A DNA stretch of 64,000 nucleotides. Source: Butyrivibrio sp. FCS014. GTDB lineage: Bacteria > Bacillota > Clostridia > Lachnospirales > Lachnospiraceae. Below, in pieces: positions 1 through 64,000 of the stretch; the first letter of the stretch is position 1; each line of letters opens with the position of its first letter. Made by a program: the position numbers and the translations under genes. The DNA lies in assembly GCF_000526935.1 (NCBI RefSeq), contig NZ_JAHA01000006.1:434001-498000 (forward strand). Direction: 5' to 3'. The notes under the pieces are model-generated. The model searched no databases. It worked only from the letters and a program-made list of their open reading frames with translations, and had not been told where the DNA came from.

Positions 1-118
1 ATGTTATATTTTTCTAAAGTGAACGCAAAATAGTTAATCTGCGGTACAATAAAATAAGGTAATTATAAGTATTTATCGCTATTACATGGATTAACATACG
101 ATACCGAGGAGACAATTA

Positions 119-1762
119 ATGCGTTCGCTCAGAACCAGAATAACCGCAACGATGCTCTGTGTGATATTCATTGCTCTTGTGTTCACCACATTGCTGAGTG
201 CGATTTTCATACGAAGGACCGAGAGTCGAAAAACAGATCAGCTTCTTCTTATGCTCTGTAAGATGGGAGAGCAGAGTCTTGACTACTACTTTGACAGCGT
301 TCAGGACTCCGTGGACAGGGTATCTTCCTTTGTTGAAGAAGACCTGAAGGATACCAGTGATGAGGAGCTGGAGAAGCATATGCAGCGCGCCAGAGAATAC
401 TTTGGCATGATGGCTTCAAGGACCAAGGGCGTCCTGACTTACTATTACCGCATAGATCCTTCTGTTTCTTCGAAAGTAAAAGGCTTCTGGTACACGAACC
501 TCAGCGGAGGAGGCTTTGAAGAACATGAAGTGACGGATATCACCCTTTACGACGTGGATGATACATCAAAGCTGGTCTGGTTCACGGTCCCCAAGCATGA
601 GGGCAGATCCATCTGGCTTCCGCCTTATATAACAGACAATCTGGATGTGCGCGTTATTTCCTACGACGCTCCCGTTTACTGCAATGGGCAGTTCATCGGA
701 GTGGTGGGTATAGAGGTTGACTATTCCACCATGGCGCAGGAAGTGGACAGCATACAGTTTTACGACAACGGCTATGCTTTCCTTAGCGGGGCTGACGGCA
801 AGCTCTTTTACCACCCTCATATAGACGTTACGAGCGCGCCTTCGGATGCAAGCTACGCGATACCCTTTAGCATGGACGGAGACAGCTCTTTTGTCCGGTA
901 CAGCTATAACGGTGAGAAAAAAGAGGCAGTGTGGCTTCCTTTGAGCAACGGAATGCGCCTGATCGTCTCGGTTCCCGAATCTGAGACCAAGGGAGACTGG
1001 ATCGGGCTTATTCTGAACATCTCCCTGGGCGCTGTTTTGGTGCTGCTGATATCAAGTCTCTTCCTGATGCTTTACACCATGCGCATAACCAAGCCTCTTG
1101 AACAGCTTACTGAGGCGACGGAACAGGTTGAGAAGGGTAATTACGACGTTGACCTTCCTTATAATGAGGATGATGAACTGGGCAGACTTACCGGCTCCTT
1201 TAAAAATCTGTCGGATAACATGAGGGCCCACATCAGCGACCTTAGCGAGCAGGCATTTGTGGATTCTCTCACCCAGGTAAAAAACAAAGCTGCTTTTGCG
1301 AAGATCTCCGATGAACTGCAGCAGCAGATTGATAACGGGGCAAAAGAGACAGAGTTTGCCATTGGGGCTTTTGACTGCGACAGTCTTAAGGAGATAAATG
1401 ACCGCTACGGACACGACAAGGGCGATGAATATCTCAAAAACGCCTGCGCTGCCATAAGCGATGCATTTAAGCGAAGTCCCGTGTTCAGAATGGGCGGAGA
1501 TGAATTCTGTGTTATTTTCAGAAGAGGAGACTATAATCACAGGGGAGAACTCATAAGGCGCTTTGAGAAATCTGTTGAGAAGATCAATGCAGCAGCCAGT
1601 AACCCCTGGGAGAAAGTATGGATATCAAGCGGATTTGCGGAATTTGATCCTGCTTTGGACAAGGGGGTTGCCGATGTGCTTAAACGCGCTGATGAACTTA
1701 TGTATGAAAATAAACGCGAGAGAAAAAAGATTAAACGTGCCGTAACAGGCGATGTGGAGTAA
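119..1762 (+). CDS. Membrane diguanylate cyclase, Cache-HAMP-GGDEF
   Basis: Predicted sensor that makes cyclic-di-GMP from two GTP. A hydrophobic segment near residues 10-33 and a second near 297-320 bracket an extracytoplasmic region of about 260 residues of Cache type, the fold that usually binds small ligands. A HAMP linker (about 321-375) leads into a GGDEF domain with intact active-site motif RMGGDEF near residue 459. The residues where the inhibitory RxxD site should lie, nine before GG, read FKRS, so product inhibition at the I-site is probably absent. The start is ATG with GAGGAG eight bases upstream. It ends 3 bases before a second GGDEF gene, so the pair is co-transcribed. The ligand is unknown. 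Confidence 0.88.
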   Translation: MRSLRTRITATMLCVIFIALVFTTLLSAIFIRRTESRKTDQLLLMLCKMGEQSLDYYFDSVQDSVDRVSSFVEEDLKDTSDEELEKHMQRAREYFGMMASRTKGVLTYYYRIDPSVSSKVKGFWYTNLSGGGFEEHEVTDITLYDVDDTSKLVWFTVPKHEGRSIWLPPYITDNLDVRVISYDAPVYCNGQFIGVVGIEVDYSTMAQEVDSIQFYDNGYAFLSGADGKLFYHPHIDVTSAPSDASYAIPFSMDGDSSFVRYSYNGEKKEAVWLPLSNGMRLIVSVPESETKGDWIGLILNISLGAVLVLLISSLFLMLYTMRITKPLEQLTEATEQVEKGNYDVDLPYNEDDELGRLTGSFKNLSDNMRAHISDLSEQAFVDSLTQVKNKAAFAKISDELQQQIDNGAKETEFAIGAFDCDSLKEINDRYGHDKGDEYLKNACAAISDAFKRSPVFRMGGDEFCVIFRRGDYNHRGELIRRFEKSVEKINAAASNPWEKVWISSGFAEFDPALDKGVADVLKRADELMYENKRERKKIKRAVTGDVE

Positions 1763-1765
1763 AGC

Positions 1766-3271
1766 ATGATAAAAAGATTCTTTTTCCCAGCGGTTGATAA
1801 TGATGTCAGAGAGCTGATGGATGAAACCAGCACCAGAAATATAGAGAATATTTCTGCTATAGTGGCCATTTTTGAAACACTGACGCTGCTTTACTTTGTC
1901 ATGACCAGGAAGAGCTTTGGAAGTGAAGAATGGGCCAGTATTGCCAGCGTCCTCTTTTGCATAGTTTCCTGTCTGTGCGGGTTCCTTGTAACGAGAGCCA
2001 TGCTTAAGAAGGAGAAGATGAAACACCTCCGGGTAGCTGCACTCAATACTATATATCTGTTGCTGATGTCGATATGGTCTATGTGGTCGTCTTATCGGAA
2101 TTATATCAAGGGCGGGCAGATGCTGACTTTCTATGCGGTGGAGATCATGATGGTGATCTTCATCATTCTTGAGCCCTGGTTCAGTTCTATTCTGATGCTT
2201 GTCATATATTATACCCTTTACATCATTTTATATTCGGTTGATAAAGCAGCAGGTATAAATACCATTAATTATTCCGTTCTTGTACTTGTCTGCGCTATAG
2301 GCATGGGAATGCGTTATCATTCACTTCGCAAGGCTTCAGAGGCCAGAGTTCAGCTTGCAAAAGCCAAAGACTCGGAGCTGAAGGATAAGATGAACATACT
2401 TCAGGCCTTTGCAGACATCTATGACAAAGTAAATCTTATCGATTTTACCAACAATACCGAGATGTCCATGAGAGATAAGGAACAGACCAAATATTACATT
2501 GATTTCAAAACTCAGACCCACACCGTCATGACTCAGGGGCTGAGACCGGGAATCATGCCGGATCAGCTTAAGAGCTTTATTGAATTTACTGATATCAGTA
2601 CTGTGAGATCCCGGTTGGTAGGCAGGAAGCTTTTAAGTGATGACTTTATAAATGTGAAAGACGGGTGGTTCAGGGCTCAGTATATTCCCGTGGAAGTGGA
2701 TGAAAAAGGCGTTCCTCTGCGAGTTGTCTTTACCACCAGAAATGTTGACGATGAGAAACGGCGCGAGGAGCGGCTGGTTCGAATCGCCAGAACCGATGAG
2801 CTTACAAGGCTCTTTAACCGAAGAAGCTATGAAGAAGACCTTACCGAATATATGGAGAAAGGCCTGGGGGACGACTTTGTGATATTATCTGCGGACGTAA
2901 ACGGCCTTAAGAAGGTGAATGACACCATAGGGCATATTGCAGGGGATGAGATTATCAAAGGGGCTGCGGAATGTCTTTTGCTGGCTATAGGAAACAAGGG
3001 CAAGGTGTACAGAGTCGGCGGTGATGAATTTGCTGCCATTCTCCATACGCAGGATCCCGGGACGGTTTGCCGTGACATCGAGGCACAGGTAGACAACTGG
3101 AGCGGCAAATATTCCGATAAACTGTCAGTTTCCATCGGATATGCTTCAAGCAAGGAGAATGAAGGCCTTGACATCCATGACCTGGAGAAGAAGGCTGACG
3201 ATGAGATGTATCATTCAAAAGCCGAGTATTACCGAAAGAGCGGAGTCGATCGCAGATCCTCCAAAAGGTAG
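1766..3271 (+). CDS. Membrane diguanylate cyclase with multi-pass N-terminal sensor
   Basis: Residues about 30-190 contain five or six hydrophobic segments. They are followed by a linker helix near 195-215, a cytoplasmic PAS-like stretch (about 215-335) and a C-terminal GGDEF domain with RVGGDEF near residue 418. The I-site position reads GNKG, so canonical RxxD feedback is missing. The protein lies directly after another diguanylate cyclase, with its Shine-Dalgarno (GTGGAG) inside the upstream gene's end, implying translational coupling. The function as a cyclic-di-GMP synthase is well supported by the motif. The signal sensed by the membrane part is unknown. Confidence 0.86.
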   Translation: MIKRFFFPAVDNDVRELMDETSTRNIENISAIVAIFETLTLLYFVMTRKSFGSEEWASIASVLFCIVSCLCGFLVTRAMLKKEKMKHLRVAALNTIYLLLMSIWSMWSSYRNYIKGGQMLTFYAVEIMMVIFIILEPWFSSILMLVIYYTLYIILYSVDKAAGINTINYSVLVLVCAIGMGMRYHSLRKASEARVQLAKAKDSELKDKMNILQAFADIYDKVNLIDFTNNTEMSMRDKEQTKYYIDFKTQTHTVMTQGLRPGIMPDQLKSFIEFTDISTVRSRLVGRKLLSDDFINVKDGWFRAQYIPVEVDEKGVPLRVVFTTRNVDDEKRREERLVRIARTDELTRLFNRRSYEEDLTEYMEKGLGDDFVILSADVNGLKKVNDTIGHIAGDEIIKGAAECLLLAIGNKGKVYRVGGDEFAAILHTQDPGTVCRDIEAQVDNWSGKYSDKLSVSIGYASSKENEGLDIHDLEKKADDEMYHSKAEYYRKSGVDRRSSKR

Positions 3272-3321
3272 TGTTATCTGTTGCAAATAAACGCGTACAA
3301 CAAGGAGAAGGTGGTTAGAAC

Positions 3322-4188
3322 ATGGGAAAAGAGATTGCATCAGAATTTAAGATAGGATATATAGCACCGGGAGAAGTGGGAGCTTTCGGATCCCTGATAC
3401 TTCCCGAAGTAAGATCGCGCCTGGAAAAGGGCGAGCCCATTCTTGCGCTGGGCGTTACTTCCGGAAAAACTGCAATCGCAGTTGTCTGCGGTCAGGTCAT
3501 AGATGAATCAATATTTGATATCCTCTCGCTTTATGTTGCACCTGACTATCGGAGGCAAGGCGCAGCAACCCTTATGATGGATACACTGATTTCTGTCCTT
3601 CCCGAACAGATTGCCATAGTTACTGTCGATTTCGTATCAATGATCATGGAAGACAGGACACTTGACAGATTTTTGGGAAAATATGATGGATTTACAAAAA
3701 GCAATAGCGTATTAGGGATTTATGAGACCAACCTGAAGGGAATAATGGATTCCGATCCGGTTAAGAACGGGCGTTTCAGTTCCGGAGCTGTTTCTTTTTC
3801 CAAACTCTCAGATGCCGAGCTTACAGAGCTGGAAACCTTCGCGGCAACCAATGTTCTGGAAAGACCGGAAGACGGCTTTAGATCTCCCGATATTTTCTCG
3901 GAGTGCTCAATCCTTCTTAGAGAGGGAAAAGAAATAGTTGGCTACCTGGTGGCTGACGACTCCATGGGAGGCATGTTTACCATATCTGCTTTGTACTATG
4001 AAGACAATGATATGGACCTTCTGACGGAACTGCTATGTGCTTTTACGGATGCCGCATGCAGGAACAAACACTCAAAATCCATGACGATTTACATCCCTGC
4101 AGCAAGCTATGAGCTTGGGGAGGTGCTTTCACAGATGCTTCCCGGAGCCAAGAATCTGTCGCACAGTTACGAGTATATGCTGATATAA
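3322..4188 (+). CDS. GNAT-family N-acetyltransferase-like protein
   Basis: The first half carries a GNAT fold with the acetyl-CoA binding motif YRRQGAATL near residue 76, preceded by the beta strand typical of motif A. The second half (about 150-288) looks like a divergent second GNAT-like domain without a clear acetyl-CoA motif, so only one half may be catalytic. At 288 residues it is about twice a single GNAT domain. It is separated by 12 bases from the charged repeat protein downstream, whose AAGGAGG ribosome site overlaps its end, so the two are probably co-expressed. The substrate is unknown. Confidence 0.7.
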   Translation: MGKEIASEFKIGYIAPGEVGAFGSLILPEVRSRLEKGEPILALGVTSGKTAIAVVCGQVIDESIFDILSLYVAPDYRRQGAATLMMDTLISVLPEQIAIVTVDFVSMIMEDRTLDRFLGKYDGFTKSNSVLGIYETNLKGIMDSDPVKNGRFSSGAVSFSKLSDAELTELETFAATNVLERPEDGFRSPDIFSECSILLREGKEIVGYLVADDSMGGMFTISALYYEDNDMDLLTELLCAFTDAACRNKHSKSMTIYIPAASYELGEVLSQMLPGAKNLSHSYEYMLI

Positions 4189-4200
4189 GGAGGTTACAGC

Positions 4201-6510
4201 ATGGGCGATTTTTTTGAGGAAAACTTTGGCGCCATAAGGCTGGAAAAAGAGCGGGAAAAGCAGCGCCAGCAGCAGATGATACAGAAAGAGCGTGAAAAGG
4301 AAGACAGAGAGCTTAACGTGCACGTTCACTCAAGCGTTGAAGACTTTTTGCACGAAGGAATGACCAAGGATGAGATCTTCAATGAGGAGATGTCCGAACT
4401 TGCGGTTAAGGAATCTCAGCGCATACTGAATCGCGCTCAGGCGGAAGATGCTGCAGGCGGAGAACCTATGCAGGAATTTAAGCCTGTAAATAAGGGGTTC
4501 TGGGGCTGGGTACAGAGGATCAAGGATACCTTCAGGGCAAAGAAGGTTAGGAAAACACCTGAGTACAGGGAAAACCATCTTTTGGATTATATTGGCCTTC
4601 GTGTAGTGGAAAGGTCAAAAGAGAAATTTGATTTTGGCAATAAGGAAGTTGTTGCGATCACCCAGAAGATGGGAAAGAACGAAGAATTTCATAAAGACGA
4701 GTTTATAGATGGCAGATCTGTAGCTTCTATGTGCAAGCGATATCAAAAGGATAGCAAAGGGAAACCTGTCGGTCCTGAAGGAAAGGCTGCATATGAGTAC
4801 AATTCAAAAATGATCAAAGCCTTTATGAGTCACGATATTGAGCAAGTTAAGCCATATCTTCGTGATCTGGTAAGGGATGTTTTGAATTGTAAGCTGTCTA
4901 TCGGTCAGGCCAACTACCATTATCTGCAGGATCATCCTGAGGATCTGGTAGAAATGTCGAAAGCAACTTATCTTACTAATCTGCAAGATAAGGAGTGGCT
5001 TAAGCCATTCTTTGATAATCTGCCCAAACCTGTGCTCAAGATGCTTCAGGCGAAGAAACTTATGGCAGCAAGCATCCAGACGGTAATAACTCAGGTAGGG
5101 ATTGAACATGGCGTTAAGATGGAGGGAACTCAGGCGATTAAAAAGATTACGCCTGAAACCACTGAGGATGCTAAGGAACGCCAGAATATGGCAATGGTTG
5201 GGTATAAGAGCTATAAGTTTACTTATGTTGAGGCTGCAAGGAAAATATTATTGGGTGATGCACAAAAAAAGCTGAACGTCCAAGATGTTTCCGGCGGTGT
5301 GTTGCTTGATGAGAAGAAAGAGGAAGTAAAACAGGAGAACGTCAAGCAGGAAGAGAAGAAAGTAGAGATTAAGAAGGAAGAAGAAATTAAGAAGGAAGAA
5401 GAAAAGAAGGAAGAAATAAAGCAGGAGAATATCAAACAGGAAGAGAAGAAAGAAGAAAAGGTAGAGATAAAGAAGGAAGAAGAAAAGAAAGAGGAATTTA
5501 AGCAGGAAGAGAATAAGCAGGAAGAGAACAAACAGGAAGAAGAGCGCATAAAGGAAGAAGAGAGCAAGAAGGAAGAAGAGCGCATAAAGGAAGAAGAGCG
5601 CAAGAAAGAAGAAGAGCGTAAGAAGGAAGAAGAGCGCAAGAAAGAAGAAAAGCGTAAGAAGGAAGAAGAGCGCAAGAAAGAAGAAGAGCGTAAGAAGGAA
5701 GAAGAGCGCAAGAAAGAAGAAGAGCGTAAGAAGGAAGAAGAGCGCAAGAAGGAAGAGGAACGCAAGAAGGAAGAAGAACGCAAGAAAGAAGAGCGTAAGA
5801 AGGAAGAAGAGCGCAAGAAGGAAGAAGAGCGCAAGAAAGAAGAAGAGCGTAAGAAGGAAGAAGAGCGCAAGAAAGAAGAAGAGCGCAAGAAGGAAGAAGA
5901 GCGCAAGAAAGAAGAAGAGCGTAAGAAGGAAGAAGAGCGCAAGAAAGAAGAAGAGCGTAAGAAGGAAGAAGAGCGCAAGAAGGAAGAAGAGCGCAAGAAG
6001 GAAGAGGAACGCAAGAAGGAAGAAGAACGCAAGAAAGAAGAAGAGCGTAAGAAGGAAGAAGCGCGTAAGAAGGAAGAGGCGAAGAAAGCAGAATCAAAGA
6101 AAATTGAATTAAAGGGCGATTATAAAGCTAAGAGGACAACATTAATTAATAATTTCCCTGATGAAACTATAATGCGTAGGATTAAGGCGGGAGTAATGGT
6201 CACACAGCATTCGGTCAAGAATAAAGATGCCGATATTGAGGCATTTAAGATTCTGGTTGAAGATTGGGACAAGCTTATAAATGTACAAGAGAACTATAAT
6301 ACTTTTGAAGACAATGAAGAACAAAAGAGTAAAGAAAAGTTCTGTATAAAAGTTATAGATAGTTTTGCAACGGTGTTTAAGCTTGATGCCAAGAAAAATG
6401 CAAATGATTTGGCGAAAAAGATTCTGGACCGATATAATTTGCCCAAAGATATGATAACAACGCTCTTTATTCCGGTACTTGGCAAAGAGGATAAAAATCT
6501 ATTTAAATAA
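4201..6510 (+). CDS. Large charged repeat protein with predicted single alpha-helix
   Basis: No known function recognised. It has no signal peptide or membrane segment, so it is probably cytoplasmic. Residues 1-370 are non-repetitive and mostly helical. From about residue 370 to 636 the sequence is almost entirely Glu, Lys and Arg, with roughly 26 near-perfect hexads RKKEEE between nucleotides 5593 and 6063. The six-residue rather than seven-residue period points to an ER/K-type single alpha-helix rod, not a coiled coil. A C-terminal domain of about 130 residues follows. One unit is shortened to RKKEE. The DNA repeat is 18 bp long, prone to copy-number change and to assembly error. A strong AAGGAGG lies before the ATG. 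The opposite strand is open across the repeat only because of its composition. Confidence 0.75.
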   Translation: MGDFFEENFGAIRLEKEREKQRQQQMIQKEREKEDRELNVHVHSSVEDFLHEGMTKDEIFNEEMSELAVKESQRILNRAQAEDAAGGEPMQEFKPVNKGFWGWVQRIKDTFRAKKVRKTPEYRENHLLDYIGLRVVERSKEKFDFGNKEVVAITQKMGKNEEFHKDEFIDGRSVASMCKRYQKDSKGKPVGPEGKAAYEYNSKMIKAFMSHDIEQVKPYLRDLVRDVLNCKLSIGQANYHYLQDHPEDLVEMSKATYLTNLQDKEWLKPFFDNLPKPVLKMLQAKKLMAASIQTVITQVGIEHGVKMEGTQAIKKITPETTEDAKERQNMAMVGYKSYKFTYVEAARKILLGDAQKKLNVQDVSGGVLLDEKKEEVKQENVKQEEKKVEIKKEEEIKKEEEKKEEIKQENIKQEEKKEEKVEIKKEEEKKEEFKQEENKQEENKQEEERIKEEESKKEEERIKEEERKKEEERKKEEERKKEEKRKKEEERKKEEERKKEEERKKEEERKKEEERKKEEERKKEEERKKEERKKEEERKKEEERKKEEERKKEEERKKEEERKKEEERKKEEERKKEEERKKEEERKKEEERKKEEERKKEEERKKEEERKKEEERKKEEARKKEEAKKAESKKIELKGDYKAKRTTLINNFPDETIMRRIKAGVMVTQHSVKNKDADIEAFKILVEDWDKLINVQENYNTFEDNEEQKSKEKFCIKVIDSFATVFKLDAKKNANDLAKKILDRYNLPKDMITTLFIPVLGKEDKNLFK

Positions 6511-6526
6511 AACGAGTCATTAAAAA

Positions 6527-6580
6527 CACCGGGTATTTCGTCCTGACTCACTTAATACGTCCGGGCGAAATCCCCGGGTG
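6527..6580 (+). other. Long hairpin upstream of the methyltransferase gene
   Basis: CACCGGGTATTTCG pairs with CGAAATCCCCGGGTG across a loop of about 22 bases, giving a GC-rich stem of some 14 pairs with one bulge. No run of T follows, so it is not a standard intrinsic terminator. It lies in the leader of the methyltransferase gene and could be a processing, attenuation or repeat element. Confidence 0.5.
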
Positions 6581-6606
6581 AAGTATCCCTACATGAGGAC
6601 TATTGG

Positions 6607-7251
6607 ATGAAGCATGATTATGATGCTTTTTGGGAAAGCAGCTGGAATGAGGAAGATCCGGTCGAATTGTATGGATACCTTGAAGGCTATTACCAATTAA
6701 AAAGCAGGGAAATTGAAATCTTCAAGGAGCATGATATAGCGAAAGTCTGTGACGCCGCATGCGGCTTCGGAGCATATTCACTGGCCTTTGCGTCAAACGG
6801 TTTTAGTGTTCACAGCTTTGACATTTCGGAAACAGCCGTAAAGCTTACGATAAATGCACTTGAAAAATACGGAATCGATCCATCAAACGTCAAGGTGGCA
6901 AGCATTCTTGCTACCGGATATGCCGATAGCTCTTTTGACGGAGTGATAGCTCATGCGGTATTGGATCATCTGACACTTGAGGACGCGAAGAAAGCCCTGG
7001 CGGAGCTGTTTCGAATCACAAGATCCGGAGGCCTGATCTGGCTCTCATTTGATATTCCTGAAGAGGAAGACCTTAATGAAGTCCATGTCACGCTGGATGA
7101 CGGAACGCTGCTGTACACAGGTGAGGGCAGGAACGGAATGCTCTTTCGCCCCTACAATCCGGAGAGAATAGATGAACTTCTTAAAGACTATACGATAATC
7201 CACCGGGCAAAGAAGGGGGAGCGGGAATACGCTGTGATCCTGGAAAAGTGA
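6607..7251 (+). CDS. Class I SAM-dependent methyltransferase
   Basis: A 214-residue Rossmann-type methyltransferase. Motif I reads DAACGFGAYS near residue 49, with the acidic ribose-binding residue in FDIS about 20 residues later, and an HAVLDHL segment after motif II. These are typical of the small-molecule (methyltransferase 11/25) group. The substrate cannot be assigned. The ATG is preceded by AGGA at a usual distance and by a strong leader hairpin. It stands alone between the charged-repeat protein and a 200-nt tandem repeat. Confidence 0.75.
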   Translation: MKHDYDAFWESSWNEEDPVELYGYLEGYYQLKSREIEIFKEHDIAKVCDAACGFGAYSLAFASNGFSVHSFDISETAVKLTINALEKYGIDPSNVKVASILATGYADSSFDGVIAHAVLDHLTLEDAKKALAELFRITRSGGLIWLSFDIPEEEDLNEVHVTLDDGTLLYTGEGRNGMLFRPYNPERIDELLKDYTIIHRAKKGEREYAVILEK

Positions 7252-7329
7252 GGAAGTTCGGACAATTAGAGGATGATCGAAAATAATGAGTTTACTTGAT
7301 ATATTCCAGGACTTGTAAAAGCCTGTGGT

Positions 7330-7768
7330 GTGCCTAAGAAGTTTTAAATGGCATGTTTAGGCACAGGGGAAGCAGCCAAATGTCTTCTCCTGTGTGCCAA
7401 TAAAGGGATTATCCAAAGAGTTAAGCACACATGTTACAAGAATCATGTGCCTAAAATGGAACCATAAAAAGAATGCGGCACACTTTTTTAATATTAGCCT
7501 CATGATCAGCCTCATTAGCTTAATAAAAATGTGCCCCGGAAGCTTCGAATGGTAGATTTAGGCACAGGGGAAGCGGCCAAATGTCTTCTCCTATGTGCCG
7601 AGAAAGAGATTTTCCCAAGAGATAAGCACATGTGTTGCAAGAATCATGTGCCTAAAATGGAACCATAAAAAGAATGCGGCATACTTTTTGATATCAGCCT
7701 CATGATTGGCCTTATTAGCTTAATAAAAATGTGCCGCAGAAGCTGCAAAAGATACATTCAGGCACATA
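7330..7768 (+). repeat. Tandem ~200-nt structured non-coding repeat, 2.2 copies
   Basis: Unit 1 (7330-7530) and unit 2 (7531-7730) are about 80-85% identical. A third partial unit begins at 7731 and stops near 7768. Each unit opens with GTGCC and closes that arm with GGCAC about 30 bases later. A second hairpin pairs GGCACAGGGGAAG with CTTCTCCTRTGTGCC. A third pairs GCACATG with CATGTGC and is followed by the identical segment AAATGGAACCATAAAAAG. Differences between units fall mostly in loops or keep pairing. The repeats fill the gap between two convergent genes, and I see no credible reading frame in them. Confidence 0.75.
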
Positions 7769-7783
7769 CATCCGGATGGATTG

Positions 7784-8932
7784 TCATTTCCAGAAGCTGC
7801 CCCAGACTTTATCGCACAGCTCGACGCATTTTTCCTTGGAAAAAGAGCTGTCCTGTTCCCGGATGGCATTTTCCAAAGAAAGGCTTTGGGGATATCTGCT
7901 TAAAGGATAAACACATACGCCGCCGGGGGCGTGGGTCACATGGCACACCAGGGCCCTTACGCCGTAATCGGATATGACCACTTCGCCGCCGGCTCTTTTC
8001 TCAAGGGTTACCCCGGCCATGCCGCCCACCATCCGGTTGGAAACACCTCTTCCCGTGCCGGAAGTCCAGTTTACGAAGTTTCCAAGAGAATAGTACACAA
8101 GCATGTCTCCGCCGCCATGGTTGTTGCTGCATCCCGGCTTATCGTCTTCTATAAATTCAATTGGCTCTATAACATGAGGGTGGGTGCCAAGCACCAGGTC
8201 TGCTCCGCCTTCTCTTAATATCTTTGTCCATTTCTTCTGGGAAGAATCGATCCCGAGATTGTACTCTGTTCCCCAGTGAGGGCACACTATGGTAAAGTCA
8301 GCATTTGCCTCGGCAAATTCAAGGTCACTTTTCACCTTTGTTTCATCTAGCATATCCACTGCATAGGGCATATCCTTGGGTGCCGGAATCCCGTTGGTTC
8401 CGTAGGTGTAATTAAGGATTGCGATCCTGATGCCGTTTTTAGTGATGATGTCCACGGTGTTTTTCTGAGCTTCATCCTTGTTGATCCCAAGAACTGCGAT
8501 CTCAGGGTGATTCGCACTCCAGTAATCAAGGCTGTTTGTGATGCCTCTTTTCCCCTTATCAAGGGCGTGATTGGTGGCGTGGCACACAACGTCAAAGCCG
8601 GCCTTTGCCAGGGCATCGCCTATCTCATAAGGGGCGTTAAATGCCGGATAACCGGATATTCCCAGCTCTTTTCCACCGATGATCACTTCCTGGTTCACAA
8701 GGGCAAGATCCGCATCGCCGATCAGGGTCCTTGTCTTTGAAAAGATCGTATCGAAGTTGTAGTTTCCATCTTCATCGACACAAACTTCCTCTATGGGAGT
8801 GTGGAGAAGAATATCTCCAACCATGACTAAGGAGACCGTCTCCGGTTCGCTTGCCAGAGCAGTCTTTTGGGCGAAACAAAAAAGAAGTATGAAAATAAGT
8901 GCCGGTATTATGGGCTTTATTCTTGCTCGCAT
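7784..8932 (-). CDS. CapA-family protein (poly-gamma-glutamate/capsule type), secreted
   Basis: A 382-residue protein with an N-terminal signal peptide or anchor (hydrophobic about 8-27, then LASEPE). The family domain starts at VMVGDILLHTP and includes HATNHALDKG and GTHPHVIEPIE, which carry the metal-site histidines of the CapA metallophosphatase-like fold. CapA proteins act at the cell surface in polyglutamate or capsule synthesis. Other family members are uncharacterised, so the name does not prove a capsule. There are only 11 bases after the GH13 gene and no clear ribosome site, which suggests translational coupling. No capB or capC is nearby. Confidence 0.8.
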   Translation of the reverse strand: MRARIKPIIPALIFILLFCFAQKTALASEPETVSLVMVGDILLHTPIEEVCVDEDGNYNFDTIFSKTRTLIGDADLALVNQEVIIGGKELGISGYPAFNAPYEIGDALAKAGFDVVCHATNHALDKGKRGITNSLDYWSANHPEIAVLGINKDEAQKNTVDIITKNGIRIAILNYTYGTNGIPAPKDMPYAVDMLDETKVKSDLEFAEANADFTIVCPHWGTEYNLGIDSSQKKWTKILREGGADLVLGTHPHVIEPIEFIEDDKPGCSNNHGGGDMLVYYSLGNFVNWTSGTGRGVSNRMVGGMAGVTLEKRAGGEVVISDYGVRALVCHVTHAPGGVCVYPLSRYPQSLSLENAIREQDSSFSKEKCVELCDKVWGSFWK

Positions 8933-8943
8933 CGTATTTTAGT

Positions 8944-10788
8944 TTATCGCATTGTATAGGCAAGCCACAAAAAGTCGTGGGCCGGAACGGTCACGTTCTT
9001 GGCGGTAAACAGTCTTCTTGTCAGGAGATTCTTGTAATTGCCCTCCTCATTGATGTGGGCGAGCTCATCGTAGTCTCCGAAGTTGAAAAGACCTATGAAC
9101 TTCTCACCGCCATAGTATCTGCCGATACCAAGGACATGGTCATTGTAGGTTTCTATGATCCAGGCATCAGCGGCGCTGTTAAATACCTTATGTTCCCGTC
9201 TGATCTTTGAGAGCTTTCCTATTGCGGAAAAGAGCTGTTGCTGCCTGGTACCTTTCTTTTTCCGAAGGGCTGCGCTATCCCAGTCAAAGTCTCCCCTGTG
9301 GAGGTACCTGCTGTCACCGGCCTTTACGGGATCGTTGTGATATCCGTAATCATTGAGCTGGCCGATCTCGTCGCCGCTGTAGAGGACCGGGATTCCGCTT
9401 TGGGTCAGGAGAAAGGCGTGGAGCATGATATCAAGCTTAATGGCCCAGGCCTGCTTATTCATATCCTGCTCATACTCGGCGGCCTCGATACCGCAAAGTG
9501 AAGCGGTGGTACCGCAAAGTCTGGCATCGCCAAGGGCCGGATCGTCGTTGTAGAGCTCTCCTCTTGAGGAGGACTCGTACATGGAACCGGTAAGATAGGA
9601 GTTTAGGTACTTCTTGTGCTCAACCTGTCTTACACCGAACTGCCGGAGGAAATCGTAGTCAAGGCCCCAGCCGATATCATCATGGCAGCGCAGGTAATTA
9701 AGGAAGATATACTGCTTTGGCAGTGAGAACAGGATTCCCATCTGGTGCTTTAAAAGTCTTACATCTTTAACCGCAACCGTGTGCCAGGTGCTGGCCATGG
9801 TGGTGACGTTGTAGAGCATCTGACATTCAGGCTTTTCCAGGGTTCCGAAATAGGGAACGACCTTGGAGGGCTCCATTACAACCTCTCCCAGGAAAAGAGT
9901 GCCCGGGCAGACAATCTTCGCTGCTATATGCATCATTCTTACAAGGGTGTGGACCTGTGGAAGATTACGGCAGCTGGTGCCAATGGTCTTCCAGATGTAA
10001 GGCACCGCATCAAGTCTGATTATCCCAACGCCCTGATTGCACAGATAGAGCATGTTTGCGGTCATGTCATTGAAAACCGTGGGATTCCTATAATTAAGAT
10101 CCCATTGATATGAATAGAAGGTGGTCATTACAACTTTGCCTGCCTCACTGCACCAGGTAAAGTTACCGGGAGCAGTCTGGGGAAATACCTGGGGTACCGT
10201 CTCTTCGTAGTCATTGGGCTCGTTCCAGTCATCAAAGAAGAAGTATCTGTCCTGGAATTCCTTCTCGCCTCTTCTGGCGCGTTTTGCCCACTCATGATCC
10301 TCGCTGGTGTGATTCATTACAAAGTCAAGACACAGGCTGATGCCTCGCTCACGGCATTTTGCGGAAAGATGAGAGAGGTCCTTCATGGTTCCAAGCTGAG
10401 GCTGTACAGTCCTGAAATCGGAAACGGCATAGCCGCCGTCGCTGCGCTCTTTTGGGCTCTCCAAAAGGGGCATGAGATGGAGATAGTTCACTCCTGCCTC
10501 TTCAATATAATCAAGGTGCTCCTCCACACCCTTCAAGGTGCCGCCAAAGCAGTTGGTATACATCAGCATACCAAGCAGGTTGCCACCCTTGTACCAGTCG
10601 GGATCAGCCTCTTTTTCCGCATCCCATTTCTTAAGGGCACTGCTTCTTTTGTCATAGAAGTCTTTTAACATGGACAGAAAATACTGATATGCCTGCTCGT
10701 CGTTATAGTAAAGCTCATTGTAGAGCCACTTCAGCTCGTCCTGATATTTTGCAAGACGTTCATCGAAATCGTCGGTTCTTTTCCTCAA
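8944..10788 (-). CDS. Amylosucrase-type GH13 glycoside hydrolase
   Basis: An alpha-amylase superfamily enzyme of the amylosucrase/sucrose hydrolase group (GH13_4 type), acting on sucrose or related alpha-glucosides. The four GH13 signatures are visible: LDFVMNHT, the nucleophile in IIRLDAVPY, the acid/base in FLGEVV and the transition-state Asp in RCHDDIGWG. An N-terminal helical domain of about 90 residues is typical of amylosucrases (family about 630 residues). No signal peptide is seen, so it is cytoplasmic. The start chosen is TTG at 10788 with CGGAGG nine bases upstream. A longer frame from TTG at 10827 lacks a ribosome site. Whether it transfers glucose to glucan or only hydrolyses sucrose cannot be read from the sequence. 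It is divergent from a sugar-binding-domain/GGDEF gene and followed by capA. Confidence 0.85.
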   Translation of the reverse strand: MRKRTDDFDERLAKYQDELKWLYNELYYNDEQAYQYFLSMLKDFYDKRSSALKKWDAEKEADPDWYKGGNLLGMLMYTNCFGGTLKGVEEHLDYIEEAGVNYLHLMPLLESPKERSDGGYAVSDFRTVQPQLGTMKDLSHLSAKCRERGISLCLDFVMNHTSEDHEWAKRARRGEKEFQDRYFFFDDWNEPNDYEETVPQVFPQTAPGNFTWCSEAGKVVMTTFYSYQWDLNYRNPTVFNDMTANMLYLCNQGVGIIRLDAVPYIWKTIGTSCRNLPQVHTLVRMMHIAAKIVCPGTLFLGEVVMEPSKVVPYFGTLEKPECQMLYNVTTMASTWHTVAVKDVRLLKHQMGILFSLPKQYIFLNYLRCHDDIGWGLDYDFLRQFGVRQVEHKKYLNSYLTGSMYESSSRGELYNDDPALGDARLCGTTASLCGIEAAEYEQDMNKQAWAIKLDIMLHAFLLTQSGIPVLYSGDEIGQLNDYGYHNDPVKAGDSRYLHRGDFDWDSAALRKKKGTRQQQLFSAIGKLSKIRREHKVFNSAADAWIIETYNDHVLGIGRYYGGEKFIGLFNFGDYDELAHINEEGNYKNLLTRRLFTAKNVTVPAHDFLWLAYTMR

Positions 10789-10976
10789 ATCAATAATCCT
10801 CCGTGGTGACAAAATAAATTTAAGCAAATATTGCCACTATTATTTTATCAAAAATTAAGGTGTCGGGGGAGTTTCATTTTGAAAAGCCAAATTATCTAAA
10901 ATTAGTATAAAAATTCATTTTATCCAATACAAATACGTACGTCGCTGTAGTATTCTAAAACAAAGAGATTCATACT
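10789..10976. promoter_or_regulatory. Divergent promoter region, GH13 / PBP-GGDEF genes
   Basis: An AT-rich intergenic region that must hold the promoters of both divergent genes. On the minus strand a TAAAAT-like -10 lies near 10845-10850. I could not place either -35 element with confidence and saw no clear palindrome. The shared region is the basis for proposing joint regulation. Confidence 0.4.
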
Positions 10977-12878
10977 TTGGTGTTGAATATGAGCAGGTCG
11001 AAAAAGATTATCGCCTTCATGGGCGGAATGATCGATGAAGAGAAGAACTGCTATTTCATCCGTGCGATGGAGCAGCAGTGTAGAAAAAACGGCTATCTGA
11101 TGATCGTCTTTGGGTTTTCCGAGACCACTTTCAGTGATCAGGACAGGAACAACTGTGAGATGAAGCTGATTCAGATGGCTGGTTTGCTTGACCTTAAAGC
11201 TATAATCATGCACCTTGAGTTCATCAAGAACGACTATCTTATAGAAGCTTTCAAGAATTTGGCCAGGGAGAAGGGCATTCCCATTGTCGCCATGGAGCGC
11301 AACACTGAAGGCTGTCTTAATATTTCCATGCGCTATAAAAACGGCTTTGAGGAAATGGTCCGCCACGTGGTGGAGTTTCACGGATGCCGCAAAGTCAATA
11401 TGATGGCGGGCCTTAGGGGAGATCATTTCTCCGAGACCAGGATAGAAGCCTATAAGACGGTCCTTCAGGAAAACGGGATTCCCATTGAGGAAAAGAGAAT
11501 CGGCTATGGCGATTTCTGGGACAGGCCCGCAAGGGCAGCCACCAGGAAGTTCCTTGAGGACGGAGATGTGCCGGAGGCGATAGTCTGCGCCAATGACAAC
11601 ATGGCAATTGCGGTCAGCGACGAGCTTCAGAAACTTGGCTACAAGGTGCCGGAAGATGTGATCGTTACAGGCTTTGACGGAGTTAACAAGTGCCTTTTCA
11701 AGCAGCCTTCAATCTCCACGGTTGCCCCTGATTACATGAAAGAGGCTTATCAGATAATTGAAATGATTAAATATAACGAGGGTAATCCCCTGGCGGAGGG
11801 CCATGACAAGGTGGATTTCCTTCTGAGGCTAAGGGGCTCCTGCGGATGTAACAGGTCCTGGGATACTCTTTCTTCGGAGAATATCAAGAACCTCTCTGAA
11901 TATTATGACGATGTGAACTGGGCGGTTACCAGCGTTAACTCGCTGTTTTCCCAGGCGGCGATCCTTGAGACTTTGACGGATTTGTCCAAATCCATAGAGG
12001 AGACGCTGTGGCTCTGGAAGAGGGATTTCCAGTTTGCTGCGGTTTATTCGGATCTTCTTCGGGATGAGATAGAGGATCTTGGTCCCGGGAAGTACACTCC
12101 GTTTTTCTGCTACAGGGATGGCGAGGCAACGGGAATCGGACAGCCCTACAATGAGGATGTCTTTTTCCCTGATTTCGAGAGCTTCATAGAAAGCGGCAAT
12201 ATACATGTAATGATCGTTAAGCTCCTTCATTCCGGAAACAGGATTTTCGGTTATATGGTGGAGGGTGCGGAGGATACCAATGACCGGGATGTCAGAAGGT
12301 GCGAGGAATTTGGCATGTTCATTTCTTCCGCCATCAATATCGTTGCGGCCAACAGGAATCTGATCCGCATGCACAGGGAGATAGCGGAGGCGTCCCTTAA
12401 GGATTACCTGACGGGAATCTTTAACAGGAGGGGATTTTTCGGAGAACTGGAGCGCCTCATAACCATGGCGCCCAGCAGAGGAATGTATCTGACCGTCTTT
12501 TCCATAGATATGGACGGACTTAAGCGTATAAACGACGATTTCGGCCATGCGGACGGCGATTTTGCGATCCAGTGCATGGCGGAGGCTATCCACCACGTGG
12601 CTTCCCGAAACGGCATCAGTGCCAGATACGGAGGTGACGAATTCGCCTGCGCGATGATCACTGAGAATCCAATCTATCTTTCAGCGGATACCTTCAGAGA
12701 CCGCGTAGCGGCCTATCTTGCCGGAAGACCGGATGTGGCGGATAAAGACTATGTGATAACCGCCAGTGTCGGAAGCGCCATGGCGCTGATAGATGACAGG
12801 CTGAACATTGAGCAGCTTATAAAGGAAGCCGACGATGCCATGTACGAAGACAAAAGGCTCAAGAATAGCCGAAAGTGA
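10977..12878 (+). CDS. Cytoplasmic LacI-type ligand-binding domain fused to GGDEF diguanylate cyclase
   Basis: Residues about 5-290 are a periplasmic-binding-protein-like fold of LacI-regulator type: opening strand KKIIAFMGGMI, then PEAIVCANDNMAIAVSDEL and VIVTGFDGV, which are hallmark core segments. The DNA-binding helix-turn-helix that normally precedes it is absent, as is any signal peptide. A linker domain (about 300-460) leads to a GGDEF domain with RYGGDEF near residue 552. The I-site position reads SRNG, so RxxD is missing. The architecture implies cyclic-di-GMP synthesis controlled by a cytoplasmic ligand, likely a sugar. The start is TTG at 10977 (AAAGAG upstream). GTG 10980 or ATG 10989 are alternatives. 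Confidence 0.85.
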   Translation: MVLNMSRSKKIIAFMGGMIDEEKNCYFIRAMEQQCRKNGYLMIVFGFSETTFSDQDRNNCEMKLIQMAGLLDLKAIIMHLEFIKNDYLIEAFKNLAREKGIPIVAMERNTEGCLNISMRYKNGFEEMVRHVVEFHGCRKVNMMAGLRGDHFSETRIEAYKTVLQENGIPIEEKRIGYGDFWDRPARAATRKFLEDGDVPEAIVCANDNMAIAVSDELQKLGYKVPEDVIVTGFDGVNKCLFKQPSISTVAPDYMKEAYQIIEMIKYNEGNPLAEGHDKVDFLLRLRGSCGCNRSWDTLSSENIKNLSEYYDDVNWAVTSVNSLFSQAAILETLTDLSKSIEETLWLWKRDFQFAAVYSDLLRDEIEDLGPGKYTPFFCYRDGEATGIGQPYNEDVFFPDFESFIESGNIHVMIVKLLHSGNRIFGYMVEGAEDTNDRDVRRCEEFGMFISSAINIVAANRNLIRMHREIAEASLKDYLTGIFNRRGFFGELERLITMAPSRGMYLTVFSIDMDGLKRINDDFGHADGDFAIQCMAEAIHHVASRNGISARYGGDEFACAMITENPIYLSADTFRDRVAAYLAGRPDVADKDYVITASVGSAMALIDDRLNIEQLIKEADDAMYEDKRLKNSRK

Positions 12879-12890
12879 GCGGTGGGGGCA

Positions 12891-13030
12891 TACTAATCAT
12901 GGCGGGCGCAGACTGATCTGCAGGTTGTATAATTGAATATAAGGGATATTTGCGGCGGACTTACAAGATTTCGATGATTTCGAAAAGGTGAGTCCGCCGC
13001 ATTTGTCTGAGATGGGGCGATGCGGCGGTG
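12891..13030 (-). repeat. Structured dispersed intergenic element, copy 1
   Basis: Read on the minus strand, this matches 23764-23900 on the plus strand over about 135 nt at roughly 70-80% identity, including ACAGACAAATGCG-like, ATCATCGAAATC and ATCAGTCT blocks. Its stem CCGCCGCA/TGCGGCGG corresponds to CCGACGCA/TGCGTCGG in the other copy, a compensatory base-pair change. A third arm, CCGCCGC near 12952-12958 (plus-strand reading GCGGCGG), can compete for the same partner. Confidence 0.7.
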
Positions 13031-13086
13031 TTTTGCCCTCGCCACCCGCGACCGATTACCTTCCTCTAATTTGCCAAAATGGGATG

Positions 13087-13124
13087 TTGACTTTTTATAC
13101 CAAGGTGATATCATAATGATATCA
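13087..13124 (+). promoter_or_regulatory. Promoter with palindromic operator before SPFH operon
   Basis: TTGACT (13087-13092) lies upstream of TATCAT (13109-13114, 16-bp spacer) or CATAAT (13112-13117). The -10 area is covered by a perfect palindrome, TGATATCAT-A-ATGATATCA at 13106-13124. Its position means a bound regulator would block RNA polymerase. The regulator is unknown. The small ribbon-helix-helix protein in the same operon is a candidate autoregulator. Confidence 0.55.
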
Positions 13125-13172
13125 AATAGATAAACAAAAGATTTTCATAGACAAACAACGGAGGTAATTGTC

Positions 13173-14213
13173 ATGAACGAGAACATTAAAGAGAAAGAAA
13201 TGCGCGGACACAAGAACGGAATGGCAGCACTTATACTGATCACAGTATCATATATTGTTGCAATAGCACTTCTGATCTACGGAGGATCATCAGAGGGCCC
13301 TGTAGGATCAATCATCTTCACAGTTGCAATCATCTACGTTTGTGTAGGCTGGGTATTATATCTTGGACTTAAGGTCCTTAAGCCCGGCGAAGCACTTGTT
13401 CTTACACTGTTTGGTAAATATGTGGGAACCTTAAAGGGCGACGGATTCTTCTTTGTGAATCCCTTCTGCATCGCAGTTAACCCCGCAGCAGACACCAAGC
13501 TCGGACAGAGCGGTGACATCACAGACAACGGCAAGAGCAAGTTCGCAACAGCCCTTACAGGCGGAGGAAACGTAGCAATTGATACTTCTTCCATGAAGAA
13601 CAAGAAGATCTCCCTTAAGGTCATGACTCTCAGCAACAGCAAGCAGAAGGTTAACGATATCCTTGGTAATCCCGTAGAGATTGCAGTTGCCGTTATGTGG
13701 AAGGTTACAGATACTGCAAAGGCAGTGTTCTCAGTAGATAACTACAAGGAATACCTTTCACTCCAGTGCGATACCGCAGTCAGAAACGTAGTTAAGCTCT
13801 ATCCTTACGACGTAACGGAGAACGTTGACACCACAGGCGACGGACAGGCCGATGACGGCAGCCTTCGCGGCTCAACAGAGCTTGTTGCAAACCGCATCAT
13901 GGAAGAGATTCAGAACAAGGTATCAGACGCAGGTATCGAGATCGTTGATGCAAGGATCACATATCTTGCCTATGCTCCGGAGATCGCAGCAGCAATGCTC
14001 CAGAGACAGCAGGCCGCAGCAGTAGTCGATGCCAGAAAGCTCATCGTTGACGGCGCCGTAGGCATGGTAGAACTTGCCCTGGAACGCCTTAATGAAAAAG
14101 AGCTGGTGCAGCTGGATGAGGAGCGCAAGGCAGCCATGGTTTCAAACCTCCTCGTAGTCCTTTGCGGCAACCACGACGCACAGCCCATAGTTAATTCAGG
14201 AAGTCTTTACTGA
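13173..14213 (+). CDS. SPFH/Band 7 domain membrane protein
   Basis: Two hydrophobic segments (about 18-41 and 46-66) are followed by an SPFH domain beginning at LKPGEALVLTLFGKYVGTLKGDG, the family's usual opening. The C-terminal part holds the helical ARITYLAYAPEIAAAML-type segment and an AVVDARKLIVDG stretch typical of flotillin-like scaffolds. Such proteins form oligomeric membrane platforms. The ATG at 13173 has ACGGAGG nine bases upstream. Its stop overlaps the next gene's start (TGATG), so it is translationally coupled to the ribbon-helix-helix protein. Confidence 0.85.
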   Translation: MNENIKEKEMRGHKNGMAALILITVSYIVAIALLIYGGSSEGPVGSIIFTVAIIYVCVGWVLYLGLKVLKPGEALVLTLFGKYVGTLKGDGFFFVNPFCIAVNPAADTKLGQSGDITDNGKSKFATALTGGGNVAIDTSSMKNKKISLKVMTLSNSKQKVNDILGNPVEIAVAVMWKVTDTAKAVFSVDNYKEYLSLQCDTAVRNVVKLYPYDVTENVDTTGDGQADDGSLRGSTELVANRIMEEIQNKVSDAGIEIVDARITYLAYAPEIAAAMLQRQQAAAVVDARKLIVDGAVGMVELALERLNEKELVQLDEERKAAMVSNLLVVLCGNHDAQPIVNSGSLY

Positions 14214-14410
14214 TGGCAGAGAAGAAACAGGTTCCTCTTCGCCTGAACGAGAAGTTATACAATGCCATCGCTGCCTGGGCAGAAGATGACTTTCGCTCAG
14301 TGAACGGACAGATCGAATACCTGCTGACGGAATGCGTCAAGCAGAGGAAAAAGGACGGCAAATATGTTTCGGAGACTCTTGATGAGTCTCCGGAATTTGA
14401 CATTAAATAA
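14213..14410 (+). CDS. Small ribbon-helix-helix (Arc-like) protein
   Basis: 65 residues. The opening QVPLRLNEKLYNAIAAWA is a beta strand followed by helix, as in Arc/MetJ-type ribbon-helix-helix DNA-binding proteins, then a second helix with VNGQIEYLLTECV. It overlaps the SPFH stop by one base, so it is co-translated with it. It may bind the palindrome in front of the operon, but that is inference. A pure SPFH partner role is the alternative. Confidence 0.7.
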   Translation: MAEKKQVPLRLNEKLYNAIAAWAEDDFRSVNGQIEYLLTECVKQRKKDGKYVSETLDESPEFDIK

Positions 14411-14440
14411 TTGGGAAAAGATATCCCGAAGGAGAAAGGT

Positions 14441-15262
14441 ATGATCCAGACAATAAGTTCATTATCCATAGCCGTGATGGTTTTAGCAGTGGTTTTTTCC
14501 ATCCTGCTTCCTGTTGGACTTTTTATTTATTACAGGAAAAAAGGCGCCGACATCCCTCCATTTTTCATCGGATGCGCAGTGATGCTTCTTTTTGCATTTA
14601 TCATTGAGTCGCTAGTCCATCAGGTGGTTCTGAATATGTCCCCTGTAGGAGAGGTGATAATCAATAACGTAGCTCTGTATGCACTGTACGGCGGTCTTAT
14701 GGCGGGTCTTTTCGAAGAGACCGGAAGATTTGTGGCCTTTAAGACTGTTCTGAAGAAGTACAGGGGAAAAGATATCAATGCCCTTATGTATGGCGCCGGC
14801 CATGGCGGATTTGAGGTCATTGTGGTTCTTGGCATTACCATGATCGGCAACATATATCTTTCGGTTATGGCAAACACCGGTGCATTATCCCTACTTACGG
14901 CCAATGCCCCTGCTGAGGCGGCCGCAACCCTTCAGACCCAGATCGATGCCCTGGCAGCGATTGCTCCCGCCACCTTCCTTCTTGGAATGATTGAGAGAGT
15001 ATCTGCTGTGATCGCTCACCTTTCCTTCTCGGTTCTGGTTTGGTTTGCAGTTAAAAAAGGCAAGACGATCCTTTACCCTGTTGCGATACTGCTTCACGCC
15101 CTGCTTGATTTCGCTACAGTCATGATCTACAGGTCAGAAATGGCACATGCAGAGATTGTGACCGAGATCGTTATCTTTATAATTGTGGTCATATTCGCTG
15201 TTTTTGCACGCATTATATGGAACAGGGAAAAAGATACAGCGGCTGAGCCGGTAGAAATGTAA
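14441..15262 (+). CDS. YhfC-family intramembrane metalloprotease-like protein
   Basis: A 273-residue multi-pass membrane protein with seven or eight hydrophobic segments. The motif GLFEETGRFVAF (EExxR type) and the later GAGHGGFE and HALLDF histidines match the CPBP/Rce1-like YhfC family of putative intramembrane proteases. The start chosen is ATG 14441 because GAAGGAG lies seven bases before it. The longer TTG frame from 14411 has no ribosome site and starts right at the previous stop. It is third in the SPFH operon, so it may act on or with the SPFH membrane platform. Confidence 0.75.
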   Translation: MIQTISSLSIAVMVLAVVFSILLPVGLFIYYRKKGADIPPFFIGCAVMLLFAFIIESLVHQVVLNMSPVGEVIINNVALYALYGGLMAGLFEETGRFVAFKTVLKKYRGKDINALMYGAGHGGFEVIVVLGITMIGNIYLSVMANTGALSLLTANAPAEAAATLQTQIDALAAIAPATFLLGMIERVSAVIAHLSFSVLVWFAVKKGKTILYPVAILLHALLDFATVMIYRSEMAHAEIVTEIVIFIIVVIFAVFARIIWNREKDTAAEPVEM

Positions 15263-15353
15263 ATGAAATAAAGTCTCAATTTTGATGTTTAAAAATTGAA
15301 AAAATAGTGTATAATGTCTCTGATAACTAAGAGTTTTTTCACGGAGATAAGTT

Positions 15354-15809
15354 ATGGATACAAATAATAACGAAGTTGTTATTGCTGCAGAGGAAGCGGC
15401 AATACAGCCTGCAAGCGATCATGAAGTAGTTGATATGCTTACTGAGATCCGGGACATGACCAAAAGAGAACTTATATGGCAGAGAATCAGTTCCTCAGCC
15501 GTGCTCATTCTTGTTATAACACTGATAATCGTAGGAGTTAACGTTATTCCAAAGGTTGTGGTTGCTGTTCAGAATGTCAGCCAGGTTGCAGAGGTGGCTA
15601 TCGATTCTCTCCACGAGATAGATATAATGGTTTCGGATGTTACCAATACAAGCCAGAATGTCAATAAGGTCATCGAGGACAACGCGGTTCCTCTTGCGGA
15701 TGCGGTGGACAACATGTCCAATGTTGATTACGAAGGCCTCAACAAAGCTATTGCAGACCTTCAGGACACAGTGGGTCCCATGGCTAATTTTTTCAATAGA
15801 TTCAGGTAA
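15354..15809 (+). CDS. Small single-pass membrane protein, unknown
   Basis: Not recognised as a named family. It has about 40 cytoplasmic residues, one strong transmembrane helix (SAVLILVITLIIVGVNVI) and then about 90 residues of helical heptad-like sequence. That stretch is rich in V, I, D and N and resembles the extracytoplasmic helices of DUF948-like or methyl-accepting-type proteins. ACGGAG precedes the ATG. A TATAAT box at 15310-15315 upstream gives a plausible promoter, though no good -35 is seen. It lies 14 bases before the next small gene. Confidence 0.6.
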   Translation: MDTNNNEVVIAAEEAAIQPASDHEVVDMLTEIRDMTKRELIWQRISSSAVLILVITLIIVGVNVIPKVVVAVQNVSQVAEVAIDSLHEIDIMVSDVTNTSQNVNKVIEDNAVPLADAVDNMSNVDYEGLNKAIADLQDTVGPMANFFNRFR

Positions 15810-15823
15810 AGCGAACAGTTTAT

Positions 15824-16135
15824 ATGGAAATAGAACCTTCAAGTTTTTTTAATCTCAAGCACTATGAATACGGAGAAGCCTACTTTGGAAGCCACAAGGG
15901 AATGCGCTACAGACTGGCAAGAGAACCCCTTGAGAACGTGGTTTTCGTTAAGGCCGAGGAGAGGAAGCCCGCAACACTTATGGCAACCGTCTGGCCGGAA
16001 CCCTATTCATATGCAGCCACTGACAAGGCACTGATGACCAGTAAGACCTTCGAGATCTCCGATGAGGGCTTTGCAGAAGCCATTAAGTGGATCAACGACC
16101 AGTACGAGACCAGGATAGATATGTGGTCGCTGTAA
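15824..16135 (+). CDS. Small conserved-looking protein, unknown
   Basis: 103 residues with no signal peptide or membrane segment. It is an alpha/beta protein rich in aromatic residues (HYEYGEAYF, ATVWPEPYSY) ending in a helix, KWINDQYETR. I do not recognise a family. It follows the single-pass membrane protein by 14 bases and precedes a strong terminator, so it is probably the last gene of that transcript. No evident ribosome site is visible beyond a weak purine stretch. Confidence 0.5.
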   Translation: MEIEPSSFFNLKHYEYGEAYFGSHKGMRYRLAREPLENVVFVKAEERKPATLMATVWPEPYSYAATDKALMTSKTFEISDEGFAEAIKWINDQYETRIDMWSL

Positions 16136-16172
16136 TTTTTTACTAAAAAAAGGAAAATAAAAAAAGGAAATT

Positions 16173-16210
16173 AAGGTCCCATGTCGAATAATTACGGTAT
16201 GGGACCTTTT
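16173..16210 (+). terminator. Intrinsic terminator
   Basis: AAGGTCCCAT and ATGGGACCTTTT form a ten-pair stem ending in a T run, closing the 15.3-16.1 kb transcript. The A-rich flank upstream could also let it act in reverse. Confidence 0.75.
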
Positions 16211-16228
16211 GCGTGCTAAAGCAGAGCC

Positions 16229-16326
16229 ATGAAATCACAAGTGCATGCATGCTTGCATGCGAATGCGGTTGTGATTATATGGCGAGCTACACGAACGAGA
16301 AAATGTTTACATTTTCGAGTTTGTGT
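16229..16326. repeat. Nested palindromic element before dgt
   Basis: A first inverted repeat pairs ATCACAA with TTGTGAT around GCATGCATGCTTGCATGC, which is itself self-complementary. A second long hairpin at 16289-16326 pairs ACACGAAC-GAGAAAATGT with ACATTTTC-GAGTTTGTGT. Neither has a T run. Two adjoining palindromes of this size suggest a dispersed palindromic element or a leader RNA structure. Confidence 0.55.
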
Positions 16327-16361
16327 CTGATTTAGCCGCAACTATAAGAAAGAAGACGACA

Positions 16362-17372
16362 TTGAAAATCCGCGAACAACTCGAAGAGAGAGAAACCAGA
16401 ATCTTAAGTAAACATGCTACTCTCAGCATGAATTCCAGGGGAAGAGAAAAAGAAGAAGAGGCTTGCGACATAAGGCCTTGTTTCCAGAGAGACCGCGACA
16501 GGATCCTATATTCCAAATCCTTTAGAAGGCTCAAGGACAAGACCCAGGTCTTTTTGTCCCCTGACGGTGACCATTACAGGACACGTATGACTCATACACT
16601 GGAGGTTTCCCAGAACGCCAGGACTATAGCGAAGGCTCTTTTGCTGAATGAGGATCTGGCTGAGGCCATTGCACTGGGGCACGATCTTGGTCACACACCC
16701 TTCGGCCATGCCGGGGAGAGGGCGCTTAACGCCGTTTGTCCCGAGGGATTTCGGCACAACGAGCAGAGCCGCAGGATCGTAGAGAAGCTTGAGAACTACG
16801 GCCGTGGCCTTAATCTTACCTGGGAGGTGAGGGACGGCATATTGAATCACGAGATGAATCTTATGCCGGGAACCCTTGAAGGCAAGGTAGTAAGGCTCTC
16901 CGACAAGATTGCCTACATGCATCACGACATGGACGACGCCATAAGAGGCGGCATCATCACGGAGAAGGACGTTCCCGAGGATCTTTCCAGGGTCATCGGT
17001 CACACCAACGGAGAGTGGCTTGACACCTTTATCCATGACATCATCGCAACCAGCATGGATACCGATGACATCAGAATGTCCGACGAGGTGTACGATGCTT
17101 TCCACAAGCTTCGTTCCTTCATGTTTGAGAGAGTTTATACAAACCCCATAGCCAAGGGCCAGGAGGGCAAGGTTGAGGAGATGATCAAGATCCTTTACGG
17201 ATATTACCTTGATCATGTGGATAGCCTTCCCAATTATCTTAAGGACCTTATGAACAGGGGCGAGTCCTCGAAGGAGAGGATCGTGTGCGACTACGTCAGC
17301 TCAATGACTGACAGATACGCGGTGGCGGTGTTTGAGGAGGTCTATATACCGCGTTCCTGGACGGTTTTGTAA
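16362..17372 (+). CDS. dgt: dGTP triphosphohydrolase (HD superfamily)
   Basis: Hydrolyses dGTP to deoxyguanosine and triphosphate. HD-domain metal ligands are visible: histidine in RTRMTHTLEVSQ, the HD pair in ALGHDLGHTPFGHAGE, and a later Asp. It lacks the long insert of proteobacterial dGTPase and matches the Gram-positive type of about 335 residues. The start is uncertain. I prefer TTG at 16362, which gives the family-like MKIREQLEERE with a weak AGAAAG ribosome site. GTG at 16323 would add 13 residues and lies inside a hairpin. It precedes dnaG by 48 bases, the usual dgt-dnaG-rpoD order in Lachnospiraceae-like genomes. Confidence 0.9.
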   Translation: MKIREQLEERETRILSKHATLSMNSRGREKEEEACDIRPCFQRDRDRILYSKSFRRLKDKTQVFLSPDGDHYRTRMTHTLEVSQNARTIAKALLLNEDLAEAIALGHDLGHTPFGHAGERALNAVCPEGFRHNEQSRRIVEKLENYGRGLNLTWEVRDGILNHEMNLMPGTLEGKVVRLSDKIAYMHHDMDDAIRGGIITEKDVPEDLSRVIGHTNGEWLDTFIHDIIATSMDTDDIRMSDEVYDAFHKLRSFMFERVYTNPIAKGQEGKVEEMIKILYGYYLDHVDSLPNYLKDLMNRGESSKERIVCDYVSSMTDRYAVAVFEEVYIPRSWTVL

Positions 17373-17420
17373 CGGGGGATCATTACATATATTTATTAAC
17401 AACGAAATGGGGAAAATAAA

Positions 17421-19199
17421 TTGCGCTATTCGGATGACATCATAGAAGAAGTGCGATCACGAAACGACATCCTGGACGTTGTGGGACAGTACGTGCATCT
17501 TGAGAAAAAGGGGGCCAACTACTTCGGGCTTTGCCCCTTCCACAACGAGAAGTCGGGGTCGTTCTCCGTATCCCAGTCCAAGCAGATGTTCCATTGCTTT
17601 GGCTGCGGGGCGGGAGGAAACGTGTTCACCTTCCTTATGCAATATGACAGCCTGACTTTCCCTGAAGCGGTGCAGGCTCTTGCAGAAAGAGCGGGCATTC
17701 AGCTCCCGGAGGAGGACAATTCCGCCGGTGCCAGGGAAGACAGAAACAAAAGACAGTTACTTTTTGAAATTAATAAGGAAGCTGCCACCTATTACTATCA
17801 CAACCTAAGGAGCCAGAGGGGCGCCAAGGGCATGGAGTATTTCAAGGGAAGGCAGCTGACGGATGAGACCATGAAGCGTTTTGGCCTTGGCTTTGCCTCC
17901 ATGAGTTCCGACGAGCTTGTAAGGCATTTAAGGTCCAAGGGATATTCGGACGCTCTTATCATCGAGGCGGGACTTGCCTCCCACGATGACAAGCGGGGAA
18001 CCCATGACAAGTTCTGGAACAGAGTCATGTTCCCGATTCAGGATGCTTCCCAGAAGGTCATAGGATTCGGCGGAAGAGTCATGGGAACGGGAGAGCCCAA
18101 GTATCTTAATTCTCCCGAGACGCCTATCTTCAACAAGAGAAGGAATCTTTTCGGCCTTAACATAGCCAAGAATTCCAAGGCCGGCTACATGATACTCTGC
18201 GAGGGCTACATGGATGTTATCGCCATGCACCAGGCGGGGTACGATATGGCTGTTGCTTCGCTGGGAACGGCCTTTACCGCTGAACAGGCCATGATACTTA
18301 AGCGCTATACCGGCGAAGTCATCCTTGCCTACGACAGCGATGAGCCCGGAACCAAGGCGGCTTTGCGTGGAATTGAGAACCTCAAGGAGGTCGATCTTAA
18401 GTGCAAGGTATTGGACCTTCGGCCCCACAAGGACCCGGATGAGTTCATCAAGAACCTTGGCAAAGAGGAATTCGAAAAGCGCATCAGGAACGCTGAGAGG
18501 CCCTTCTTCTTTGAAGCCAGGATCATGGAATCCCGGCATGACATGTCGGATCCCGAATCCAAGACCGAGTTCTACAGAGGCCTTGCCCGGAAACTCAGCG
18601 AGATACAGGATGCCTTTGAGAGGGACAGCTACATCGAGGCTACGGCCGCAAGGTACAACATCCCTTTGGAGAACCTCAAGAAGCAGGTTGCGGAATATGC
18701 TTCCATGGGAGGCCTTATAAAGCCGGCCACAAGACCCTTGTCCGGCATACAGCCTAAGAAAGATCCCGAGGACGGTGTCAGGAAGAACCAGAGGCTCCTC
18801 CTCACCTGGCTTACGGATGAGCCACAGATCTTTTCCAAGGTTAAAAAATGGGTAACGCCTGAGGATTTCTCAGATGATCTATACAGAAGCGTTGCAAGAG
18901 AGCTCTTTTCCGGATTGGAGAGCGGAAGCTTTTCTCCGGCAGCTGTTCTGGACAAATTCGAGGATGAAGAGGAACATCGGCAGGTGGCCGAAATGTTCAA
19001 TACCAATCTGGTGGATATCGAAACTCCCGAACAGAGGAAGAAGGCTTTTCACGACATCATCTACGGTGTCAGACAGGCCGGATACGAGCGGCTCAAGAAA
19101 ACACTTAAGCCTGACGACCCTGAATACCTTATGAAGACCATTCAGGGCAAGAAGGACCTTGAGAATCTGGCGCATACGCCGATTTCTCCCGACGACTGA
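17421..19199 (+). CDS. dnaG: DNA primase
   Basis: Makes RNA primers at the replication fork. The N-terminal CHC2 zinc finger (CPFH...CFGCGAGG, residues about 37-65) is followed by the catalytic core and a TOPRIM domain with [12 protein letters not shown] and [12 protein letters not shown] (about 256-320). The C-terminal domain would contact DnaB. At 592 residues it is normal for the family. The start is TTG at 17421 with GGGGA nine bases upstream and the family-typical opening [16 protein letters not shown]. It lies between dgt and rpoD, the classic macromolecular-synthesis arrangement. Confidence 0.96.
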
Positions 19200-19233
19200 T
19201 TATGAAAAAATCTATAGAAAAGGAATGAAAAAC

Positions 19234-20847
19234 ATGGCAACTAAGAAGGATACAGCAAAAGAGACAGAGAAGAAGACAAAGGCAACCGCTGCCAAGACCG
19301 CAGCCAAGAAGGAGACTGCAGAGAAGGCAGCTAAGAAGGCTCCAGCCAAGAAGGAAACCGCCAAGAAGGAGACCAAGCCTGCCAAGGAAGAGGCCAAAGA
19401 GCCTGCTAAGAAGGCAGCTTCCGCCAAGAAGGAGACTGCAGAAAAGGCAGCAAAGAAAGCTCCTGCCAAGAAGGAAACCGCAGCAAAGGCTGCAAAGGAG
19501 ACCGAAGAGGTTAAGGTTCCAAAGAAATCCAAGAAGGCAGAGGCTTCAGAAGAAGCAGCTCCCAAGGCTAGGAAGACTTCCAAAAAGGCTGCTGAAGAGA
19601 CAGCTCCCAAGGCAAAAGATGCAGAGGCTGCAAACGAGGTTGATGAGGCAACTCAGGAGCTTGTCAGCCAGAAACTCAAGGACATCCTTGCCCTTGCCAA
19701 GAAAAAGAAAAACATGCTTGAGTACTCCGAGATCAGCGACTTCTTCGCAGACATGAACCTTAACGAAGAACAGCTGGACGGTGTTCTTGAGGTGATCGAG
19801 AACAGCGGTATCGATGTACTCAGAGTATCCGATACAGATGATGATATTCCCGATGATGACGATATGGTACTCTCCGAGGAGGATGAGGTTGATATGGAGA
19901 ATATCGACCTTTCCGTTCCCGACGGAATCAGCATTGAGGATCCCGTAAGAATGTACCTCAAGGAGATCGGTAAGGTTCCGCTTCTTACCGCAGAGCAGGA
20001 GATTGACCTTGCCCAGGCAATGGAAGCAGGTCTTGATGCCGAGAAGAAGCTGGCAGAGGACGAGGGCAAGAACAAGCTTACAGAGGCTGAGAAGAAAGAG
20101 CTGAACATGGCCATCTACGAAGGTGATGAGGCCAAGAAGCGTCTTGCTGAGGCAAACCTTCGTCTTGTTGTAAGTATTGCCAAGAGATATGTTGGAAGAG
20201 GAATGCTCTTCCTTGACCTTATCCAGGAAGGAAACCTCGGACTTATCAAGGCTGTTGAGAAGTTCGATTTCAGAAAGGGATTCAAGTTCTCCACCTACGC
20301 TACATGGTGGATTAGACAGGCCATCACAAGAGCTATCGCAGATCAGGCCAGAACTATCCGTATCCCTGTACATATGGTTGAGACCATCAACAAGCTCATC
20401 CGTGTAAGCCGTCAGCTCCTTCAGGAACTGGGACGTGAGCCCCTTCCCGAGGAAGTTGCAAAGGAGATGAACCTGCCTGTTGAGCGTGTTCGTGAGATCT
20501 TAAAGATTTCCCAGGAGCCCGTATCCCTTGAGACACCTATCGGTGAAGAGGAAGACAGCCATCTTGGTGATTTCATCCAGGACGACAATGTGCCCGTTCC
20601 TGCAGATGCAGCAGCATTCACACTCCTTAAGGAGCAGCTGGTTGAGGTTCTTGACACTCTGACAGAGCGTGAGCAGAAGGTTCTTCGCTTGAGATTCGGT
20701 CTTGATGACGGAAGAGCAAGGACCCTTGAGGAAGTAGGAAAAGAGTTCAACGTAACCCGTGAGCGTATCCGTCAGATCGAGGCAAAGGCTTTAAGGAAGC
20801 TCCGTCATCCCAGCCGCAGCCGCAAGCTCAAAGATTATCTGGACTGA
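19234..20847 (+). CDS. rpoD: Primary sigma factor with histone-H1-like N-terminal extension
   Basis: Housekeeping sigma-70. After a Lys/Ala/Glu-rich tail (about residues 1-135, with [15 protein letters not shown] present twice) comes a sigma 1.1-like domain ([16 protein letters not shown]...), an acidic stretch (DDDIPDDDD) and regions 1.2 to 4. Region 2 is complete, with [18 protein letters not shown] and [12 protein letters not shown]. Region 4 ends with [19 protein letters not shown]. The start chosen is ATG 19234, ten bases after AAAGGA. The longer frame from 19159 lies inside dnaG. The basic tail is unusual for RpoD and explains a length about 150 residues above Bacillus SigA. Confidence 0.95.
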
Positions 20848-20895
20848 TAATATATGGATAAACAGGATAACATATTAAGCCAGGTGACCGACAGG

Positions 20896-21717
20896 ATGTC
20901 CCGGACAGATTCCGGGGCCGGCATTGCCGACAGGATGTCTAAAAGGCTTCTTACCGTGGCGGATATGCTTGGTGGAGAGAACGAAACATTCAGGCGGGTT
21001 GCGGATGTTGGCTGTGACCACGGCTATGTGTCCATTTATCTGGTGCAGAGCGGTATTGCCGCAAATGCACTGGCTATGGATGTTCGAAGCGGCCCCCTGG
21101 CTATGGCAACAGGAAATGTTCAGGCTTTTGACCTTTCCGGGTGTATAGAGACAAGACTCTCCGACGGACTGGAAAGGCTTGAACCGGGAGAAGCAGATGC
21201 TCTGGTGATCGCCGGCATGGGCGGAAAGCTGATGATCAGTATCCTTGAGAAGAAGTCTCTTATGAATCTTGGGATAAAATGTGCCGTTCTTCAGCCACAG
21301 TCCGATATAGACGAGTTCAGACAATACTTAAGGGACAACAATCTTATCATTGTCGATGAGAATATTGTCCTTGATGAGGGCAAGTACTATTTCCCGATTA
21401 AGGTTAAGGTTCTGGAGGATGACCGTGTTGGCAAGGCCATTGGAAGGTCGCCTCTAAGACTTATGGATATGCCGGGGCCGGCAGAAGTTGCAAAGGCTCT
21501 TGATATCAGCGATGAAAGGGATCTTGAAAGGATCTGCAACCGATACGGAGAGATCAATATTATAAAGAAAGACCCGCTTCTTGAGCAGTTTCTTTTGCAT
21601 GGAAAGCAGGTTTGCGGCTCTATTATGAAGAGCCTTGATAAACAAAGTCATAGTGACAGGTACAATGAAGTAAGACAGGAAGCGGAGGATATAGATCTGC
21701 TTCTTAAGATGTTTTGA
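20896..21717 (+). CDS. trmK: tRNA (adenine22-N1)-methyltransferase
   Basis: Methylates A22 of tRNA with SAM. Family motifs are VADVGCDHGYVSIYL (SAM binding), VIAGMGGKLM and LQPQSDIDEFRQYL, in the usual order. The position just after rpoD is the conserved Firmicute context. The start is uncertain. ATG 20896 has AGGTGA eight bases upstream. ATG 20854 has no ribosome site. ATG 20935 (MSKRLLTVADML) matches the usual family beginning. The sequence CCGACAGGATGTC occurs twice around these starts (20888 and 20927), so a small duplication may have extended the N-terminus. Confidence 0.9.
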   Translation: MSRTDSGAGIADRMSKRLLTVADMLGGENETFRRVADVGCDHGYVSIYLVQSGIAANALAMDVRSGPLAMATGNVQAFDLSGCIETRLSDGLERLEPGEADALVIAGMGGKLMISILEKKSLMNLGIKCAVLQPQSDIDEFRQYLRDNNLIIVDENIVLDEGKYYFPIKVKVLEDDRVGKAIGRSPLRLMDMPGPAEVAKALDISDERDLERICNRYGEINIIKKDPLLEQFLLHGKQVCGSIMKSLDKQSHSDRYNEVRQEAEDIDLLLKMF

Positions 21718-21745
21718 CAACTTTTCCGCAAAGAGAGGAAATCAT

Positions 21746-23398
21746 ATGCCTATAGTTACTATAAACGGAGTAGAGAAAGAATATGAGAAGGCGACTACCT
21801 TCGAGGAGATCGCCAAGGAATATCAGAAGGATTATCCTCACAGGATCGCTGCGGTCATCTATAACGGCAAGATCCGTGAGCTTATGAAGACAGTTAAGAA
21901 GGACGGCACGCTGTCTTTTATCACCTTTCAGGACAACATCGGCCACAAGACCATGGCCAGGACAGCGGTTATGGTACTTATCAAAGCGGTAAGGGACGTT
22001 CTCGGTGAGAAAAACCAGTCCAAGATCAGGGTTGAATTCACCATCGGAAACGGATACTTCTGCACACTTCATGGTGTGGAGGTAACCGATGAGCTGGTGG
22101 AAAAGTTCTCTGTCAGATTCAGGGAACTTGTGGACGAGGCGCTTCCCATTACCAAGAAGGTATATCCTCTTGATGAAGCCATTGAGATTTTCAAAAAGCA
22201 GGGCATGACCGACAAGGTGGCTCTTCTTAAATACCGCAGAAGTTCAGAGATCAACATCTACAAATTAGGTGACCTCTACGATTATTTCTACGGGTATATG
22301 CTTCCCAACACCTCATATATCGAGCAGTTCAGGATCGACAAGTACCACGACGGCATCATGCTGACACTGCCCACCAGAAGGGCACCGGAGCAGCTCATAG
22401 TATCCGAGCCCAGGGAGAAGCTTTTCGAGACCATGATGCTGGCTAGTGACTGGGGAAGCATGATGGGGATCTCCAATGTGGGTGACCTTAACAACATGAT
22501 CTGCGAGGGCAGGATCAACGAGATGATTCTGGTGCAGGAAGCCCTTCAGGAGAGCAGGATCGCAGACATCGCACGCCATATCTTTAAGCGGATAGATGTT
22601 AAGTTCGTAATGATCGCAGGTCCCAGTTCTTCCGGTAAGACCAGTTTTGCCAACAGACTTTCAATCCAGCTTCGGACCTACGGCCTTGTGCCCCATCCCA
22701 TAAGCCTTGACAATTATTTCGTCAACAGAGAGGACACTCCTCTTAACGAGGACGGAAGCTACAACTTCGAGTGCCTTGAAGCTCTGGATGTTGAGCAGTT
22801 CAACAAGGATATGAAGAGGCTTTTAAACGGAGAGAGAGTAGAGCTTCCGGAATTTAACTTTATTACCGGCAAGCGTGAGATGAACGGAAACTTCATGCAG
22901 CTTGGACAGAACGATGTCCTCGTCATCGAAGGTATCCATGGACTTAACGAGAAGATGAGCTATGCTCTTCCTTCCGAGTCCAAGTTCAAGATATATATCA
23001 GTTGCCTTACAACCCTTAGTATCGATGATCACAACAGAATAGCCACCACCGATGGACGTCTCCTTCGAAGAATGGTAAGAGACGCAAGGACGAGAGGTGC
23101 TTCAGCCAAGAAGACCATCAGCATGTGGGGCTCTGTAAGAGCCGGCGAGGAAGCCAACATCTTCCCCTTCCAGGAGGAAGCCGACGAGATGTTCAACTCC
23201 GCACAGATCTACGAGCTTGCAGTTATCAAGCAGTACGCTGAGCCGCTTCTTTTCAACATCGGCAAGGGCGAACCGGAGTACTACGAAGCCAAGAGACTTC
23301 TTAAATTCCTTGATTACTTCGTAAGCGTAGACAGCTCCTTCCTCCCCAGAAACTCCATCTGCAGGGAGTTCGTGGGCGGCAGCTGCTTCAAGGTGTAA
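21746..23398 (+). CDS. Nucleoside (uridine-type) kinase with TGS domain
   Basis: A 550-residue protein. An N-terminal TGS domain (about 1-62) and a threonyl-tRNA-synthetase-like second-additional-domain region (to about 240) precede a uridine kinase/phosphoribulokinase domain with P-loop GPSSSGKT near residue 292. After that come PISLDNYF and DVLVIEGIHGLN. The family is widespread in Firmicutes and is usually labelled nucleoside kinase. The exact substrate is not fixed by sequence. A ribosome site GAGAGGAA precedes the ATG, and a strong terminator follows 38 bases after the stop. Confidence 0.85.
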   Translation: MPIVTINGVEKEYEKATTFEEIAKEYQKDYPHRIAAVIYNGKIRELMKTVKKDGTLSFITFQDNIGHKTMARTAVMVLIKAVRDVLGEKNQSKIRVEFTIGNGYFCTLHGVEVTDELVEKFSVRFRELVDEALPITKKVYPLDEAIEIFKKQGMTDKVALLKYRRSSEINIYKLGDLYDYFYGYMLPNTSYIEQFRIDKYHDGIMLTLPTRRAPEQLIVSEPREKLFETMMLASDWGSMMGISNVGDLNNMICEGRINEMILVQEALQESRIADIARHIFKRIDVKFVMIAGPSSSGKTSFANRLSIQLRTYGLVPHPISLDNYFVNREDTPLNEDGSYNFECLEALDVEQFNKDMKRLLNGERVELPEFNFITGKREMNGNFMQLGQNDVLVIEGIHGLNEKMSYALPSESKFKIYISCLTTLSIDDHNRIATTDGRLLRRMVRDARTRGASAKKTISMWGSVRAGEEANIFPFQEEADEMFNSAQIYELAVIKQYAEPLLFNIGKGEPEYYEAKRLLKFLDYFVSVDSSFLPRNSICREFVGGSCFKV

Positions 23399-23435
23399 AC
23401 CGTCCGCGGTGAAGTATGTATTTGTAAATTCATAG

Positions 23436-23484
23436 AAGAGCTGTAGTTTTGGGATGAAAATCCTTAAAGCTACGGCTCTTTTTT
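23436..23484 (+). terminator. Intrinsic terminator of the core gene block
   Basis: AAGAGCTGTAGTTTT pairs with AAAGCTACGGCTCTT, followed by a T run. It ends the transcript of the nucleoside kinase. Confidence 0.8.
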
Positions 23485-23541
23485 CATTACTGATTATTGT
23501 ACAAACGTGAATTGTGGTTTTCCTAGCATTGGAAGTGCTTG

Positions 23542-23621
23542 GACGCTGCAGGATGAGGGGCATGTGAATTGAGCCCTCTCCGACGCTGCAGGATGAGGGG
23601 CATGTGAATTGAGCCTTCTCC
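23542..23621. repeat. Direct tandem repeat, 40-bp unit, two copies
   Basis: Copies at 23542-23581 and 23582-23621 differ at a single base (GCCCTCTCC versus GCCTTCTCC). They are followed by the first five bases of a third copy (GACGC). There are no spacers, so this is not CRISPR. It sits in a 657-bp gap without a credible gene. Confidence 0.75.
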
Positions 23622-23763
23622 GACGCAAAGCATTATATAAGCTGGTTGAGTCGGTAAAATAGCCCAAAAACTTGACGATATATCGATAAATGACATGTTT
23701 GAGCACCTGATTATCAGGATAGCGTTTGCTTTCTGTGAATTCTGTACATTATTTCGCAAATAC

Positions 23764-23900
23764 TACCGACGCAAAGCCCCATAACAGACAAATGCGTCGG
23801 AAACGCCTTGCCAAAATCATCGAAATCCTGTAAGTTCGCAGCATATATCCAATTACGCAATCTGTGAATCAGTCTATACCAGCCATGATTATTATCAATA
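23764..23900 (+). repeat. Structured dispersed intergenic element, copy 2
   Basis: The plus-strand copy of the element at 12891-13030. The stem CCGACGCA (23766-23773) pairs with TGCGTCGG (23793-23800). Downstream blocks ATCATCGAAATCCTGTAAG, AATTACGCAA, ATCAGTCT and GCCATGATTA match copy 1. The flanks before it hold the 40-bp tandem repeat. Confidence 0.7.
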
Positions 23901-23923
23901 CAACATGATTATTATCAACACAA
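23884..23923 (+). promoter_or_regulatory. Tandem 20-bp repeat with TGAT..ATCA half-sites
   Basis: CATGATTATTATCAAYACAA occurs twice head to tail (23884-23903, 23904-23923). Each copy holds the imperfect palindrome TGATTATTATCA. It lies about 135 bases before the vWA/sigma operon start, so it could be a paired operator. No regulator is identified. Confidence 0.4.
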
Positions 23924-24056
23924 ATGTAAAAAATTAAAACAAGCGGCACTTTTCCCAATAAAAATTTTTTTCAAATCTTTGCAACATTTCCCTTCCCCCG
24001 ATTGTGTACAGTGTAGAACAGCAAAAAACAAGCTGTATGAACGGAGGGAAAAAATT

Positions 24057-25817
24057 ATGAAAAAGCAGTTCAGGTATGTATCAATCTTAACAGGAGCCGC
24101 AATCATGGCTTCATCACTGGCAGGATGCGGCAATTCGGTGACCACATCAGATACTGCGACCACAACCACGCAGACCACAACCACAACCACCACAACAACT
24201 GAAACCACAATAGCTACCGATACTTATGATTCAGGCAGCGAGGCAGAGTACACGGAAGCCGAGTATCCCGTGGAGGCTGCTCCCATGGCGCCTCAGGAAA
24301 CAGGCCGTACTTCAACGGCGGACGCTGTTACAGGGTTCTTTTCATCCAACAAGAACAGCGCTGCAACAGCAGAAGGCTGCTATATCTATGAAGATTACTG
24401 GGATGATTCCTATTGTCCGGTTCCATATAATAATGAATCCTACGACAAGCCCGAGGAGAACGGATTCTTCTTATCACAGGTGCAGCCCCTTTCAACTTTC
24501 GCAGCAGATGTTGACACCGCATCCTACGCCAACATACGCAGGATGATCGAGAGCGGCTACGGCGCAGACAGGATCGATCCAGAGGCGGTTCGTCCCGAGG
24601 AATTCATCAACTATTTTTCCTATGATCTCAATTCTCCTAAAAGAGGCGAGAAATTCGGAGTTACCACAGAAGTTTCAACCTGCCTCTGGAACAAAGATCA
24701 CCAGCTTATGTTCGTGGGATTAAAGGCAGAAGATAAGTTTGACGGCGACATGCCCAAGAGCAATCTTGTATTCCTCATCGACGTATCGGGGTCAATGACT
24801 TCCGAGGATAAGCTGCCTCTTTTGCAGAAAGCATTTAAAGAGCTGGTGGACAATCTTCCCGGGGACGGCACAGTTTCCATAGTTACCTATGCAAGCAGGG
24901 AAGAGGTTGTTCTTTCAGGCGAGAAGATGTCCAACAAGCGCGCCATCAAAAATGCAATAAGCAGGCTTTCCGCAGGCGGCTCAACAGCCGGTGAAAGAGG
25001 CATGCAGATGGCCTATGAGATCGCTGCCGAGAACTTCATCGAGGGCGGCAACAACAGAGTTATCATGGCAACAGACGGTGACCTTAACGTGGGCATTTCA
25101 GATCCCGACGACCTTGAGGATTTCATCAGCGAGAAAAAAGACAGCGGCATCTACCTCTCAGTTCTTGGCTTCGGAACAGGAAACTACAAGGACGACAAGC
25201 TTGAGAGGCTGGCGGACTGCGGCAACGGCAACTATTCCTACATTGATTCCATGACAGAGGCCAGGAAGGTTCTTGTGGATGAAATGAGCTCAACCCTTGT
25301 TACAGTTGCCAAGGACGTCAAGTTCCAGGTGGAGTTCAACCCCGCAACAGTAAACGCCTACAGACTCATTGGCTACGAGAACAGACAGATGGATGCAGTG
25401 GATTTCAACAATGACGCCAAGGACGGCGGCGAGATCGGCGCAGGCCACACCGTGGTTGCACTTTATGAGATCATCCCCGCAGGCAGCAAATCAGCCATAG
25501 ATCTTAAGTATCAGACCGCTGCAAACAGCGACAGTGACGACTACGCAACGATCAAGATTCGCTACAAGGAGCCCGATGAGGATAAGTCAAATCTTCTTAC
25601 CTACGTGGTTGACGAAGAGTTCTTCAATGAGCAGGCAGGAGAGAACCTGGCATTTGCAAGCCTTGTTTCCGAGTTCGCAATGCTTATAGGCGACAGCGAC
25701 TACACAGGCGACATCACCTACAGCGACATCATGAAGGCCTACAAGAAGCTGGACAACACCGATGACTACAAGGACGAGTTCTACAACCTGGTCAGAATGG
25801 TGGAAAAGAGAAGCTGA
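24057..25817 (+). CDS. Secreted von Willebrand factor A lipoprotein
   Basis: The signal peptide ends in a lipobox-like SLAGC (residues about 18-22), followed by a Thr-rich linker. A vWA domain starts near residue 235 with an intact MIDAS motif DVSGSMTS and a later metal-site ATDGD. An N-terminal vWF-associated region (FAADVDTASYANIRR) and a C-terminal domain of the type found in YfbK-like proteins complete the family layout. It probably binds a surface partner in a metal-dependent way. The start is ATG 24057 with GGAGGG upstream. It heads an operon with an ECF-like sigma factor and a membrane protein. Confidence 0.85.
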   Translation: MKKQFRYVSILTGAAIMASSLAGCGNSVTTSDTATTTTQTTTTTTTTTETTIATDTYDSGSEAEYTEAEYPVEAAPMAPQETGRTSTADAVTGFFSSNKNSAATAEGCYIYEDYWDDSYCPVPYNNESYDKPEENGFFLSQVQPLSTFAADVDTASYANIRRMIESGYGADRIDPEAVRPEEFINYFSYDLNSPKRGEKFGVTTEVSTCLWNKDHQLMFVGLKAEDKFDGDMPKSNLVFLIDVSGSMTSEDKLPLLQKAFKELVDNLPGDGTVSIVTYASREEVVLSGEKMSNKRAIKNAISRLSAGGSTAGERGMQMAYEIAAENFIEGGNNRVIMATDGDLNVGISDPDDLEDFISEKKDSGIYLSVLGFGTGNYKDDKLERLADCGNGNYSYIDSMTEARKVLVDEMSSTLVTVAKDVKFQVEFNPATVNAYRLIGYENRQMDAVDFNNDAKDGGEIGAGHTVVALYEIIPAGSKSAIDLKYQTAANSDSDDYATIKIRYKEPDEDKSNLLTYVVDEEFFNEQAGENLAFASLVSEFAMLIGDSDYTGDITYSDIMKAYKKLDNTDDYKDEFYNLVRMVEKRS

Positions 25818-25832
25818 TACTGATATACTATC

Positions 25833-25874
25833 TTCCGGGAACTTGGTCAAAAAAGACAGCTCTTTTCCCGGGAG
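25833..25874 (+). promoter_or_regulatory. Hairpin covering the sigma-factor ribosome site
   Basis: CTTCCGGGAA (25832-25841) pairs with TTCCCGGGAG (25865-25874) over ten positions with one G-U pair. The 3' arm contains GGGAG, the Shine-Dalgarno for the ATG at 25881, so folding would hide it. No T run follows, so this is more likely translational control than termination. Confidence 0.5.
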
Positions 25875-25880
25875 ATTTAG

Positions 25881-26573
25881 ATGAGCGAATTGGTCTTAAG
25901 ACTAAATGAATACAGGATTTGGCGGACTCTTGAGATCATGGCCGAGGGAGCCTTGAAGTTTGCGGCAAGAGCTGCAAATGCCCTGGGGCTTTACAGCGTT
26001 GCCGCCAAAGTCGCAAATGGTCTTGGAATTTACAGCTTTGCCACCAGGCTGCAGGAGGCCCTTGGAGCTGAAGGCGAAGAAGGCATCTCTTCTCAGGACA
26101 GGGCTGCCAGAGCGGGCGCCATTCTTGATGACTACGGGAACAGCATTCTGCGTACGGCTTATATGTATCTTCACAACATGAGCGATGCGGAGGACATCCT
26201 TCAGGATACGCTGGTCCAGTACATAAGGAAAGCTCCTGCATTTACAGGCAGTGACCACGAGAAGGCGTGGCTCCTTACCGTGGCTGCGAACCTGGCCAAG
26301 AACAAGATCAAATACAACGAGCTTAGAAAGACCGATGAGCTTGCAGAGGAACTGGTGGGAGAGGAAGACCGGGACCTTGCCTTTGTCTGGGAGGCGGTCA
26401 AGCAGCTTCCCGAGAAGTTCCGGGAGGTTATACATCTTTTTTATCAGGAGGGTTACAGTACTTTAGAGATAGCAAAGATCCTTAAAAGAAATGAGTCCAC
26501 TGTTCGCTCGGACCTTAAGAGGGGCAGAGATAAGTTAAAAGAAATATTGAAGGAGGCCTACGACTTTGAGTAA
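25881..26573 (+). CDS. ECF-like sigma factor with amphipathic N-terminal extension
   Basis: Sigma region 2 (DYGNSILRTAYMYLHNMSDAEDILQDTLVQYI region, about residues 85-116) and region 4 (LPEKFREVIHLF, then YSTLEIAKILKRNESTVRSDLKRGRDKL) are clear. It is a group IV alternative sigma factor. About 80 extra residues precede region 2. They contain two similar helical units (ARAANALGLYSVA and AKVANGLGIYSFA), which are unusual for this family. The next gene starts inside its end (8-base overlap) and encodes a single-pass membrane protein, as expected for a sigma/anti-sigma pair. Confidence 0.88.
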   Translation: MSELVLRLNEYRIWRTLEIMAEGALKFAARAANALGLYSVAAKVANGLGIYSFATRLQEALGAEGEEGISSQDRAARAGAILDDYGNSILRTAYMYLHNMSDAEDILQDTLVQYIRKAPAFTGSDHEKAWLLTVAANLAKNKIKYNELRKTDELAEELVGEEDRDLAFVWEAVKQLPEKFREVIHLFYQEGYSTLEIAKILKRNESTVRSDLKRGRDKLKEILKEAYDFE

Positions 26574-27405
26574 GTATCAGGATATTATGAACAAAATTGA
26601 AGTCACGGATGAGATGAAGTCCAGGATCCTTCAGAATATAGAAAAAGAGCTGAAGACAGAAGAAACTGCAGTATCAGGGGATTTTGAGACGAAGACCAAA
26701 CCGAATGCAGAAGCGGAGGATAAAACTTCAGCCGGCGAAGATGCTCCCGGTAAGATCCGCAAATTCGAATTCAGGAAGTATATGCCAATGGCGGCAGGAC
26801 TTCTTGTATTCATCCTGAGCACCTTCCTTATCCTCAATGTTATTCCGCACCATAGGGCCAATGAAAGTGCCACAACTGCGCCCATGGCCGATTCAGAGAG
26901 CGCGGTTTATGAGGCTGAAGCACCGATAGCGACAGAGACCGCAGCGGAAGCAGAGATGGAAGAAGCCCCGGCGGAAGCAGAGGCAGAGATGGCAGAAAAG
27001 TCACCTGCAGATACTGCATTACAGGTGGAAACCAATGCGGCTGTGCAGGAAGCAGCAGAAGAGGGACCAAGGGCAGAAGAAGCTGCAAAGGGTGATAAAA
27101 CCACCGGTACAGCACCATCAGAAGTGGGTGGCGCCAAGGGCGAATCAATACAGCTTGATGGAATGAAGCCTTCCTCGGAGACCGATACAACTGCGTCAGA
27201 GTCGGAAGGCGTAACAGCGCCGGAGAATGCTGCCAATACGGAAGGCGTAACCGCGCAGGATAGCACCGACAAGACAGAAGCTGTGGCAGAGCCGGGGCCC
27301 ATGGCATCCCCTGTGGAAACAGCTGCGCCTAAGCCGAGCCTCTTTAGCAGGATTGCCACATTCTTTAGAAATCTGTTTGAAGCGATAAAGAGTTGGTTCA
27401 AGTGA
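26566..27405 (+). CDS. Single-pass membrane protein, candidate anti-sigma factor
   Basis: The short N-terminal part (about 1-75) begins SKYQDIMNKIEVTDEMKSRI, followed by one transmembrane helix (MAAGLLVFILSTFLILNVI, about 76-95). A long low-complexity region rich in Ala, Glu and Thr (about 105-255) ends in an amphipathic aromatic helix, FSRIATFFRNLFEAIKSWFK. Position and topology fit an anti-sigma factor for the preceding gene, but no zinc-binding ASD motif is seen, so the call rests mainly on context. The start is TTG 26566 with a perfect AAGGAGG nine bases upstream, inside the sigma gene. Antisense frames here are composition artefacts. Confidence 0.65.
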   Translation: MSKYQDIMNKIEVTDEMKSRILQNIEKELKTEETAVSGDFETKTKPNAEAEDKTSAGEDAPGKIRKFEFRKYMPMAAGLLVFILSTFLILNVIPHHRANESATTAPMADSESAVYEAEAPIATETAAEAEMEEAPAEAEAEMAEKSPADTALQVETNAAVQEAAEEGPRAEEAAKGDKTTGTAPSEVGGAKGESIQLDGMKPSSETDTTASESEGVTAPENAANTEGVTAQDSTDKTEAVAEPGPMASPVETAAPKPSLFSRIATFFRNLFEAIKSWFK

Positions 27406-27455
27406 TCTGGCGATTTTCAATGGAAGGTCATTTTTCAGCTTCCCAGTTACAAAAC

Positions 27456-27512
27456 AAAAAACAGCGCCTTAGAATCTCCAAAGGATTCCATGGCGCTGTC
27501 TTTTTCTTTTTT
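27456..27512. terminator. Bidirectional intrinsic terminator
   Basis: ACAGCGCC plus AGAATC.CC pair with GG.TTC plus GGCGCTGT. A runs precede and T runs follow, so the hairpin can end both the sigma operon (plus) and rnpB (minus). Confidence 0.8.
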
Positions 27513-27863
27513 AAGAGCAGAACTGTAAGCCGGGTTATGTCGTGAATGATCATCTATCTAGGACTGCTGTCACCAACAGCCTCAAGCGACCCACCTGAGA
27601 GCGAACCGGGCCGGCTCATAGCTCTCTGTTCGGTCTTGCTTCGGATGGGGTTTACATGGCTACTGATGTTACCACCAGCACGGTAGTCTCTTACACTGCC
27701 TTTCCACCCTTACCAGCCTCGAAGAGACTGGCGGTATCTCTCTGTTGCACTATCCTGGGAGTCACCTCCACCAGACGTTATCTGGCATCCTGCCCTGTGA
27801 AGCCCGGACTTTCCTCTCCCATGCCCTTTCGTTTGCATGGCAGCGATCATTTATTCTGCTCAT
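27513..27863 (-). ncRNA. rnpB: RNase P RNA, type A
   Basis: The catalytic RNA that matures tRNA 5' ends. On the minus strand it contains the hallmark GAGGAAAGTCCGGGCT near the 5' end, GAGATACCGCC, AAGGGTGGAAAGG, GTAAACCCC...GAAGCAAGACC and, near the 3' end, ACATAACCCGGCTTACAG. Together these are the conserved P4 and core helices. P1 is formed by GAGCAGAA at the 5' end and TTCTGCTC at the 3' end, which sets the boundaries within a few bases. Length is about 350 nt. It has its own promoter and shares a terminator with the converging sigma operon. Confidence 0.93.
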
Positions 27864-27868
27864 CAAGT

Positions 27869-27897
27869 AATGTAATAGGGATTGAAGGATTTGTCAA
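27869..27897 (-). promoter_or_regulatory. Promoter of rnpB
   Basis: On the minus strand a perfect TTGACA (27892-27897) and TACATT (27869-27874) are separated by 17 bases. Transcription would start about seven bases later, at the 5' end deduced from P1 pairing. Confidence 0.7.
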
Positions 27898-27923
27898 ATT
27901 TTTCATGAGATATGTAAAATTTG

Positions 27924-27937
27924 TGAAAGCACTTACA
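27924..27937 (+). promoter_or_regulatory. cre-like / LacI-family operator upstream of kdu operon
   Basis: TGAAAGCACTTACA agrees with the CcpA cre consensus TGWAARCGYTWNCW at 13 of 14 positions. It lies about 160 bases before kduI and just upstream of a possible -35 TTGACA at 27960-27965. It may be bound by CcpA or by a LacI-family uronate regulator encoded elsewhere. Confidence 0.55.
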
Positions 27938-28097
27938 TTTGGACAAGATTTGCAAGGTTTTGACATAAAAATGAAGTGAAAATGGAATTGATTTACCTTA
28001 TGATGATATAGAAGTCGAAAGATAAACCCGCAATGAATCACGAAGTATCATGCTGATTCACGGCAATTCACAACGATTTATATGTATTGGAGGCATT

Positions 28098-28961
28098 ATG
28101 GAACTTAGAACAGCTTGTTCACCCAAGGACGAGAAATACTATGACACCAAGAGACTGAGAGAGGAATTCCTCATCGATGATCTGTTTCAGCCGGATACCA
28201 TTAAGCTGGTTTACAGCCACATCGACAGGATCATTACAGGATCCGCTGTACCGGTTAAGGAAGAGCTGAAGCTCACAGCAGGAGACGAGCTTAGAGCTGA
28301 GTATTTCCTGCAGAGACGCGAGATGGGGGTTATCAATATCGGCGGAGCCGGTGTTATCACCATCGACGGCAGGAAGTATGACGTAGATTACAAGCAGGGC
28401 ATGTACATTGGTATGGGGGCAAAAGATGTATCATTTGCCAGCACAGACAGCGCAAAGCCTGCCAAGTTCTATATCAACAGCGCACCTGCCCACAAGACCT
28501 ATCCCACTGTTCTTATTAAGAGAGAGGGAACACCTTCGGAAGACGTTGTCATCATCAAGGATGAGAACAAGAAGGAACTTGGAAGCCTTGAACAGGCCAA
28601 CCACAGAGTTATCAACAAGTATATTCTTCCCGGCCAGGTTGAGACCTGCCAGCTGGAGATGGGTATGACCGAGCTTAAGCCCGGCAGCGTATGGAATACA
28701 ATGCCCTGCCACACCCACGACAGAAGAATGGAAGTTTATCTGTACTTTGATATTCCCGAGGATGCACTGGTAATGCACTTCATGGGAGAACCCACAGAGA
28801 CAAGACACATCATAATGAGAAATGAGCAGGCCGTTATCAGCCCCAGCTGGTCCATCCACTCAGGATGCGGAACCCAGGCTTATACATTCATTTGGGGAAT
28901 GGTAGGAGAGAACCAGGATTTCGACGACATGGACGACTGTGCAATGACCGATCTTCTCTGA
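28098..28961 (+). CDS. kduI: 5-keto-4-deoxyuronate isomerase
   Basis: Converts 5-keto-4-deoxyuronate (from unsaturated uronates of pectin or similar glycans) to 2,5-diketo-3-deoxygluconate. The 287-residue cupin matches the family. The start is MELRTACSPKDEKYYDTKRLREEF-like, and the zinc site lies in PCHTHDRRMEVYLYFD. The start is ATG 28098 with GGAGG upstream. The longer frame from 28050 has no ribosome site. It is first of four co-oriented genes that make up the whole route to pyruvate and glyceraldehyde 3-phosphate. Confidence 0.94.
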   Translation: MELRTACSPKDEKYYDTKRLREEFLIDDLFQPDTIKLVYSHIDRIITGSAVPVKEELKLTAGDELRAEYFLQRREMGVINIGGAGVITIDGRKYDVDYKQGMYIGMGAKDVSFASTDSAKPAKFYINSAPAHKTYPTVLIKREGTPSEDVVIIKDENKKELGSLEQANHRVINKYILPGQVETCQLEMGMTELKPGSVWNTMPCHTHDRRMEVYLYFDIPEDALVMHFMGEPTETRHIIMRNEQAVISPSWSIHSGCGTQAYTFIWGMVGENQDFDDMDDCAMTDLL

Positions 28962-29021
28962 TATGACAAATAGATAAACACAAATCACTACACCATCACG
29001 ATTCAATAGGAGGAAAATGTA

Positions 29022-29876
29022 ATGGGAGACTTTTTAAAGAACTTTTCACTTGAGGGCAAGGTAGCATGGATCACAGGCGCATCCTACGGACTTGGCCTTG
29101 CTTATGCCGTAGCTTACGCAGAGAGCGGAGCTAAGATTGTTTTCAACGATATCAATCAGGAACTGGTTGACAGAGGCCTTGAGGAGTACAAGAAGCGCGG
29201 CATCGATGCTTACGGTGCAGTTTGTGATGTAACCAAGGAAGATCAGGTTCAGAAATTTGTTGCCGATGTTGAAGCCAAAGTTGGTTCAATCGACATTCTT
29301 GTTAATAATGCAGGTATCATCAAGAGAATCCCCATGCATGAGATGACCGTAGAGCAGTGGAACCAGGTTATCGATGTAGACCTTACAGGCCCCTTCATCT
29401 GCTCAAAGGCAGTTCTTCCCGCAATGATGAAGAAGGGCTCAGGCAAGATCATCAACGCCTGCTCAATGATGTCAGAGTTTGGCCGTGAGACAGTATCTGC
29501 TTATGCAGCTGCCAAGGGCGGACTTAAGATGCTCACAAGAAACATCTGCTCTGAGTACGGTCAGTACAATATTCAGTGCAATGCTATCGGACCCGGCTAT
29601 ATCGCAACACCTCAGACTGCACCTCTTCGTGAGAAGCAGCCCGACGGATCAATGCATCCCTTCGACAGATTTATCCGTTCCAAGACACCCGCTCAGAGAT
29701 GGGGCAGAACAGAGGACCTTATGGGTCTTGCAGTATTCCTTGCTTCTCCCGCTTCTGATTTCATCAATGGTCAGGTTGTTTATATCGATGGCGGTATCTC
29801 CGCATACATCGGACAGGATCCCGGAAACCTTGATCCTTCCAAGTTCACTGACATTGACGAGAGCACAGCTCAGTAA
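29022..29876 (+). CDS. kduD: 2-dehydro-3-deoxy-D-gluconate 5-dehydrogenase (SDR)
   Basis: NAD-dependent reduction of 2,5-diketo-3-deoxygluconate to 2-keto-3-deoxygluconate (KDG). A short-chain dehydrogenase of 284 residues with cofactor motif TGASYGLGLAYA, the NNAG strand, catalytic Ser in NACSMMS and YAAAK (Tyr-x3-Lys). GGGAGG precedes the ATG. It directly follows kduI, which supports the specific assignment over a generic SDR or gluconate 5-dehydrogenase. Confidence 0.9.
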   Translation: MGDFLKNFSLEGKVAWITGASYGLGLAYAVAYAESGAKIVFNDINQELVDRGLEEYKKRGIDAYGAVCDVTKEDQVQKFVADVEAKVGSIDILVNNAGIIKRIPMHEMTVEQWNQVIDVDLTGPFICSKAVLPAMMKKGSGKIINACSMMSEFGRETVSAYAAAKGGLKMLTRNICSEYGQYNIQCNAIGPGYIATPQTAPLREKQPDGSMHPFDRFIRSKTPAQRWGRTEDLMGLAVFLASPASDFINGQVVYIDGGISAYIGQDPGNLDPSKFTDIDESTAQ

Positions 29877-29933
29877 TAGTGCGGACAGCACAAGTAATTT
29901 CGTAAGATTATTTTCATAAAGAGAGGCATAGAA

Positions 29934-30896
29934 ATGGATAAGATTTGTGAAGAACTTTACAGGATCGGTATCGTGCCGGTAATCGCAATCGACGATGCAA
30001 AAGATGCAGAGCCCCTTGCCGAGGCACTTATAAAAGGCGGACTTCCCGCAGCTGAGGTTACTTTCAGAACCGCAGCAGCCGAGGAGGCAATCAGGATCAT
30101 TTCCGAGAAATTCCCCGAGATGATCGTTGGAGCAGGAACAGTGCTTAATGCCGAGCAGGCTGACAGAGCCAAGGCAGCAGGAGCAAAGTTCATCGTAAGC
30201 CCCGGATTTAACAGATCAAATGTTGAGTACATTCAGAGCATCGGTGTTCCCGTGGTTCCCGGAATCGCAACTCCCGGTGAAGTTGAGCAGGCTATAGAGC
30301 TTGGACTTGACTGCGTTAAGTTTTTCCCTGCCGAGCAGAACGGCGGAATCGCCAAGATCAAGGCAATGGCTGCACCTTACACCAAGATGCACTTCATGCC
30401 TACAGGCGGCATCAACAAGAACAACTTAAATGACTATCTTAGCTTTGACAAAGTTTTCTGCTGCGGCGGAAGCTGGATGGTGAAAAAAGATCTCATTGCA
30501 GCCGGAAAGTTCGATGAGATCGAGGCTATGACAAGAGACGCTGTAAGCGCAATGCTTGGCTTCAAGCTCAAGCACATCGGAATCAACCAGAACAGCGAAG
30601 GCGATGCCGAGAAGGTTGCCGACATGTTCGATAACCTCTTTGGATTCACCAAGAAGGTTGGTAACTCTTCAGTATTTGCAGGATCCTTCATCGAAGTAAT
30701 GAAGGCAAAGGGCCGCGGAGACTGCGGACATATCGCCATCGGCTGCAACAATATCGACAGAGCCGTTTATCACCTTGAAAGACAGGGTGTTAAGTTTGAG
30801 GAGGCATCACTTTCCTACGATGCTGACGGACACTTAAAGAACGCTTATCTTGAGGACGACTTTGGCGGCTTCAGAGTACACCTTGGCAAAAACTGA
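29934..30896 (+). CDS. KDPG/KHG aldolase fused to a VOC-like C-terminal domain
   Basis: Residues 1-205 are a class I KDPG/KHG aldolase, splitting 2-keto-3-deoxy-6-phosphogluconate to pyruvate and glyceraldehyde 3-phosphate. It has the catalytic Glu in AAEVTFRT and Schiff-base Lys in CVKFFPAEQNGG. The remaining ~115 residues (LKHIGINQNSEGDAEKVADMF to the end) resemble a vicinal-oxygen-chelate/glyoxalase-like domain. Single-domain Eda proteins are about 210 residues, so this is a fusion. The VOC part could bind sugar acid or metal, but its role is unknown. GAGAGG precedes the ATG. Confidence 0.88.
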   Translation: MDKICEELYRIGIVPVIAIDDAKDAEPLAEALIKGGLPAAEVTFRTAAAEEAIRIISEKFPEMIVGAGTVLNAEQADRAKAAGAKFIVSPGFNRSNVEYIQSIGVPVVPGIATPGEVEQAIELGLDCVKFFPAEQNGGIAKIKAMAAPYTKMHFMPTGGINKNNLNDYLSFDKVFCCGGSWMVKKDLIAAGKFDEIEAMTRDAVSAMLGFKLKHIGINQNSEGDAEKVADMFDNLFGFTKKVGNSSVFAGSFIEVMKAKGRGDCGHIAIGCNNIDRAVYHLERQGVKFEEASLSYDADGHLKNAYLEDDFGGFRVHLGKN

Positions 30897-30932
30897 GAAC
30901 TTCACTATGAATAAAACGGAGGATAAATAATC

Positions 30933-31958
30933 ATGGCAAAAAAAGTAGTAACTTTCGGAGAGATCATGCTTCGCCTTCAGCCTGATAACTATTTAAGATT
31001 CGTTCAGGTTGATCACCTTGAGGCAACATTCGGAGGCGGAGAGGCCAACGTTTCAGTTTCTCTTGCTAACTACGGACTTGATTCTGTATATGTTACAAAG
31101 CTTCCTGCTCACGAGATCGGACAGGCAGCAGTTAATTCCCTTAGAAAATACGGTGTTGATACATCCAAGATCACCAGAGGCGGTGACAGAGTAGGTATCT
31201 ACTTCAACGAGAAGGGTGCTTCCCAGAGAGGTTCCAAGTGCATCTACGACAGAGCACATTCAGCCATTGCTGAGGCATCTCCCGCAGACTTTAACTGGGA
31301 TGAGATCTTTGAGGGAGCAGAGTGGTTCCACTTCACAGGCATCACTCCCGCTGTAAGCGATTCTCTTGCAGCCATCACTCTTGAGGCTGTTAAGAAGGCC
31401 AAGGAGCACGGCCTTACAGTATCCTGTGACCTTAACTACAGAGGTAAGCTCTGGAGTAAGGAGAAGGCAGGCAAGGTTATGGGTGAGGTTTGCAAATATG
31501 TTGATGTCTGCATCGCCAACGAAGAGGATGCCAACGACGTATTCGGTATCGCAGCTTCTTCCACAGATGTAACAACCGGTAAGCTCAACAGAGAGGGCTA
31601 CATCGAGGTTGCCCAGAAACTCACAGACAGATTCGGCTTCAAGAAGGTTGCCATCACACTTCGTGAGTCCATCTCAGCAAACGACAACAACTGGAGCGCA
31701 ATGCTCTACACCGATGGACAGGCTTACTTCTCCAAGAAGTATGCTCTTCACATCGTTGACAGAGTTGGCGGCGGAGACTCTTTTGGCGGCGGCCTTATTT
31801 ACAGCTGCGTAAACGGCTTCGATCCTCAGCAGACCATCGAGTTTGCAGTTGCCGCATCAGCTCTCAAGCACTCCATCGAGGGAGACTTCAACCTTGTATC
31901 CGTTGATGAGGTCAAGAAGCTTGCAGGCGGAGACGGCTCAGGTCGTATCCAGAGATGA
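30933..31958 (+). CDS. kdgK: 2-keto-3-deoxygluconate kinase, PfkB family
   Basis: Phosphorylates KDG to KDPG, the aldolase substrate. A ribokinase-fold kinase of 341 residues. It has an N-terminal GGGEANVSVSLANYG segment and the C-terminal PfkB signature DRVGGGDSFGGGL with the catalytic Asp. The sugar specificity is taken from the operon: it completes kduI-kduD-eda. ACGGAGG is present upstream. A terminator follows. Confidence 0.9.
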   Translation: MAKKVVTFGEIMLRLQPDNYLRFVQVDHLEATFGGGEANVSVSLANYGLDSVYVTKLPAHEIGQAAVNSLRKYGVDTSKITRGGDRVGIYFNEKGASQRGSKCIYDRAHSAIAEASPADFNWDEIFEGAEWFHFTGITPAVSDSLAAITLEAVKKAKEHGLTVSCDLNYRGKLWSKEKAGKVMGEVCKYVDVCIANEEDANDVFGIAASSTDVTTGKLNREGYIEVAQKLTDRFGFKKVAITLRESISANDNNWSAMLYTDGQAYFSKKYALHIVDRVGGGDSFGGGLIYSCVNGFDPQQTIEFAVAASALKHSIEGDFNLVSVDEVKKLAGGDGSGRIQR

Positions 31959-31993
31959 TTTTTTTGGAATGATATAAAGATAAAAAAAGAATT

Positions 31994-32035
31994 AAAAAGC
32001 GTCATGCGTTATTTAAATGCATGGCGTTTTTTTTT
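31994..32035 (+). terminator. Intrinsic terminator of the kdu operon
   Basis: GCGTCATGC pairs with GCATGGCG (one G-U) flanked by an A run and a nine-base T run. Confidence 0.8.
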
Positions 32036-32077
32036 ATAATGTAGACTGAACGAGTATGTAGCATACGAGGTGACGCA

Positions 32078-33253
32078 GTGGTACCGGAAGGCTGGATGAT
32101 TCTTAATTTTTATACGGCTCTTCTTTTGATCCTGCTCCTGTTTTTCCAGGGAAGAACAACCCGTACGGAATCAGGAGACAGGTTTATCAGATTGGACGTA
32201 ATGACCCTGATCCTTCTTGCCGCAGAGACCGTTGGCCATTTCGGAGAGATTTCCGGCGACCTCATACTGCTGTCAAAGATAGGATATTATATCATCTATG
32301 CCCTTGACCCGGCGTGCTATCTCTTTGCCATTCTTTACATTGACTGCTGGATAAATGAAGGCGAGAAGAGCATGGGACGAAAGCTCGTAACTGCCGCCTA
32401 CAAGATATTTGTGGCAGCAAACCTCATTGTTGTTACCGTTTCGACTCTTTTTGACCTTAAACTTCTCTATTATTTTGAGGGCGCAGAGTATTTCCGCGGG
32501 TCGCTGTTCTACGTAAGAGCAGTGCTCCTTTTGGTATTCTGTCTTCTTCTTTCCATATACTCCTATGTTTACAGGAAAAAAATCTACGCGGATTACCGGG
32601 GAGCTATCTTTGCACTGCCTACCCTTGCGATGATCGGCGCCTTTCTCCAGATAGTATTTGCAGAACTGGACATGACCTATGCTTCAATTGCCATTGGACT
32701 TCTTATCGTGTTCTGCAATCTTCAGTCCAACAACCTGGATGTGGATTATCTTACGGGAGCACTTAACAGAAGAGGCCTGGATATCAAGATGGAAGAGCGC
32801 ATAAGGATTGCGCAGGCCGGGGGAAAGACCTTCTCCGCCATCATGCTGGATCTTGACAGATTTAAGCAGATAAACGACACCTACGGCCATATGGAGGGGG
32901 ACTATGCCCTTAAGACTGTGTCGGACATACTTTACAGAGTCTTTTACCAGGGCGCGAGCATAGGAAGGTACGGAGGCGACGAGTTCTGCGTTATAACCGA
33001 TATCAACAGCAGACAGGAACTTGATTCCAGCCTTGATATACTTGAAGACGAGCTGGAGATTTGGAATTACAGGGGCGGCAAACCATACGAACTTGCCATA
33101 AGCTGCGGCAGCATGGTATATGACCCCGCCTCCAAGATGAGTGCCAAGGATTTCCAGATAGCCATAGATGAGCTTATGTATCATGAAAAGAGAAAGCACC
33201 ATCTTGTGGATAACAGAAGGAGGAGAACTGATGAAGCTGGACAAAACAACTGA
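32078..33253 (+). CDS. Seven-helix membrane diguanylate cyclase
   Basis: The N-terminal 220 residues contain about seven hydrophobic segments. The last (QIVFAELDMTYASIAIGLLIVFCNL) resembles the final helices of the kinase at 43228 and the HD-GYP at 46530. A GGDEF domain follows directly, with RYGGDEF near residue 299. The I-site position reads YQGA, so RxxD is absent. The start is GTG 32078. ATG 32096 (GGAAGG upstream) is an alternative. It overlaps the next gene, an HD-GYP phosphodiesterase, by 23 bases, so synthesis and degradation of cyclic-di-GMP are encoded on one transcript. Confidence 0.87.
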   Translation: MVPEGWMILNFYTALLLILLLFFQGRTTRTESGDRFIRLDVMTLILLAAETVGHFGEISGDLILLSKIGYYIIYALDPACYLFAILYIDCWINEGEKSMGRKLVTAAYKIFVAANLIVVTVSTLFDLKLLYYFEGAEYFRGSLFYVRAVLLLVFCLLLSIYSYVYRKKIYADYRGAIFALPTLAMIGAFLQIVFAELDMTYASIAIGLLIVFCNLQSNNLDVDYLTGALNRRGLDIKMEERIRIAQAGGKTFSAIMLDLDRFKQINDTYGHMEGDYALKTVSDILYRVFYQGASIGRYGGDEFCVITDINSRQELDSSLDILEDELEIWNYRGGKPYELAISCGSMVYDPASKMSAKDFQIAIDELMYHEKRKHHLVDNRRRRTDEAGQNN

Positions 33254-34490
33254 GTCGATTTTGATCTTCCTGATATCTTTTGTGTTTATTATCAGTGCAT
33301 ATTATGTCAGCAGGGTGGCTGTGGTCGACTATGTTTCCTCGGAGTATCATCTTGAAATGGATCTGACGGGAGCAAGGCTGTCTGATATGGTCTACGCCAC
33401 CGTGAAAAGGTCAAGTCAGTGGACGACCAAGTACGGGCATGGTGCGCAGTTTGATTTTGTTTTGCACAATCACAGCAATTCCGAGATCAATAACTGGAAC
33501 ATCTCCATGGAAGTTCCGGAAGGGTCTGACATTTCCCAGCACAACGGTATCGGCGTCAACGTCGAGAAGGGAAAAGTAATACTTGAACCTGACAGTGACC
33601 ATCTTACCCTAAAGAGAAATACTCCCATAGAGTTCAGTATTGTCATTAATACCCAAGAGCCTTTTTACCCGGAAAAGCTCGGTTTTACAGGATATCAGAG
33701 GGGCGTCTTCGCTGAGAGTATCGCCAACAACGTTATCTTTCTGGCCTTCATGATATGGGCATTTTTGTTCGTTGGCTTTTTTGTTACCAGATTCAATCTC
33801 AAGAATTACCGCGAGAAACAGAAGAACGATGTCAGGATCATCCTTCAGTCAATGAATACATTCATCAGCTTCATTGATGCCAAGGATCCTTATACCAGGG
33901 GCCATTCAAGGCGTGTTGCTATGTACGCTGCGGAAATTGCCAAGAGAATGAGGCTTTCGGAGGACGAAGTCCAGAATATCTATTATGCGGGTCTTCTCCA
34001 CGATGCAGGTAAGATAAGCATCCCCGATGCTGTTCTGAATAAGCCCGGGAAACTCACTGATGAAGAGAGAAAGCAGATCCAGGAGCACACCGTAGCAGGC
34101 GGAAAGATGCTAAAACAGCTGTCCTCACTTCGCGGAATACGAGAGACGGCTCTTTACCATCATGAAAGATACGACGGCAAAGGCTACCCTGAGGGACTTA
34201 AAGGTGAGTCCATACCTCTTTATGCAAGGATCGTGGGAGTTGCCGATTCCTATGATGCCATGTCCAGTAACAGAGTTTACAGAAGGCACCTTAGCAAAGA
34301 CGAGATCATAGAGGAAATCCAGAAGGGATCCTCAACACAATTTGATCCAAATGTGGTACCCTATATGGTAGACATGATCAATGACGGCTATGTAAATGTA
34401 GTTAAGATGGAGACAGCGGATTCCGATGACAAGTCCTCCGATTTCCACCTTACCGAGGACGATATCCCCAGTGTTTACATGGGCTTCTGA
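33231..34490 (+). CDS. HD-GYP phosphodiesterase with extracytoplasmic CBM2-like domain
   Basis: Predicted cyclic-di-GMP phosphodiesterase. A first transmembrane helix (about 9-28) and a second (about 172-192) enclose ~140 extracytoplasmic residues. That segment has spaced Trp residues and a beta pattern (QWTTKYGHGAQFDFVLHNHS, then NNWNISMEVPEG) reminiscent of family 2 carbohydrate-binding modules. The cytoplasmic HD-GYP domain is intact: HSRRVAMYA, HDAGKISIPDAVL, HTVAGGKML and HHERYDGKGYPEG. The start is ATG 33231 with AAGGAGGAG upstream, inside the diguanylate cyclase gene. Confidence 0.88.
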   Translation: MKLDKTTESILIFLISFVFIISAYYVSRVAVVDYVSSEYHLEMDLTGARLSDMVYATVKRSSQWTTKYGHGAQFDFVLHNHSNSEINNWNISMEVPEGSDISQHNGIGVNVEKGKVILEPDSDHLTLKRNTPIEFSIVINTQEPFYPEKLGFTGYQRGVFAESIANNVIFLAFMIWAFLFVGFFVTRFNLKNYREKQKNDVRIILQSMNTFISFIDAKDPYTRGHSRRVAMYAAEIAKRMRLSEDEVQNIYYAGLLHDAGKISIPDAVLNKPGKLTDEERKQIQEHTVAGGKMLKQLSSLRGIRETALYHHERYDGKGYPEGLKGESIPLYARIVGVADSYDAMSSNRVYRRHLSKDEIIEEIQKGSSTQFDPNVVPYMVDMINDGYVNVVKMETADSDDKSSDFHLTEDDIPSVYMGF

Positions 34491-34527
34491 TCATTGGTCA
34501 AAAGAACTATGAACAGGACGGAATATT

Positions 34528-36396
34528 ATGGCAAAATTTGAGATCAAAGACACTTTCTATCTGGACGGAGAGCCCTTTAAGGTAATCTCCGGAGCATTTC
34601 ATTTCTTCAGGACAGTTCCCGAGTACTGGGAGGACAGACTCCTTAAGCTTAAGGCTATGGGATGCAACACAGTCGAGACCTACATTCCCTGGAATCTCAT
34701 TGAACCCGAGCAGGGCAGATTCAATTTTGAGGGCATGTGCGACGTGGAAGGCTTTCTTAAGCTGGCAACAAAACTCGGGCTCTATATCATCGTAAGACCA
34801 TCCCCTTACATCTGCGCCGAGTGGGAGTTCGGCGGACTTCCCGCATGGCTTTTAAAGGACAGAAACATGAGGCTTCGCGTTAGCTACAAGCCTTTTCTTG
34901 ATGCAGTGGAGGAGTATTATAAGGTTCTTTTCCCGAAAATCACGGGATATCAGATCGACAACGGCGGCAATATCATACTGATGCAGGTGGAAAATGAGTA
35001 CGGCTACTACGCCAACGATCATGAGTACATGAACACCATGGTGGAACTCATGAGAAAGCATGGAGTAACCGTTCCACTCATCACCTCCGACGGCCCCTAT
35101 CATGAAAGTTACAGGGGCGGCTCCGTTCCCGGGGCACTTCCCACAGGAAACTTCGGATCAGGTACGGAAAAGAGATTTGGCGTCCTTTCGGAGTATACAA
35201 ATGGCGGACCTTCCATGTGTGCTGAATTCTGGGTTGGCTGGTTTGACCACTGGGGCAACGGCGGCCACATGAAGGGCAACCTTGTGCAGAGCTGCGAGGA
35301 TCTTGATAAGATGCTGGAGCTTGGAAACGTCAGCATCTACATGTTTGAGGGAGGCACCAACTTTGGCTTCATGAATGGCTCCAATTACTATGACGCCCTT
35401 ACTCCCGATGTTACAAGCTATGACTACGACGGCCTTCTTACCGAGGACGGCCGAATAACAGAGAAATACAGGAAGTTTAAAGAGATAATCGAAAAGCATA
35501 CCGGCAAGGCAGAGGTTTTAGAGTTTACCGATGCACCAAGAAAGAGCTACGGCAAACTCGAGTGCACCGGAAAGGTAAGTCTCTTTTCCGTGGCTGATGA
35601 TCTCAGCACTCCGGTGAAGCTTTCCTACACCACAAATATGGAGGACCTTGGCCAGAACTACGGCTACATTCTCTACAGATCTCATCTTCACAGCGAGGCA
35701 GGAATTGCCAAGCTTCGCCTCTGGGAGACCGCTGACAGGGCTAATGTATTTGTGGATGAGAACCCTCTTATCACTCTCTACGACAAAGAACTTGGGAGTG
35801 AGCATGACATTGCCCTTGATAAGTACCTTGCCTGCAGCACCCCTGCAATGATGCTGGCGGGTAAGTTCATGGCAGAGAACGGCTTAACTCCCGAGACCGC
35901 CATGGGAGCCATTTCCGAGGCAGGCCTTTCCACAGGCAGCTTTATGGGGCTTAACGAGAAGTTTGATATTCTTGTGGAGAACATGGGAAGAGTCAACTTC
36001 GGACCTATGATGGAGACCCAGAGAAAGGGCATTTGCCGCTGCGTTCAGATAAACGGCCATATGCACAACGGCTGGGATATCTATACACTGCCGCTGGATA
36101 ACATCGATAAGGTTGACTTTGACAAGGAGTACAAGGAGAATGTTCCCGCCTTCTACAGATTTGAGTTTGAGGGCGGCGAAAAGGGCGATACCTTCCTTGA
36201 CTTTGAGGGATGGGGCAAGGGCGTTGCCTTCATCAACGGCTTCAACCTTGGAAGATTCTGGGAGATAGGACCTCAAAAGAGGCTGTATATTCCCGCACCT
36301 CTCATAAGAGAGGGCAGGAATGAGATCGTAATCTTCGAGACCGAGGGAAAGGCTCCGGGGACCATAGAATTAAAAGATGAACCTGATATTGGTTAA
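34528..36396 (+). CDS. Beta-galactosidase, GH35
   Basis: Removes terminal beta-galactose from oligosaccharides. A GH35 TIM barrel opens with FHFFRTVPEYWEDRLLKLKA-type sequence and IVRPSPYICAEWEFGGLP. The catalytic acid/base is in MQVENEYGYY (about residue 155-157) and the nucleophile in CAEFWVGWFDHWG (about 232). C-terminal beta-sandwich domains follow. At 622 residues it matches bacterial intracellular GH35 enzymes, and no signal peptide is present. ACGGA precedes the ATG. Its stop overlaps by 4 bases the stop of the convergent serine hydrolase. Confidence 0.93.
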   Translation: MAKFEIKDTFYLDGEPFKVISGAFHFFRTVPEYWEDRLLKLKAMGCNTVETYIPWNLIEPEQGRFNFEGMCDVEGFLKLATKLGLYIIVRPSPYICAEWEFGGLPAWLLKDRNMRLRVSYKPFLDAVEEYYKVLFPKITGYQIDNGGNIILMQVENEYGYYANDHEYMNTMVELMRKHGVTVPLITSDGPYHESYRGGSVPGALPTGNFGSGTEKRFGVLSEYTNGGPSMCAEFWVGWFDHWGNGGHMKGNLVQSCEDLDKMLELGNVSIYMFEGGTNFGFMNGSNYYDALTPDVTSYDYDGLLTEDGRITEKYRKFKEIIEKHTGKAEVLEFTDAPRKSYGKLECTGKVSLFSVADDLSTPVKLSYTTNMEDLGQNYGYILYRSHLHSEAGIAKLRLWETADRANVFVDENPLITLYDKELGSEHDIALDKYLACSTPAMMLAGKFMAENGLTPETAMGAISEAGLSTGSFMGLNEKFDILVENMGRVNFGPMMETQRKGICRCVQINGHMHNGWDIYTLPLDNIDKVDFDKEYKENVPAFYRFEFEGGEKGDTFLDFEGWGKGVAFINGFNLGRFWEIGPQKRLYIPAPLIREGRNEIVIFETEGKAPGTIELKDEPDIG

Positions 36397-37901
36397 ATAA
36401 GACTGCCATAGAGGTGACCTTCGAATTCCTTAAAGAAGGTCTCCTCTATTTTTTTCATGAATACCACAATGTCGTTGTCACCAAAGTACAGCTGGAAGTG
36501 GACGGATCCCACGGATTCGCCGATGAGGTGGGCTTTGATGTAAAGAACATTGTCCCTTGTAAATACTGCCCCCGCAACATATCTTGTTTCATAGATCGGG
36601 AAGATGCCGCGGACCATGCTTCCGATTCCGAAAGCTATGCGATGGCCGCTGTTTCCCTGCTTAAATTCTATGTAGGACTGCCCGCTGCCATTCGGAGCAA
36701 GACAAAGAGTAAGGCCTTCAAAGCCTGAGCCGTTTTCCGCAAGGCTGTATTTAAGGGTAAGGGACCTGCTTCCTGCAATCCCCCGTACATACTCCGGAAT
36801 CTTCTCCGGATCAAACTCCGGGAAAAAGAGCCTGTAACTCTCCGGAAGTTTCGGGGAACCGATTGCATAGCTGTCACCGCCGTAATCCCCGCTGCTTTCT
36901 TCGCCGCATTTTTGCTCCGGCATTTCCTTTTTATCATCAATGAGATTCTTATATATGGCATCGTATATTATCTGATTGCCGCCCTGAAGCCCCTGGGTGT
37001 CTGCGGTTGTGACGATCAAGAGGTTCTCTGACGGGATGCATATTCCAAGCTGGCCGCCCATGCCGTACAGGGTAAAGCCGCCCTTCTGGTTCATCCAGAT
37101 CTGCATGCCGTACCCCTGCGCCTCGGAAGATACGGGAGCAGTCATATAGGTATCAGTGATATTCCGTGTTGCCTCAGCTATAAAATCCGGATTAAAAAGA
37201 GTCCGCTCTTTTCCGTCTGAGCAGACAATGGTCCCCTTTTTGTACAGGATGAAAAGAAACTTCATGATATCCATAGGTGTTGCCATAAGGCCGCTTCCGC
37301 CCATGGAGACCCCGAAGGGGTCCTTAACCATATAAGATTCCTTTGAAAAATCCACATAATGCAAAGCTCTGTCCTTAAGGAAGGTCAATAGATCTTTTCC
37401 CGAGAGCTTCTCTACCAGAGCGCACAGAACATGGGCCGCGGAGGTGTCATAGTGGAACACGGTACCGGGTTTGTGAGTGGGGGTCACCTTAAAGAAACTC
37501 TCCACCCAGTCGGTCTTCATGCATACCTTATAGGTGGTTGAGGCGTGGGGGGAGCGCATCTGCAGCATGTTCCGGATCGTGGTCATCCTGATAAAGGGAT
37601 GGGTATTCTCATCCACGTATTCCGGGAAGTAATCGCAGACAGACCGGTCAAGGTCGATAAGACCGTCATCCGCAAGAAGAGATATGCCCATGGCGGTGAA
37701 GCTCTTGCTGATGGAGAACATTCGATGGAGATTGTTCTCATCGTAGGGAGCGTAGTATTTCTCAAAGATGAGACGATCGTCCTTCATGATAAGAAGGTTG
37801 TGGAGCGTCACGGGAGAGGCATTAAGATCCCTTATTATCCTCTCCGGGGCATCATCTGCAATTCCGACTTTGGAAGGCTGTGCTTTTTCAAAGGTAAACA
37901 T
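36393..37901 (-). CDS. Serine hydrolase, beta-lactamase-related (PF00144 type)
   Basis: A penicillin-binding-protein-like hydrolase of 502 residues. The SxxK motif is SISKSF near residue 65 and the YxN-like position reads YDTS. No signal peptide is seen. The last ~170 residues form an additional beta-rich domain. Such proteins hydrolyse esters or peptides, and the substrate is unknown. The ATG has CGGAGG upstream. It is 18 bases downstream of the MATE gene in the same direction, so the two are an operon. Proximity to GH35 may be coincidental because the genes converge. Confidence 0.8.
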   Translation of the reverse strand: MFTFEKAQPSKVGIADDAPERIIRDLNASPVTLHNLLIMKDDRLIFEKYYAPYDENNLHRMFSISKSFTAMGISLLADDGLIDLDRSVCDYFPEYVDENTHPFIRMTTIRNMLQMRSPHASTTYKVCMKTDWVESFFKVTPTHKPGTVFHYDTSAAHVLCALVEKLSGKDLLTFLKDRALHYVDFSKESYMVKDPFGVSMGGSGLMATPMDIMKFLFILYKKGTIVCSDGKERTLFNPDFIAEATRNITDTYMTAPVSSEAQGYGMQIWMNQKGGFTLYGMGGQLGICIPSENLLIVTTADTQGLQGGNQIIYDAIYKNLIDDKKEMPEQKCGEESSGDYGGDSYAIGSPKLPESYRLFFPEFDPEKIPEYVRGIAGSRSLTLKYSLAENGSGFEGLTLCLAPNGSGQSYIEFKQGNSGHRIAFGIGSMVRGIFPIYETRYVAGAVFTRDNVLYIKAHLIGESVGSVHFQLYFGDNDIVVFMKKIEETFFKEFEGHLYGSLI

Positions 37902-37919
37902 GAAAACCTCCGTAAATTC

Positions 37920-39281
37920 TCAGGCTTTTTTGGACCTGTATTTCAGGTAATAGTAGGTGATCTCAACCAGGCAGCAGCTCATCCAGCCTACGGGATATCC
38001 GAATCCCACAAGGAAAGGAGTGTTGGCAACATAGTGAGTCACGGTAAAAAGATATATCTGCCTCAGGGCCACAAAGGTCGAGAGCATGATCACCATGGGA
38101 CCTTTGGAGTCGCCCCGGCCCCTGAGGGCTCCGGCAAGGGTGTGGTTAATGCAGTTGAAGATAAGGAAGAACACATTGGCATGGATAAACAGTGAGCCGT
38201 ATTCGATGACCGCTTCCTCGGCGGAGAACAGTCTTATGGCCGGCCGTGCAAAGATGTACAGCACAAGGGCGATGGCAGCGGTAACGGTAACTCCGAGGCC
38301 GATGGAGACCCTGGTGCCTTCGTCGGCTCTTTTGATCTTGCCTGCTCCTATGTTCTGGCTGACAAAGGTGGTGGCGGCCATGGCAATGCTGGACATGGGC
38401 AGCATTATGAAGGAGTCAAGCTTGTTGTAGCTGCTCCAGCCCGCCATGCAGGAGGAACCGAAGAAGTTGATATAGGATTGCACAAAAATGTTGGAAAAGG
38501 CAGTGATAACTGACTGTATTCCCGTGGGAAGGCCCACCATGAAAATGAGCTTTAAAATGTCACGGTCAAGGCCAAGGTCTCGTAGCGATAGCCGGTATAC
38601 ATCCTTGCTTCGTAAAAGAAGCATCACTATCAGGATCGCCGACACAAACTGGGAGATGATGGTAGCGTAGGCAACGCCTTCAATTCCGGTGTGAAGGCCC
38701 CTTACGAAGAATAGATCCAGGGCGATGTTCATCATGCTGGTGAGAATCAGGAAGTACAAAGGCCTTACTGTATCGCCAACGGCCCTCAATATGCCGCTTC
38801 CCATGTTGTAGATCAAAAGTCCGGAGAAACCGAGGAAGTAGATGGTAAGATAGGTGGTTGCATCCGCAAATACGTCATCGGGGGTGGCCATGAAACGAAG
38901 CATCGGCTTAACCCCCGCAACGCCCAGGATAGTAAGTATGATGCAGAAGATAAAGGTTGCAGTCATGGTGGTCTCGATGGCCTTGTGGAGACGAGCTGTC
39001 TCTTTTGCCCCGAAGAATCTTGAGATGATAACGCCGGCGCCTACCGAGAAGCCGTTAAAGAAGAACACCAGCATGTTTGTGATCATGGTGGTGGAGCCTA
39101 CGGCGGCAAGGGCCTGGGTGGATACATAGTTTCCCACGACAATGGAATCCACGGTGTTGTACAGCATCTGGAAGATGTTGCCGAACATCAGCGGGAGGGA
39201 AAAGACCAGTATCTGTTTTATTATGGAACCATCCGTCATATCACGGACGGTGGAATTCTGTCTGTCTTTGGATGTTCTCAT
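37920..39281 (-). CDS. MATE-family multidrug/metabolite exporter
   Basis: About 453 residues with twelve hydrophobic segments. The family opening GSIIKQILVFSLPLMFGNIFQMLYNTVD-like region and the paired repeat halves (second half with GLPTGIQSVITAFSN) are typical of MATE transporters, which couple drug or metabolite export to Na+ or H+. The start chosen is ATG 39281 with CGGAG eight bases upstream. The frame extends seven residues further to 39302 without a ribosome site. A minus-strand TATAAT (39326-39331) may be its -10. Confidence 0.9.
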   Translation of the reverse strand: MRTSKDRQNSTVRDMTDGSIIKQILVFSLPLMFGNIFQMLYNTVDSIVVGNYVSTQALAAVGSTTMITNMLVFFFNGFSVGAGVIISRFFGAKETARLHKAIETTMTATFIFCIILTILGVAGVKPMLRFMATPDDVFADATTYLTIYFLGFSGLLIYNMGSGILRAVGDTVRPLYFLILTSMMNIALDLFFVRGLHTGIEGVAYATIISQFVSAILIVMLLLRSKDVYRLSLRDLGLDRDILKLIFMVGLPTGIQSVITAFSNIFVQSYINFFGSSCMAGWSSYNKLDSFIMLPMSSIAMAATTFVSQNIGAGKIKRADEGTRVSIGLGVTVTAAIALVLYIFARPAIRLFSAEEAVIEYGSLFIHANVFFLIFNCINHTLAGALRGRGDSKGPMVIMLSTFVALRQIYLFTVTHYVANTPFLVGFGYPVGWMSCCLVEITYYYLKYRSKKA

Positions 39282-39340
39282 AAAATCTCCGACTTTGAAC
39301 AATTTGCTTTTATACGACTCATTTTATTATAACACTCAGT

Positions 39341-39369
39341 TTGTTTTTTGCCCTTGATTGCTGTATAAT
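39341..39369 (+). promoter_or_regulatory. Promoter of the 39.4 kb operon
   Basis: TTGTTT (39341-39346), 17 bases, then a perfect TATAAT (39364-39369). Confidence 0.6.
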
Positions 39370-39403
39370 TCATAGGTACGAAAAAAGTTTTTGAGAGGTT
39401 TAT

Positions 39404-39805
39404 ATGTCATCTATAATTCAGAACAATCAGGTTTTTAATAACGAGGTACCATTTTGCAGAGTTTACAGCGTTGAGAGCAAGAAGCAGCTCGAGGAGAGAT
39501 TCCTGGCTCACCGCATTTCATACTTCATCGAATGGCAGGAGAAGAATTTTATACAGAGGCTCCTGGACAGGAAGGGCAGCAAGATAGTATGCACCTTCAG
39601 GATCAACAGAGGAGATGTGATAAAAGCCAAGGAACTGGCTCAGGGAATCGAGGGCATCAAGTTCAAGGATCTTGGTGAGATGAAGAACACTGAGCGTATC
39701 CGCAGACGCAGCGAAGCTGTAAAGACTACCGAAGATATTGGCCTGGATGTTCCAAATAAACTTAAGTTTGAGAATCAGGTAGAGGATCTGGATGGTGAAG
39801 AATAA
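39404..39805 (+). CDS. Unknown 133-residue protein co-translated with rRNA methyltransferase
   Basis: No family recognised. It is soluble, alpha/beta, with an N-terminal compact part (VPFCRVYSVESKKQLEERF, KIVCTFRINRGDVIKA) and a basic then acidic C-terminus (RIRRRSEAV... EDLDGEE). The GAGAGG ribosome site and a good promoter support it as a real gene. It overlaps the methyltransferase start by 14 bases, so it may act with rRNA modification, but that is only context. Confidence 0.65.
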   Translation: MSSIIQNNQVFNNEVPFCRVYSVESKKQLEERFLAHRISYFIEWQEKNFIQRLLDRKGSKIVCTFRINRGDVIKAKELAQGIEGIKFKDLGEMKNTERIRRRSEAVKTTEDIGLDVPNKLKFENQVEDLDGEE

Positions 39806-40970
39806 TAACAGCACAGGGCATGGGGCTAAATCCCTATGCCCTGTTTTCAAGAAATGCGGAGCCTGTCAGATGATTGACACTCCCTACAAAAAGCAGCTTA
39901 AGATCAAGCACGCCAGAGTGCAGGAGCTTCTTGAGCCGTACTGCAAGGTGGAATCCTTTATCGGAATGGAGAGCCCCGAGCATTACAGGTGCAAGGTTCA
40001 TGCGGTTTTCACCCATGACAAAAAGGGAAATCCCTTATCCGGAATTTATCGCGAGGGAAGCCACGAGGTTGTGCCGGTGGAGAGCTGCCTTCTGGAGGAT
40101 CAGAAGGCTGATGCCATAATCGCATCCATAAGAGGGATGCTTAAGTCTTTCAAGATTAAGACCTACGATGAGGACAACGGTTATGGTCTTCTTCGTCATG
40201 TCCTGATCCGTATAGGCAGGAATACCGGAGAGATCATGGTGGTACTGGTAACCGTATCTCCGATCTTCCCATCCAAGAACAATTTTGTTAAGGCCTTGAG
40301 GAAAGAGCATCCTGAGATCACCACCATCGTGCTCAATGTCAATGACAAGCAGACCAGCATGATCCTGGGTGACAAGGAAAAGCCCATTTACGGTCCGGGC
40401 TTTATCTATGACATATGCTGCGGCATGAAGTTCAAGATAAGTCCCAAGTCCTTCTATCAGGTTAACCCCATTCAGCAGGAGGTTCTCTATAACACGGCCA
40501 TTGAGATGGCAGATCTTAAGGGAGACGAGGTGGCCCTTGACTGTTACAGCGGCGTAGGCACCATCGGACTTATCGCCAGCCCTCATGTGAAAGAGGTTAT
40601 CTCCGTGGAACTCAACAAGGATGCGGTTAAAGATGCTATCCTTAATGCTAAGATCAATGAGGTTAAGAATATCACCTTCTATCAGAACGATGCTACCCGT
40701 TTCATGCAGCAGATGGCTGATTCCGGGGACAGCGTTGACCTGGTATTTATGGATCCTCCAAGAAGCGGATCCACACCTGAATTTATAACTTCAATGGTAT
40801 CTCTTTCTCCAAAGAAGATAGTGTACATTTCCTGCAGTCCCGAGTCCCTGGCCAACGACCTTAAACTCATCACAAAGGGTGGCTATAAAGCTCAGAAGGC
40901 TGTTCCTGTGGATATGTTCCCTTTTACCCGCGGAGTGGAGACTGTGGTACTGCTCACTAAAGAAGACTGA
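39792..40970 (+). CDS. 23S rRNA (uracil-C5)-methyltransferase, RlmD/RumA-like
   Basis: Methylates a uridine in 23S rRNA (or tRNA) using SAM. At the N-terminus CPVFKKCGAC has the Cx5CxxC spacing of the RumA iron-sulfur cluster. The usual TRAM domain before it is missing. The catalytic domain shows VALDCYSGVGTIGL, VFMDPPRSG and the nucleophilic Cys in VYISCSPESLANDL. At 392 residues it is shorter than RlmD with TRAM (about 430-450). Which uridine is modified cannot be told from sequence. It starts inside the preceding small gene. Confidence 0.87.
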   Translation: MVKNNNSTGHGAKSLCPVFKKCGACQMIDTPYKKQLKIKHARVQELLEPYCKVESFIGMESPEHYRCKVHAVFTHDKKGNPLSGIYREGSHEVVPVESCLLEDQKADAIIASIRGMLKSFKIKTYDEDNGYGLLRHVLIRIGRNTGEIMVVLVTVSPIFPSKNNFVKALRKEHPEITTIVLNVNDKQTSMILGDKEKPIYGPGFIYDICCGMKFKISPKSFYQVNPIQQEVLYNTAIEMADLKGDEVALDCYSGVGTIGLIASPHVKEVISVELNKDAVKDAILNAKINEVKNITFYQNDATRFMQQMADSGDSVDLVFMDPPRSGSTPEFITSMVSLSPKKIVYISCSPESLANDLKLITKGGYKAQKAVPVDMFPFTRGVETVVLLTKED

Positions 40971-41020
40971 AAATCGTGCATTTGTGCACTTTTACTTAAG
41001 AAAAATTTAGAGAACATTAA

Positions 41021-41049
41021 TTGTTGGAGTTAACTAAATATCGTATAAT
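41021..41049 (+). promoter_or_regulatory. Promoter of the five-gene signalling cassette
   Basis: TTGTTG (41021-41026), 17 bases, then a perfect TATAAT (41044-41049). The GTG start follows at 41083 with GGGGGG as ribosome site. Confidence 0.65.
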
Positions 41050-41082
41050 TAATATCATGGCATTTCCTCGGGGGGAAATAGA

Positions 41083-43209
41083 GTGGATATTAACTTTCGA
41101 CGCCTTAACCGAAGCAGCTTTCGCTGCAAGGTTTACGGTACTCTTTGCATAATTCTTAATGTAAGCCTTGCTTATATGGCTCACACTTTTGGGCTGCCTT
41201 TGTATCTTGATACAATAGGCACCATCATAATGGCATCCCTGGGCGGTTTTCTGCCCGGTATCTTTGTTGCGGTCTTTACCAGTCTTTTATGCTGCTTTTT
41301 CAGTGGGGATGCCCTCTACTATACTCTTTCAAATGTAATGGCTGCCCTGGTTACAGTCTGGTTTGTCAGGGCGGGCGGCTTCAGGAAGAAAAAGAATCCT
41401 GTCATTTATTTTATTTTACTTGTCGTTCTGACAGGTCTTTATAACGGCGGAGTTCAGTGGCTTCTAAGCGGAGGCCCCTCTTTCTCGGAGGTGGTGTATG
41501 CTTCGTACCAGCTGAGTGCAAAAACCCATATAGGGTATGTTGCCGCTTCGCTGCTCATTGATATTGGTCTAAACGCATTGGACAAAGCCACCACAGCGTT
41601 GATAGCTCTTTTCATCATACTGCTGATACCTGAGGCTGAGAGAAAGGCTATCTGGGACAGCAACTGGAAACAGGCACCCGTTTCAAGGGATGAGATGTAT
41701 GAGAGGGTAAGATCTGCCAACAAGCGGACCATTCAGAAGAAGATGGGTATGATACTGTCTGTTACAGCACTCCTTCTAGTAATTGTTATGGTCTGGACCG
41801 GCATCAGCGTTTTCTACAGCAATACCAAGGCAGAATACACCGATAACGCCAGGAAAGCGGCGCGTTTTGCAGCCAGTGTGGTTGACGGCGACAGGATCGA
41901 TGATTACATTACCAAGGGCAGAGCGGTGCCGGGATATGAGCAGACTGAAGCCCTGCTTTATAAGATCCGGGACAATGTTACCGGACTTAAATATCTGTAT
42001 GTCATAAGGGTCACGCAGGACAGTATCTATTATGTGTTTGATCTTCATTCCGGCGATTTCCCCGCCATGGAACCCGGGGACGCGGTTCCTGTGGAGAGTT
42101 ATTTCGAGCCATACCTTGAGGGATTCCTTGCAGGCAGGGAGATTGAGCCCATCGAGTCCGACAATATTTCCGGCTGGGTAATGGCTGCATATTATCCCAT
42201 CAAAGACAGCAGCGGGAAGACTGTTGCCTATGCGGGAGCGGACTCCTCAATGGTCATCATGTCCGACTATACCAAAGAATACCTGCTGAAGATCTTCCTT
42301 ATCTTCTCCGGTTTCTTTGTGCTTATACTTGGATACGGAATCTGGAATTCAGGATTCTATCTGTCTTACCCCATTACCAGCATGACCAAGTGCGTTCAGG
42401 AGTTTGTGGATTCGGACAGGGATCAGAAGTCGCTGGATGACAATGTCAAGAAGATAAGAGCCCTTGATATTCACACCATGGATGATGTGGAGGACCTCTA
42501 CAAGGCCATATGCGAGATGGAAGCCAATATGACGGAGCAGATGAGAGAGCTTCGTCACTACGCCGATGCTACCTCAAAGATGCAGAGCGGCCTTATCATC
42601 ACCATGGCGGACCTTGTGGAGAACAGGGATTCCGACACCGCAGCCCACATTCAGAAGACTGCGGCTTATGTAAAGATAATAGTGGAGGCGCTTAAGAGAA
42701 AGGGCTATTACGCCGAGAAGATCACGCCTTCCTTTGAAAACGATATTGTGAATTCTGCGCCTCTCCATGATATTGGCAAGATCCATATTCCGGATGCAAT
42801 TTTAAATAAACCCGGCAAGCTCACCCCTGAGGAGTTTGAGATCATGAAGACTCATACCACAGCCGGAATGAATATCATGGAAAAGGCAATAAATACAACC
42901 CAGGGAGAATCCTACCTTAAGGAGGCCAGAAACATGGCTGCCTACCACCACGAGAGGTGGGATGGCAAAGGTTATCCCGAAGGGCTTCACGGACAGGTTA
43001 TACCGCTTTCAGCCAGGATAATGGCAGTAGCGGATGTTTTTGATGCTCTGGTTTCCAAAAGAATCTACAAGCCTGCTTTCTCCTTTGAAAAGGCCCTTGA
43101 GATCATCCAGGAGGGTTCAGGGACCCAGTTTGATCCCAAGTGTGTAGAGGCATTTATGGATTCGTTGACTGAAGTCAGGATTGTCCTCAAGACTTTCCAG
43201 GAAATGTGA
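41083..43209 (+). CDS. HD-GYP phosphodiesterase with S-component-like membrane domain and Cache sensor
   Basis: Residues about 15-205 form a multi-pass domain resembling the substrate-binding S component of ECF transporters (LYLDTIGTIIMASLGGFLPG). A further transmembrane helix (about 222-242) leads to an extracytoplasmic Cache-like domain (about 245-400), another helix (about 405-425), a HAMP-like linker and a C-terminal HD-GYP domain (LHDIGKIHIPDAILNKPG, HHERWDGKGYPEG). Predicted role: cyclic-di-GMP breakdown controlled by an outside ligand. The start is GTG 41083 after GGGGGGAAA. The first gene of a tight cluster; gaps between its five genes are 5-24 bases. Confidence 0.87.
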   Translation: MDINFRRLNRSSFRCKVYGTLCIILNVSLAYMAHTFGLPLYLDTIGTIIMASLGGFLPGIFVAVFTSLLCCFFSGDALYYTLSNVMAALVTVWFVRAGGFRKKKNPVIYFILLVVLTGLYNGGVQWLLSGGPSFSEVVYASYQLSAKTHIGYVAASLLIDIGLNALDKATTALIALFIILLIPEAERKAIWDSNWKQAPVSRDEMYERVRSANKRTIQKKMGMILSVTALLLVIVMVWTGISVFYSNTKAEYTDNARKAARFAASVVDGDRIDDYITKGRAVPGYEQTEALLYKIRDNVTGLKYLYVIRVTQDSIYYVFDLHSGDFPAMEPGDAVPVESYFEPYLEGFLAGREIEPIESDNISGWVMAAYYPIKDSSGKTVAYAGADSSMVIMSDYTKEYLLKIFLIFSGFFVLILGYGIWNSGFYLSYPITSMTKCVQEFVDSDRDQKSLDDNVKKIRALDIHTMDDVEDLYKAICEMEANMTEQMRELRHYADATSKMQSGLIITMADLVENRDSDTAAHIQKTAAYVKIIVEALKRKGYYAEKITPSFENDIVNSAPLHDIGKIHIPDAILNKPGKLTPEEFEIMKTHTTAGMNIMEKAINTTQGESYLKEARNMAAYHHERWDGKGYPEGLHGQVIPLSARIMAVADVFDALVSKRIYKPAFSFEKALEIIQEGSGTQFDPKCVEAFMDSLTEVRIVLKTFQEM

Positions 43210-43227
43210 CGGAGGAAGTCAGCCCTT

Positions 43228-45741
43228 ATGTATGATTTTCTTAGAGAACACCAATTAAACATAATGATGTCTCTGGCCAGTATCTGCGGCATCATCACTC
43301 TGTTTGTGTTCATTTCCAAATCCATTCCCAAGGAGAGGAAAAGAGCGCTTCTTCTTATTGAGATTAACGCCATGTTCCTTCTGGGAGCGGACAGGGCCGC
43401 CTATATCTACAGGGGCGACATGAGTACGCTTGGCTACTGGATGGTGAGGATAAGCAACTTTATCGTGTTCTTTACCACTTTGGCCATAGTATATTCCTTC
43501 AACATGTACCTGAGAGATCATCTCAAGAACACATTAAAGCTCGATCCACTGCCCAGAAGACTTATGGTCGGCGACATTCTCATCGCCTTTGGATTACTTA
43601 ATCTTGTGGTTTCGCAGTTTACCGGCTGGTATTACTATTTTGACGCTGCAAATCTCTATCACAGGGGACCGGGATTCTATATTTCCATGTTTATTCCTCT
43701 TCTGATACTGATCATACAGCTGACGCTGATCCTGCAGTACAGAAAGCTCATGAGACAGTTTGTGCTTTATCCGCTCCTTATCTTTACGGTACTGCCTCTT
43801 GTCGCGTCCATAGCTCAGATCTTTGCTTACGGTCTGTCCCTTACCAACATGACTATTGTTGGAACAGCCGTGGTTGTATATATTTTCGACCTAATAGACC
43901 TCAACAGGATGAGTGAGGAAAAAGAGAAAGCGGAGAGAGCCAATGATGCGAAATCCCGCTTCCTTGCAAATATCTCCCACGAGCTGAGAACTCCCATCAA
44001 TACCATCATGGGTATGGATGAGATGATACTTCGTGAGGATCCCACCGATGTTCCCAAACCCTATTTCCTTTCGGTAGTGGGCTATGCTATTGATATAAAG
44101 ACTGCCTCCGAGTCCCTTCTTTCCCTGATAAACGATCTTCTGGATATGAGTAAGATCGAGTCCGGCAAGATGCATCTGGTGGAAGAACAGTACAGCCTTG
44201 AAGATATGCTAAGATCCATTGTGACCATGATAAGAGTCAGAAGCGGGGAAAAAGACCTGACTTTTACAGTGGACGTGGATGAGGATCTGCCCAAGGGACT
44301 TTTCGGTGATGACAAGAAAATAAAACAGGTAATACTGAACCTTCTTACCAATGCCGTTAAGTACACAGAGAGCGGAGGCTTCCTGTTCAAGATAAGCGCC
44401 GAGTCTTTCAGCGGTGAATACTGTGATATCAGGATATCCGTCAAGGACTCCGGCATCGGAATCAAACCCGAGGACATGGACAGGCTCTTTTCCCGCTATG
44501 AGAGGCTGGACGAGGAAAAGAACATATCGGTTCAGGGAACGGGTCTTGGCCTTGACATTTCAAGACATTTCGTTGAGATGATGGGCGGAAAGATCTGGTG
44601 CGAGAGTGTTTACGGAGAGGGCTCAGAGTTTATTGTGACTTTGAGACAGAAAATTACGGATGATACGCCTATCGGGCAATTCAAGGAGAGACTTGAAGCC
44701 GAAAACAAGGGACCCTATGTTCCTCAGTTTGTGGCGCCCGATGCGGAAGTTCTGGTTGTTGATGATAACCCCATGAACCTGTCGGTTATAAGGAGTCTTC
44801 TGAAGGCTACGAGGGTATTTGTGACCACCGCAAGCAGCGGAGAAGAGTGCCTTGAAAAGATCAAGTACGGCAAGTTCAATGTGGTGCTGCTGGATCACAT
44901 GATGCCCGGCATGGACGGCATTGAGACCGTTGAGAGGATAAGGGAGATACATCCGGATCTTCCGGTATATGCCCTTACTGCCAATGCCACATCCGGGGAG
45001 GAATTTTATATCTCCAAGGGCTTTAACGGTTATCTGTCAAAGCCCATAGACAGTCTTACCCTTGAGAAAACCATCATGAAGCATATTCCTGAAGAGATCA
45101 TGATGCAGCCTACTTCAGAGTATACAGAGAAAGATCTTGAGGCAATTCCCGATAACCTTATGTGGATTGAGGATATACCGGAAATTTCCACAGAAGAGGG
45201 AATAAAGAACTCAGGCGGAATCAAAGCCTTTATTTACTCTCTGGATCTTTTCTATGACACCATAGACAATAATGCAGAGGCTATAAAGAATGCCTATGAC
45301 TCCGAGAATATAAGGATTTACACCGTCAAGGTCCACGCTCTTAAGAGCTCGGCCAGGATCATCGGAGACAAGGAGCTGGCCTCCATGTGCGAGGAGCTGG
45401 AGGCGGCCGGAAACAGGGAGGATAAGGCGTTCATTATCTCTCATCATGACGCTATGATGGACAGATATCTTTCCTATAAGGAAAAGCTTTCCCTTATCAA
45501 GGAGAGCACCAAAGATGAGAACGAGGATAACAAGGAGCCCATATCGGAGCAGGATCTTGCAGGAGCCTACGAGGCACTTAAGGAACTGATCCCTCAGATG
45601 GACTATGACGGAATTGAAATGGTTGTAAACCAGCTTAAGGACTATAAACTCCCGGATAAAGATGCTCAGGTGATGGCCGGACTTGAAAAGGCCATGAAGA
45701 TGTTTGACTGGGATGAGATGGAAAAGCTTATAGAAGGATGA
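43228..45741 (+). CDS. Hybrid histidine kinase: 7TM sensor-HisKA-HATPase-REC-Hpt-tail
   Basis: Seven hydrophobic segments (about 10-225) are followed by HisKA with phospho-accepting His in ISHELRTP near residue 251. The HATPase boxes are [21 protein letters not shown] and [11 protein letters not shown] receiver domain has VDDN and LLDHMMPG (phospho-Asp near 554), and an Hpt domain has HALKSSARIIG (about 702). A further ~65-residue helical tail from PISEQDLAGAYEAL to the end is shared with the kinase at 48933. The sensor is paralogous to that of the HD-GYP at 46530. A complete internal His-Asp-His relay implies a separate final response regulator, possibly the next gene. Confidence 0.92.
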   Translation: MYDFLREHQLNIMMSLASICGIITLFVFISKSIPKERKRALLLIEINAMFLLGADRAAYIYRGDMSTLGYWMVRISNFIVFFTTLAIVYSFNMYLRDHLKNTLKLDPLPRRLMVGDILIAFGLLNLVVSQFTGWYYYFDAANLYHRGPGFYISMFIPLLILIIQLTLILQYRKLMRQFVLYPLLIFTVLPLVASIAQIFAYGLSLTNMTIVGTAVVVYIFDLIDLNRMSEEKEKAERANDAKSRFLANISHELRTPINTIMGMDEMILREDPTDVPKPYFLSVVGYAIDIKTASESLLSLINDLLDMSKIESGKMHLVEEQYSLEDMLRSIVTMIRVRSGEKDLTFTVDVDEDLPKGLFGDDKKIKQVILNLLTNAVKYTESGGFLFKISAESFSGEYCDIRISVKDSGIGIKPEDMDRLFSRYERLDEEKNISVQGTGLGLDISRHFVEMMGGKIWCESVYGEGSEFIVTLRQKITDDTPIGQFKERLEAENKGPYVPQFVAPDAEVLVVDDNPMNLSVIRSLLKATRVFVTTASSGEECLEKIKYGKFNVVLLDHMMPGMDGIETVERIREIHPDLPVYALTANATSGEEFYISKGFNGYLSKPIDSLTLEKTIMKHIPEEIMMQPTSEYTEKDLEAIPDNLMWIEDIPEISTEEGIKNSGGIKAFIYSLDLFYDTIDNNAEAIKNAYDSENIRIYTVKVHALKSSARIIGDKELASMCEELEAAGNREDKAFIISHHDAMMDRYLSYKEKLSLIKESTKDENEDNKEPISEQDLAGAYEALKELIPQMDYDGIEMVVNQLKDYKLPDKDAQVMAGLEKAMKMFDWDEMEKLIEG

Positions 45742-45765
45742 TCTGTCTAAGAAGGAGACAAGTAT

Positions 45766-46524
45766 ATGGAAAACAGAAAAGTAATGATGCTGGGTGAAAA
45801 AGAAACATTCCTGGTAAGGGTTCTTGAAGGTAAGACCACGGGGGCAGGAATAGAGTGCAAGTTTTCACACTGGAACGTCAATGATATCAATGCCAACTGG
45901 GCAGACACCGGACTTGTGGTGCTTTACATGGATGAGGGAGACAGGCCTTCGGATGATGCTGTTCATTTCCTGAAAGAACATCTTTCTGACAGCGGGATGA
46001 TGATGCTCGCTATAGGAGAAAAAAATGATGTTCAGTATATCCAGGAGCGTGTCCCTGCAAATCTGATCTACAGGACTTTTGTCCGACCGGTAAATAACGA
46101 GGAATATGTTAAGACCCTGAACGAGATCTTTTCAAAGATCCGTGCCGGAGAGTTCAAGAAGAGCATCCTTATCGTGGATGACGATCCCAACTATCTGGGC
46201 CTTGTAAGGGAGTGGCTTAAGGACAAATACAAAGTCTCAATGGCTAATTCAGGGCTTCAGGCCATAAAGTTCCTTGGAAAGAACAAGGTAGACCTTATCC
46301 TTCTTGACTATGAGATGCCGGTTACAACGGGTCCTCAGGTTCTTGAGATGCTTCGAAGCGAAGAGGAGACCAGGAACATCCCTGTAATGTTCCTTACCGG
46401 CAAAGGAGATAAAGAGAGTGTTATGGAAGTAGTGTCCTTAAAGCCTGAAGGGTACTTCCTTAAAAGCATCGAGATGAAAGAACTATTGGAGAAGCTGGAG
46501 GACTTTTTCACACTCCACAGGTAA
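45766..46524 (+). CDS. Response regulator: degenerate plus intact receiver domain
   Basis: The C-terminal half (about 130-252) is a full receiver, with the acidic pocket in LIVDDDP, phospho-Asp in LLDYEMPV, Thr in FLTGKGD and Lys in YFLKSIE. The N-terminal half (about 1-120) has the same fold rhythm but no acidic pocket or phospho-Asp, so it is a pseudo-receiver. There is no DNA-binding or enzymatic output domain. It sits between a hybrid kinase and an HD-GYP gene, so it is a likely relay partner that may work by protein contact. AGAAGGAG precedes the ATG. Confidence 0.85.
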   Translation: MENRKVMMLGEKETFLVRVLEGKTTGAGIECKFSHWNVNDINANWADTGLVVLYMDEGDRPSDDAVHFLKEHLSDSGMMMLAIGEKNDVQYIQERVPANLIYRTFVRPVNNEEYVKTLNEIFSKIRAGEFKKSILIVDDDPNYLGLVREWLKDKYKVSMANSGLQAIKFLGKNKVDLILLDYEMPVTTGPQVLEMLRSEEETRNIPVMFLTGKGDKESVMEVVSLKPEGYFLKSIEMKELLEKLEDFFTLHR

Positions 46525-46529
46525 AACAT

Positions 46530-48926
46530 ATGATGGAATTCTTGCTTGCGCACCAACTGAATATCATTTCGTTTTTGACCGGAATAGGTGTTATCATCAC
46601 CCTTTTTGCCATTATAGCCAGTTCACTTTCGAGAAACAGGCGAATTGCCCTTGTCATGCTGGAGATAAGCGCGATAATTCTTCTTAACTTTGACCGCCTT
46701 GCCTACATGTATGACGGAGATCCGAGCATTAAGGGATATTACATGGTTCGCATCAGCAATTTCCTGGTCTTCTTTATGACGCTGGTGGTTATCTTTTCCT
46801 TTAACCTGTATATCGAGGATGTTCTTGTTATCGACTGCGGTATTAAGAAGGTACCAAAGCGGATAAAGGCTGCAGGTATCATTCTGACTGTAGGCATGGT
46901 GCTGGTTGTTATCTCGCAGTTCACGGGTCTTTATTATACCTTCGATGAATCCAATAAGTACCACAGAGCTCCTCTGTTCATGATCTGTTACATCCTGCCG
47001 ATTATTGCGCCTATAATAGAGTTTACGGTGGCTTATCAGTACAGAAGACTGATGAGCAGGCATATCTACATATCACTGATAGTGTTTATCGTAGGACCTT
47101 TGATCTCGTCATTCATACAGATATTCTTCTACGGTTTCTCTTTTACAGATATGGCCTTTATTATCGCGGCAGCGGTTCTGTTTATCTTTGCCCTGGTGGA
47201 CATCAACGAGAAGGTCAGACATGCCAACACTATTGAGATCAATTATCTGAAGCAGGAGAGCGAGAATGCCCAGAGGCTTTTTGGCCAGATGGCTGCTGCT
47301 TTCATCGGAGCCATTGAGGAGAAGGAGCCCTTCAGTATAGGGCATTCGCAGAGAGTTGCATCTTATTCCGCGGAGATTGCCAGAAGAAGCGGCAAGAGCG
47401 AAGAGGAGTGCAAGGAAGTCTATTACTCCGCGCTGATGCATGACGTGGGCAAGATTGGTATTCCCATAGCAATACTGCAGAAATCCGAGAAGCTCACAGA
47501 GGAAGAGGAACAGGTCATGAGGGAACATGTTTCCATCGGACAGCGTATCCTCTCCAGCGTAAGCGAATATCCTTATCTTAGTATCGGAGCTCATTACCAT
47601 CACGAGAGGTACGACGGAAGCGGATATCCCGAGGGACTTTCGGGAAAAGACATACCGGAGATAGGAAGGATCATCTGCGTGGCGGATCATTACGACAGGA
47701 TGACCACCAGAAAGCGCTACAGAGGGCCTCTGCCTCAGGCTGTAGTAAGGGATGAGGTTATAAGGCGCGCCGGTTCACAGTTTGATCCGGATTTTGCAGG
47801 CATCATGGTCAAAATGATCGATGCTGACAGCGAGTACAAGATGCAGGAGAAGGGTGAGCAGCTTCCTCCCAAGGAAAAGCTTACCTGCGATGAATACAGA
47901 AGTGATATCCTTGAGGGTATCGTTATTACTCCCGGGGTCAAATCCATTAAGTTTATGTGCAGGAGGGAAGTAACCTCCGAGGATCAGTTTGGCGCACCTT
48001 CCGTGATAGTATTTGATGCCTATGACGGGCTTGTTCATGACGACGAACTGACCATCAAGGCTTTCTCCTATCTCGAATACGGCGAGATATGGTTTGACGG
48101 CCATATCATCTCCACAGGGGCCAGGAATATGGTGATAAAGCCTGTGGGAGATCCTGATGCGAAAAAAGAAACGAGGGGCAGGAACAGGACAAGACAGTAT
48201 GAGGTGCAGGCAGGAAGATTTGAGGATCATGTCAAGATCCGCATGATCTCACCTGAAGAGACAAACGAAGTCACCATAGCTCTTCCCAACAGTTCCAAAT
48301 ATGCCTTCATAGGACTTACGGGCGAGCATTGTCTTATCACCGACATTCAGGTGGAAGAGACAGGAAAAATACTGTATGAAGGCGATATAGAAAGGATAGC
48401 TGAGAGGGTTGATTACACCAACAGGATGGAGAGTGACATCCCCAATATCCAGATAAACGGCCCGAAAGCAGATGCCACCAATGGAATTGTGGTGGAAGAC
48501 GGGTTGGAACTCTTGTTTCATTCCATGAGCCTGCCTACAGCATCACTCCTGTGGCAGTGCGCCTATGTAATGCTGTTTTCCTCGGATGATAATACCATCT
48601 TCGGAGAGAACTACCATGAGTATGCCCATCTTAAGATGAACGGTGAAAATGAATGGCAGGGAAATTACTCCGAGAACAGCTCTCAGGTAATGAAGGACGA
48701 CAAATTCGAAAGCTGGGAGAAGTGGGAGGAACGCAACAAAAAAGGTGTTGAATGCCATGTCTCTTTTGCAAGAAGAGGAAATAAGATCATCACCACCACA
48801 AAGTGCGCGGGCCTTATCATGAGGAATACTACAACACTATTAGAAAAAACAAAGGAAGTTTACTGCTCACTTTCAGGAGACCAGTGTGCTCTCACCGATA
48901 TCAGAGTAAAGAAACCAAGGTTTTAA
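46530..48926 (+). CDS. Seven-helix HD-GYP phosphodiesterase with unknown C-terminal domains
   Basis: The N-terminal ~230 residues match the sensor of the kinase at 43228 closely: EFLLAHQLNIISFLTGIGV versus DFLREHQLNIMMSLASICG, both with MVRISNF and VISQFTG/VVSQFTG. HD-GYP follows with SIGHSQRVASYSAEI, MHDVGKIGIP and HHERYDGSGYPEG (about 265-420). The last ~330 residues (470-798) are beta-rich and unlike any output domain I recognise. They appear to hold two or three sandwich-like units, the last around VEDGLELLFHSMSLP. ATG 46530 or 46533 is the start. Confidence 0.85.
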   Translation: MMEFLLAHQLNIISFLTGIGVIITLFAIIASSLSRNRRIALVMLEISAIILLNFDRLAYMYDGDPSIKGYYMVRISNFLVFFMTLVVIFSFNLYIEDVLVIDCGIKKVPKRIKAAGIILTVGMVLVVISQFTGLYYTFDESNKYHRAPLFMICYILPIIAPIIEFTVAYQYRRLMSRHIYISLIVFIVGPLISSFIQIFFYGFSFTDMAFIIAAAVLFIFALVDINEKVRHANTIEINYLKQESENAQRLFGQMAAAFIGAIEEKEPFSIGHSQRVASYSAEIARRSGKSEEECKEVYYSALMHDVGKIGIPIAILQKSEKLTEEEEQVMREHVSIGQRILSSVSEYPYLSIGAHYHHERYDGSGYPEGLSGKDIPEIGRIICVADHYDRMTTRKRYRGPLPQAVVRDEVIRRAGSQFDPDFAGIMVKMIDADSEYKMQEKGEQLPPKEKLTCDEYRSDILEGIVITPGVKSIKFMCRREVTSEDQFGAPSVIVFDAYDGLVHDDELTIKAFSYLEYGEIWFDGHIISTGARNMVIKPVGDPDAKKETRGRNRTRQYEVQAGRFEDHVKIRMISPEETNEVTIALPNSSKYAFIGLTGEHCLITDIQVEETGKILYEGDIERIAERVDYTNRMESDIPNIQINGPKADATNGIVVEDGLELLFHSMSLPTASLLWQCAYVMLFSSDDNTIFGENYHEYAHLKMNGENEWQGNYSENSSQVMKDDKFESWEKWEERNKKGVECHVSFARRGNKIITTTKCAGLIMRNTTTLLEKTKEVYCSLSGDQCALTDIRVKKPRF

Positions 48927-48932
48927 CAGGTT

Positions 48933-51900
48933 ATGATAATCAGAAATGCACTTGAAAAAACAGTGCGGCTTGCACTTATATTATGTCTGGGGATAGGTGC
49001 CCTTACAGGGCCTTCTTTGGCTGCAGCGGCAGCAGAGAGCGGTCCTGATACGGATTTATCCGACAGCCTTGCCAGCAACAGCGGCAAATACACCACCGTT
49101 GTCTATGACAACAAGAACGGTCTGCCCACATCCGAAGCCAACGCCATTGCGGAAACCGATGACGGCTTTATATGGATCGGCTCCTACAGCGGCCTTATCA
49201 GATTCGACGGCTACAACTTTGTCAGGATCAATTCGGCCTCGGGAATTGCCAGCGTTGTAAGCCTCTTTGTTGATTCAAAGCAAAGGCTCTGGATAGGGAC
49301 CAATGACAGCGGCCTCGCCCTTATGACAAAGGGCGACCTTAAGATGTTCGGCAAACATGACGGGCTTCCCGCACTGTCCGTTCGCTCCATTGTTGAGGGA
49401 GACGACGGAAAGATCTATATTGCCACCACCGGCGGCCTGTGCATAATGGACACTGACATGAATATCACGGTTCCGGATATACCACAGATCAAGGATGAGT
49501 ACATCCACAGATTGGCCAAGGGCCCGGAAGGGCTTATCTACGGCCTTACCAAGGATGGAACCGTCTTTACCGTAAAGGGGATGGAGCTTTTTGAAATTTA
49601 TCCTGCAAATAGCCTTGGCTTTAGCGAAATCGCCCATGCAATCCTTCCGGATCCCGCAAATCCCGGCTATGCCTACCTTGGAACCCAGGGCTCCGAGGTA
49701 TACTACGGCAGATTCGAAAAGTCTTTTACCTCAGAAAAATCTTATAACTTAAAGCGCCTTGAGTATATCAATGCACTCAGGATGGAGCAGGGCAGGCTCT
49801 GGGTCTGCGCCGACAACGGCATCGGGTCCGTTTCCGATGATTCCATCCATTACTACGACAACCTTGAATTCAGAAATTCCCTCGAGGATATGATGACCGA
49901 TTACCAGGGGAATCTCTGGTTTATCTCCTCCAAGCAGGGTGTCATGAAGGTCGCCTTCAACCAGTTCACGGATCTTACAAGGCAGTACAACCTTGAACCC
50001 ACCATCGTTACATCCACTTGTCTTTACGACAACAAGCTCTTTATCGGCAACAAGAACGGCGGTCTTATTGTTCTGGGAAAAGATTCAGCGGCTTCCAGGA
50101 TAGCAATTACAGAGGCGGTCACTGCATCAGGTAAACCCATCATAGCAAAGAATCTTCTGGAGATGCTAAAGGGCGTCACTGTAAGATCCATAATAAAGGA
50201 CAAGAAGAACAACCTCTGGATGTCTACCTACAGCAAGTATGGTCTCATATGCTTTACCGGAAGCAAGGTCATCTGCTATACGGAAGATGACGGCCTTCCT
50301 TCCAACAGGGTAAGGATCGTTTACGAGCGCTCCAACGGAGACATTATTGTCGGAAGTATAGGCGGAGTTGTCATCTTAAGAGGTGGAAAGATTGTAGACA
50401 GATACGACGAAGAAGACGGCATCATCAATACCGAAATCCTGTCCGTAACTGAAACGCAGGACGGCAAGATCCTGGTTGGCTCAGACGGAGACGGCATCTA
50501 TGTTATTAGCGATACCGGAATATCCCACATCGGTACAGACGACGGTCTGGCGTCGGATATTGTCATGAGGATCAAGCAGGATCCCAAGAGACCCGATATC
50601 AACTGGATAGTATTAAGTAACTCCATCGGCTATCTGGATAAGGACTTAAAACCTACGATTCTGAGGAACTTCCCCTATTCCAACAACTTCGATATTTTTT
50701 TTGACAGATTCGGACAGGCCTGGATCCTTAGCAGCAACGGAATATATGTGGTTCCCGACAAGCAGCTTCTTAGCAATGCAGACAGCTACGACTACGATTT
50801 CTATGATTCCACAAACGGCCTTCCCTGCATCGCAACAGCAAACTCCTACAGCGAAATCAACGGGAACGGTGATCTGTATATTGCGGGAAGTACCGGTGTT
50901 GCCAAGGTCAATATCAATCAGCCCTTTGAAGATGTGAGCTCCCTCAAGGTCGATGTTCCCTATATCGAAGCGGACGGAAACTTTGTCTATGCGGATGGAG
51001 ATGGTGTGTATAAAATCCCCAGCGATGCCAAGAAGGTGGATATCACGGGATATGTTTTCACATATTCTTTGATGAATCCGTACATAACCTATTATCTTGA
51101 GGGCTTTGATACCACTAAGTACACAGCCAAGAGGACAGAGTTTAACACCATAAGCTATACGAACCTTCCCGGCGGCAAATACAGATTTGTAATGGACATC
51201 CAGGATGCCCGGGGTACATCCATGAAGGAGTTTGCCATAAACATCAACAAGGAAAAGGCCTTCTATGAGTATGCGGCCTTCAGGGTGATGTTCATTTTGG
51301 TTGCCATGGGTCTTATGGCGCTTTTAGTATGGCGGCTTATGCATATCACCATCATAAGCAGGCAGTACGAGCAGATAAGAGCAGCAAAGGAGGATGCGGA
51401 GAGAGCCAACACAGCTAAGTCCAGATTCCTTGCAAATATGTCCCATGAGATTAGGACACCTATCAATACCATCATGGGCATGAATGAGATGATAGCAAGA
51501 GAAGCAGACACCTCAGATCCCGAGGAATATGTCCAAAACGTAAAGGGCTATTCCAGAAACATCAAGATTGCATCGGAATCTCTTTTGAGCCTTATCAATG
51601 AACTTCTGGATCTGTCTAAAATAGAATCCGGAAAGATGGAGCTGGTGGAGCAGGAGTACAGCGTTGAGGATCTGCTTAAGTCTCTCACCATGATGATAAG
51701 GGTAAGAAGCAACCAGAAGGACCTTACCTTTTCTACCGAGATTGATGAGACCCTTCCGAAGACTCTTTACGGAGACTGCAACAAGCTCAGGGAGATACTT
51801 TTAAACCTTCTGACCAATGCCGTGAAATATACCGACAAGGGCGGCTTTACTCTTATTGTAAAAAATATGCTGACGGCGGGGGATGCTTCAAGGATATACT

Positions 51901-53213
51901 TTGCAGTTAAGGACACCGGCATCGGCATCAAGCCCGAGGATATGGACAAGCTCTTTACCGCCTTCAAGAGACTTGAGGAGGTTAAGAACAGCGGCATTCA
52001 GGGCACGGGACTTGGCCTTGATATCTCAAGGCAGTACGTGGAGCTTATGGGCGGAAACCTTGAGTGCAGCAGTACCTACGGCGAAGGCTCCACATTCTTT
52101 TTCACAATTACCCAGAAGGTGGTAAATAAGGAGCCTATCGGTACCTTTACCGAGGAGGTTGAAGGTCCGGCCCTTAGCAAGTACGTTCCGCCGTTTATTG
52201 CTCCTGATGCAAAAGTGCTGGTTGTTGACGACAACGAGATGAACCTTCAGGTCATCAAGGGACTTCTTAAGCACTTGAAGCTGAAGCTCACCCTTGTGAC
52301 CAGCGGAAAAGAGTGCCTTAAAAAACTGGATGAAGAGTCCTATCATATCGTTCTTCTTGACCATATGATGCCTGAGATGGACGGTGTGGAGACCCTTTCA
52401 CATATCAGGGAGAAGTTCCCGGACCTTATCGTCATAGCCCTTACCGCTAATGTTATGAACGGCGGCGTGGATTTCTATGTAAAGGCAGGATTTACGGATT
52501 ACCTCTCCAAGCCTGTTGATGCAAGTCAGCTTGAGGCAGCACTTCGGTATTACCTGCCGGAGGATATCGTTCAGGATGTGGACGAAGAACAGGCGGCAAA
52601 AGAGGCAGCGGCCAAGGAAGAGGAGATAGCTCTTCCCGAGAGTGAGAGATGGCTCTATGACGTTGAGGGCCTGAATGTGTCGGAGGGCCTTAAGTACACG
52701 GGAATGCCTGCCCAGTTCATTAAATTTGTGAATGCCTTCTATGACACCATGGACGAGAAGTCGGAGGAAATTGAGAAGGCCTTTGAGGATAAGGATTACA
52801 AGCTCTACACCATCAAGGTACATGCCCTAAAGAGTACCGCGAGGATCATGGGAGCAATGCAGCTTTCAAAGCTGGCGGAGGAGCTTGAGGCAGCAGGCAA
52901 CAACGGCGATATTGCAAAGATCGAGAGCTCTACGGGAACACTTCTTTCCATGTACAGAGCCTACAAGGACAAGCTCTCAAGGATCAAGGAGGAGCCTGAG
53001 GATGATGACAGGATCCCCATCTCGGAAGCAGATCTTGCCAATGCCTATGATGCCATCAAGGAATTCGTTCCCCAGATGGACTACGACGCTGTGGAGATGG
53101 TGCTGGGCGAACTGAAGGAATACAGGCTTCCGCCGGAGGATGAAAAGAAAATCAAAGAGATTGGAAGACTTCTTAAGAACATCGACTGGGACGGAATAGA
53201 AGAACTGCTATAA
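48933..53213 (+). CDS. Hybrid histidine kinase with extracellular two-component propeller sensor
   Basis: 1426 residues. A signal peptide (about 1-32) precedes ~700 residues of reg_prop repeats ([26 protein letters not shown] and others) forming beta-propellers. Then come a Y_Y_Y domain ([22 protein letters not shown]), one transmembrane helix (about 783-803), HisKA (MSHEIRTP, His near 838) and HATPase ([21 protein letters not shown]). A receiver ([16 protein letters not shown]), Hpt ([11 protein letters not shown]) and a ~65-residue tail follow. The sensor layout is that of Bacteroides-type hybrid glycan sensors, but the DNA-binding AraC domain is replaced by Hpt. A terminator follows. Confidence 0.93.
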
Positions 53214-53231
53214 ATATTTAGATAATACTGT

Positions 53232-53283
53232 AAGGACCGCTTTCGCGAAGATGGTGATGATCAGCGCGTTGGCGGTCCTTTTT
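53232..53283 (+). terminator. Intrinsic terminator of the signalling cassette
   Basis: AAGGACCGC and GCGGTCCTT form the stem around a loop of about 30 bases, ending in TTTTT. Confidence 0.7.
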
Positions 53284-53349
53284 ACGTGCAAAGCATCAGC
53301 TTTTGTGATATCATTCTCACTTAAGAATGGATTTTTGTGAGGTTTGATT

Positions 53350-54225
53350 ATGATAAGAAACAAAATAGTTATCTCAGTAATAATATGTCTTCTGACGCTT
53401 GGAACAGCTGCCTGTGGAGCAGGATCAAGTGACGGATTTTTATATACCAAAAGAGTCAGCGATAGCAACGGACAATTTGAACATGGCGAGCTTTATCAGA
53501 AAAGATTCAGCGGTACAAAGAAAGTGGATGATATATATCTGCGCTTCATGACAAAGGTTGATGATGACACAGTACTTGGAGTCTATGGTGAAGGACCGGG
53601 AACAGACAGCTATGTTGCAACTTACAACTTAAAAGAAAAGTCACTCACAAAGATCACACAGGTTGCTAATATTGAAGAACAGAGAATATCCGCTACTTCC
53701 GACCTGTCTACTGTATGTTATGGTGATAAAGATAATGGAATTGTGTTATATGACCTTTCAAGCGGAGAGTCAAAAGTAATAGAAAAACCCACAGGCCTGA
53801 AAGAACCAATGATTACCGGAGATGGGAAGACCATGTTCTATATAAGTGACTGGAATCTCATAACAAGAGAAGTCGGTAAAAAAGTCAGTGGCGGGATCAT
53901 AGCGTCCAATGTCCATACTTATGCACTTTCAAATGACGAAAAGTTTATAATCTTCACAAGACTTGGCCGTGAATATAATTCGATTTTATATAAGCTCGAC
54001 CTTGAAACCGGAGAAGAGACTTATCTGAAGAAACTGGATAATCAGGCGGAAATGATTTCCATATCCTCCGATAATACCGAATTTGCCTATGTGACGTATA
54101 CTACAGCCTTTTTTTCATCCTGGGGCAGGACTGTGCTAAATGTATGCGATCTCAAGACAGGGAAGAGTAAAGTGGCTTTCAAATCAGGTTTTGCTGCCTA
54201 TATTCCTTCAATAATTCTTTTCTGA
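53350..54225 (+). CDS. Putative lipoprotein with propeller-like repeats
   Basis: 291 residues with a signal peptide (VISVIICLLTLGTAAC) ending in a lipobox-like Cys. The rest shows repeated beta units of WD40/PD40 type (ISATSDLSTVCYGD, ITGDGKTMFYISDW, LSNDEKFIIFTR, ISSDNTEFAYVTY), so a TolB-like propeller is likely. The function is unknown. The start chosen is ATG 53350 with TGAGG seven bases upstream rather than TTG 53344. Flanked by terminators on both sides, it is monocistronic. Confidence 0.7.
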   Translation: MIRNKIVISVIICLLTLGTAACGAGSSDGFLYTKRVSDSNGQFEHGELYQKRFSGTKKVDDIYLRFMTKVDDDTVLGVYGEGPGTDSYVATYNLKEKSLTKITQVANIEEQRISATSDLSTVCYGDKDNGIVLYDLSSGESKVIEKPTGLKEPMITGDGKTMFYISDWNLITREVGKKVSGGIIASNVHTYALSNDEKFIIFTRLGREYNSILYKLDLETGEETYLKKLDNQAEMISISSDNTEFAYVTYTTAFFSSWGRTVLNVCDLKTGKSKVAFKSGFAAYIPSIILF

Positions 54226-54256
54226 TTCCTGATCAATAATGGAATAAAACAGTTAA

Positions 54257-54289
54257 ACCCCGGAGTTTATGCGAACTCCGGGGTCTTTT
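54257..54289 (+). terminator. Intrinsic terminator
   Basis: ACCCCGGAGTT pairs with AACTCCGGGGT, followed by CTTTT. Confidence 0.8.
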
Positions 54290-54320
54290 GTCCTAATGAA
54301 AGGAAGTCGTGATACCCCTA

Positions 54321-54388
54321 TTGACATAGTACGACTGTCGTGGTATATTTACTACGACAGATGAAGTACGACAGTAGTAGTACGACAG
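54321..54388 (+). promoter_or_regulatory. PadR-operon promoter with palindromic operator array
   Basis: TTGACA (54321-54326), 17 bases, TATATT (54344-54349). A 24-bp palindrome (54336-54359, half-site TGTCGTGG/ACTACGACA) covers the spacer and -10. Two more AGTACGACAG half-sites lie at 54365-54374 and 54379-54388, 14 bases apart. The arrangement fits autorepression by the PadR-like protein downstream. Confidence 0.75.
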
Positions 54389-54470
54389 ACGTTGCACCGA
54401 CAATCGTAAATGCGCATTACGGTTTCGGAGAAAACATACTGATGACACAGCCACAAGAAAGGATGAAGGA

Positions 54471-54821
54471 ATGGGCGAGATAAGCAGTGATGTAATCCGA
54501 GGTTATAACGACACCATAATCCTTTTCCTGCTTCTGGATTCACCGTCATACGGATATGAGATATCCAAGAAGATAAAGAGCATATCCGAGGAGAAGTATC
54601 TGATCAAGGAGACCACACTATACTCGGCCTTCACCAGAATGGAGAAGAACGGATACATCGAATCCTATACACAGAATTCAGAGAGCGGCAAGAAGAGAAC
54701 CTATTACAGGATAACGGATCAAGGGCGCAGTTATTACCGCGAAAAATGTGAGGAATGGAATCTTACTAAGGAAGTTATAGAGCACTTTATAACTGAAGGA
54801 GGGGAAAATGGAAACTCTTAA
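54471..54821 (+). CDS. PadR-family transcriptional regulator
   Basis: 116 residues with a winged helix: ILFLLLDSPSYGYEISKKI is the family's opening, then a recognition region with LIKETTLYSAFTRMEKNGYIES and the wing SGKKRTYYRITDQGR. It likely represses its own operon through the palindromes just upstream. The operon's next members are a DUF1700-like membrane protein and a DUF4097-like protein, the standard grouping in Firmicutes. It overlaps the next gene by 14 bases. Confidence 0.92.
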   Translation: MGEISSDVIRGYNDTIILFLLLDSPSYGYEISKKIKSISEEKYLIKETTLYSAFTRMEKNGYIESYTQNSESGKKRTYYRITDQGRSYYREKCEEWNLTKEVIEHFITEGGENGNS

Positions 54822-55794
54822 GAATTATCTTGAATCAATGTTTGCAAGTCTGCCTAACACCGTAGAGGTGCTTAAGGCCAAAGAGGAACTTTATACAATG
54901 ATGGAGGACAAGTACAACGAGCTTATCGCAGAGGGCAAGCCCGAGAACGAGGCTGTCGGGATCGTGATCTCAGAGTTTGGCAATCTTGATGAAGTGGCAG
55001 AGTCCATCGGAATCGGACAGATGCTCCAGGAATACACCTATGTTGACAGGAATCAGATCCCTTCAGAGGAAGCGGAAGAGTATGTTCAGCAGTACAGCCA
55101 GCACAGGTTCTGGATTGGCCTTGGGGTTATGCTCCTTATCTTTTCACCCATGAGTATAATTATCACATCGATGGCCAGGATCGGAGCTTTCGAAGTCATC
55201 GGAGTTGCTTTCTTCTTCCTGATGATAGCAGCAGGCGTAGGTATTATAGTTTTTACCAGCATCAATATGAGCAAGTGGAAATATCTGGATGAGCAGCTTT
55301 GCTGCATCGATTACGCAACAGCCAATCAGCTCAAGCTTGAGAAGGAAGCCCACAGAGCAGACAAGGCGCTTCTTTTGACAATAGGCATTGCACTGTGCAT
55401 CCTGAGCGTCGTTCCTGTTATCTTATTCAGTTCTCTTTTCAAGAACTTTGTGTTTACAGAGGGTATCGGACCCGCTCTTATATTCGTCTTCGTTGGAATC
55501 GGCGTAATGATGATCATTTTTGCCGGCGGAAGAGAGACAGCTATCAACAAGCTTCTTGCCCTCAATGACGCGCACACCGTATCCGGCTCCTACAGAAAGG
55601 GCCAGGATATGCCTGACAGCTACATAAATCCCGGGATCGCAGGCTTCATGAAATCCTACTGGACCATTATAACCTGCGTATATCTCATCTGGAGCTTTTT
55701 GACCTTCGACTGGCACATCACCTGGATCATCTGGCCTGTTGCAGCCATAGCCAAGACAGTTATCTGGAACATCTGGGGTGCAAGAGAGGAGTGA
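54808..55794 (+). CDS. DUF1700-like membrane protein with permease-prefix domain
   Basis: Residues 1-70 (NYLESMFASLPNTVEVLKAKEEL, then EGKPENEAVGIVISEFGNLDEV) are the cytoplasmic helical prefix found in PadR-linked membrane proteins. Six or so transmembrane segments follow (about 95-325). The biochemical function is unknown. Family members are linked to envelope stress responses. The ATG 54808 has GAAGGAGGGG directly upstream, inside the padR gene. Confidence 0.82.
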   Translation: METLKNYLESMFASLPNTVEVLKAKEELYTMMEDKYNELIAEGKPENEAVGIVISEFGNLDEVAESIGIGQMLQEYTYVDRNQIPSEEAEEYVQQYSQHRFWIGLGVMLLIFSPMSIIITSMARIGAFEVIGVAFFFLMIAAGVGIIVFTSINMSKWKYLDEQLCCIDYATANQLKLEKEAHRADKALLLTIGIALCILSVVPVILFSSLFKNFVFTEGIGPALIFVFVGIGVMMIIFAGGRETAINKLLALNDAHTVSGSYRKGQDMPDSYINPGIAGFMKSYWTIITCVYLIWSFLTFDWHITWIIWPVAAIAKTVIWNIWGAREE

Positions 55795-55798
55795 TATC

Positions 55799-56566
55799 AT
55801 GAAATACTTTATGCCTGTACTTGGACTTGTTACCATTATCTGCATCATTGCAGGAACATACATGCATGTGGGAGGCGGTTTAAGCTTCTTTGATAAGCCA
55901 ATTATTTCTCTGGGCTCCGGCTCTGATAAATCCTCCGAGGGAAAAGATATATCTTTTTCCGAAAGTTATGAGAATGTAGATAAGCTTGATATAAACATGG
56001 CCTTCGGAGATGTGACCATTATTGAAGGAAGTGATCTTAATGTAAACTTTGAGGGTCACAGCGATCTTACCCCCGAGGTGAAGGTTGAGGACGGTAAGCT
56101 TTATATCAAGCAGACAAAGAAGGTTAAGGTCAAGGGCATTGATCTTAGCAAATACAAGAGCCAGCTTACAGTGACGGTTCCTTCTTCTGATAAGTTTGAG
56201 AGAGTTGAGGCGGATCTTGATATGGGGAATCTTAAGATAAGCGGCCTTATCTGTAAGAAGCTTGAAGTTGACATGAGCATGGGAGATCTTGATATTGCGG
56301 ATACTGCAGCAGACACCATTGAGGCAGACAACGACATGGGCGCTTGCAAGATCAGGGAATGTAAGTTTGACAAGCTGAAAGCAAACTGCGACATGGGAGA
56401 CATCCAGGTTAATGTTGAAGGTGATGTTGACGACTATGCCATCACCGCAAAATGCGATCTTGGACGTGTTAACATTGATGGTGATGACAAAGGAGATAAA
56501 TATTCTGTTAAGGGAGATAAGGAGATCACACTAAACGTGGCTATGGGCAATATTGATGTTAACTAA
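55799..56566 (+). CDS. DUF4097-like beta-solenoid surface protein
   Basis: 255 residues. One N-terminal transmembrane helix or signal anchor (about 4-24) is followed by repeated strands with the recurring unit DMGxLxI or MGDxxI (DLDMGNLKISG, DMSMGDLDIAD, DNDMGACKIRE, CDMGDIQVNV, VAMGNIDVN), typical of DUF4097 right-handed beta structures. It is last in the PadR operon, with AGAGGAG upstream of ATG 55799. The role is unknown, probably envelope-associated. Confidence 0.82.
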   Translation: MKYFMPVLGLVTIICIIAGTYMHVGGGLSFFDKPIISLGSGSDKSSEGKDISFSESYENVDKLDINMAFGDVTIIEGSDLNVNFEGHSDLTPEVKVEDGKLYIKQTKKVKVKGIDLSKYKSQLTVTVPSSDKFERVEADLDMGNLKISGLICKKLEVDMSMGDLDIADTAADTIEADNDMGACKIRECKFDKLKANCDMGDIQVNVEGDVDDYAITAKCDLGRVNIDGDDKGDKYSVKGDKEITLNVAMGNIDVN

Positions 56567-56598
56567 GCCCTCTTTTCGTAAGTGGGATTCCATATATG

Positions 56599-56646
56599 GC
56601 CCGTCAGGGCAGGTCTTATACCTGCTTTGGCGGGCTCCTTTTTTTC
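56599..56646 (+). terminator. Intrinsic terminator of the PadR operon
   Basis: GCCCGTC..GGCAGGT pairs with ACCTGC..GGCGGGC, followed by a T-rich tail. Confidence 0.78.
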
Positions 56647-56756
56647 TTTTGTTTTTAGATATTCTTTACAAATTGAGTGCATTTAACATGTTAAACTTGT
56701 ATAAATGCCGGGGAGGTCCCGGCCACGGAAAACGATGTTTTTATAGGGGAAAAGAA

Positions 56757-57521
56757 ATGAGAAAGAATCTGTTGTTTGCACTTGTAACTGCAATGGCGCT
56801 TGGATCAACGGCCTGCGCAGCAGGTGATGTTACTGAGAGTAATGCTTTATCGGGGACGATTTTGGAAGAGACGGCGCAGGAGGAAACTGCCGCGGAAGAA
56901 ACTACTGAAACTTTGGAAAACACGCAGGGGCAGGAACAGCCAGACGAACAGGCACAGCAGCATGAGCAGGCACATCATAATAGGGAAGACTTTCTTCCCA
57001 TGTTTTCCTATAACATGGTTCTGGCGGACCTTGGCTATGACCCTTTGGAGGCAGCAGCCTACGACTATCTTGCCTTTGAGTATAACAGGGTAAGCGACGT
57101 TGACCACGTGCTTATCCCTTATGCGAAGATAGTTGATATTGATGAGGATAACCCTGAGGACATTCTTCTCTACGGCGACTATTATCTTTGGGAATTTGAG
57201 AAGCAGGATGATACCCTGGTGGCCGTATCCGGCGGACATTGCCCCGGAATAATCCATCTTGAGCGATTCGGTGAAGGAGAAAACGCTTCCTACTCACCTG
57301 TAGGTACCATGGATGAAGCCTTTACCGATGAGGATGCCAAGGATCTTTTCGGTGAGTACTATGACCGGTACGTTGAGATAGCTTCCGATGATGAGACCAG
57401 GGACAAAGAATATGCTCTTGTGATCGCAGATTATGTGAAGGCCAACAAGCTTAAGGTTACAAAATATCAGTTCGGAGGGGAAGATGCAGTGAAGCTTCCC
57501 GAATCAAGACTGGGACAATAA
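56757..57521 (+). CDS. Secreted lipoprotein-like protein, unknown
   Basis: 254 residues. A signal peptide (LLFALVTAMALGSTAC) ends in a possible lipobox Cys. A Glu/Gln-rich linker (EETAQEETAAEET, then QGQEQPDEQAQQHEQ) is followed by a compact alpha/beta domain (about 75-250) with HVLIPYAKIVDIDEDNPEDI. I do not recognise the family. The start is ATG 56757 after AGGGGAAAAG. The longer frame from 56553 overlaps the previous gene and terminator. Confidence 0.7.
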   Translation: MRKNLLFALVTAMALGSTACAAGDVTESNALSGTILEETAQEETAAEETTETLENTQGQEQPDEQAQQHEQAHHNREDFLPMFSYNMVLADLGYDPLEAAAYDYLAFEYNRVSDVDHVLIPYAKIVDIDEDNPEDILLYGDYYLWEFEKQDDTLVAVSGGHCPGIIHLERFGEGENASYSPVGTMDEAFTDEDAKDLFGEYYDRYVEIASDDETRDKEYALVIADYVKANKLKVTKYQFGGEDAVKLPESRLGQ

Positions 57522-57571
57522 GCGTAAATCCGCCCCTTCAAAAATATACTTTTTGGTGCAATCATTTTCCT

Positions 57572-57599
57572 TTGTACAGAACATTTTTTGTGGTAGAAT
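57572..57599 (+). promoter_or_regulatory. Promoter of carB
   Basis: TTGTAC (57572-57577), 16 bases, TAGAAT (57594-57599) with an extended -10 TGG just before it. No PyrR-type attenuator is visible in the short leader. Confidence 0.65.
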
Positions 57600-57639
57600 G
57601 TTTTGAAGAAAAATTGAACAGAGTTGAAAGGGGAGCACC

Positions 57640-60600
57640 ATGGCACAGAGAACAGATATTCACAAGGTACTGATAATTGGGTCGGGGCCAATTGTCATCG
57701 GACAGGCATGTGAGTTCGACTATTCCGGAACTCAGGCCTGCAAGGCTTTAAGAAGTCTTGGATATGAAATCGTACTGGTTAATTCCAATCCCGCGACCAT
57801 CATGACAGATCCCGAAATGGCGGATAAGACTTACATCGAACCGCTTAACGTGGAGAGAGTGACCGCTGTCATTGAGAAGGAGAGACCCGATGCACTTCTG
57901 CCGAATCTTGGCGGACAGTCAGGACTTAACCTTTGTGCCGAGCTTTATAAAGCTGGTGTTCTCGATAAATATAATGTTAAGGTTATAGGCGTTCAGGTAG
58001 ACGCCATTGAACGAGGCGAGGACAGGACCGAGTTCAAGAATACAATGAATATGCTGGGCATAGAGATGGCCAGGTCCAAGGCTGTCTACAGCGTTGAGGA
58101 AGCTCTTGAGGAAGCCGATATCCTTGGCTATCCCGTTGTTCTTCGTCCCGCATATACCATGGGAGGCGCCGGCGGCGGCCTCGTATATAACAAAGAAGAG
58201 CTGCAGACTGTTTGTTCAAGAGGCCTTCAGGCTTCCATCATCCACCAGGTACTGGTTGAGGAATCTATCCTTGGATGGGAAGAACTGGAGCTTGAAGTTG
58301 TTCGTGACAAGGACAACAACATGATCACAGTCTGCTTTATTGAAAATGTAGATCCTGTGGGAGTTCATACCGGTGATTCTTTCTGCACCGCTCCCATGCT
58401 TACCATTGACGAGGACCTCCAGAAGGAGCTTCAGCGTCAGGCCTACAAGATAGTTGAACATATCGGTGTCATCGGAGGCACCAACGTTCAGTTCGCTCAT
58501 GATCCCAAGAGCGGACGTATCATAGTCATTGAAATCAATCCCAGAACATCTAGATCATCAGCCCTTGCAAGTAAGGCAACAGGTTTCCCCATTGCTCTTG
58601 TTTCAGCCAAGCTTGCTACAGGTCTTACCCTTGCAGAGCTTCCCGATTCCAAGTTCGGAACTCTGGATAAGTACGTTCCAAACGGAGATTACGTTGTTGT
58701 TAAGTTTGCACGCTGGGCCTTTGAGAAGTTCCATGGCGTACAGGACAAGCTCGGTACCCAGATGCGTGCCGTAGGCGAAGTCATGAGTATTGGCAAGAAC
58801 TTCAAGGAAGCCTTCCAGAAGGCAATCCGCTCCCTTGAGAAGGACCGTTACGGTCTGGGCGGAATCGAGAAATTCGAGAAGATGGACAAAAAAGATCTTC
58901 TCATCAGGATCAACGAAGCTTCCTCCGAGCGTTACTTCCTTATGTATGAAGCCATGAAGAAGGGCGCTACCGTAGAAGAACTCCATGAGATCACCAAGGT
59001 TAAGCACTACTTCCTTGAGCAGATGAAGGAACTGGTAGACGAAGAGCAGCAGCTCATTGATGAGAGCAAGGGAAGCGTACCTTCTGCAGATGCTCTTATC
59101 AAGGCCAAGGAGGACGGTTTCTCCGACAGATATCTTGCAAAGATGCTCGGTGTTTCCGAGGATGATATCAGAAAAGCCAGAGAGGATGCAGGCCTATCTG
59201 AGAAGTGGGACGGCGTTCACGTATACGGAACCGATGGCAGCGCTTACTACTATTCTACTTATAAGAAGGATGCTTCTCTTGAGAATCCCGATGCAGGCAG
59301 CGCAGCTGATGCTAAGAAGATCATGATCCTTGGCGGCGGTCCCAACAGGATCGGTCAGGGCATCGAGTTTGACTACTGCTGCGTACATGCAGCCATAGCA
59401 CTCAAGAAGCTGGGCTTTGAGACCATTATTGTAAACTGCAATCCCGAGACAGTATCAACGGATTATGACACCTCAGACAAGCTCTACTTCGAGCCCCTTA
59501 CTCTTGAGGATGTTCTTCAGATCTACCGCAAGGAGAAACCTCTTGGAGTTATCGCTCAGTTTGGCGGACAGACGCCTCTTAACCTGGCAGCCAAGCTTAA
59601 AGAAGAGGGTGTCAACATCCTTGGCACAACTCCCGAAGTTATCGACCTTGCCGAGGACAGAGATCAGTTCCGTCTCATGATGGAGAAGCTTGGAATCCCC
59701 ATGGCTGAGGCAGGTATGGCTTCAGATGTAGAGACAGCCAAGGAGATAGCAGCAAGGATCGGATATCCTGTAATGGTTCGTCCTTCCTTCGTTCTTGGCG
59801 GCCGCGGCATGGAGATAGTAAGAGACGAAGAGAGCATGGAGGGCTACATGAGAGCCGCCGTTGGCGTAACTCCCGACAGGCCCATCCTTATAGACAGATT
59901 CCTGCAGAATGCCCTTGAGTGCGAGGCAGATGCCATCAGCGACGGAACCCATGCTTTTGTTCCCGCTGTTATGGAGCATATCGAGCTTGCAGGTATTCAC
60001 TCAGGAGACTCAGCCTGCATCATACCTTCCAAGCACATCTCCAAGGAGCACCTTGAGACCATCGAGGAGTACACCAGGAAGATCGCTGTAGAGATGAACG
60101 TTGTGGGACTTATGAACATGCAGTACGCCATTGAGAACGGCACTGTATACGTTCTTGAAGCCAATCCCCGTGCATCCAGGACAGTTCCGCTGGTTTCCAA
60201 GGTTTGCGGCATCAAGATGGTGCCCATTGCTACAGACATCATTACCTCAGAGCTTACAGGCAGAAAGTCACCTGTACCTGAGCTTATAGAGAACAAGAAG
60301 ACCACCGAGCCTGAGTACTACGGAGTAAAAGAGGCAGTGTTCCCCTTCAATATGTTCCCTGAAGTTGATCCTGTTCTCGGACCCGAGATGCGTTCAACAG
60401 GTGAGGTTCTTGGTCTTGCCAAGACTCCCGGTGAAGCCTTCTTCAAGGCAGAAGAGGCAGCAGGCATGGCTCTTCCTCTCAAGGGAGCAGTGCTTATCTC
60501 TCTTAATACCGCAGATAAGCCACATGCAGCTGAGCTTGCAAAGAGCTTTGCCGACAGCGGCTTCAAGATCTATGCAACAGGCAGAACCCATGAGCTTATC

Positions 60601-60885
60601 ACCGAGGCCGGAATTGAAGCTAAGAAGATAATGAAGAATTACGAGGGCGGAAGACCCAACGTAGAGGATGTTATCAAGAACGGCGAAGTACAGCTGGTTA
60701 TCAATACACCTATCGGCCGCAGGGCAGCCCACGACGACGGTTACCTCAGAAGAGCAGCCATCAAGGCCCGCATCCCTTACATCACCACAGTAGCAGCCGG
60801 CAAGGCAGCCGCAGAGGGAATCAAAGAGGTTCTTGAGAAGGGCTGCGGCAACATCAAATCCCTTCAGGAATATCACAATGCTTGA
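57640..60885 (+). CDS. carB: Carbamoyl-phosphate synthase large subunit
   Basis: Makes carbamoyl phosphate from ammonia, bicarbonate and two ATP for pyrimidines and arginine. 1081 residues with two homologous ATP-grasp halves: the first starts KVLIIGSGPIVIGQACEFDYSG and the second KIMILGGGPNRIGQGIEFDYCC. They are joined by the oligomerisation domain and end in an MGS-like allosteric domain (about 940-1075). A full-length enzyme with no gap. The glutaminase subunit gene carA, normally just upstream, is absent here; the upstream gene is an unrelated lipoprotein. AAAGGGGAG precedes the ATG. It overlaps cinA-C by 8 bases. Confidence 0.96.
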   Translation: MAQRTDIHKVLIIGSGPIVIGQACEFDYSGTQACKALRSLGYEIVLVNSNPATIMTDPEMADKTYIEPLNVERVTAVIEKERPDALLPNLGGQSGLNLCAELYKAGVLDKYNVKVIGVQVDAIERGEDRTEFKNTMNMLGIEMARSKAVYSVEEALEEADILGYPVVLRPAYTMGGAGGGLVYNKEELQTVCSRGLQASIIHQVLVEESILGWEELELEVVRDKDNNMITVCFIENVDPVGVHTGDSFCTAPMLTIDEDLQKELQRQAYKIVEHIGVIGGTNVQFAHDPKSGRIIVIEINPRTSRSSALASKATGFPIALVSAKLATGLTLAELPDSKFGTLDKYVPNGDYVVVKFARWAFEKFHGVQDKLGTQMRAVGEVMSIGKNFKEAFQKAIRSLEKDRYGLGGIEKFEKMDKKDLLIRINEASSERYFLMYEAMKKGATVEELHEITKVKHYFLEQMKELVDEEQQLIDESKGSVPSADALIKAKEDGFSDRYLAKMLGVSEDDIRKAREDAGLSEKWDGVHVYGTDGSAYYYSTYKKDASLENPDAGSAADAKKIMILGGGPNRIGQGIEFDYCCVHAAIALKKLGFETIIVNCNPETVSTDYDTSDKLYFEPLTLEDVLQIYRKEKPLGVIAQFGGQTPLNLAAKLKEEGVNILGTTPEVIDLAEDRDQFRLMMEKLGIPMAEAGMASDVETAKEIAARIGYPVMVRPSFVLGGRGMEIVRDEESMEGYMRAAVGVTPDRPILIDRFLQNALECEADAISDGTHAFVPAVMEHIELAGIHSGDSACIIPSKHISKEHLETIEEYTRKIAVEMNVVGLMNMQYAIENGTVYVLEANPRASRTVPLVSKVCGIKMVPIATDIITSELTGRKSPVPELIENKKTTEPEYYGVKEAVFPFNMFPEVDPVLGPEMRSTGEVLGLAKTPGEAFFKAEEAAGMALPLKGAVLISLNTADKPHAAELAKSFADSGFKIYATGRTHELITEAGIEAKKIMKNYEGGRPNVEDVIKNGEVQLVINTPIGRRAAHDDGYLRRAAIKARIPYITTVAAGKAAAEGIKEVLEKGCGNIKSLQEYHNA

Positions 60886-61378
60886 AAATACGGTTCGTGA
60901 GAAATACACAAGAATAACAAATACCCTGATAAGCAAGCAGCTCTCCATTACCACAATGGAGAGCTGTACTTCAGGACAGATAGCATCCCTTATTACGGAT
61001 ACCGAAGGCTCTTCGGCCATAATGAAGGGAGCTTTTGTCACATACAGCAATGAAGCCAAGATAAGGTGCGGAGTCAGCGTCGATGTGATCAACAAATTCG
61101 GAGTCTATTCCGGGGAAACGGCTTCGGAAATGGCGATGGCCTGCAGAAACTTCTACGATGCTGATATAGGAATTGGTGTTACAGGAAGCTTTGGAAATAT
61201 TGATCCAAATAATGAGGACAGCGTTCCCGGAGAGGTGTACTTTGCCATCGCCACAAGATACGGGACAGAGGAGCACTTCAGTAAAGTCCCCGGCCAGTCC
61301 TCGAGGCTTGACTACAAGCTCTATATGGCAGATGTAATTGCAGATGCCCTTATGGAAGAGCTGGGCACGGATGCATGA
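60878..61378 (+). CDS. CinA C-terminal domain protein (NMN amidohydrolase type)
   Basis: 166 residues, a stand-alone CinA-C/PncC domain, which typically deamidates nicotinamide mononucleotide. Family motifs are TMESCTSGQIASLITDTEGSS, GAFVTYSNEAKI, YSGETASEMA and GVTGSFGNIDPNN. The usual motif GPGG is altered here to GSFGN. The start is ATG 60878, overlapping the carB stop by 8 bases. The longer frame from 60833 lies wholly within carB. Confidence 0.85.
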   Translation: MLENTVREKYTRITNTLISKQLSITTMESCTSGQIASLITDTEGSSAIMKGAFVTYSNEAKIRCGVSVDVINKFGVYSGETASEMAMACRNFYDADIGIGVTGSFGNIDPNNEDSVPGEVYFAIATRYGTEEHFSKVPGQSSRLDYKLYMADVIADALMEELGTDA

Positions 61379-61441
61379 AGAATAGATACATGAAGCATGT
61401 GGGAATGGGATTACGTTGATTTGATTAGATATGGAGGTTTC

Positions 61442-61831
61442 ATGAGAGTACTGAACATTGAAGATACACCAATCAAGCATCGCAAGATCAGAGATGTCCT
61501 GGAAAGCTGCAGGATTACGGACATAGACCGTGTGGGATATCTTGATGAAGGCATATCCGCATACAAGGAGTCGATAGCCTCCGGAAACCCCTACGATCTT
61601 GTTATCACCGACATGTGGTATCCGCCGACCCGGGGAGCCGACGAAGAGAAGTGCGGAGATAAGCTTGTGGAGATTGCTCTTAAAGAGAAGTGGGACGTAC
61701 CCATAATCATCTGCTCCAACCAGAATTACAGCTATCCTGAGATCTTCGGGACGCTGTACTTCTCAGACAACGTAGACTGGGAAGGCCAGCTCAGACAGTA
61801 TATAGAGCAATTAAGAAAGCCGTCGTCGTGA
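61442..61831 (+). CDS. Stand-alone receiver-like domain
   Basis: 129 residues with a receiver-like fold: an acidic residue pair in VLNIEDTP, a probable phospho-Asp in LVITDMWYPP, and the strand VPIIICSNQ where Ser replaces the usual Thr. A clear Lys at the last conserved position is not evident. There is no output domain. The start is ATG 61442 with GGAGG upstream. It might be a degenerate response regulator. No kinase lies beside it. A hairpin covers its stop codon. Confidence 0.65.
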   Translation: MRVLNIEDTPIKHRKIRDVLESCRITDIDRVGYLDEGISAYKESIASGNPYDLVITDMWYPPTRGADEEKCGDKLVEIALKEKWDVPIIICSNQNYSYPEIFGTLYFSDNVDWEGQLRQYIEQLRKPSS

Positions 61832-61839
61832 CGGCTTTC
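61815..61839 (+). terminator. Weak hairpin over the stop codon of the receiver gene
   Basis: GAAAGCCGTC pairs with GACGGCTTTC around CGTC(GT). The T run is only three bases, so termination would be weak. Confidence 0.4.
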
Positions 61840-61863
61840 ATTAACTTCCGGAACAATGTAGTT

Positions 61864-62238
61864 CTAACATACGGTTACTGCCCGTTGGGCAAGGAACCTG
61901 CGTTGATATTTTGATAATAAAGGAGTATCAGTACTACCGTGGATTTCACTGTGGTACTGATTCTTTTTTGAGGGAAGATATCGGACTATTGCACCTGCGT
62001 CGTAACAGTTTTTTACATATACAGATACGATGTTTCCGGTAAATCTCTTTTTCATGTCTGAAATGACTTCAGAATCAGTTCTGTAATTCACGCGATCGAC
62101 AGATAGTCCTTTAGGATCAGCAAATGCAGCAGATGATATGGTTCCATCTTTTTTCCAAAACATGTCCATGACATCCGGCGGATATACGGCACGATATAAC
62201 TTTTCTGTCTCTTTAAATTCATTATCCAATGGACTCAA
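61864..62238 (-). CDS. Unknown 124-residue protein
   Basis: Not recognised. A soluble alpha/beta protein with MKKRFTGNIVSVYVKNCYDAGAIVRYLPSKKNQYHSEIHG as its most ordered part. The frame opens at TTG 62238 with only a weak AGG upstream, and base composition is more AT-rich than its neighbours. It lies on the strand opposite to the flanking genes. It could be a recent arrival or a small orphan gene. Confidence 0.5.
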   Translation of the reverse strand: MSPLDNEFKETEKLYRAVYPPDVMDMFWKKDGTISSAAFADPKGLSVDRVNYRTDSEVISDMKKRFTGNIVSVYVKNCYDAGAIVRYLPSKKNQYHSEIHGSTDTPLLSKYQRRFLAQRAVTVC

Positions 62239-62315
62239 TCGGACCTAAACCTGCGGTTAATGGTTTCTTCCGGCAATTCGTCCTATGATAAACTCATAAG
62301 GAGGAGATTGCCCTT

Positions 62316-64000
62316 ATGTCCGAGATGACAATTGAAAAAGAAAGCTTCACCTGCTTGTTCAGGGACATAGAACCCACCTGGGAAGAGCTTGGATTCGACG
62401 AAGACATCCCCGGGAAGCTAATGGCGGAAGCAGAGAGAGCGGAGAACAACTACATATATGCCACCATAATCGGTGACCGGCTGGTATATCGCAGCTTCTC
62501 CATGATCAGCGGAAAGCCATGCGAGAACTACAGGTATGTATTCCACAGAAACATCATTGTCAAAGAGAGCAGAACCCGCGTCTATGAGATAGTTACGCCG
62601 CAGACCCTGACCGGTGATAAGGCCAAAGACATCACGGCAAAGAGCAATGACTACTTCTGCGGGAAGCTCTTTGATATGTTCAGGGATAAAGTGGAAATCT
62701 CAAACAAGTGGGCCATCCTTCGAACTCTCCCCTATGTAAAAACCAGATACCCAAAATTCGGATTCAAACCGTTCCTTGAAATCTACATAAAAAGCCGGGA
62801 AGACGGAGCAATTCTTCATTCCCCTCAAAAGCCGCTGCCCCATGAAGCATCGGCGTCTGCCCGGGCGCAGATGCGCCATGAATCCTTTGCTTCTGTCCCA
62901 AAGCTGATCCTCCACGAACTCTACGGAAGAAGTCACAAGGACCACAGCGCCGTGAGGCTTACAAGAAATCTTGTGGTTGTCACCGGGGAAAAGAGCTGTC
63001 GCTATCTGAACTTTAAGGAACAGACAAGGGTGTACTTTGATGCGACAGAAGCCTATTACTTTGTAAAGAATGCAGTGACGGGAATGTGGCAGAGGGAGGA
63101 AATTGCCAAAGACTTTGAACTTGAAACGGACCTTCGGGAAAGGCTTGTAGACAGGGAATTGTTTACGGGAACCTTCGGGGAGCAGTTTGCGGAAAATGCG
63201 GTACATGGCAGGTGCCTCAACCCTGATATGATAGTATACGGAAGTCTCCTTGCCCAGGCGGGCTTCCTGTCGGCAGAACAGGCTGCAAAATCCGGGAGCC
63301 CTGTGTATCACCGGCTTCTGGAAAGTATATACAGCGGAAAGACAAGGGACAGCCAAAGATCCCTTCCGGAGCTTCTGGGAGTCACCGGACCGCAGCTTAA
63401 GTTTTTTAAGGGAATCGATCTTACCGATGACCTTGAAGAATTTGGCCGGAACATGAAGGACGCCGGGTTCATCCGGTATTATCCCGACATTCAAAAGCGC
63501 ATATATGCTGTCTCTTTATTCATGAACTGGGCTTATAACAGCTACTTCGAATGCTACAGGGACGACGCGCGTCAGATAAGGCTTGATCTGTGTCTTGGAG
63601 CAAACACCATCTGCTCCATAGAGAAGTACAGCGGGGAAAAGAGATATAGGCTTAGCATTGAGTACAGAGACTACCTGAGGATGAGACGAAGCTATCTGGC
63701 CTATATGGAGAACATGCGAGAGGATGATCCCATAAGGCAGGAAATTGCTGCATTCGGAGATGCTCCCATCAATATCAAACCCTCTAAGATCCATGACATG
63801 CACAATAAACTGGGTGAGATAGTGGGAATCTTATCCAGAAATAAGACCATCTCAGAGTGCGACAAGGACATAATCTCAAGAAAAGAACATGAGGCAAAAG
63901 ACATAGAGTATTACGGGAAGGATTACTCAATAATAATGCCAAAGGATGCCACTGACATCATCCGTGAAGGCAGGATCCTTCACCACTGCGTGGGCCACGG
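62316..64000 (+). CDS. PcfJ-like protein, partial (cut by window end)
   Basis: An open frame of at least 561 codons running off the window with no stop. The last visible stretch, KDATDIIREGRILHHCVGHG, is the signature of PcfJ-like proteins, found in conjugative elements, phages and many Clostridia chromosomes. The N-terminal ~500 residues are helical with no membrane segment. The biochemical function is unknown. The ATG at 62316 has AAGGAGGAG about ten bases upstream. Antisense frames within it are shadows. Confidence 0.8.
   Translation, partial: MSEMTIEKESFTCLFRDIEPTWEELGFDEDIPGKLMAEAERAENNYIYATIIGDRLVYRSFSMISGKPCENYRYVFHRNIIVKESRTRVYEIVTPQTLTGDKAKDITAKSNDYFCGKLFDMFRDKVEISNKWAILRTLPYVKTRYPKFGFKPFLEIYIKSREDGAILHSPQKPLPHEASASARAQMRHESFASVPKLILHELYGRSHKDHSAVRLTRNLVVVTGEKSCRYLNFKEQTRVYFDATEAYYFVKNAVTGMWQREEIAKDFELETDLRERLVDRELFTGTFGEQFAENAVHGRCLNPDMIVYGSLLAQAGFLSAEQAAKSGSPVYHRLLESIYSGKTRDSQRSLPELLGVTGPQLKFFKGIDLTDDLEEFGRNMKDAGFIRYYPDIQKRIYAVSLFMNWAYNSYFECYRDDARQIRLDLCLGANTICSIEKYSGEKRYRLSIEYRDYLRMRRSYLAYMENMREDDPIRQEIAAFGDAPINIKPSKIHDMHNKLGEIVGILSRNKTISECDKDIISRKEHEAKDIEYYGKDYSIIMPKDATDIIREGRILHHCVGH

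Follow-up and report, generated by a model that had tools for sequence, protein, structure and literature searches.

Does the membrane protein encoded at 33231..34490 of a 64,000-nucleotide stretch of DNA from Butyrivibrio sp. FCS014 (hereafter the window), which carries a domain resembling a family 2 carbohydrate-binding module (CBM2) outside the membrane and an HD-GYP phosphodiesterase inside it, sense glycans, and what would it do with such a signal? Butyrivibrio is a rumen genus of the Lachnospiraceae. To our knowledge, few enzymes of c-di-GMP turnover have an identified ligand, and a sensor whose descent points to a class of ligands would offer testable candidates.

Architecture of the receptor

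The receptor gene and its parts are arranged as follows.

33231..34490, + strand: receptor coding sequence, 419 aa, in the order transmembrane helix, CBM2-like ectodomain, transmembrane helix, HD-GYP (open reading frame, Pfam, structure model)
33252..33326, + strand: transmembrane helix 1, residues ~8-32 (model helix 5-32; hydropathy peak 3-21)
33333..33725, + strand: extracytoplasmic domain, residues ~35-165, with the CBM2-like core at ~50-157 (Pfam, profile and fold evidence)
33705..33791, + strand: transmembrane helix 2, residues ~159-187, continuing as a long cytoplasmic helix to ~218 (model, hydropathy)
33861..34355, + strand: HD-GYP domain (Pfam HD_5, PDB matches, ligand alignment)

An alternative in-frame ATG is located upstream at 33168; since orthologs and a Shine-Dalgarno sequence (AGGAGG at 33218-33223, 7 nt upstream of the ATG at 33231) favour the latter, the start was placed at 33231. 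The initial annotation had described a beta-rich segment of ~140 residues enclosed by two membrane helices, and this is borne out by model and hydropathy, according to which the ectodomain is all-beta over residues ~35-157 (~130 residues) with a hydrophobic helix on either side. The model of the full-length receptor is weak (pTM 0.46). The closest named relatives of the whole protein are Butyrivibrio records with up to 91% identity.

The assignment to the HD-GYP phosphodiesterases was upheld by Pfam, where the receptor passed the HD_5 cut-off of 27.2 with 147.5 bits (4.2e-43). For PmGH, the excerpted text of PMC4159591 lists eight metal ligands, E185 among them, as well as K225. Seven of the eight are present in the receptor (H225, H257, D258, H286, H310, H311 and D339) and are shared by all 38 aligned sequences, as are K261, the lysine corresponding to PmGH K225, and the GYP motif at 318-320; the eighth, E185, is replaced by Y221. 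In the same excerpt, Tyr or Phe at the E185 position marks a subfamily with a likely, predicted binuclear centre (PMC4159591), to which the receptor would belong by its Y221. The top rank in the PDB was taken by 5z7c, a 3'3'-cGAMP-specific phosphodiesterase (3.2e-47, summed over several stretches), and by best single stretch 5z7c (8.4e-35) and PmGH (7e-35) are equally near, so cGAMP is a possible substrate in place of c-di-GMP. The receptor thus resembles PmGH (4mcw) and V-cGAP3 (5z7c) in its catalytic domain, but differs from them in having Y221 for E185 and in its sensor. That it lowers c-di-GMP, as initially proposed, is nevertheless plausible, given that it has the catalytic residues. Furthermore, matches to GGDEF (63), HD_5 (17) and PilZ (five) as well as one c-di-GMP-I riboswitch were found in the genome, so that outputs for c-di-GMP exist in it.

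Common descent of the ectodomain and the CBM2s of GH5 cellulases

The ectodomain shares descent with the CBM2s of GH5 cellulases. Its match to Pfam CBM_2 stayed below the cut-off of 24 bits, both on its own (18.7 bits, E 0.0023) and within the full-length protein (15.7 bits). Against a profile of CBM2s linked to GH5 cellulases of the same bacterial family (A2), which had been built from proteins found by the window domain itself, it reached 54.3 bits, and the best of its shuffled versions reached 8.1 bits (2,000 shuffles, 1,815 of them scored), so that a chance resemblance was rejected. All 14 A2 modules matched CBM_2 on their own (best 1e-15). Independently of A2, a PDB search with a profile of 15 HD-GYP-linked domains retrieved the CBM2s of EngD (9.4e-11) and Cex (6.7e-8), and each of 15 HD-GYP-linked members from the family matched CBM_2 at E <= 1, the best at 1.6e-11. 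When the HD-GYP-linked and GH5-linked ectodomain profiles were compared directly, hhalign returned a probability of 99.9%, which makes the GH5-linked modules the closest sequence kin found. Likewise, all 38 Butyrivibrio ectodomains (37 loci and the window) matched the GH5-linked profile at E < 1e-3, the lowest with 29.1 bits. A query consisting of the domain and its flanking helices, run against 200 genomes of the family, returned two main kinds of relatives, namely HD-GYP proteins and CBM2-bearing enzymes, and the latter carried PF00150 (GH5 cellulase) in five of five cases checked.

The N-x-S-x-x-x-I-x-x-W string on which the resemblance to CBM2 had been based is present as N80-H-S82-N-S-E-I86-N-N-W89. 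N80 and W89 are invariant across 36 aligned sequences including that of the window, and the core tryptophan of the CBM2 fold is kept in all four groups of domains discussed below (Butyrivibrio receptors 37/37, other HD-GYP receptors 20/20, GH5-linked 57/57, other partners 18/18).

33495..33497, + strand: W89, core Trp of the CBM2 fold, invariant (four-group alignment tally)

The invariant positions of the ectodomain are L45, G47, L50, N80, N88, W89, P120, F135 and G154.

Structure prediction, which had been suggested as a check on the outside domain, points in the same direction. Modelled by AlphaFold from 36 sequences (pLDDT 82.3, pTM 0.74), the ectodomain is predicted to form a CBM2-type sandwich, and its first solved matches were CBM2s with both Foldseek and VIA-align. 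The two top rows of the latter, both CBM2s, scored Z 13.2 (rmsd 2.0 over 99 residues) and 13.0, followed by part of a chitinase (Z 11.2); the best plainly unrelated protein was an integrin (Z 9.7). A generic Ig-like sandwich, as represented by the integrin and adaptin matches (Z up to 9.7), was rejected because the first two CBM2 rows stand more than 3 Z above these and good sequence matches were obtained to CBM2s only. Fold, core tryptophan and profile-level homology are thus those of CBM family 2 (PF00553; EngD 3ndy, Cex 1exg, 6qfs). In contrast to that family, the receptor domain scores below the Pfam cut-off and sits between the two transmembrane helices of a signalling enzyme, its partner being HD-GYP in place of a carbohydrate-active enzyme.

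An eroded binding face in Butyrivibrio

The cellulose-binding face of the Cex CBM2 is formed by what we take to be W17, W54 and W72. The corresponding positions in the window domain were set by alignment to Cex and to the GH5-linked profile:

33420..33422, + strand: W64, the sole kept face aromatic of three, equivalent to Cex W17 by alignment, this equivalence being the least certain as it runs through a loop of differing length
33543..33545, + strand: N105, at the second face Trp position of CBM2s (Cex W54) (alignment)
33597..33599, + strand: D123, at the third face aromatic position of CBM2s (Cex W72) (alignment)

The planar aromatic face is therefore represented at one of three positions. 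This W-N-D pattern is common to the window and its two nearest relatives (L029, L030). In a tally over 132 domains in four groups, three face aromatics are found in 57 of 57 GH5-linked domains, unlike in the receptor of the window; among 18 domains with other partners, 13 have three, four have two and one has one; in the 20 HD-GYP receptors outside Butyrivibrio both tryptophans are always kept, and the third aromatic in 11; and among 37 Butyrivibrio domains, nine have three, 15 two, 11 one (window included) and two none.

Such losses would be expected if the fold had been repurposed, that is, if the Butyrivibrio domain no longer bound glycans and served instead as a dimerisation or protein-partner module, or as a small-molecule sensor using another surface, with the fold core and a juxtamembrane motif retained. 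At least one face aromatic is missing in 28 of the 37 domains, and the binding face is absent from the invariant positions listed above. However, 26 of 37 domains still carry tryptophan at the 54-position and 28 of 37 an aromatic residue at the 72-position, and the two-Trp face is kept in the relatives outside Butyrivibrio. We regard such repurposing as unlikely, although it is the most serious competitor to glycan sensing.

Distribution and evolution

The order of transmembrane helix, ectodomain, transmembrane helix and HD-GYP was observed in 37 Butyrivibrio loci, and both domains were located within one open reading frame in each of the 30 loci of the genus that were fetched. At E <= 1e-20, a sensor match was present in 44 of 79 genomes of the genus, a cut that leaves out the receptor of G424, a weaker member (1.4e-11) in which HD_5 was confirmed and the CBM_2 cut-off was not reached. 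A profile search at 0.001 across the family yielded matches in 113 of 397 genomes. Outside Butyrivibrio, the classified matches, which reach down to about 1.6e-12 only, comprised 20 HD-GYP proteins, 18 others and 56 different GH5 proteins, the last from 58 rows in which one of them appears in triplicate; the GH5 class is defined by similarity to the enzyme part of L005, with PF00150 confirmed by Pfam in the five of five mentioned above. No CBM2-GGDEF protein occurred among these classified matches. Furthermore, none of the loci fetched from 295 order-level genomes contained an HD-GYP receptor outside the family, and those fetched from 391 class-level genomes contained one, in another family of the class.

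The two halves of the receptor have evolved at different rates, as mean pairwise identity across 38 Butyrivibrio sequences amounts to 0.89 for HD-GYP versus 0.35 for the ectodomain (L044, with an insertion, and L059, a duplicate, were left out of alignments A3 and A4). Free trees require three changes (sensor) or two (HD-GYP) for the fusion, and well-supported branches of the HD-GYP tree force two, yet a constraint of the fusion to a single clade was not rejected by the AU test (p-AU 0.515 and 0.591). The trees are thus compatible with one or two origins of the CBM2-HD-GYP fusion and neither show nor reject a single one.

Genomic neighbourhood

In the window, the receptor gene follows genes for uronate catabolism and a gene for a diguanylate cyclase (DGC).

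28050..28961, + strand: kduI, 5-keto-4-deoxyuronate isomerase (NF002091, 438.5 bits)
29022..29876, + strand: SDR dehydrogenase of the gluconate 5-dehydrogenase/KduD type (NF005488, 460.8 bits)
29934..30896, + strand: eda (KDPG aldolase) with a C-terminal extension of ~110 residues (profile match)
30933..31958, + strand: kdgK-type 2-keto-3-deoxygluconate kinase (the best matches include KDG kinase models, but no model exceeds its own cut-off)
31994..32032, + strand: intrinsic terminator between kdgK and the DGC gene (hairpin of -19.8 kcal/mol and T run)
32012..32040, + strand: promoter-like TTTAAA-17-TATAAT overlapping the terminator end (motif scan; not above chance, with 13 such sites found in the region versus 11.8 expected)
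32078..33253, + strand: membrane diguanylate cyclase with GGDEF (Pfam), overlapping the receptor gene by 23 nt
34528..36396, + strand: GH35 beta-galactosidase, the downstream neighbour, its adjacency not conserved (Pfam)

The initial annotation had stressed that the receptor is co-encoded with the DGC and lies next to GH35 and uronate genes. The first statement holds for the window, where the two genes overlap, but a DGC gene intervenes in only 10 of 37 Butyrivibrio loci (its spacing to the receptor was obtained for nine of the ten). Of the second, the link to kdgK proved general: the kinase gene is upstream in 37 of 37 loci, and the gene that comes next, 78-268 nt away, encodes the receptor in 27 of them and the DGC in the other 10. 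GH35, in contrast, is immediately downstream in only 2 of 37 and about 6.5 kb away in 13 more, some loci ending early on that side. Moreover, the uronate genes are set apart by a terminator. Folding detected a terminator-like hairpin (dG <= -15 kcal/mol and T run) in the kdgK gap of 36 of 37 loci, whereas none of 111 shuffles and none of 37 coding stretches gave one at the same dG; a stricter scan that allows no mismatches found 5 of 37. Owing to this terminator, the receptor and DGC genes are most likely transcribed separately, as a unit lying downstream of the uronate operon.

This bears on the reading in which the receptor gene functions within the uronate operon and signals that pectin is being degraded. 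Its position is certainly constant, with at most a DGC gene between it and kdgK in all 37 loci and with 42 of 45 sensor places in the genus genomes situated 1.2-2.6 kb behind a fused eda; sensor and fused eda also co-occur (42, 2, 14, 21; Fisher p 9e-8, with relatedness ignored). The same slot is occupied by a DGC in 5 of the 14 fused-eda loci that lack the receptor, of the window kind alone in L233 and L235 and of a different kind in L244, L245 and L246. However, besides the terminator, 14 of 56 fused-eda genomes show no sensor match at E <= 1e-20 (G424 is one of them, and in 2 of the 14 the locus stops directly after kdgK), and the receptor of G424 (L250) does not adjoin kdgK, nor does the 6 kb covered at this locus contain a uronate gene. 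Around the 20 receptors outside Butyrivibrio, no uronate gene was found at 1e-8 except two SDR matches of ~30% identity, two of these loci being only 4.1 and 7.3 kb long. Membership in the uronate operon is therefore improbable. Likewise, a pectin or uronate ligand deduced from the neighbourhood was not adopted, given the terminator, the net charge of the ectodomain (-7), the location of the G424 receptor and the lack of linkage outside Butyrivibrio; the negative charge is no sign of a polyuronate binder.

A model for ligand-controlled dinucleotide hydrolysis

Returning to glycan sensing, we are slightly inclined to view the protein as a membrane receptor in which a CBM2-derived sensor between two transmembrane helices places dinucleotide hydrolysis by HD-GYP under ligand control. 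The aromatic face, represented by two tryptophans in the members outside Butyrivibrio, would bind a glycan fragment, either soluble or carried by the wall, at the outer side of the membrane. Binding would move both transmembrane helices as well as the long helix leading into a dimeric HD-GYP domain, which in turn would alter the hydrolysis of a cyclic dinucleotide, most likely c-di-GMP, and the co-translated DGC would act as the opposing enzyme. In Butyrivibrio, a fast-diverging sensor would be mounted on a frozen enzyme, and given this disparity the ligands probably differ between its species.

The initial proposal that polysaccharide is read directly has lost ground for the window copy. The ectodomain sits flush on the membrane; transmembrane helices flank it on each side in 20 of 20 receptors, 18-56 residues from the first helix and at most 12 from the second (hydropathy estimate), a geometry from which such a module could not plausibly reach through the wall to an insoluble fibre. 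With Asn and Asp at two of the face positions and no wall-spanning spacer, insoluble cellulose, xylan or pectin is unlikely as the direct ligand. Since the classical face is mostly gone, the ligand in the lineage of the window may be a changed glycan, a glycan contacted mainly through W64 together with polar residues, or something other than a glycan. According to the excerpted text of PMC6912079, growth on cellulose was seen in none of 30 Butyrivibrio strains, so that a hemicellulose fragment is a likelier ligand than cellulose. For the receptor family, a putative reading of polysaccharide remains plausible and glycan sensing is the simplest interpretation; for the window copy, we put glycan sensing at about one in three. 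An alternative is that the domain senses self, attaching at the membrane to wall, capsule or exopolysaccharide made by the cell itself and feeding back on c-di-GMP, with food polysaccharide not being read. This would suit its membrane-flush position in all 20 receptors, so different from the transmembrane and wall-spanning segment of RsgI sensors (PMC4711584, excerpt), but is quite improbable in view of the nearest kin found, which are the CBM2s linked to GH5 cellulases.

Among known systems, the RsgI anti-sigma factors of Clostridium thermocellum come closest in logic; according to the excerpted text of PMC4711584, they link CBM3, CBM42, PA14 or GH10 sensors to a signalling domain inside the cell. 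Similar to RsgI, the receptor combines a carbohydrate-binding module outside with a signalling domain inside. In RsgI, as far as this excerpt extends, the output is a sigma factor and not c-di-GMP, the CBM families are others and a wall-spanning segment is present (PMC4711584). An anti-sigma domain of RsgI type is absent from the receptor, whose cytoplasmic part is HD-GYP. If our model is true, the CBM fold would act as the input domain of a cyclic-dinucleotide enzyme, beside its use in RsgI anti-sigma factors, and plant-fibre sensing would be linked to the switch between motile and sessile life in rumen and gut bacteria. Tentatively, and at somewhat less than an even chance, the Lachnospiraceae and at least one other family may possess a class of glycan-to-second-messenger receptors, in which a membrane-flush CBM2 of the GH5 type senses oligosaccharides of the plant wall and controls c-di-GMP hydrolysis directly, ligand specificity changing fast and HD-GYP remaining frozen.

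No description of a receptor combining CBM2 and HD-GYP was found in the open-access PMC literature, a scope that leaves subscription papers and preprints aside. In all three receptors checked outside the genus, CBM_2 (L003 41.2, L008 29.8 and L302 33.7 bits) and HD_5 both exceed their Pfam cut-offs within one protein, and automatic domain databases therefore probably hold the combination already, unremarked.

Variation at the receptor's slot

In three genomes without the receptor (L244, L245 and L246), the slot behind kdgK of the uronate operon was filled by a diguanylate cyclase that shared only 30-38% identity with the diguanylate cyclase encoded in the window. A receptor of the same kind was also found away from kdgK in one genome of the genus sample (G424, L250:2341-3564); it showed 47% identity to the window receptor, and its ectodomain no longer reached Pfam CBM_2. 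Furthermore, two receptor copies each occurred in the metagenome-assembled genome RUI079 (L029 and L034) and in G458 (C107 and C116), an assembly with 7% contamination; both cases probably reflect a mixed bin.

Additional signaling proteins and the extended aldolase

Two more HD-GYP proteins of 708 and 798 aa are encoded near the receptor (41083-43206 and 46530-48923, respectively), with hybrid histidine kinases standing between and after their genes. One kinase of the window resembles the hybrid two-component sensors of Bacteroides:

48933-53210, hybrid kinase of 1426 aa that combines two-component-regulator propeller repeats with Y_Y_Y, HisKA, HATPase, receiver and Hpt domains

The 4.1-Mb genome contains 63 GGDEF matches, and two adjacent GGDEF proteins lie at the start of the window (1253-1726 and 2786-3226). 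Another GGDEF domain is fused to a periplasmic-binding-protein/LacI-type sugar-binding domain (10977-12875), making this protein a further candidate for a sugar-to-c-di-GMP receptor.

The KDPG aldolase gene eda (29934-30896) carries a C-terminal extension of ~110 residues that, by eye, looks like a glyoxalase-type domain. This long form was present in 56 of the 79 genus genomes, with others having a ~205-residue match only.
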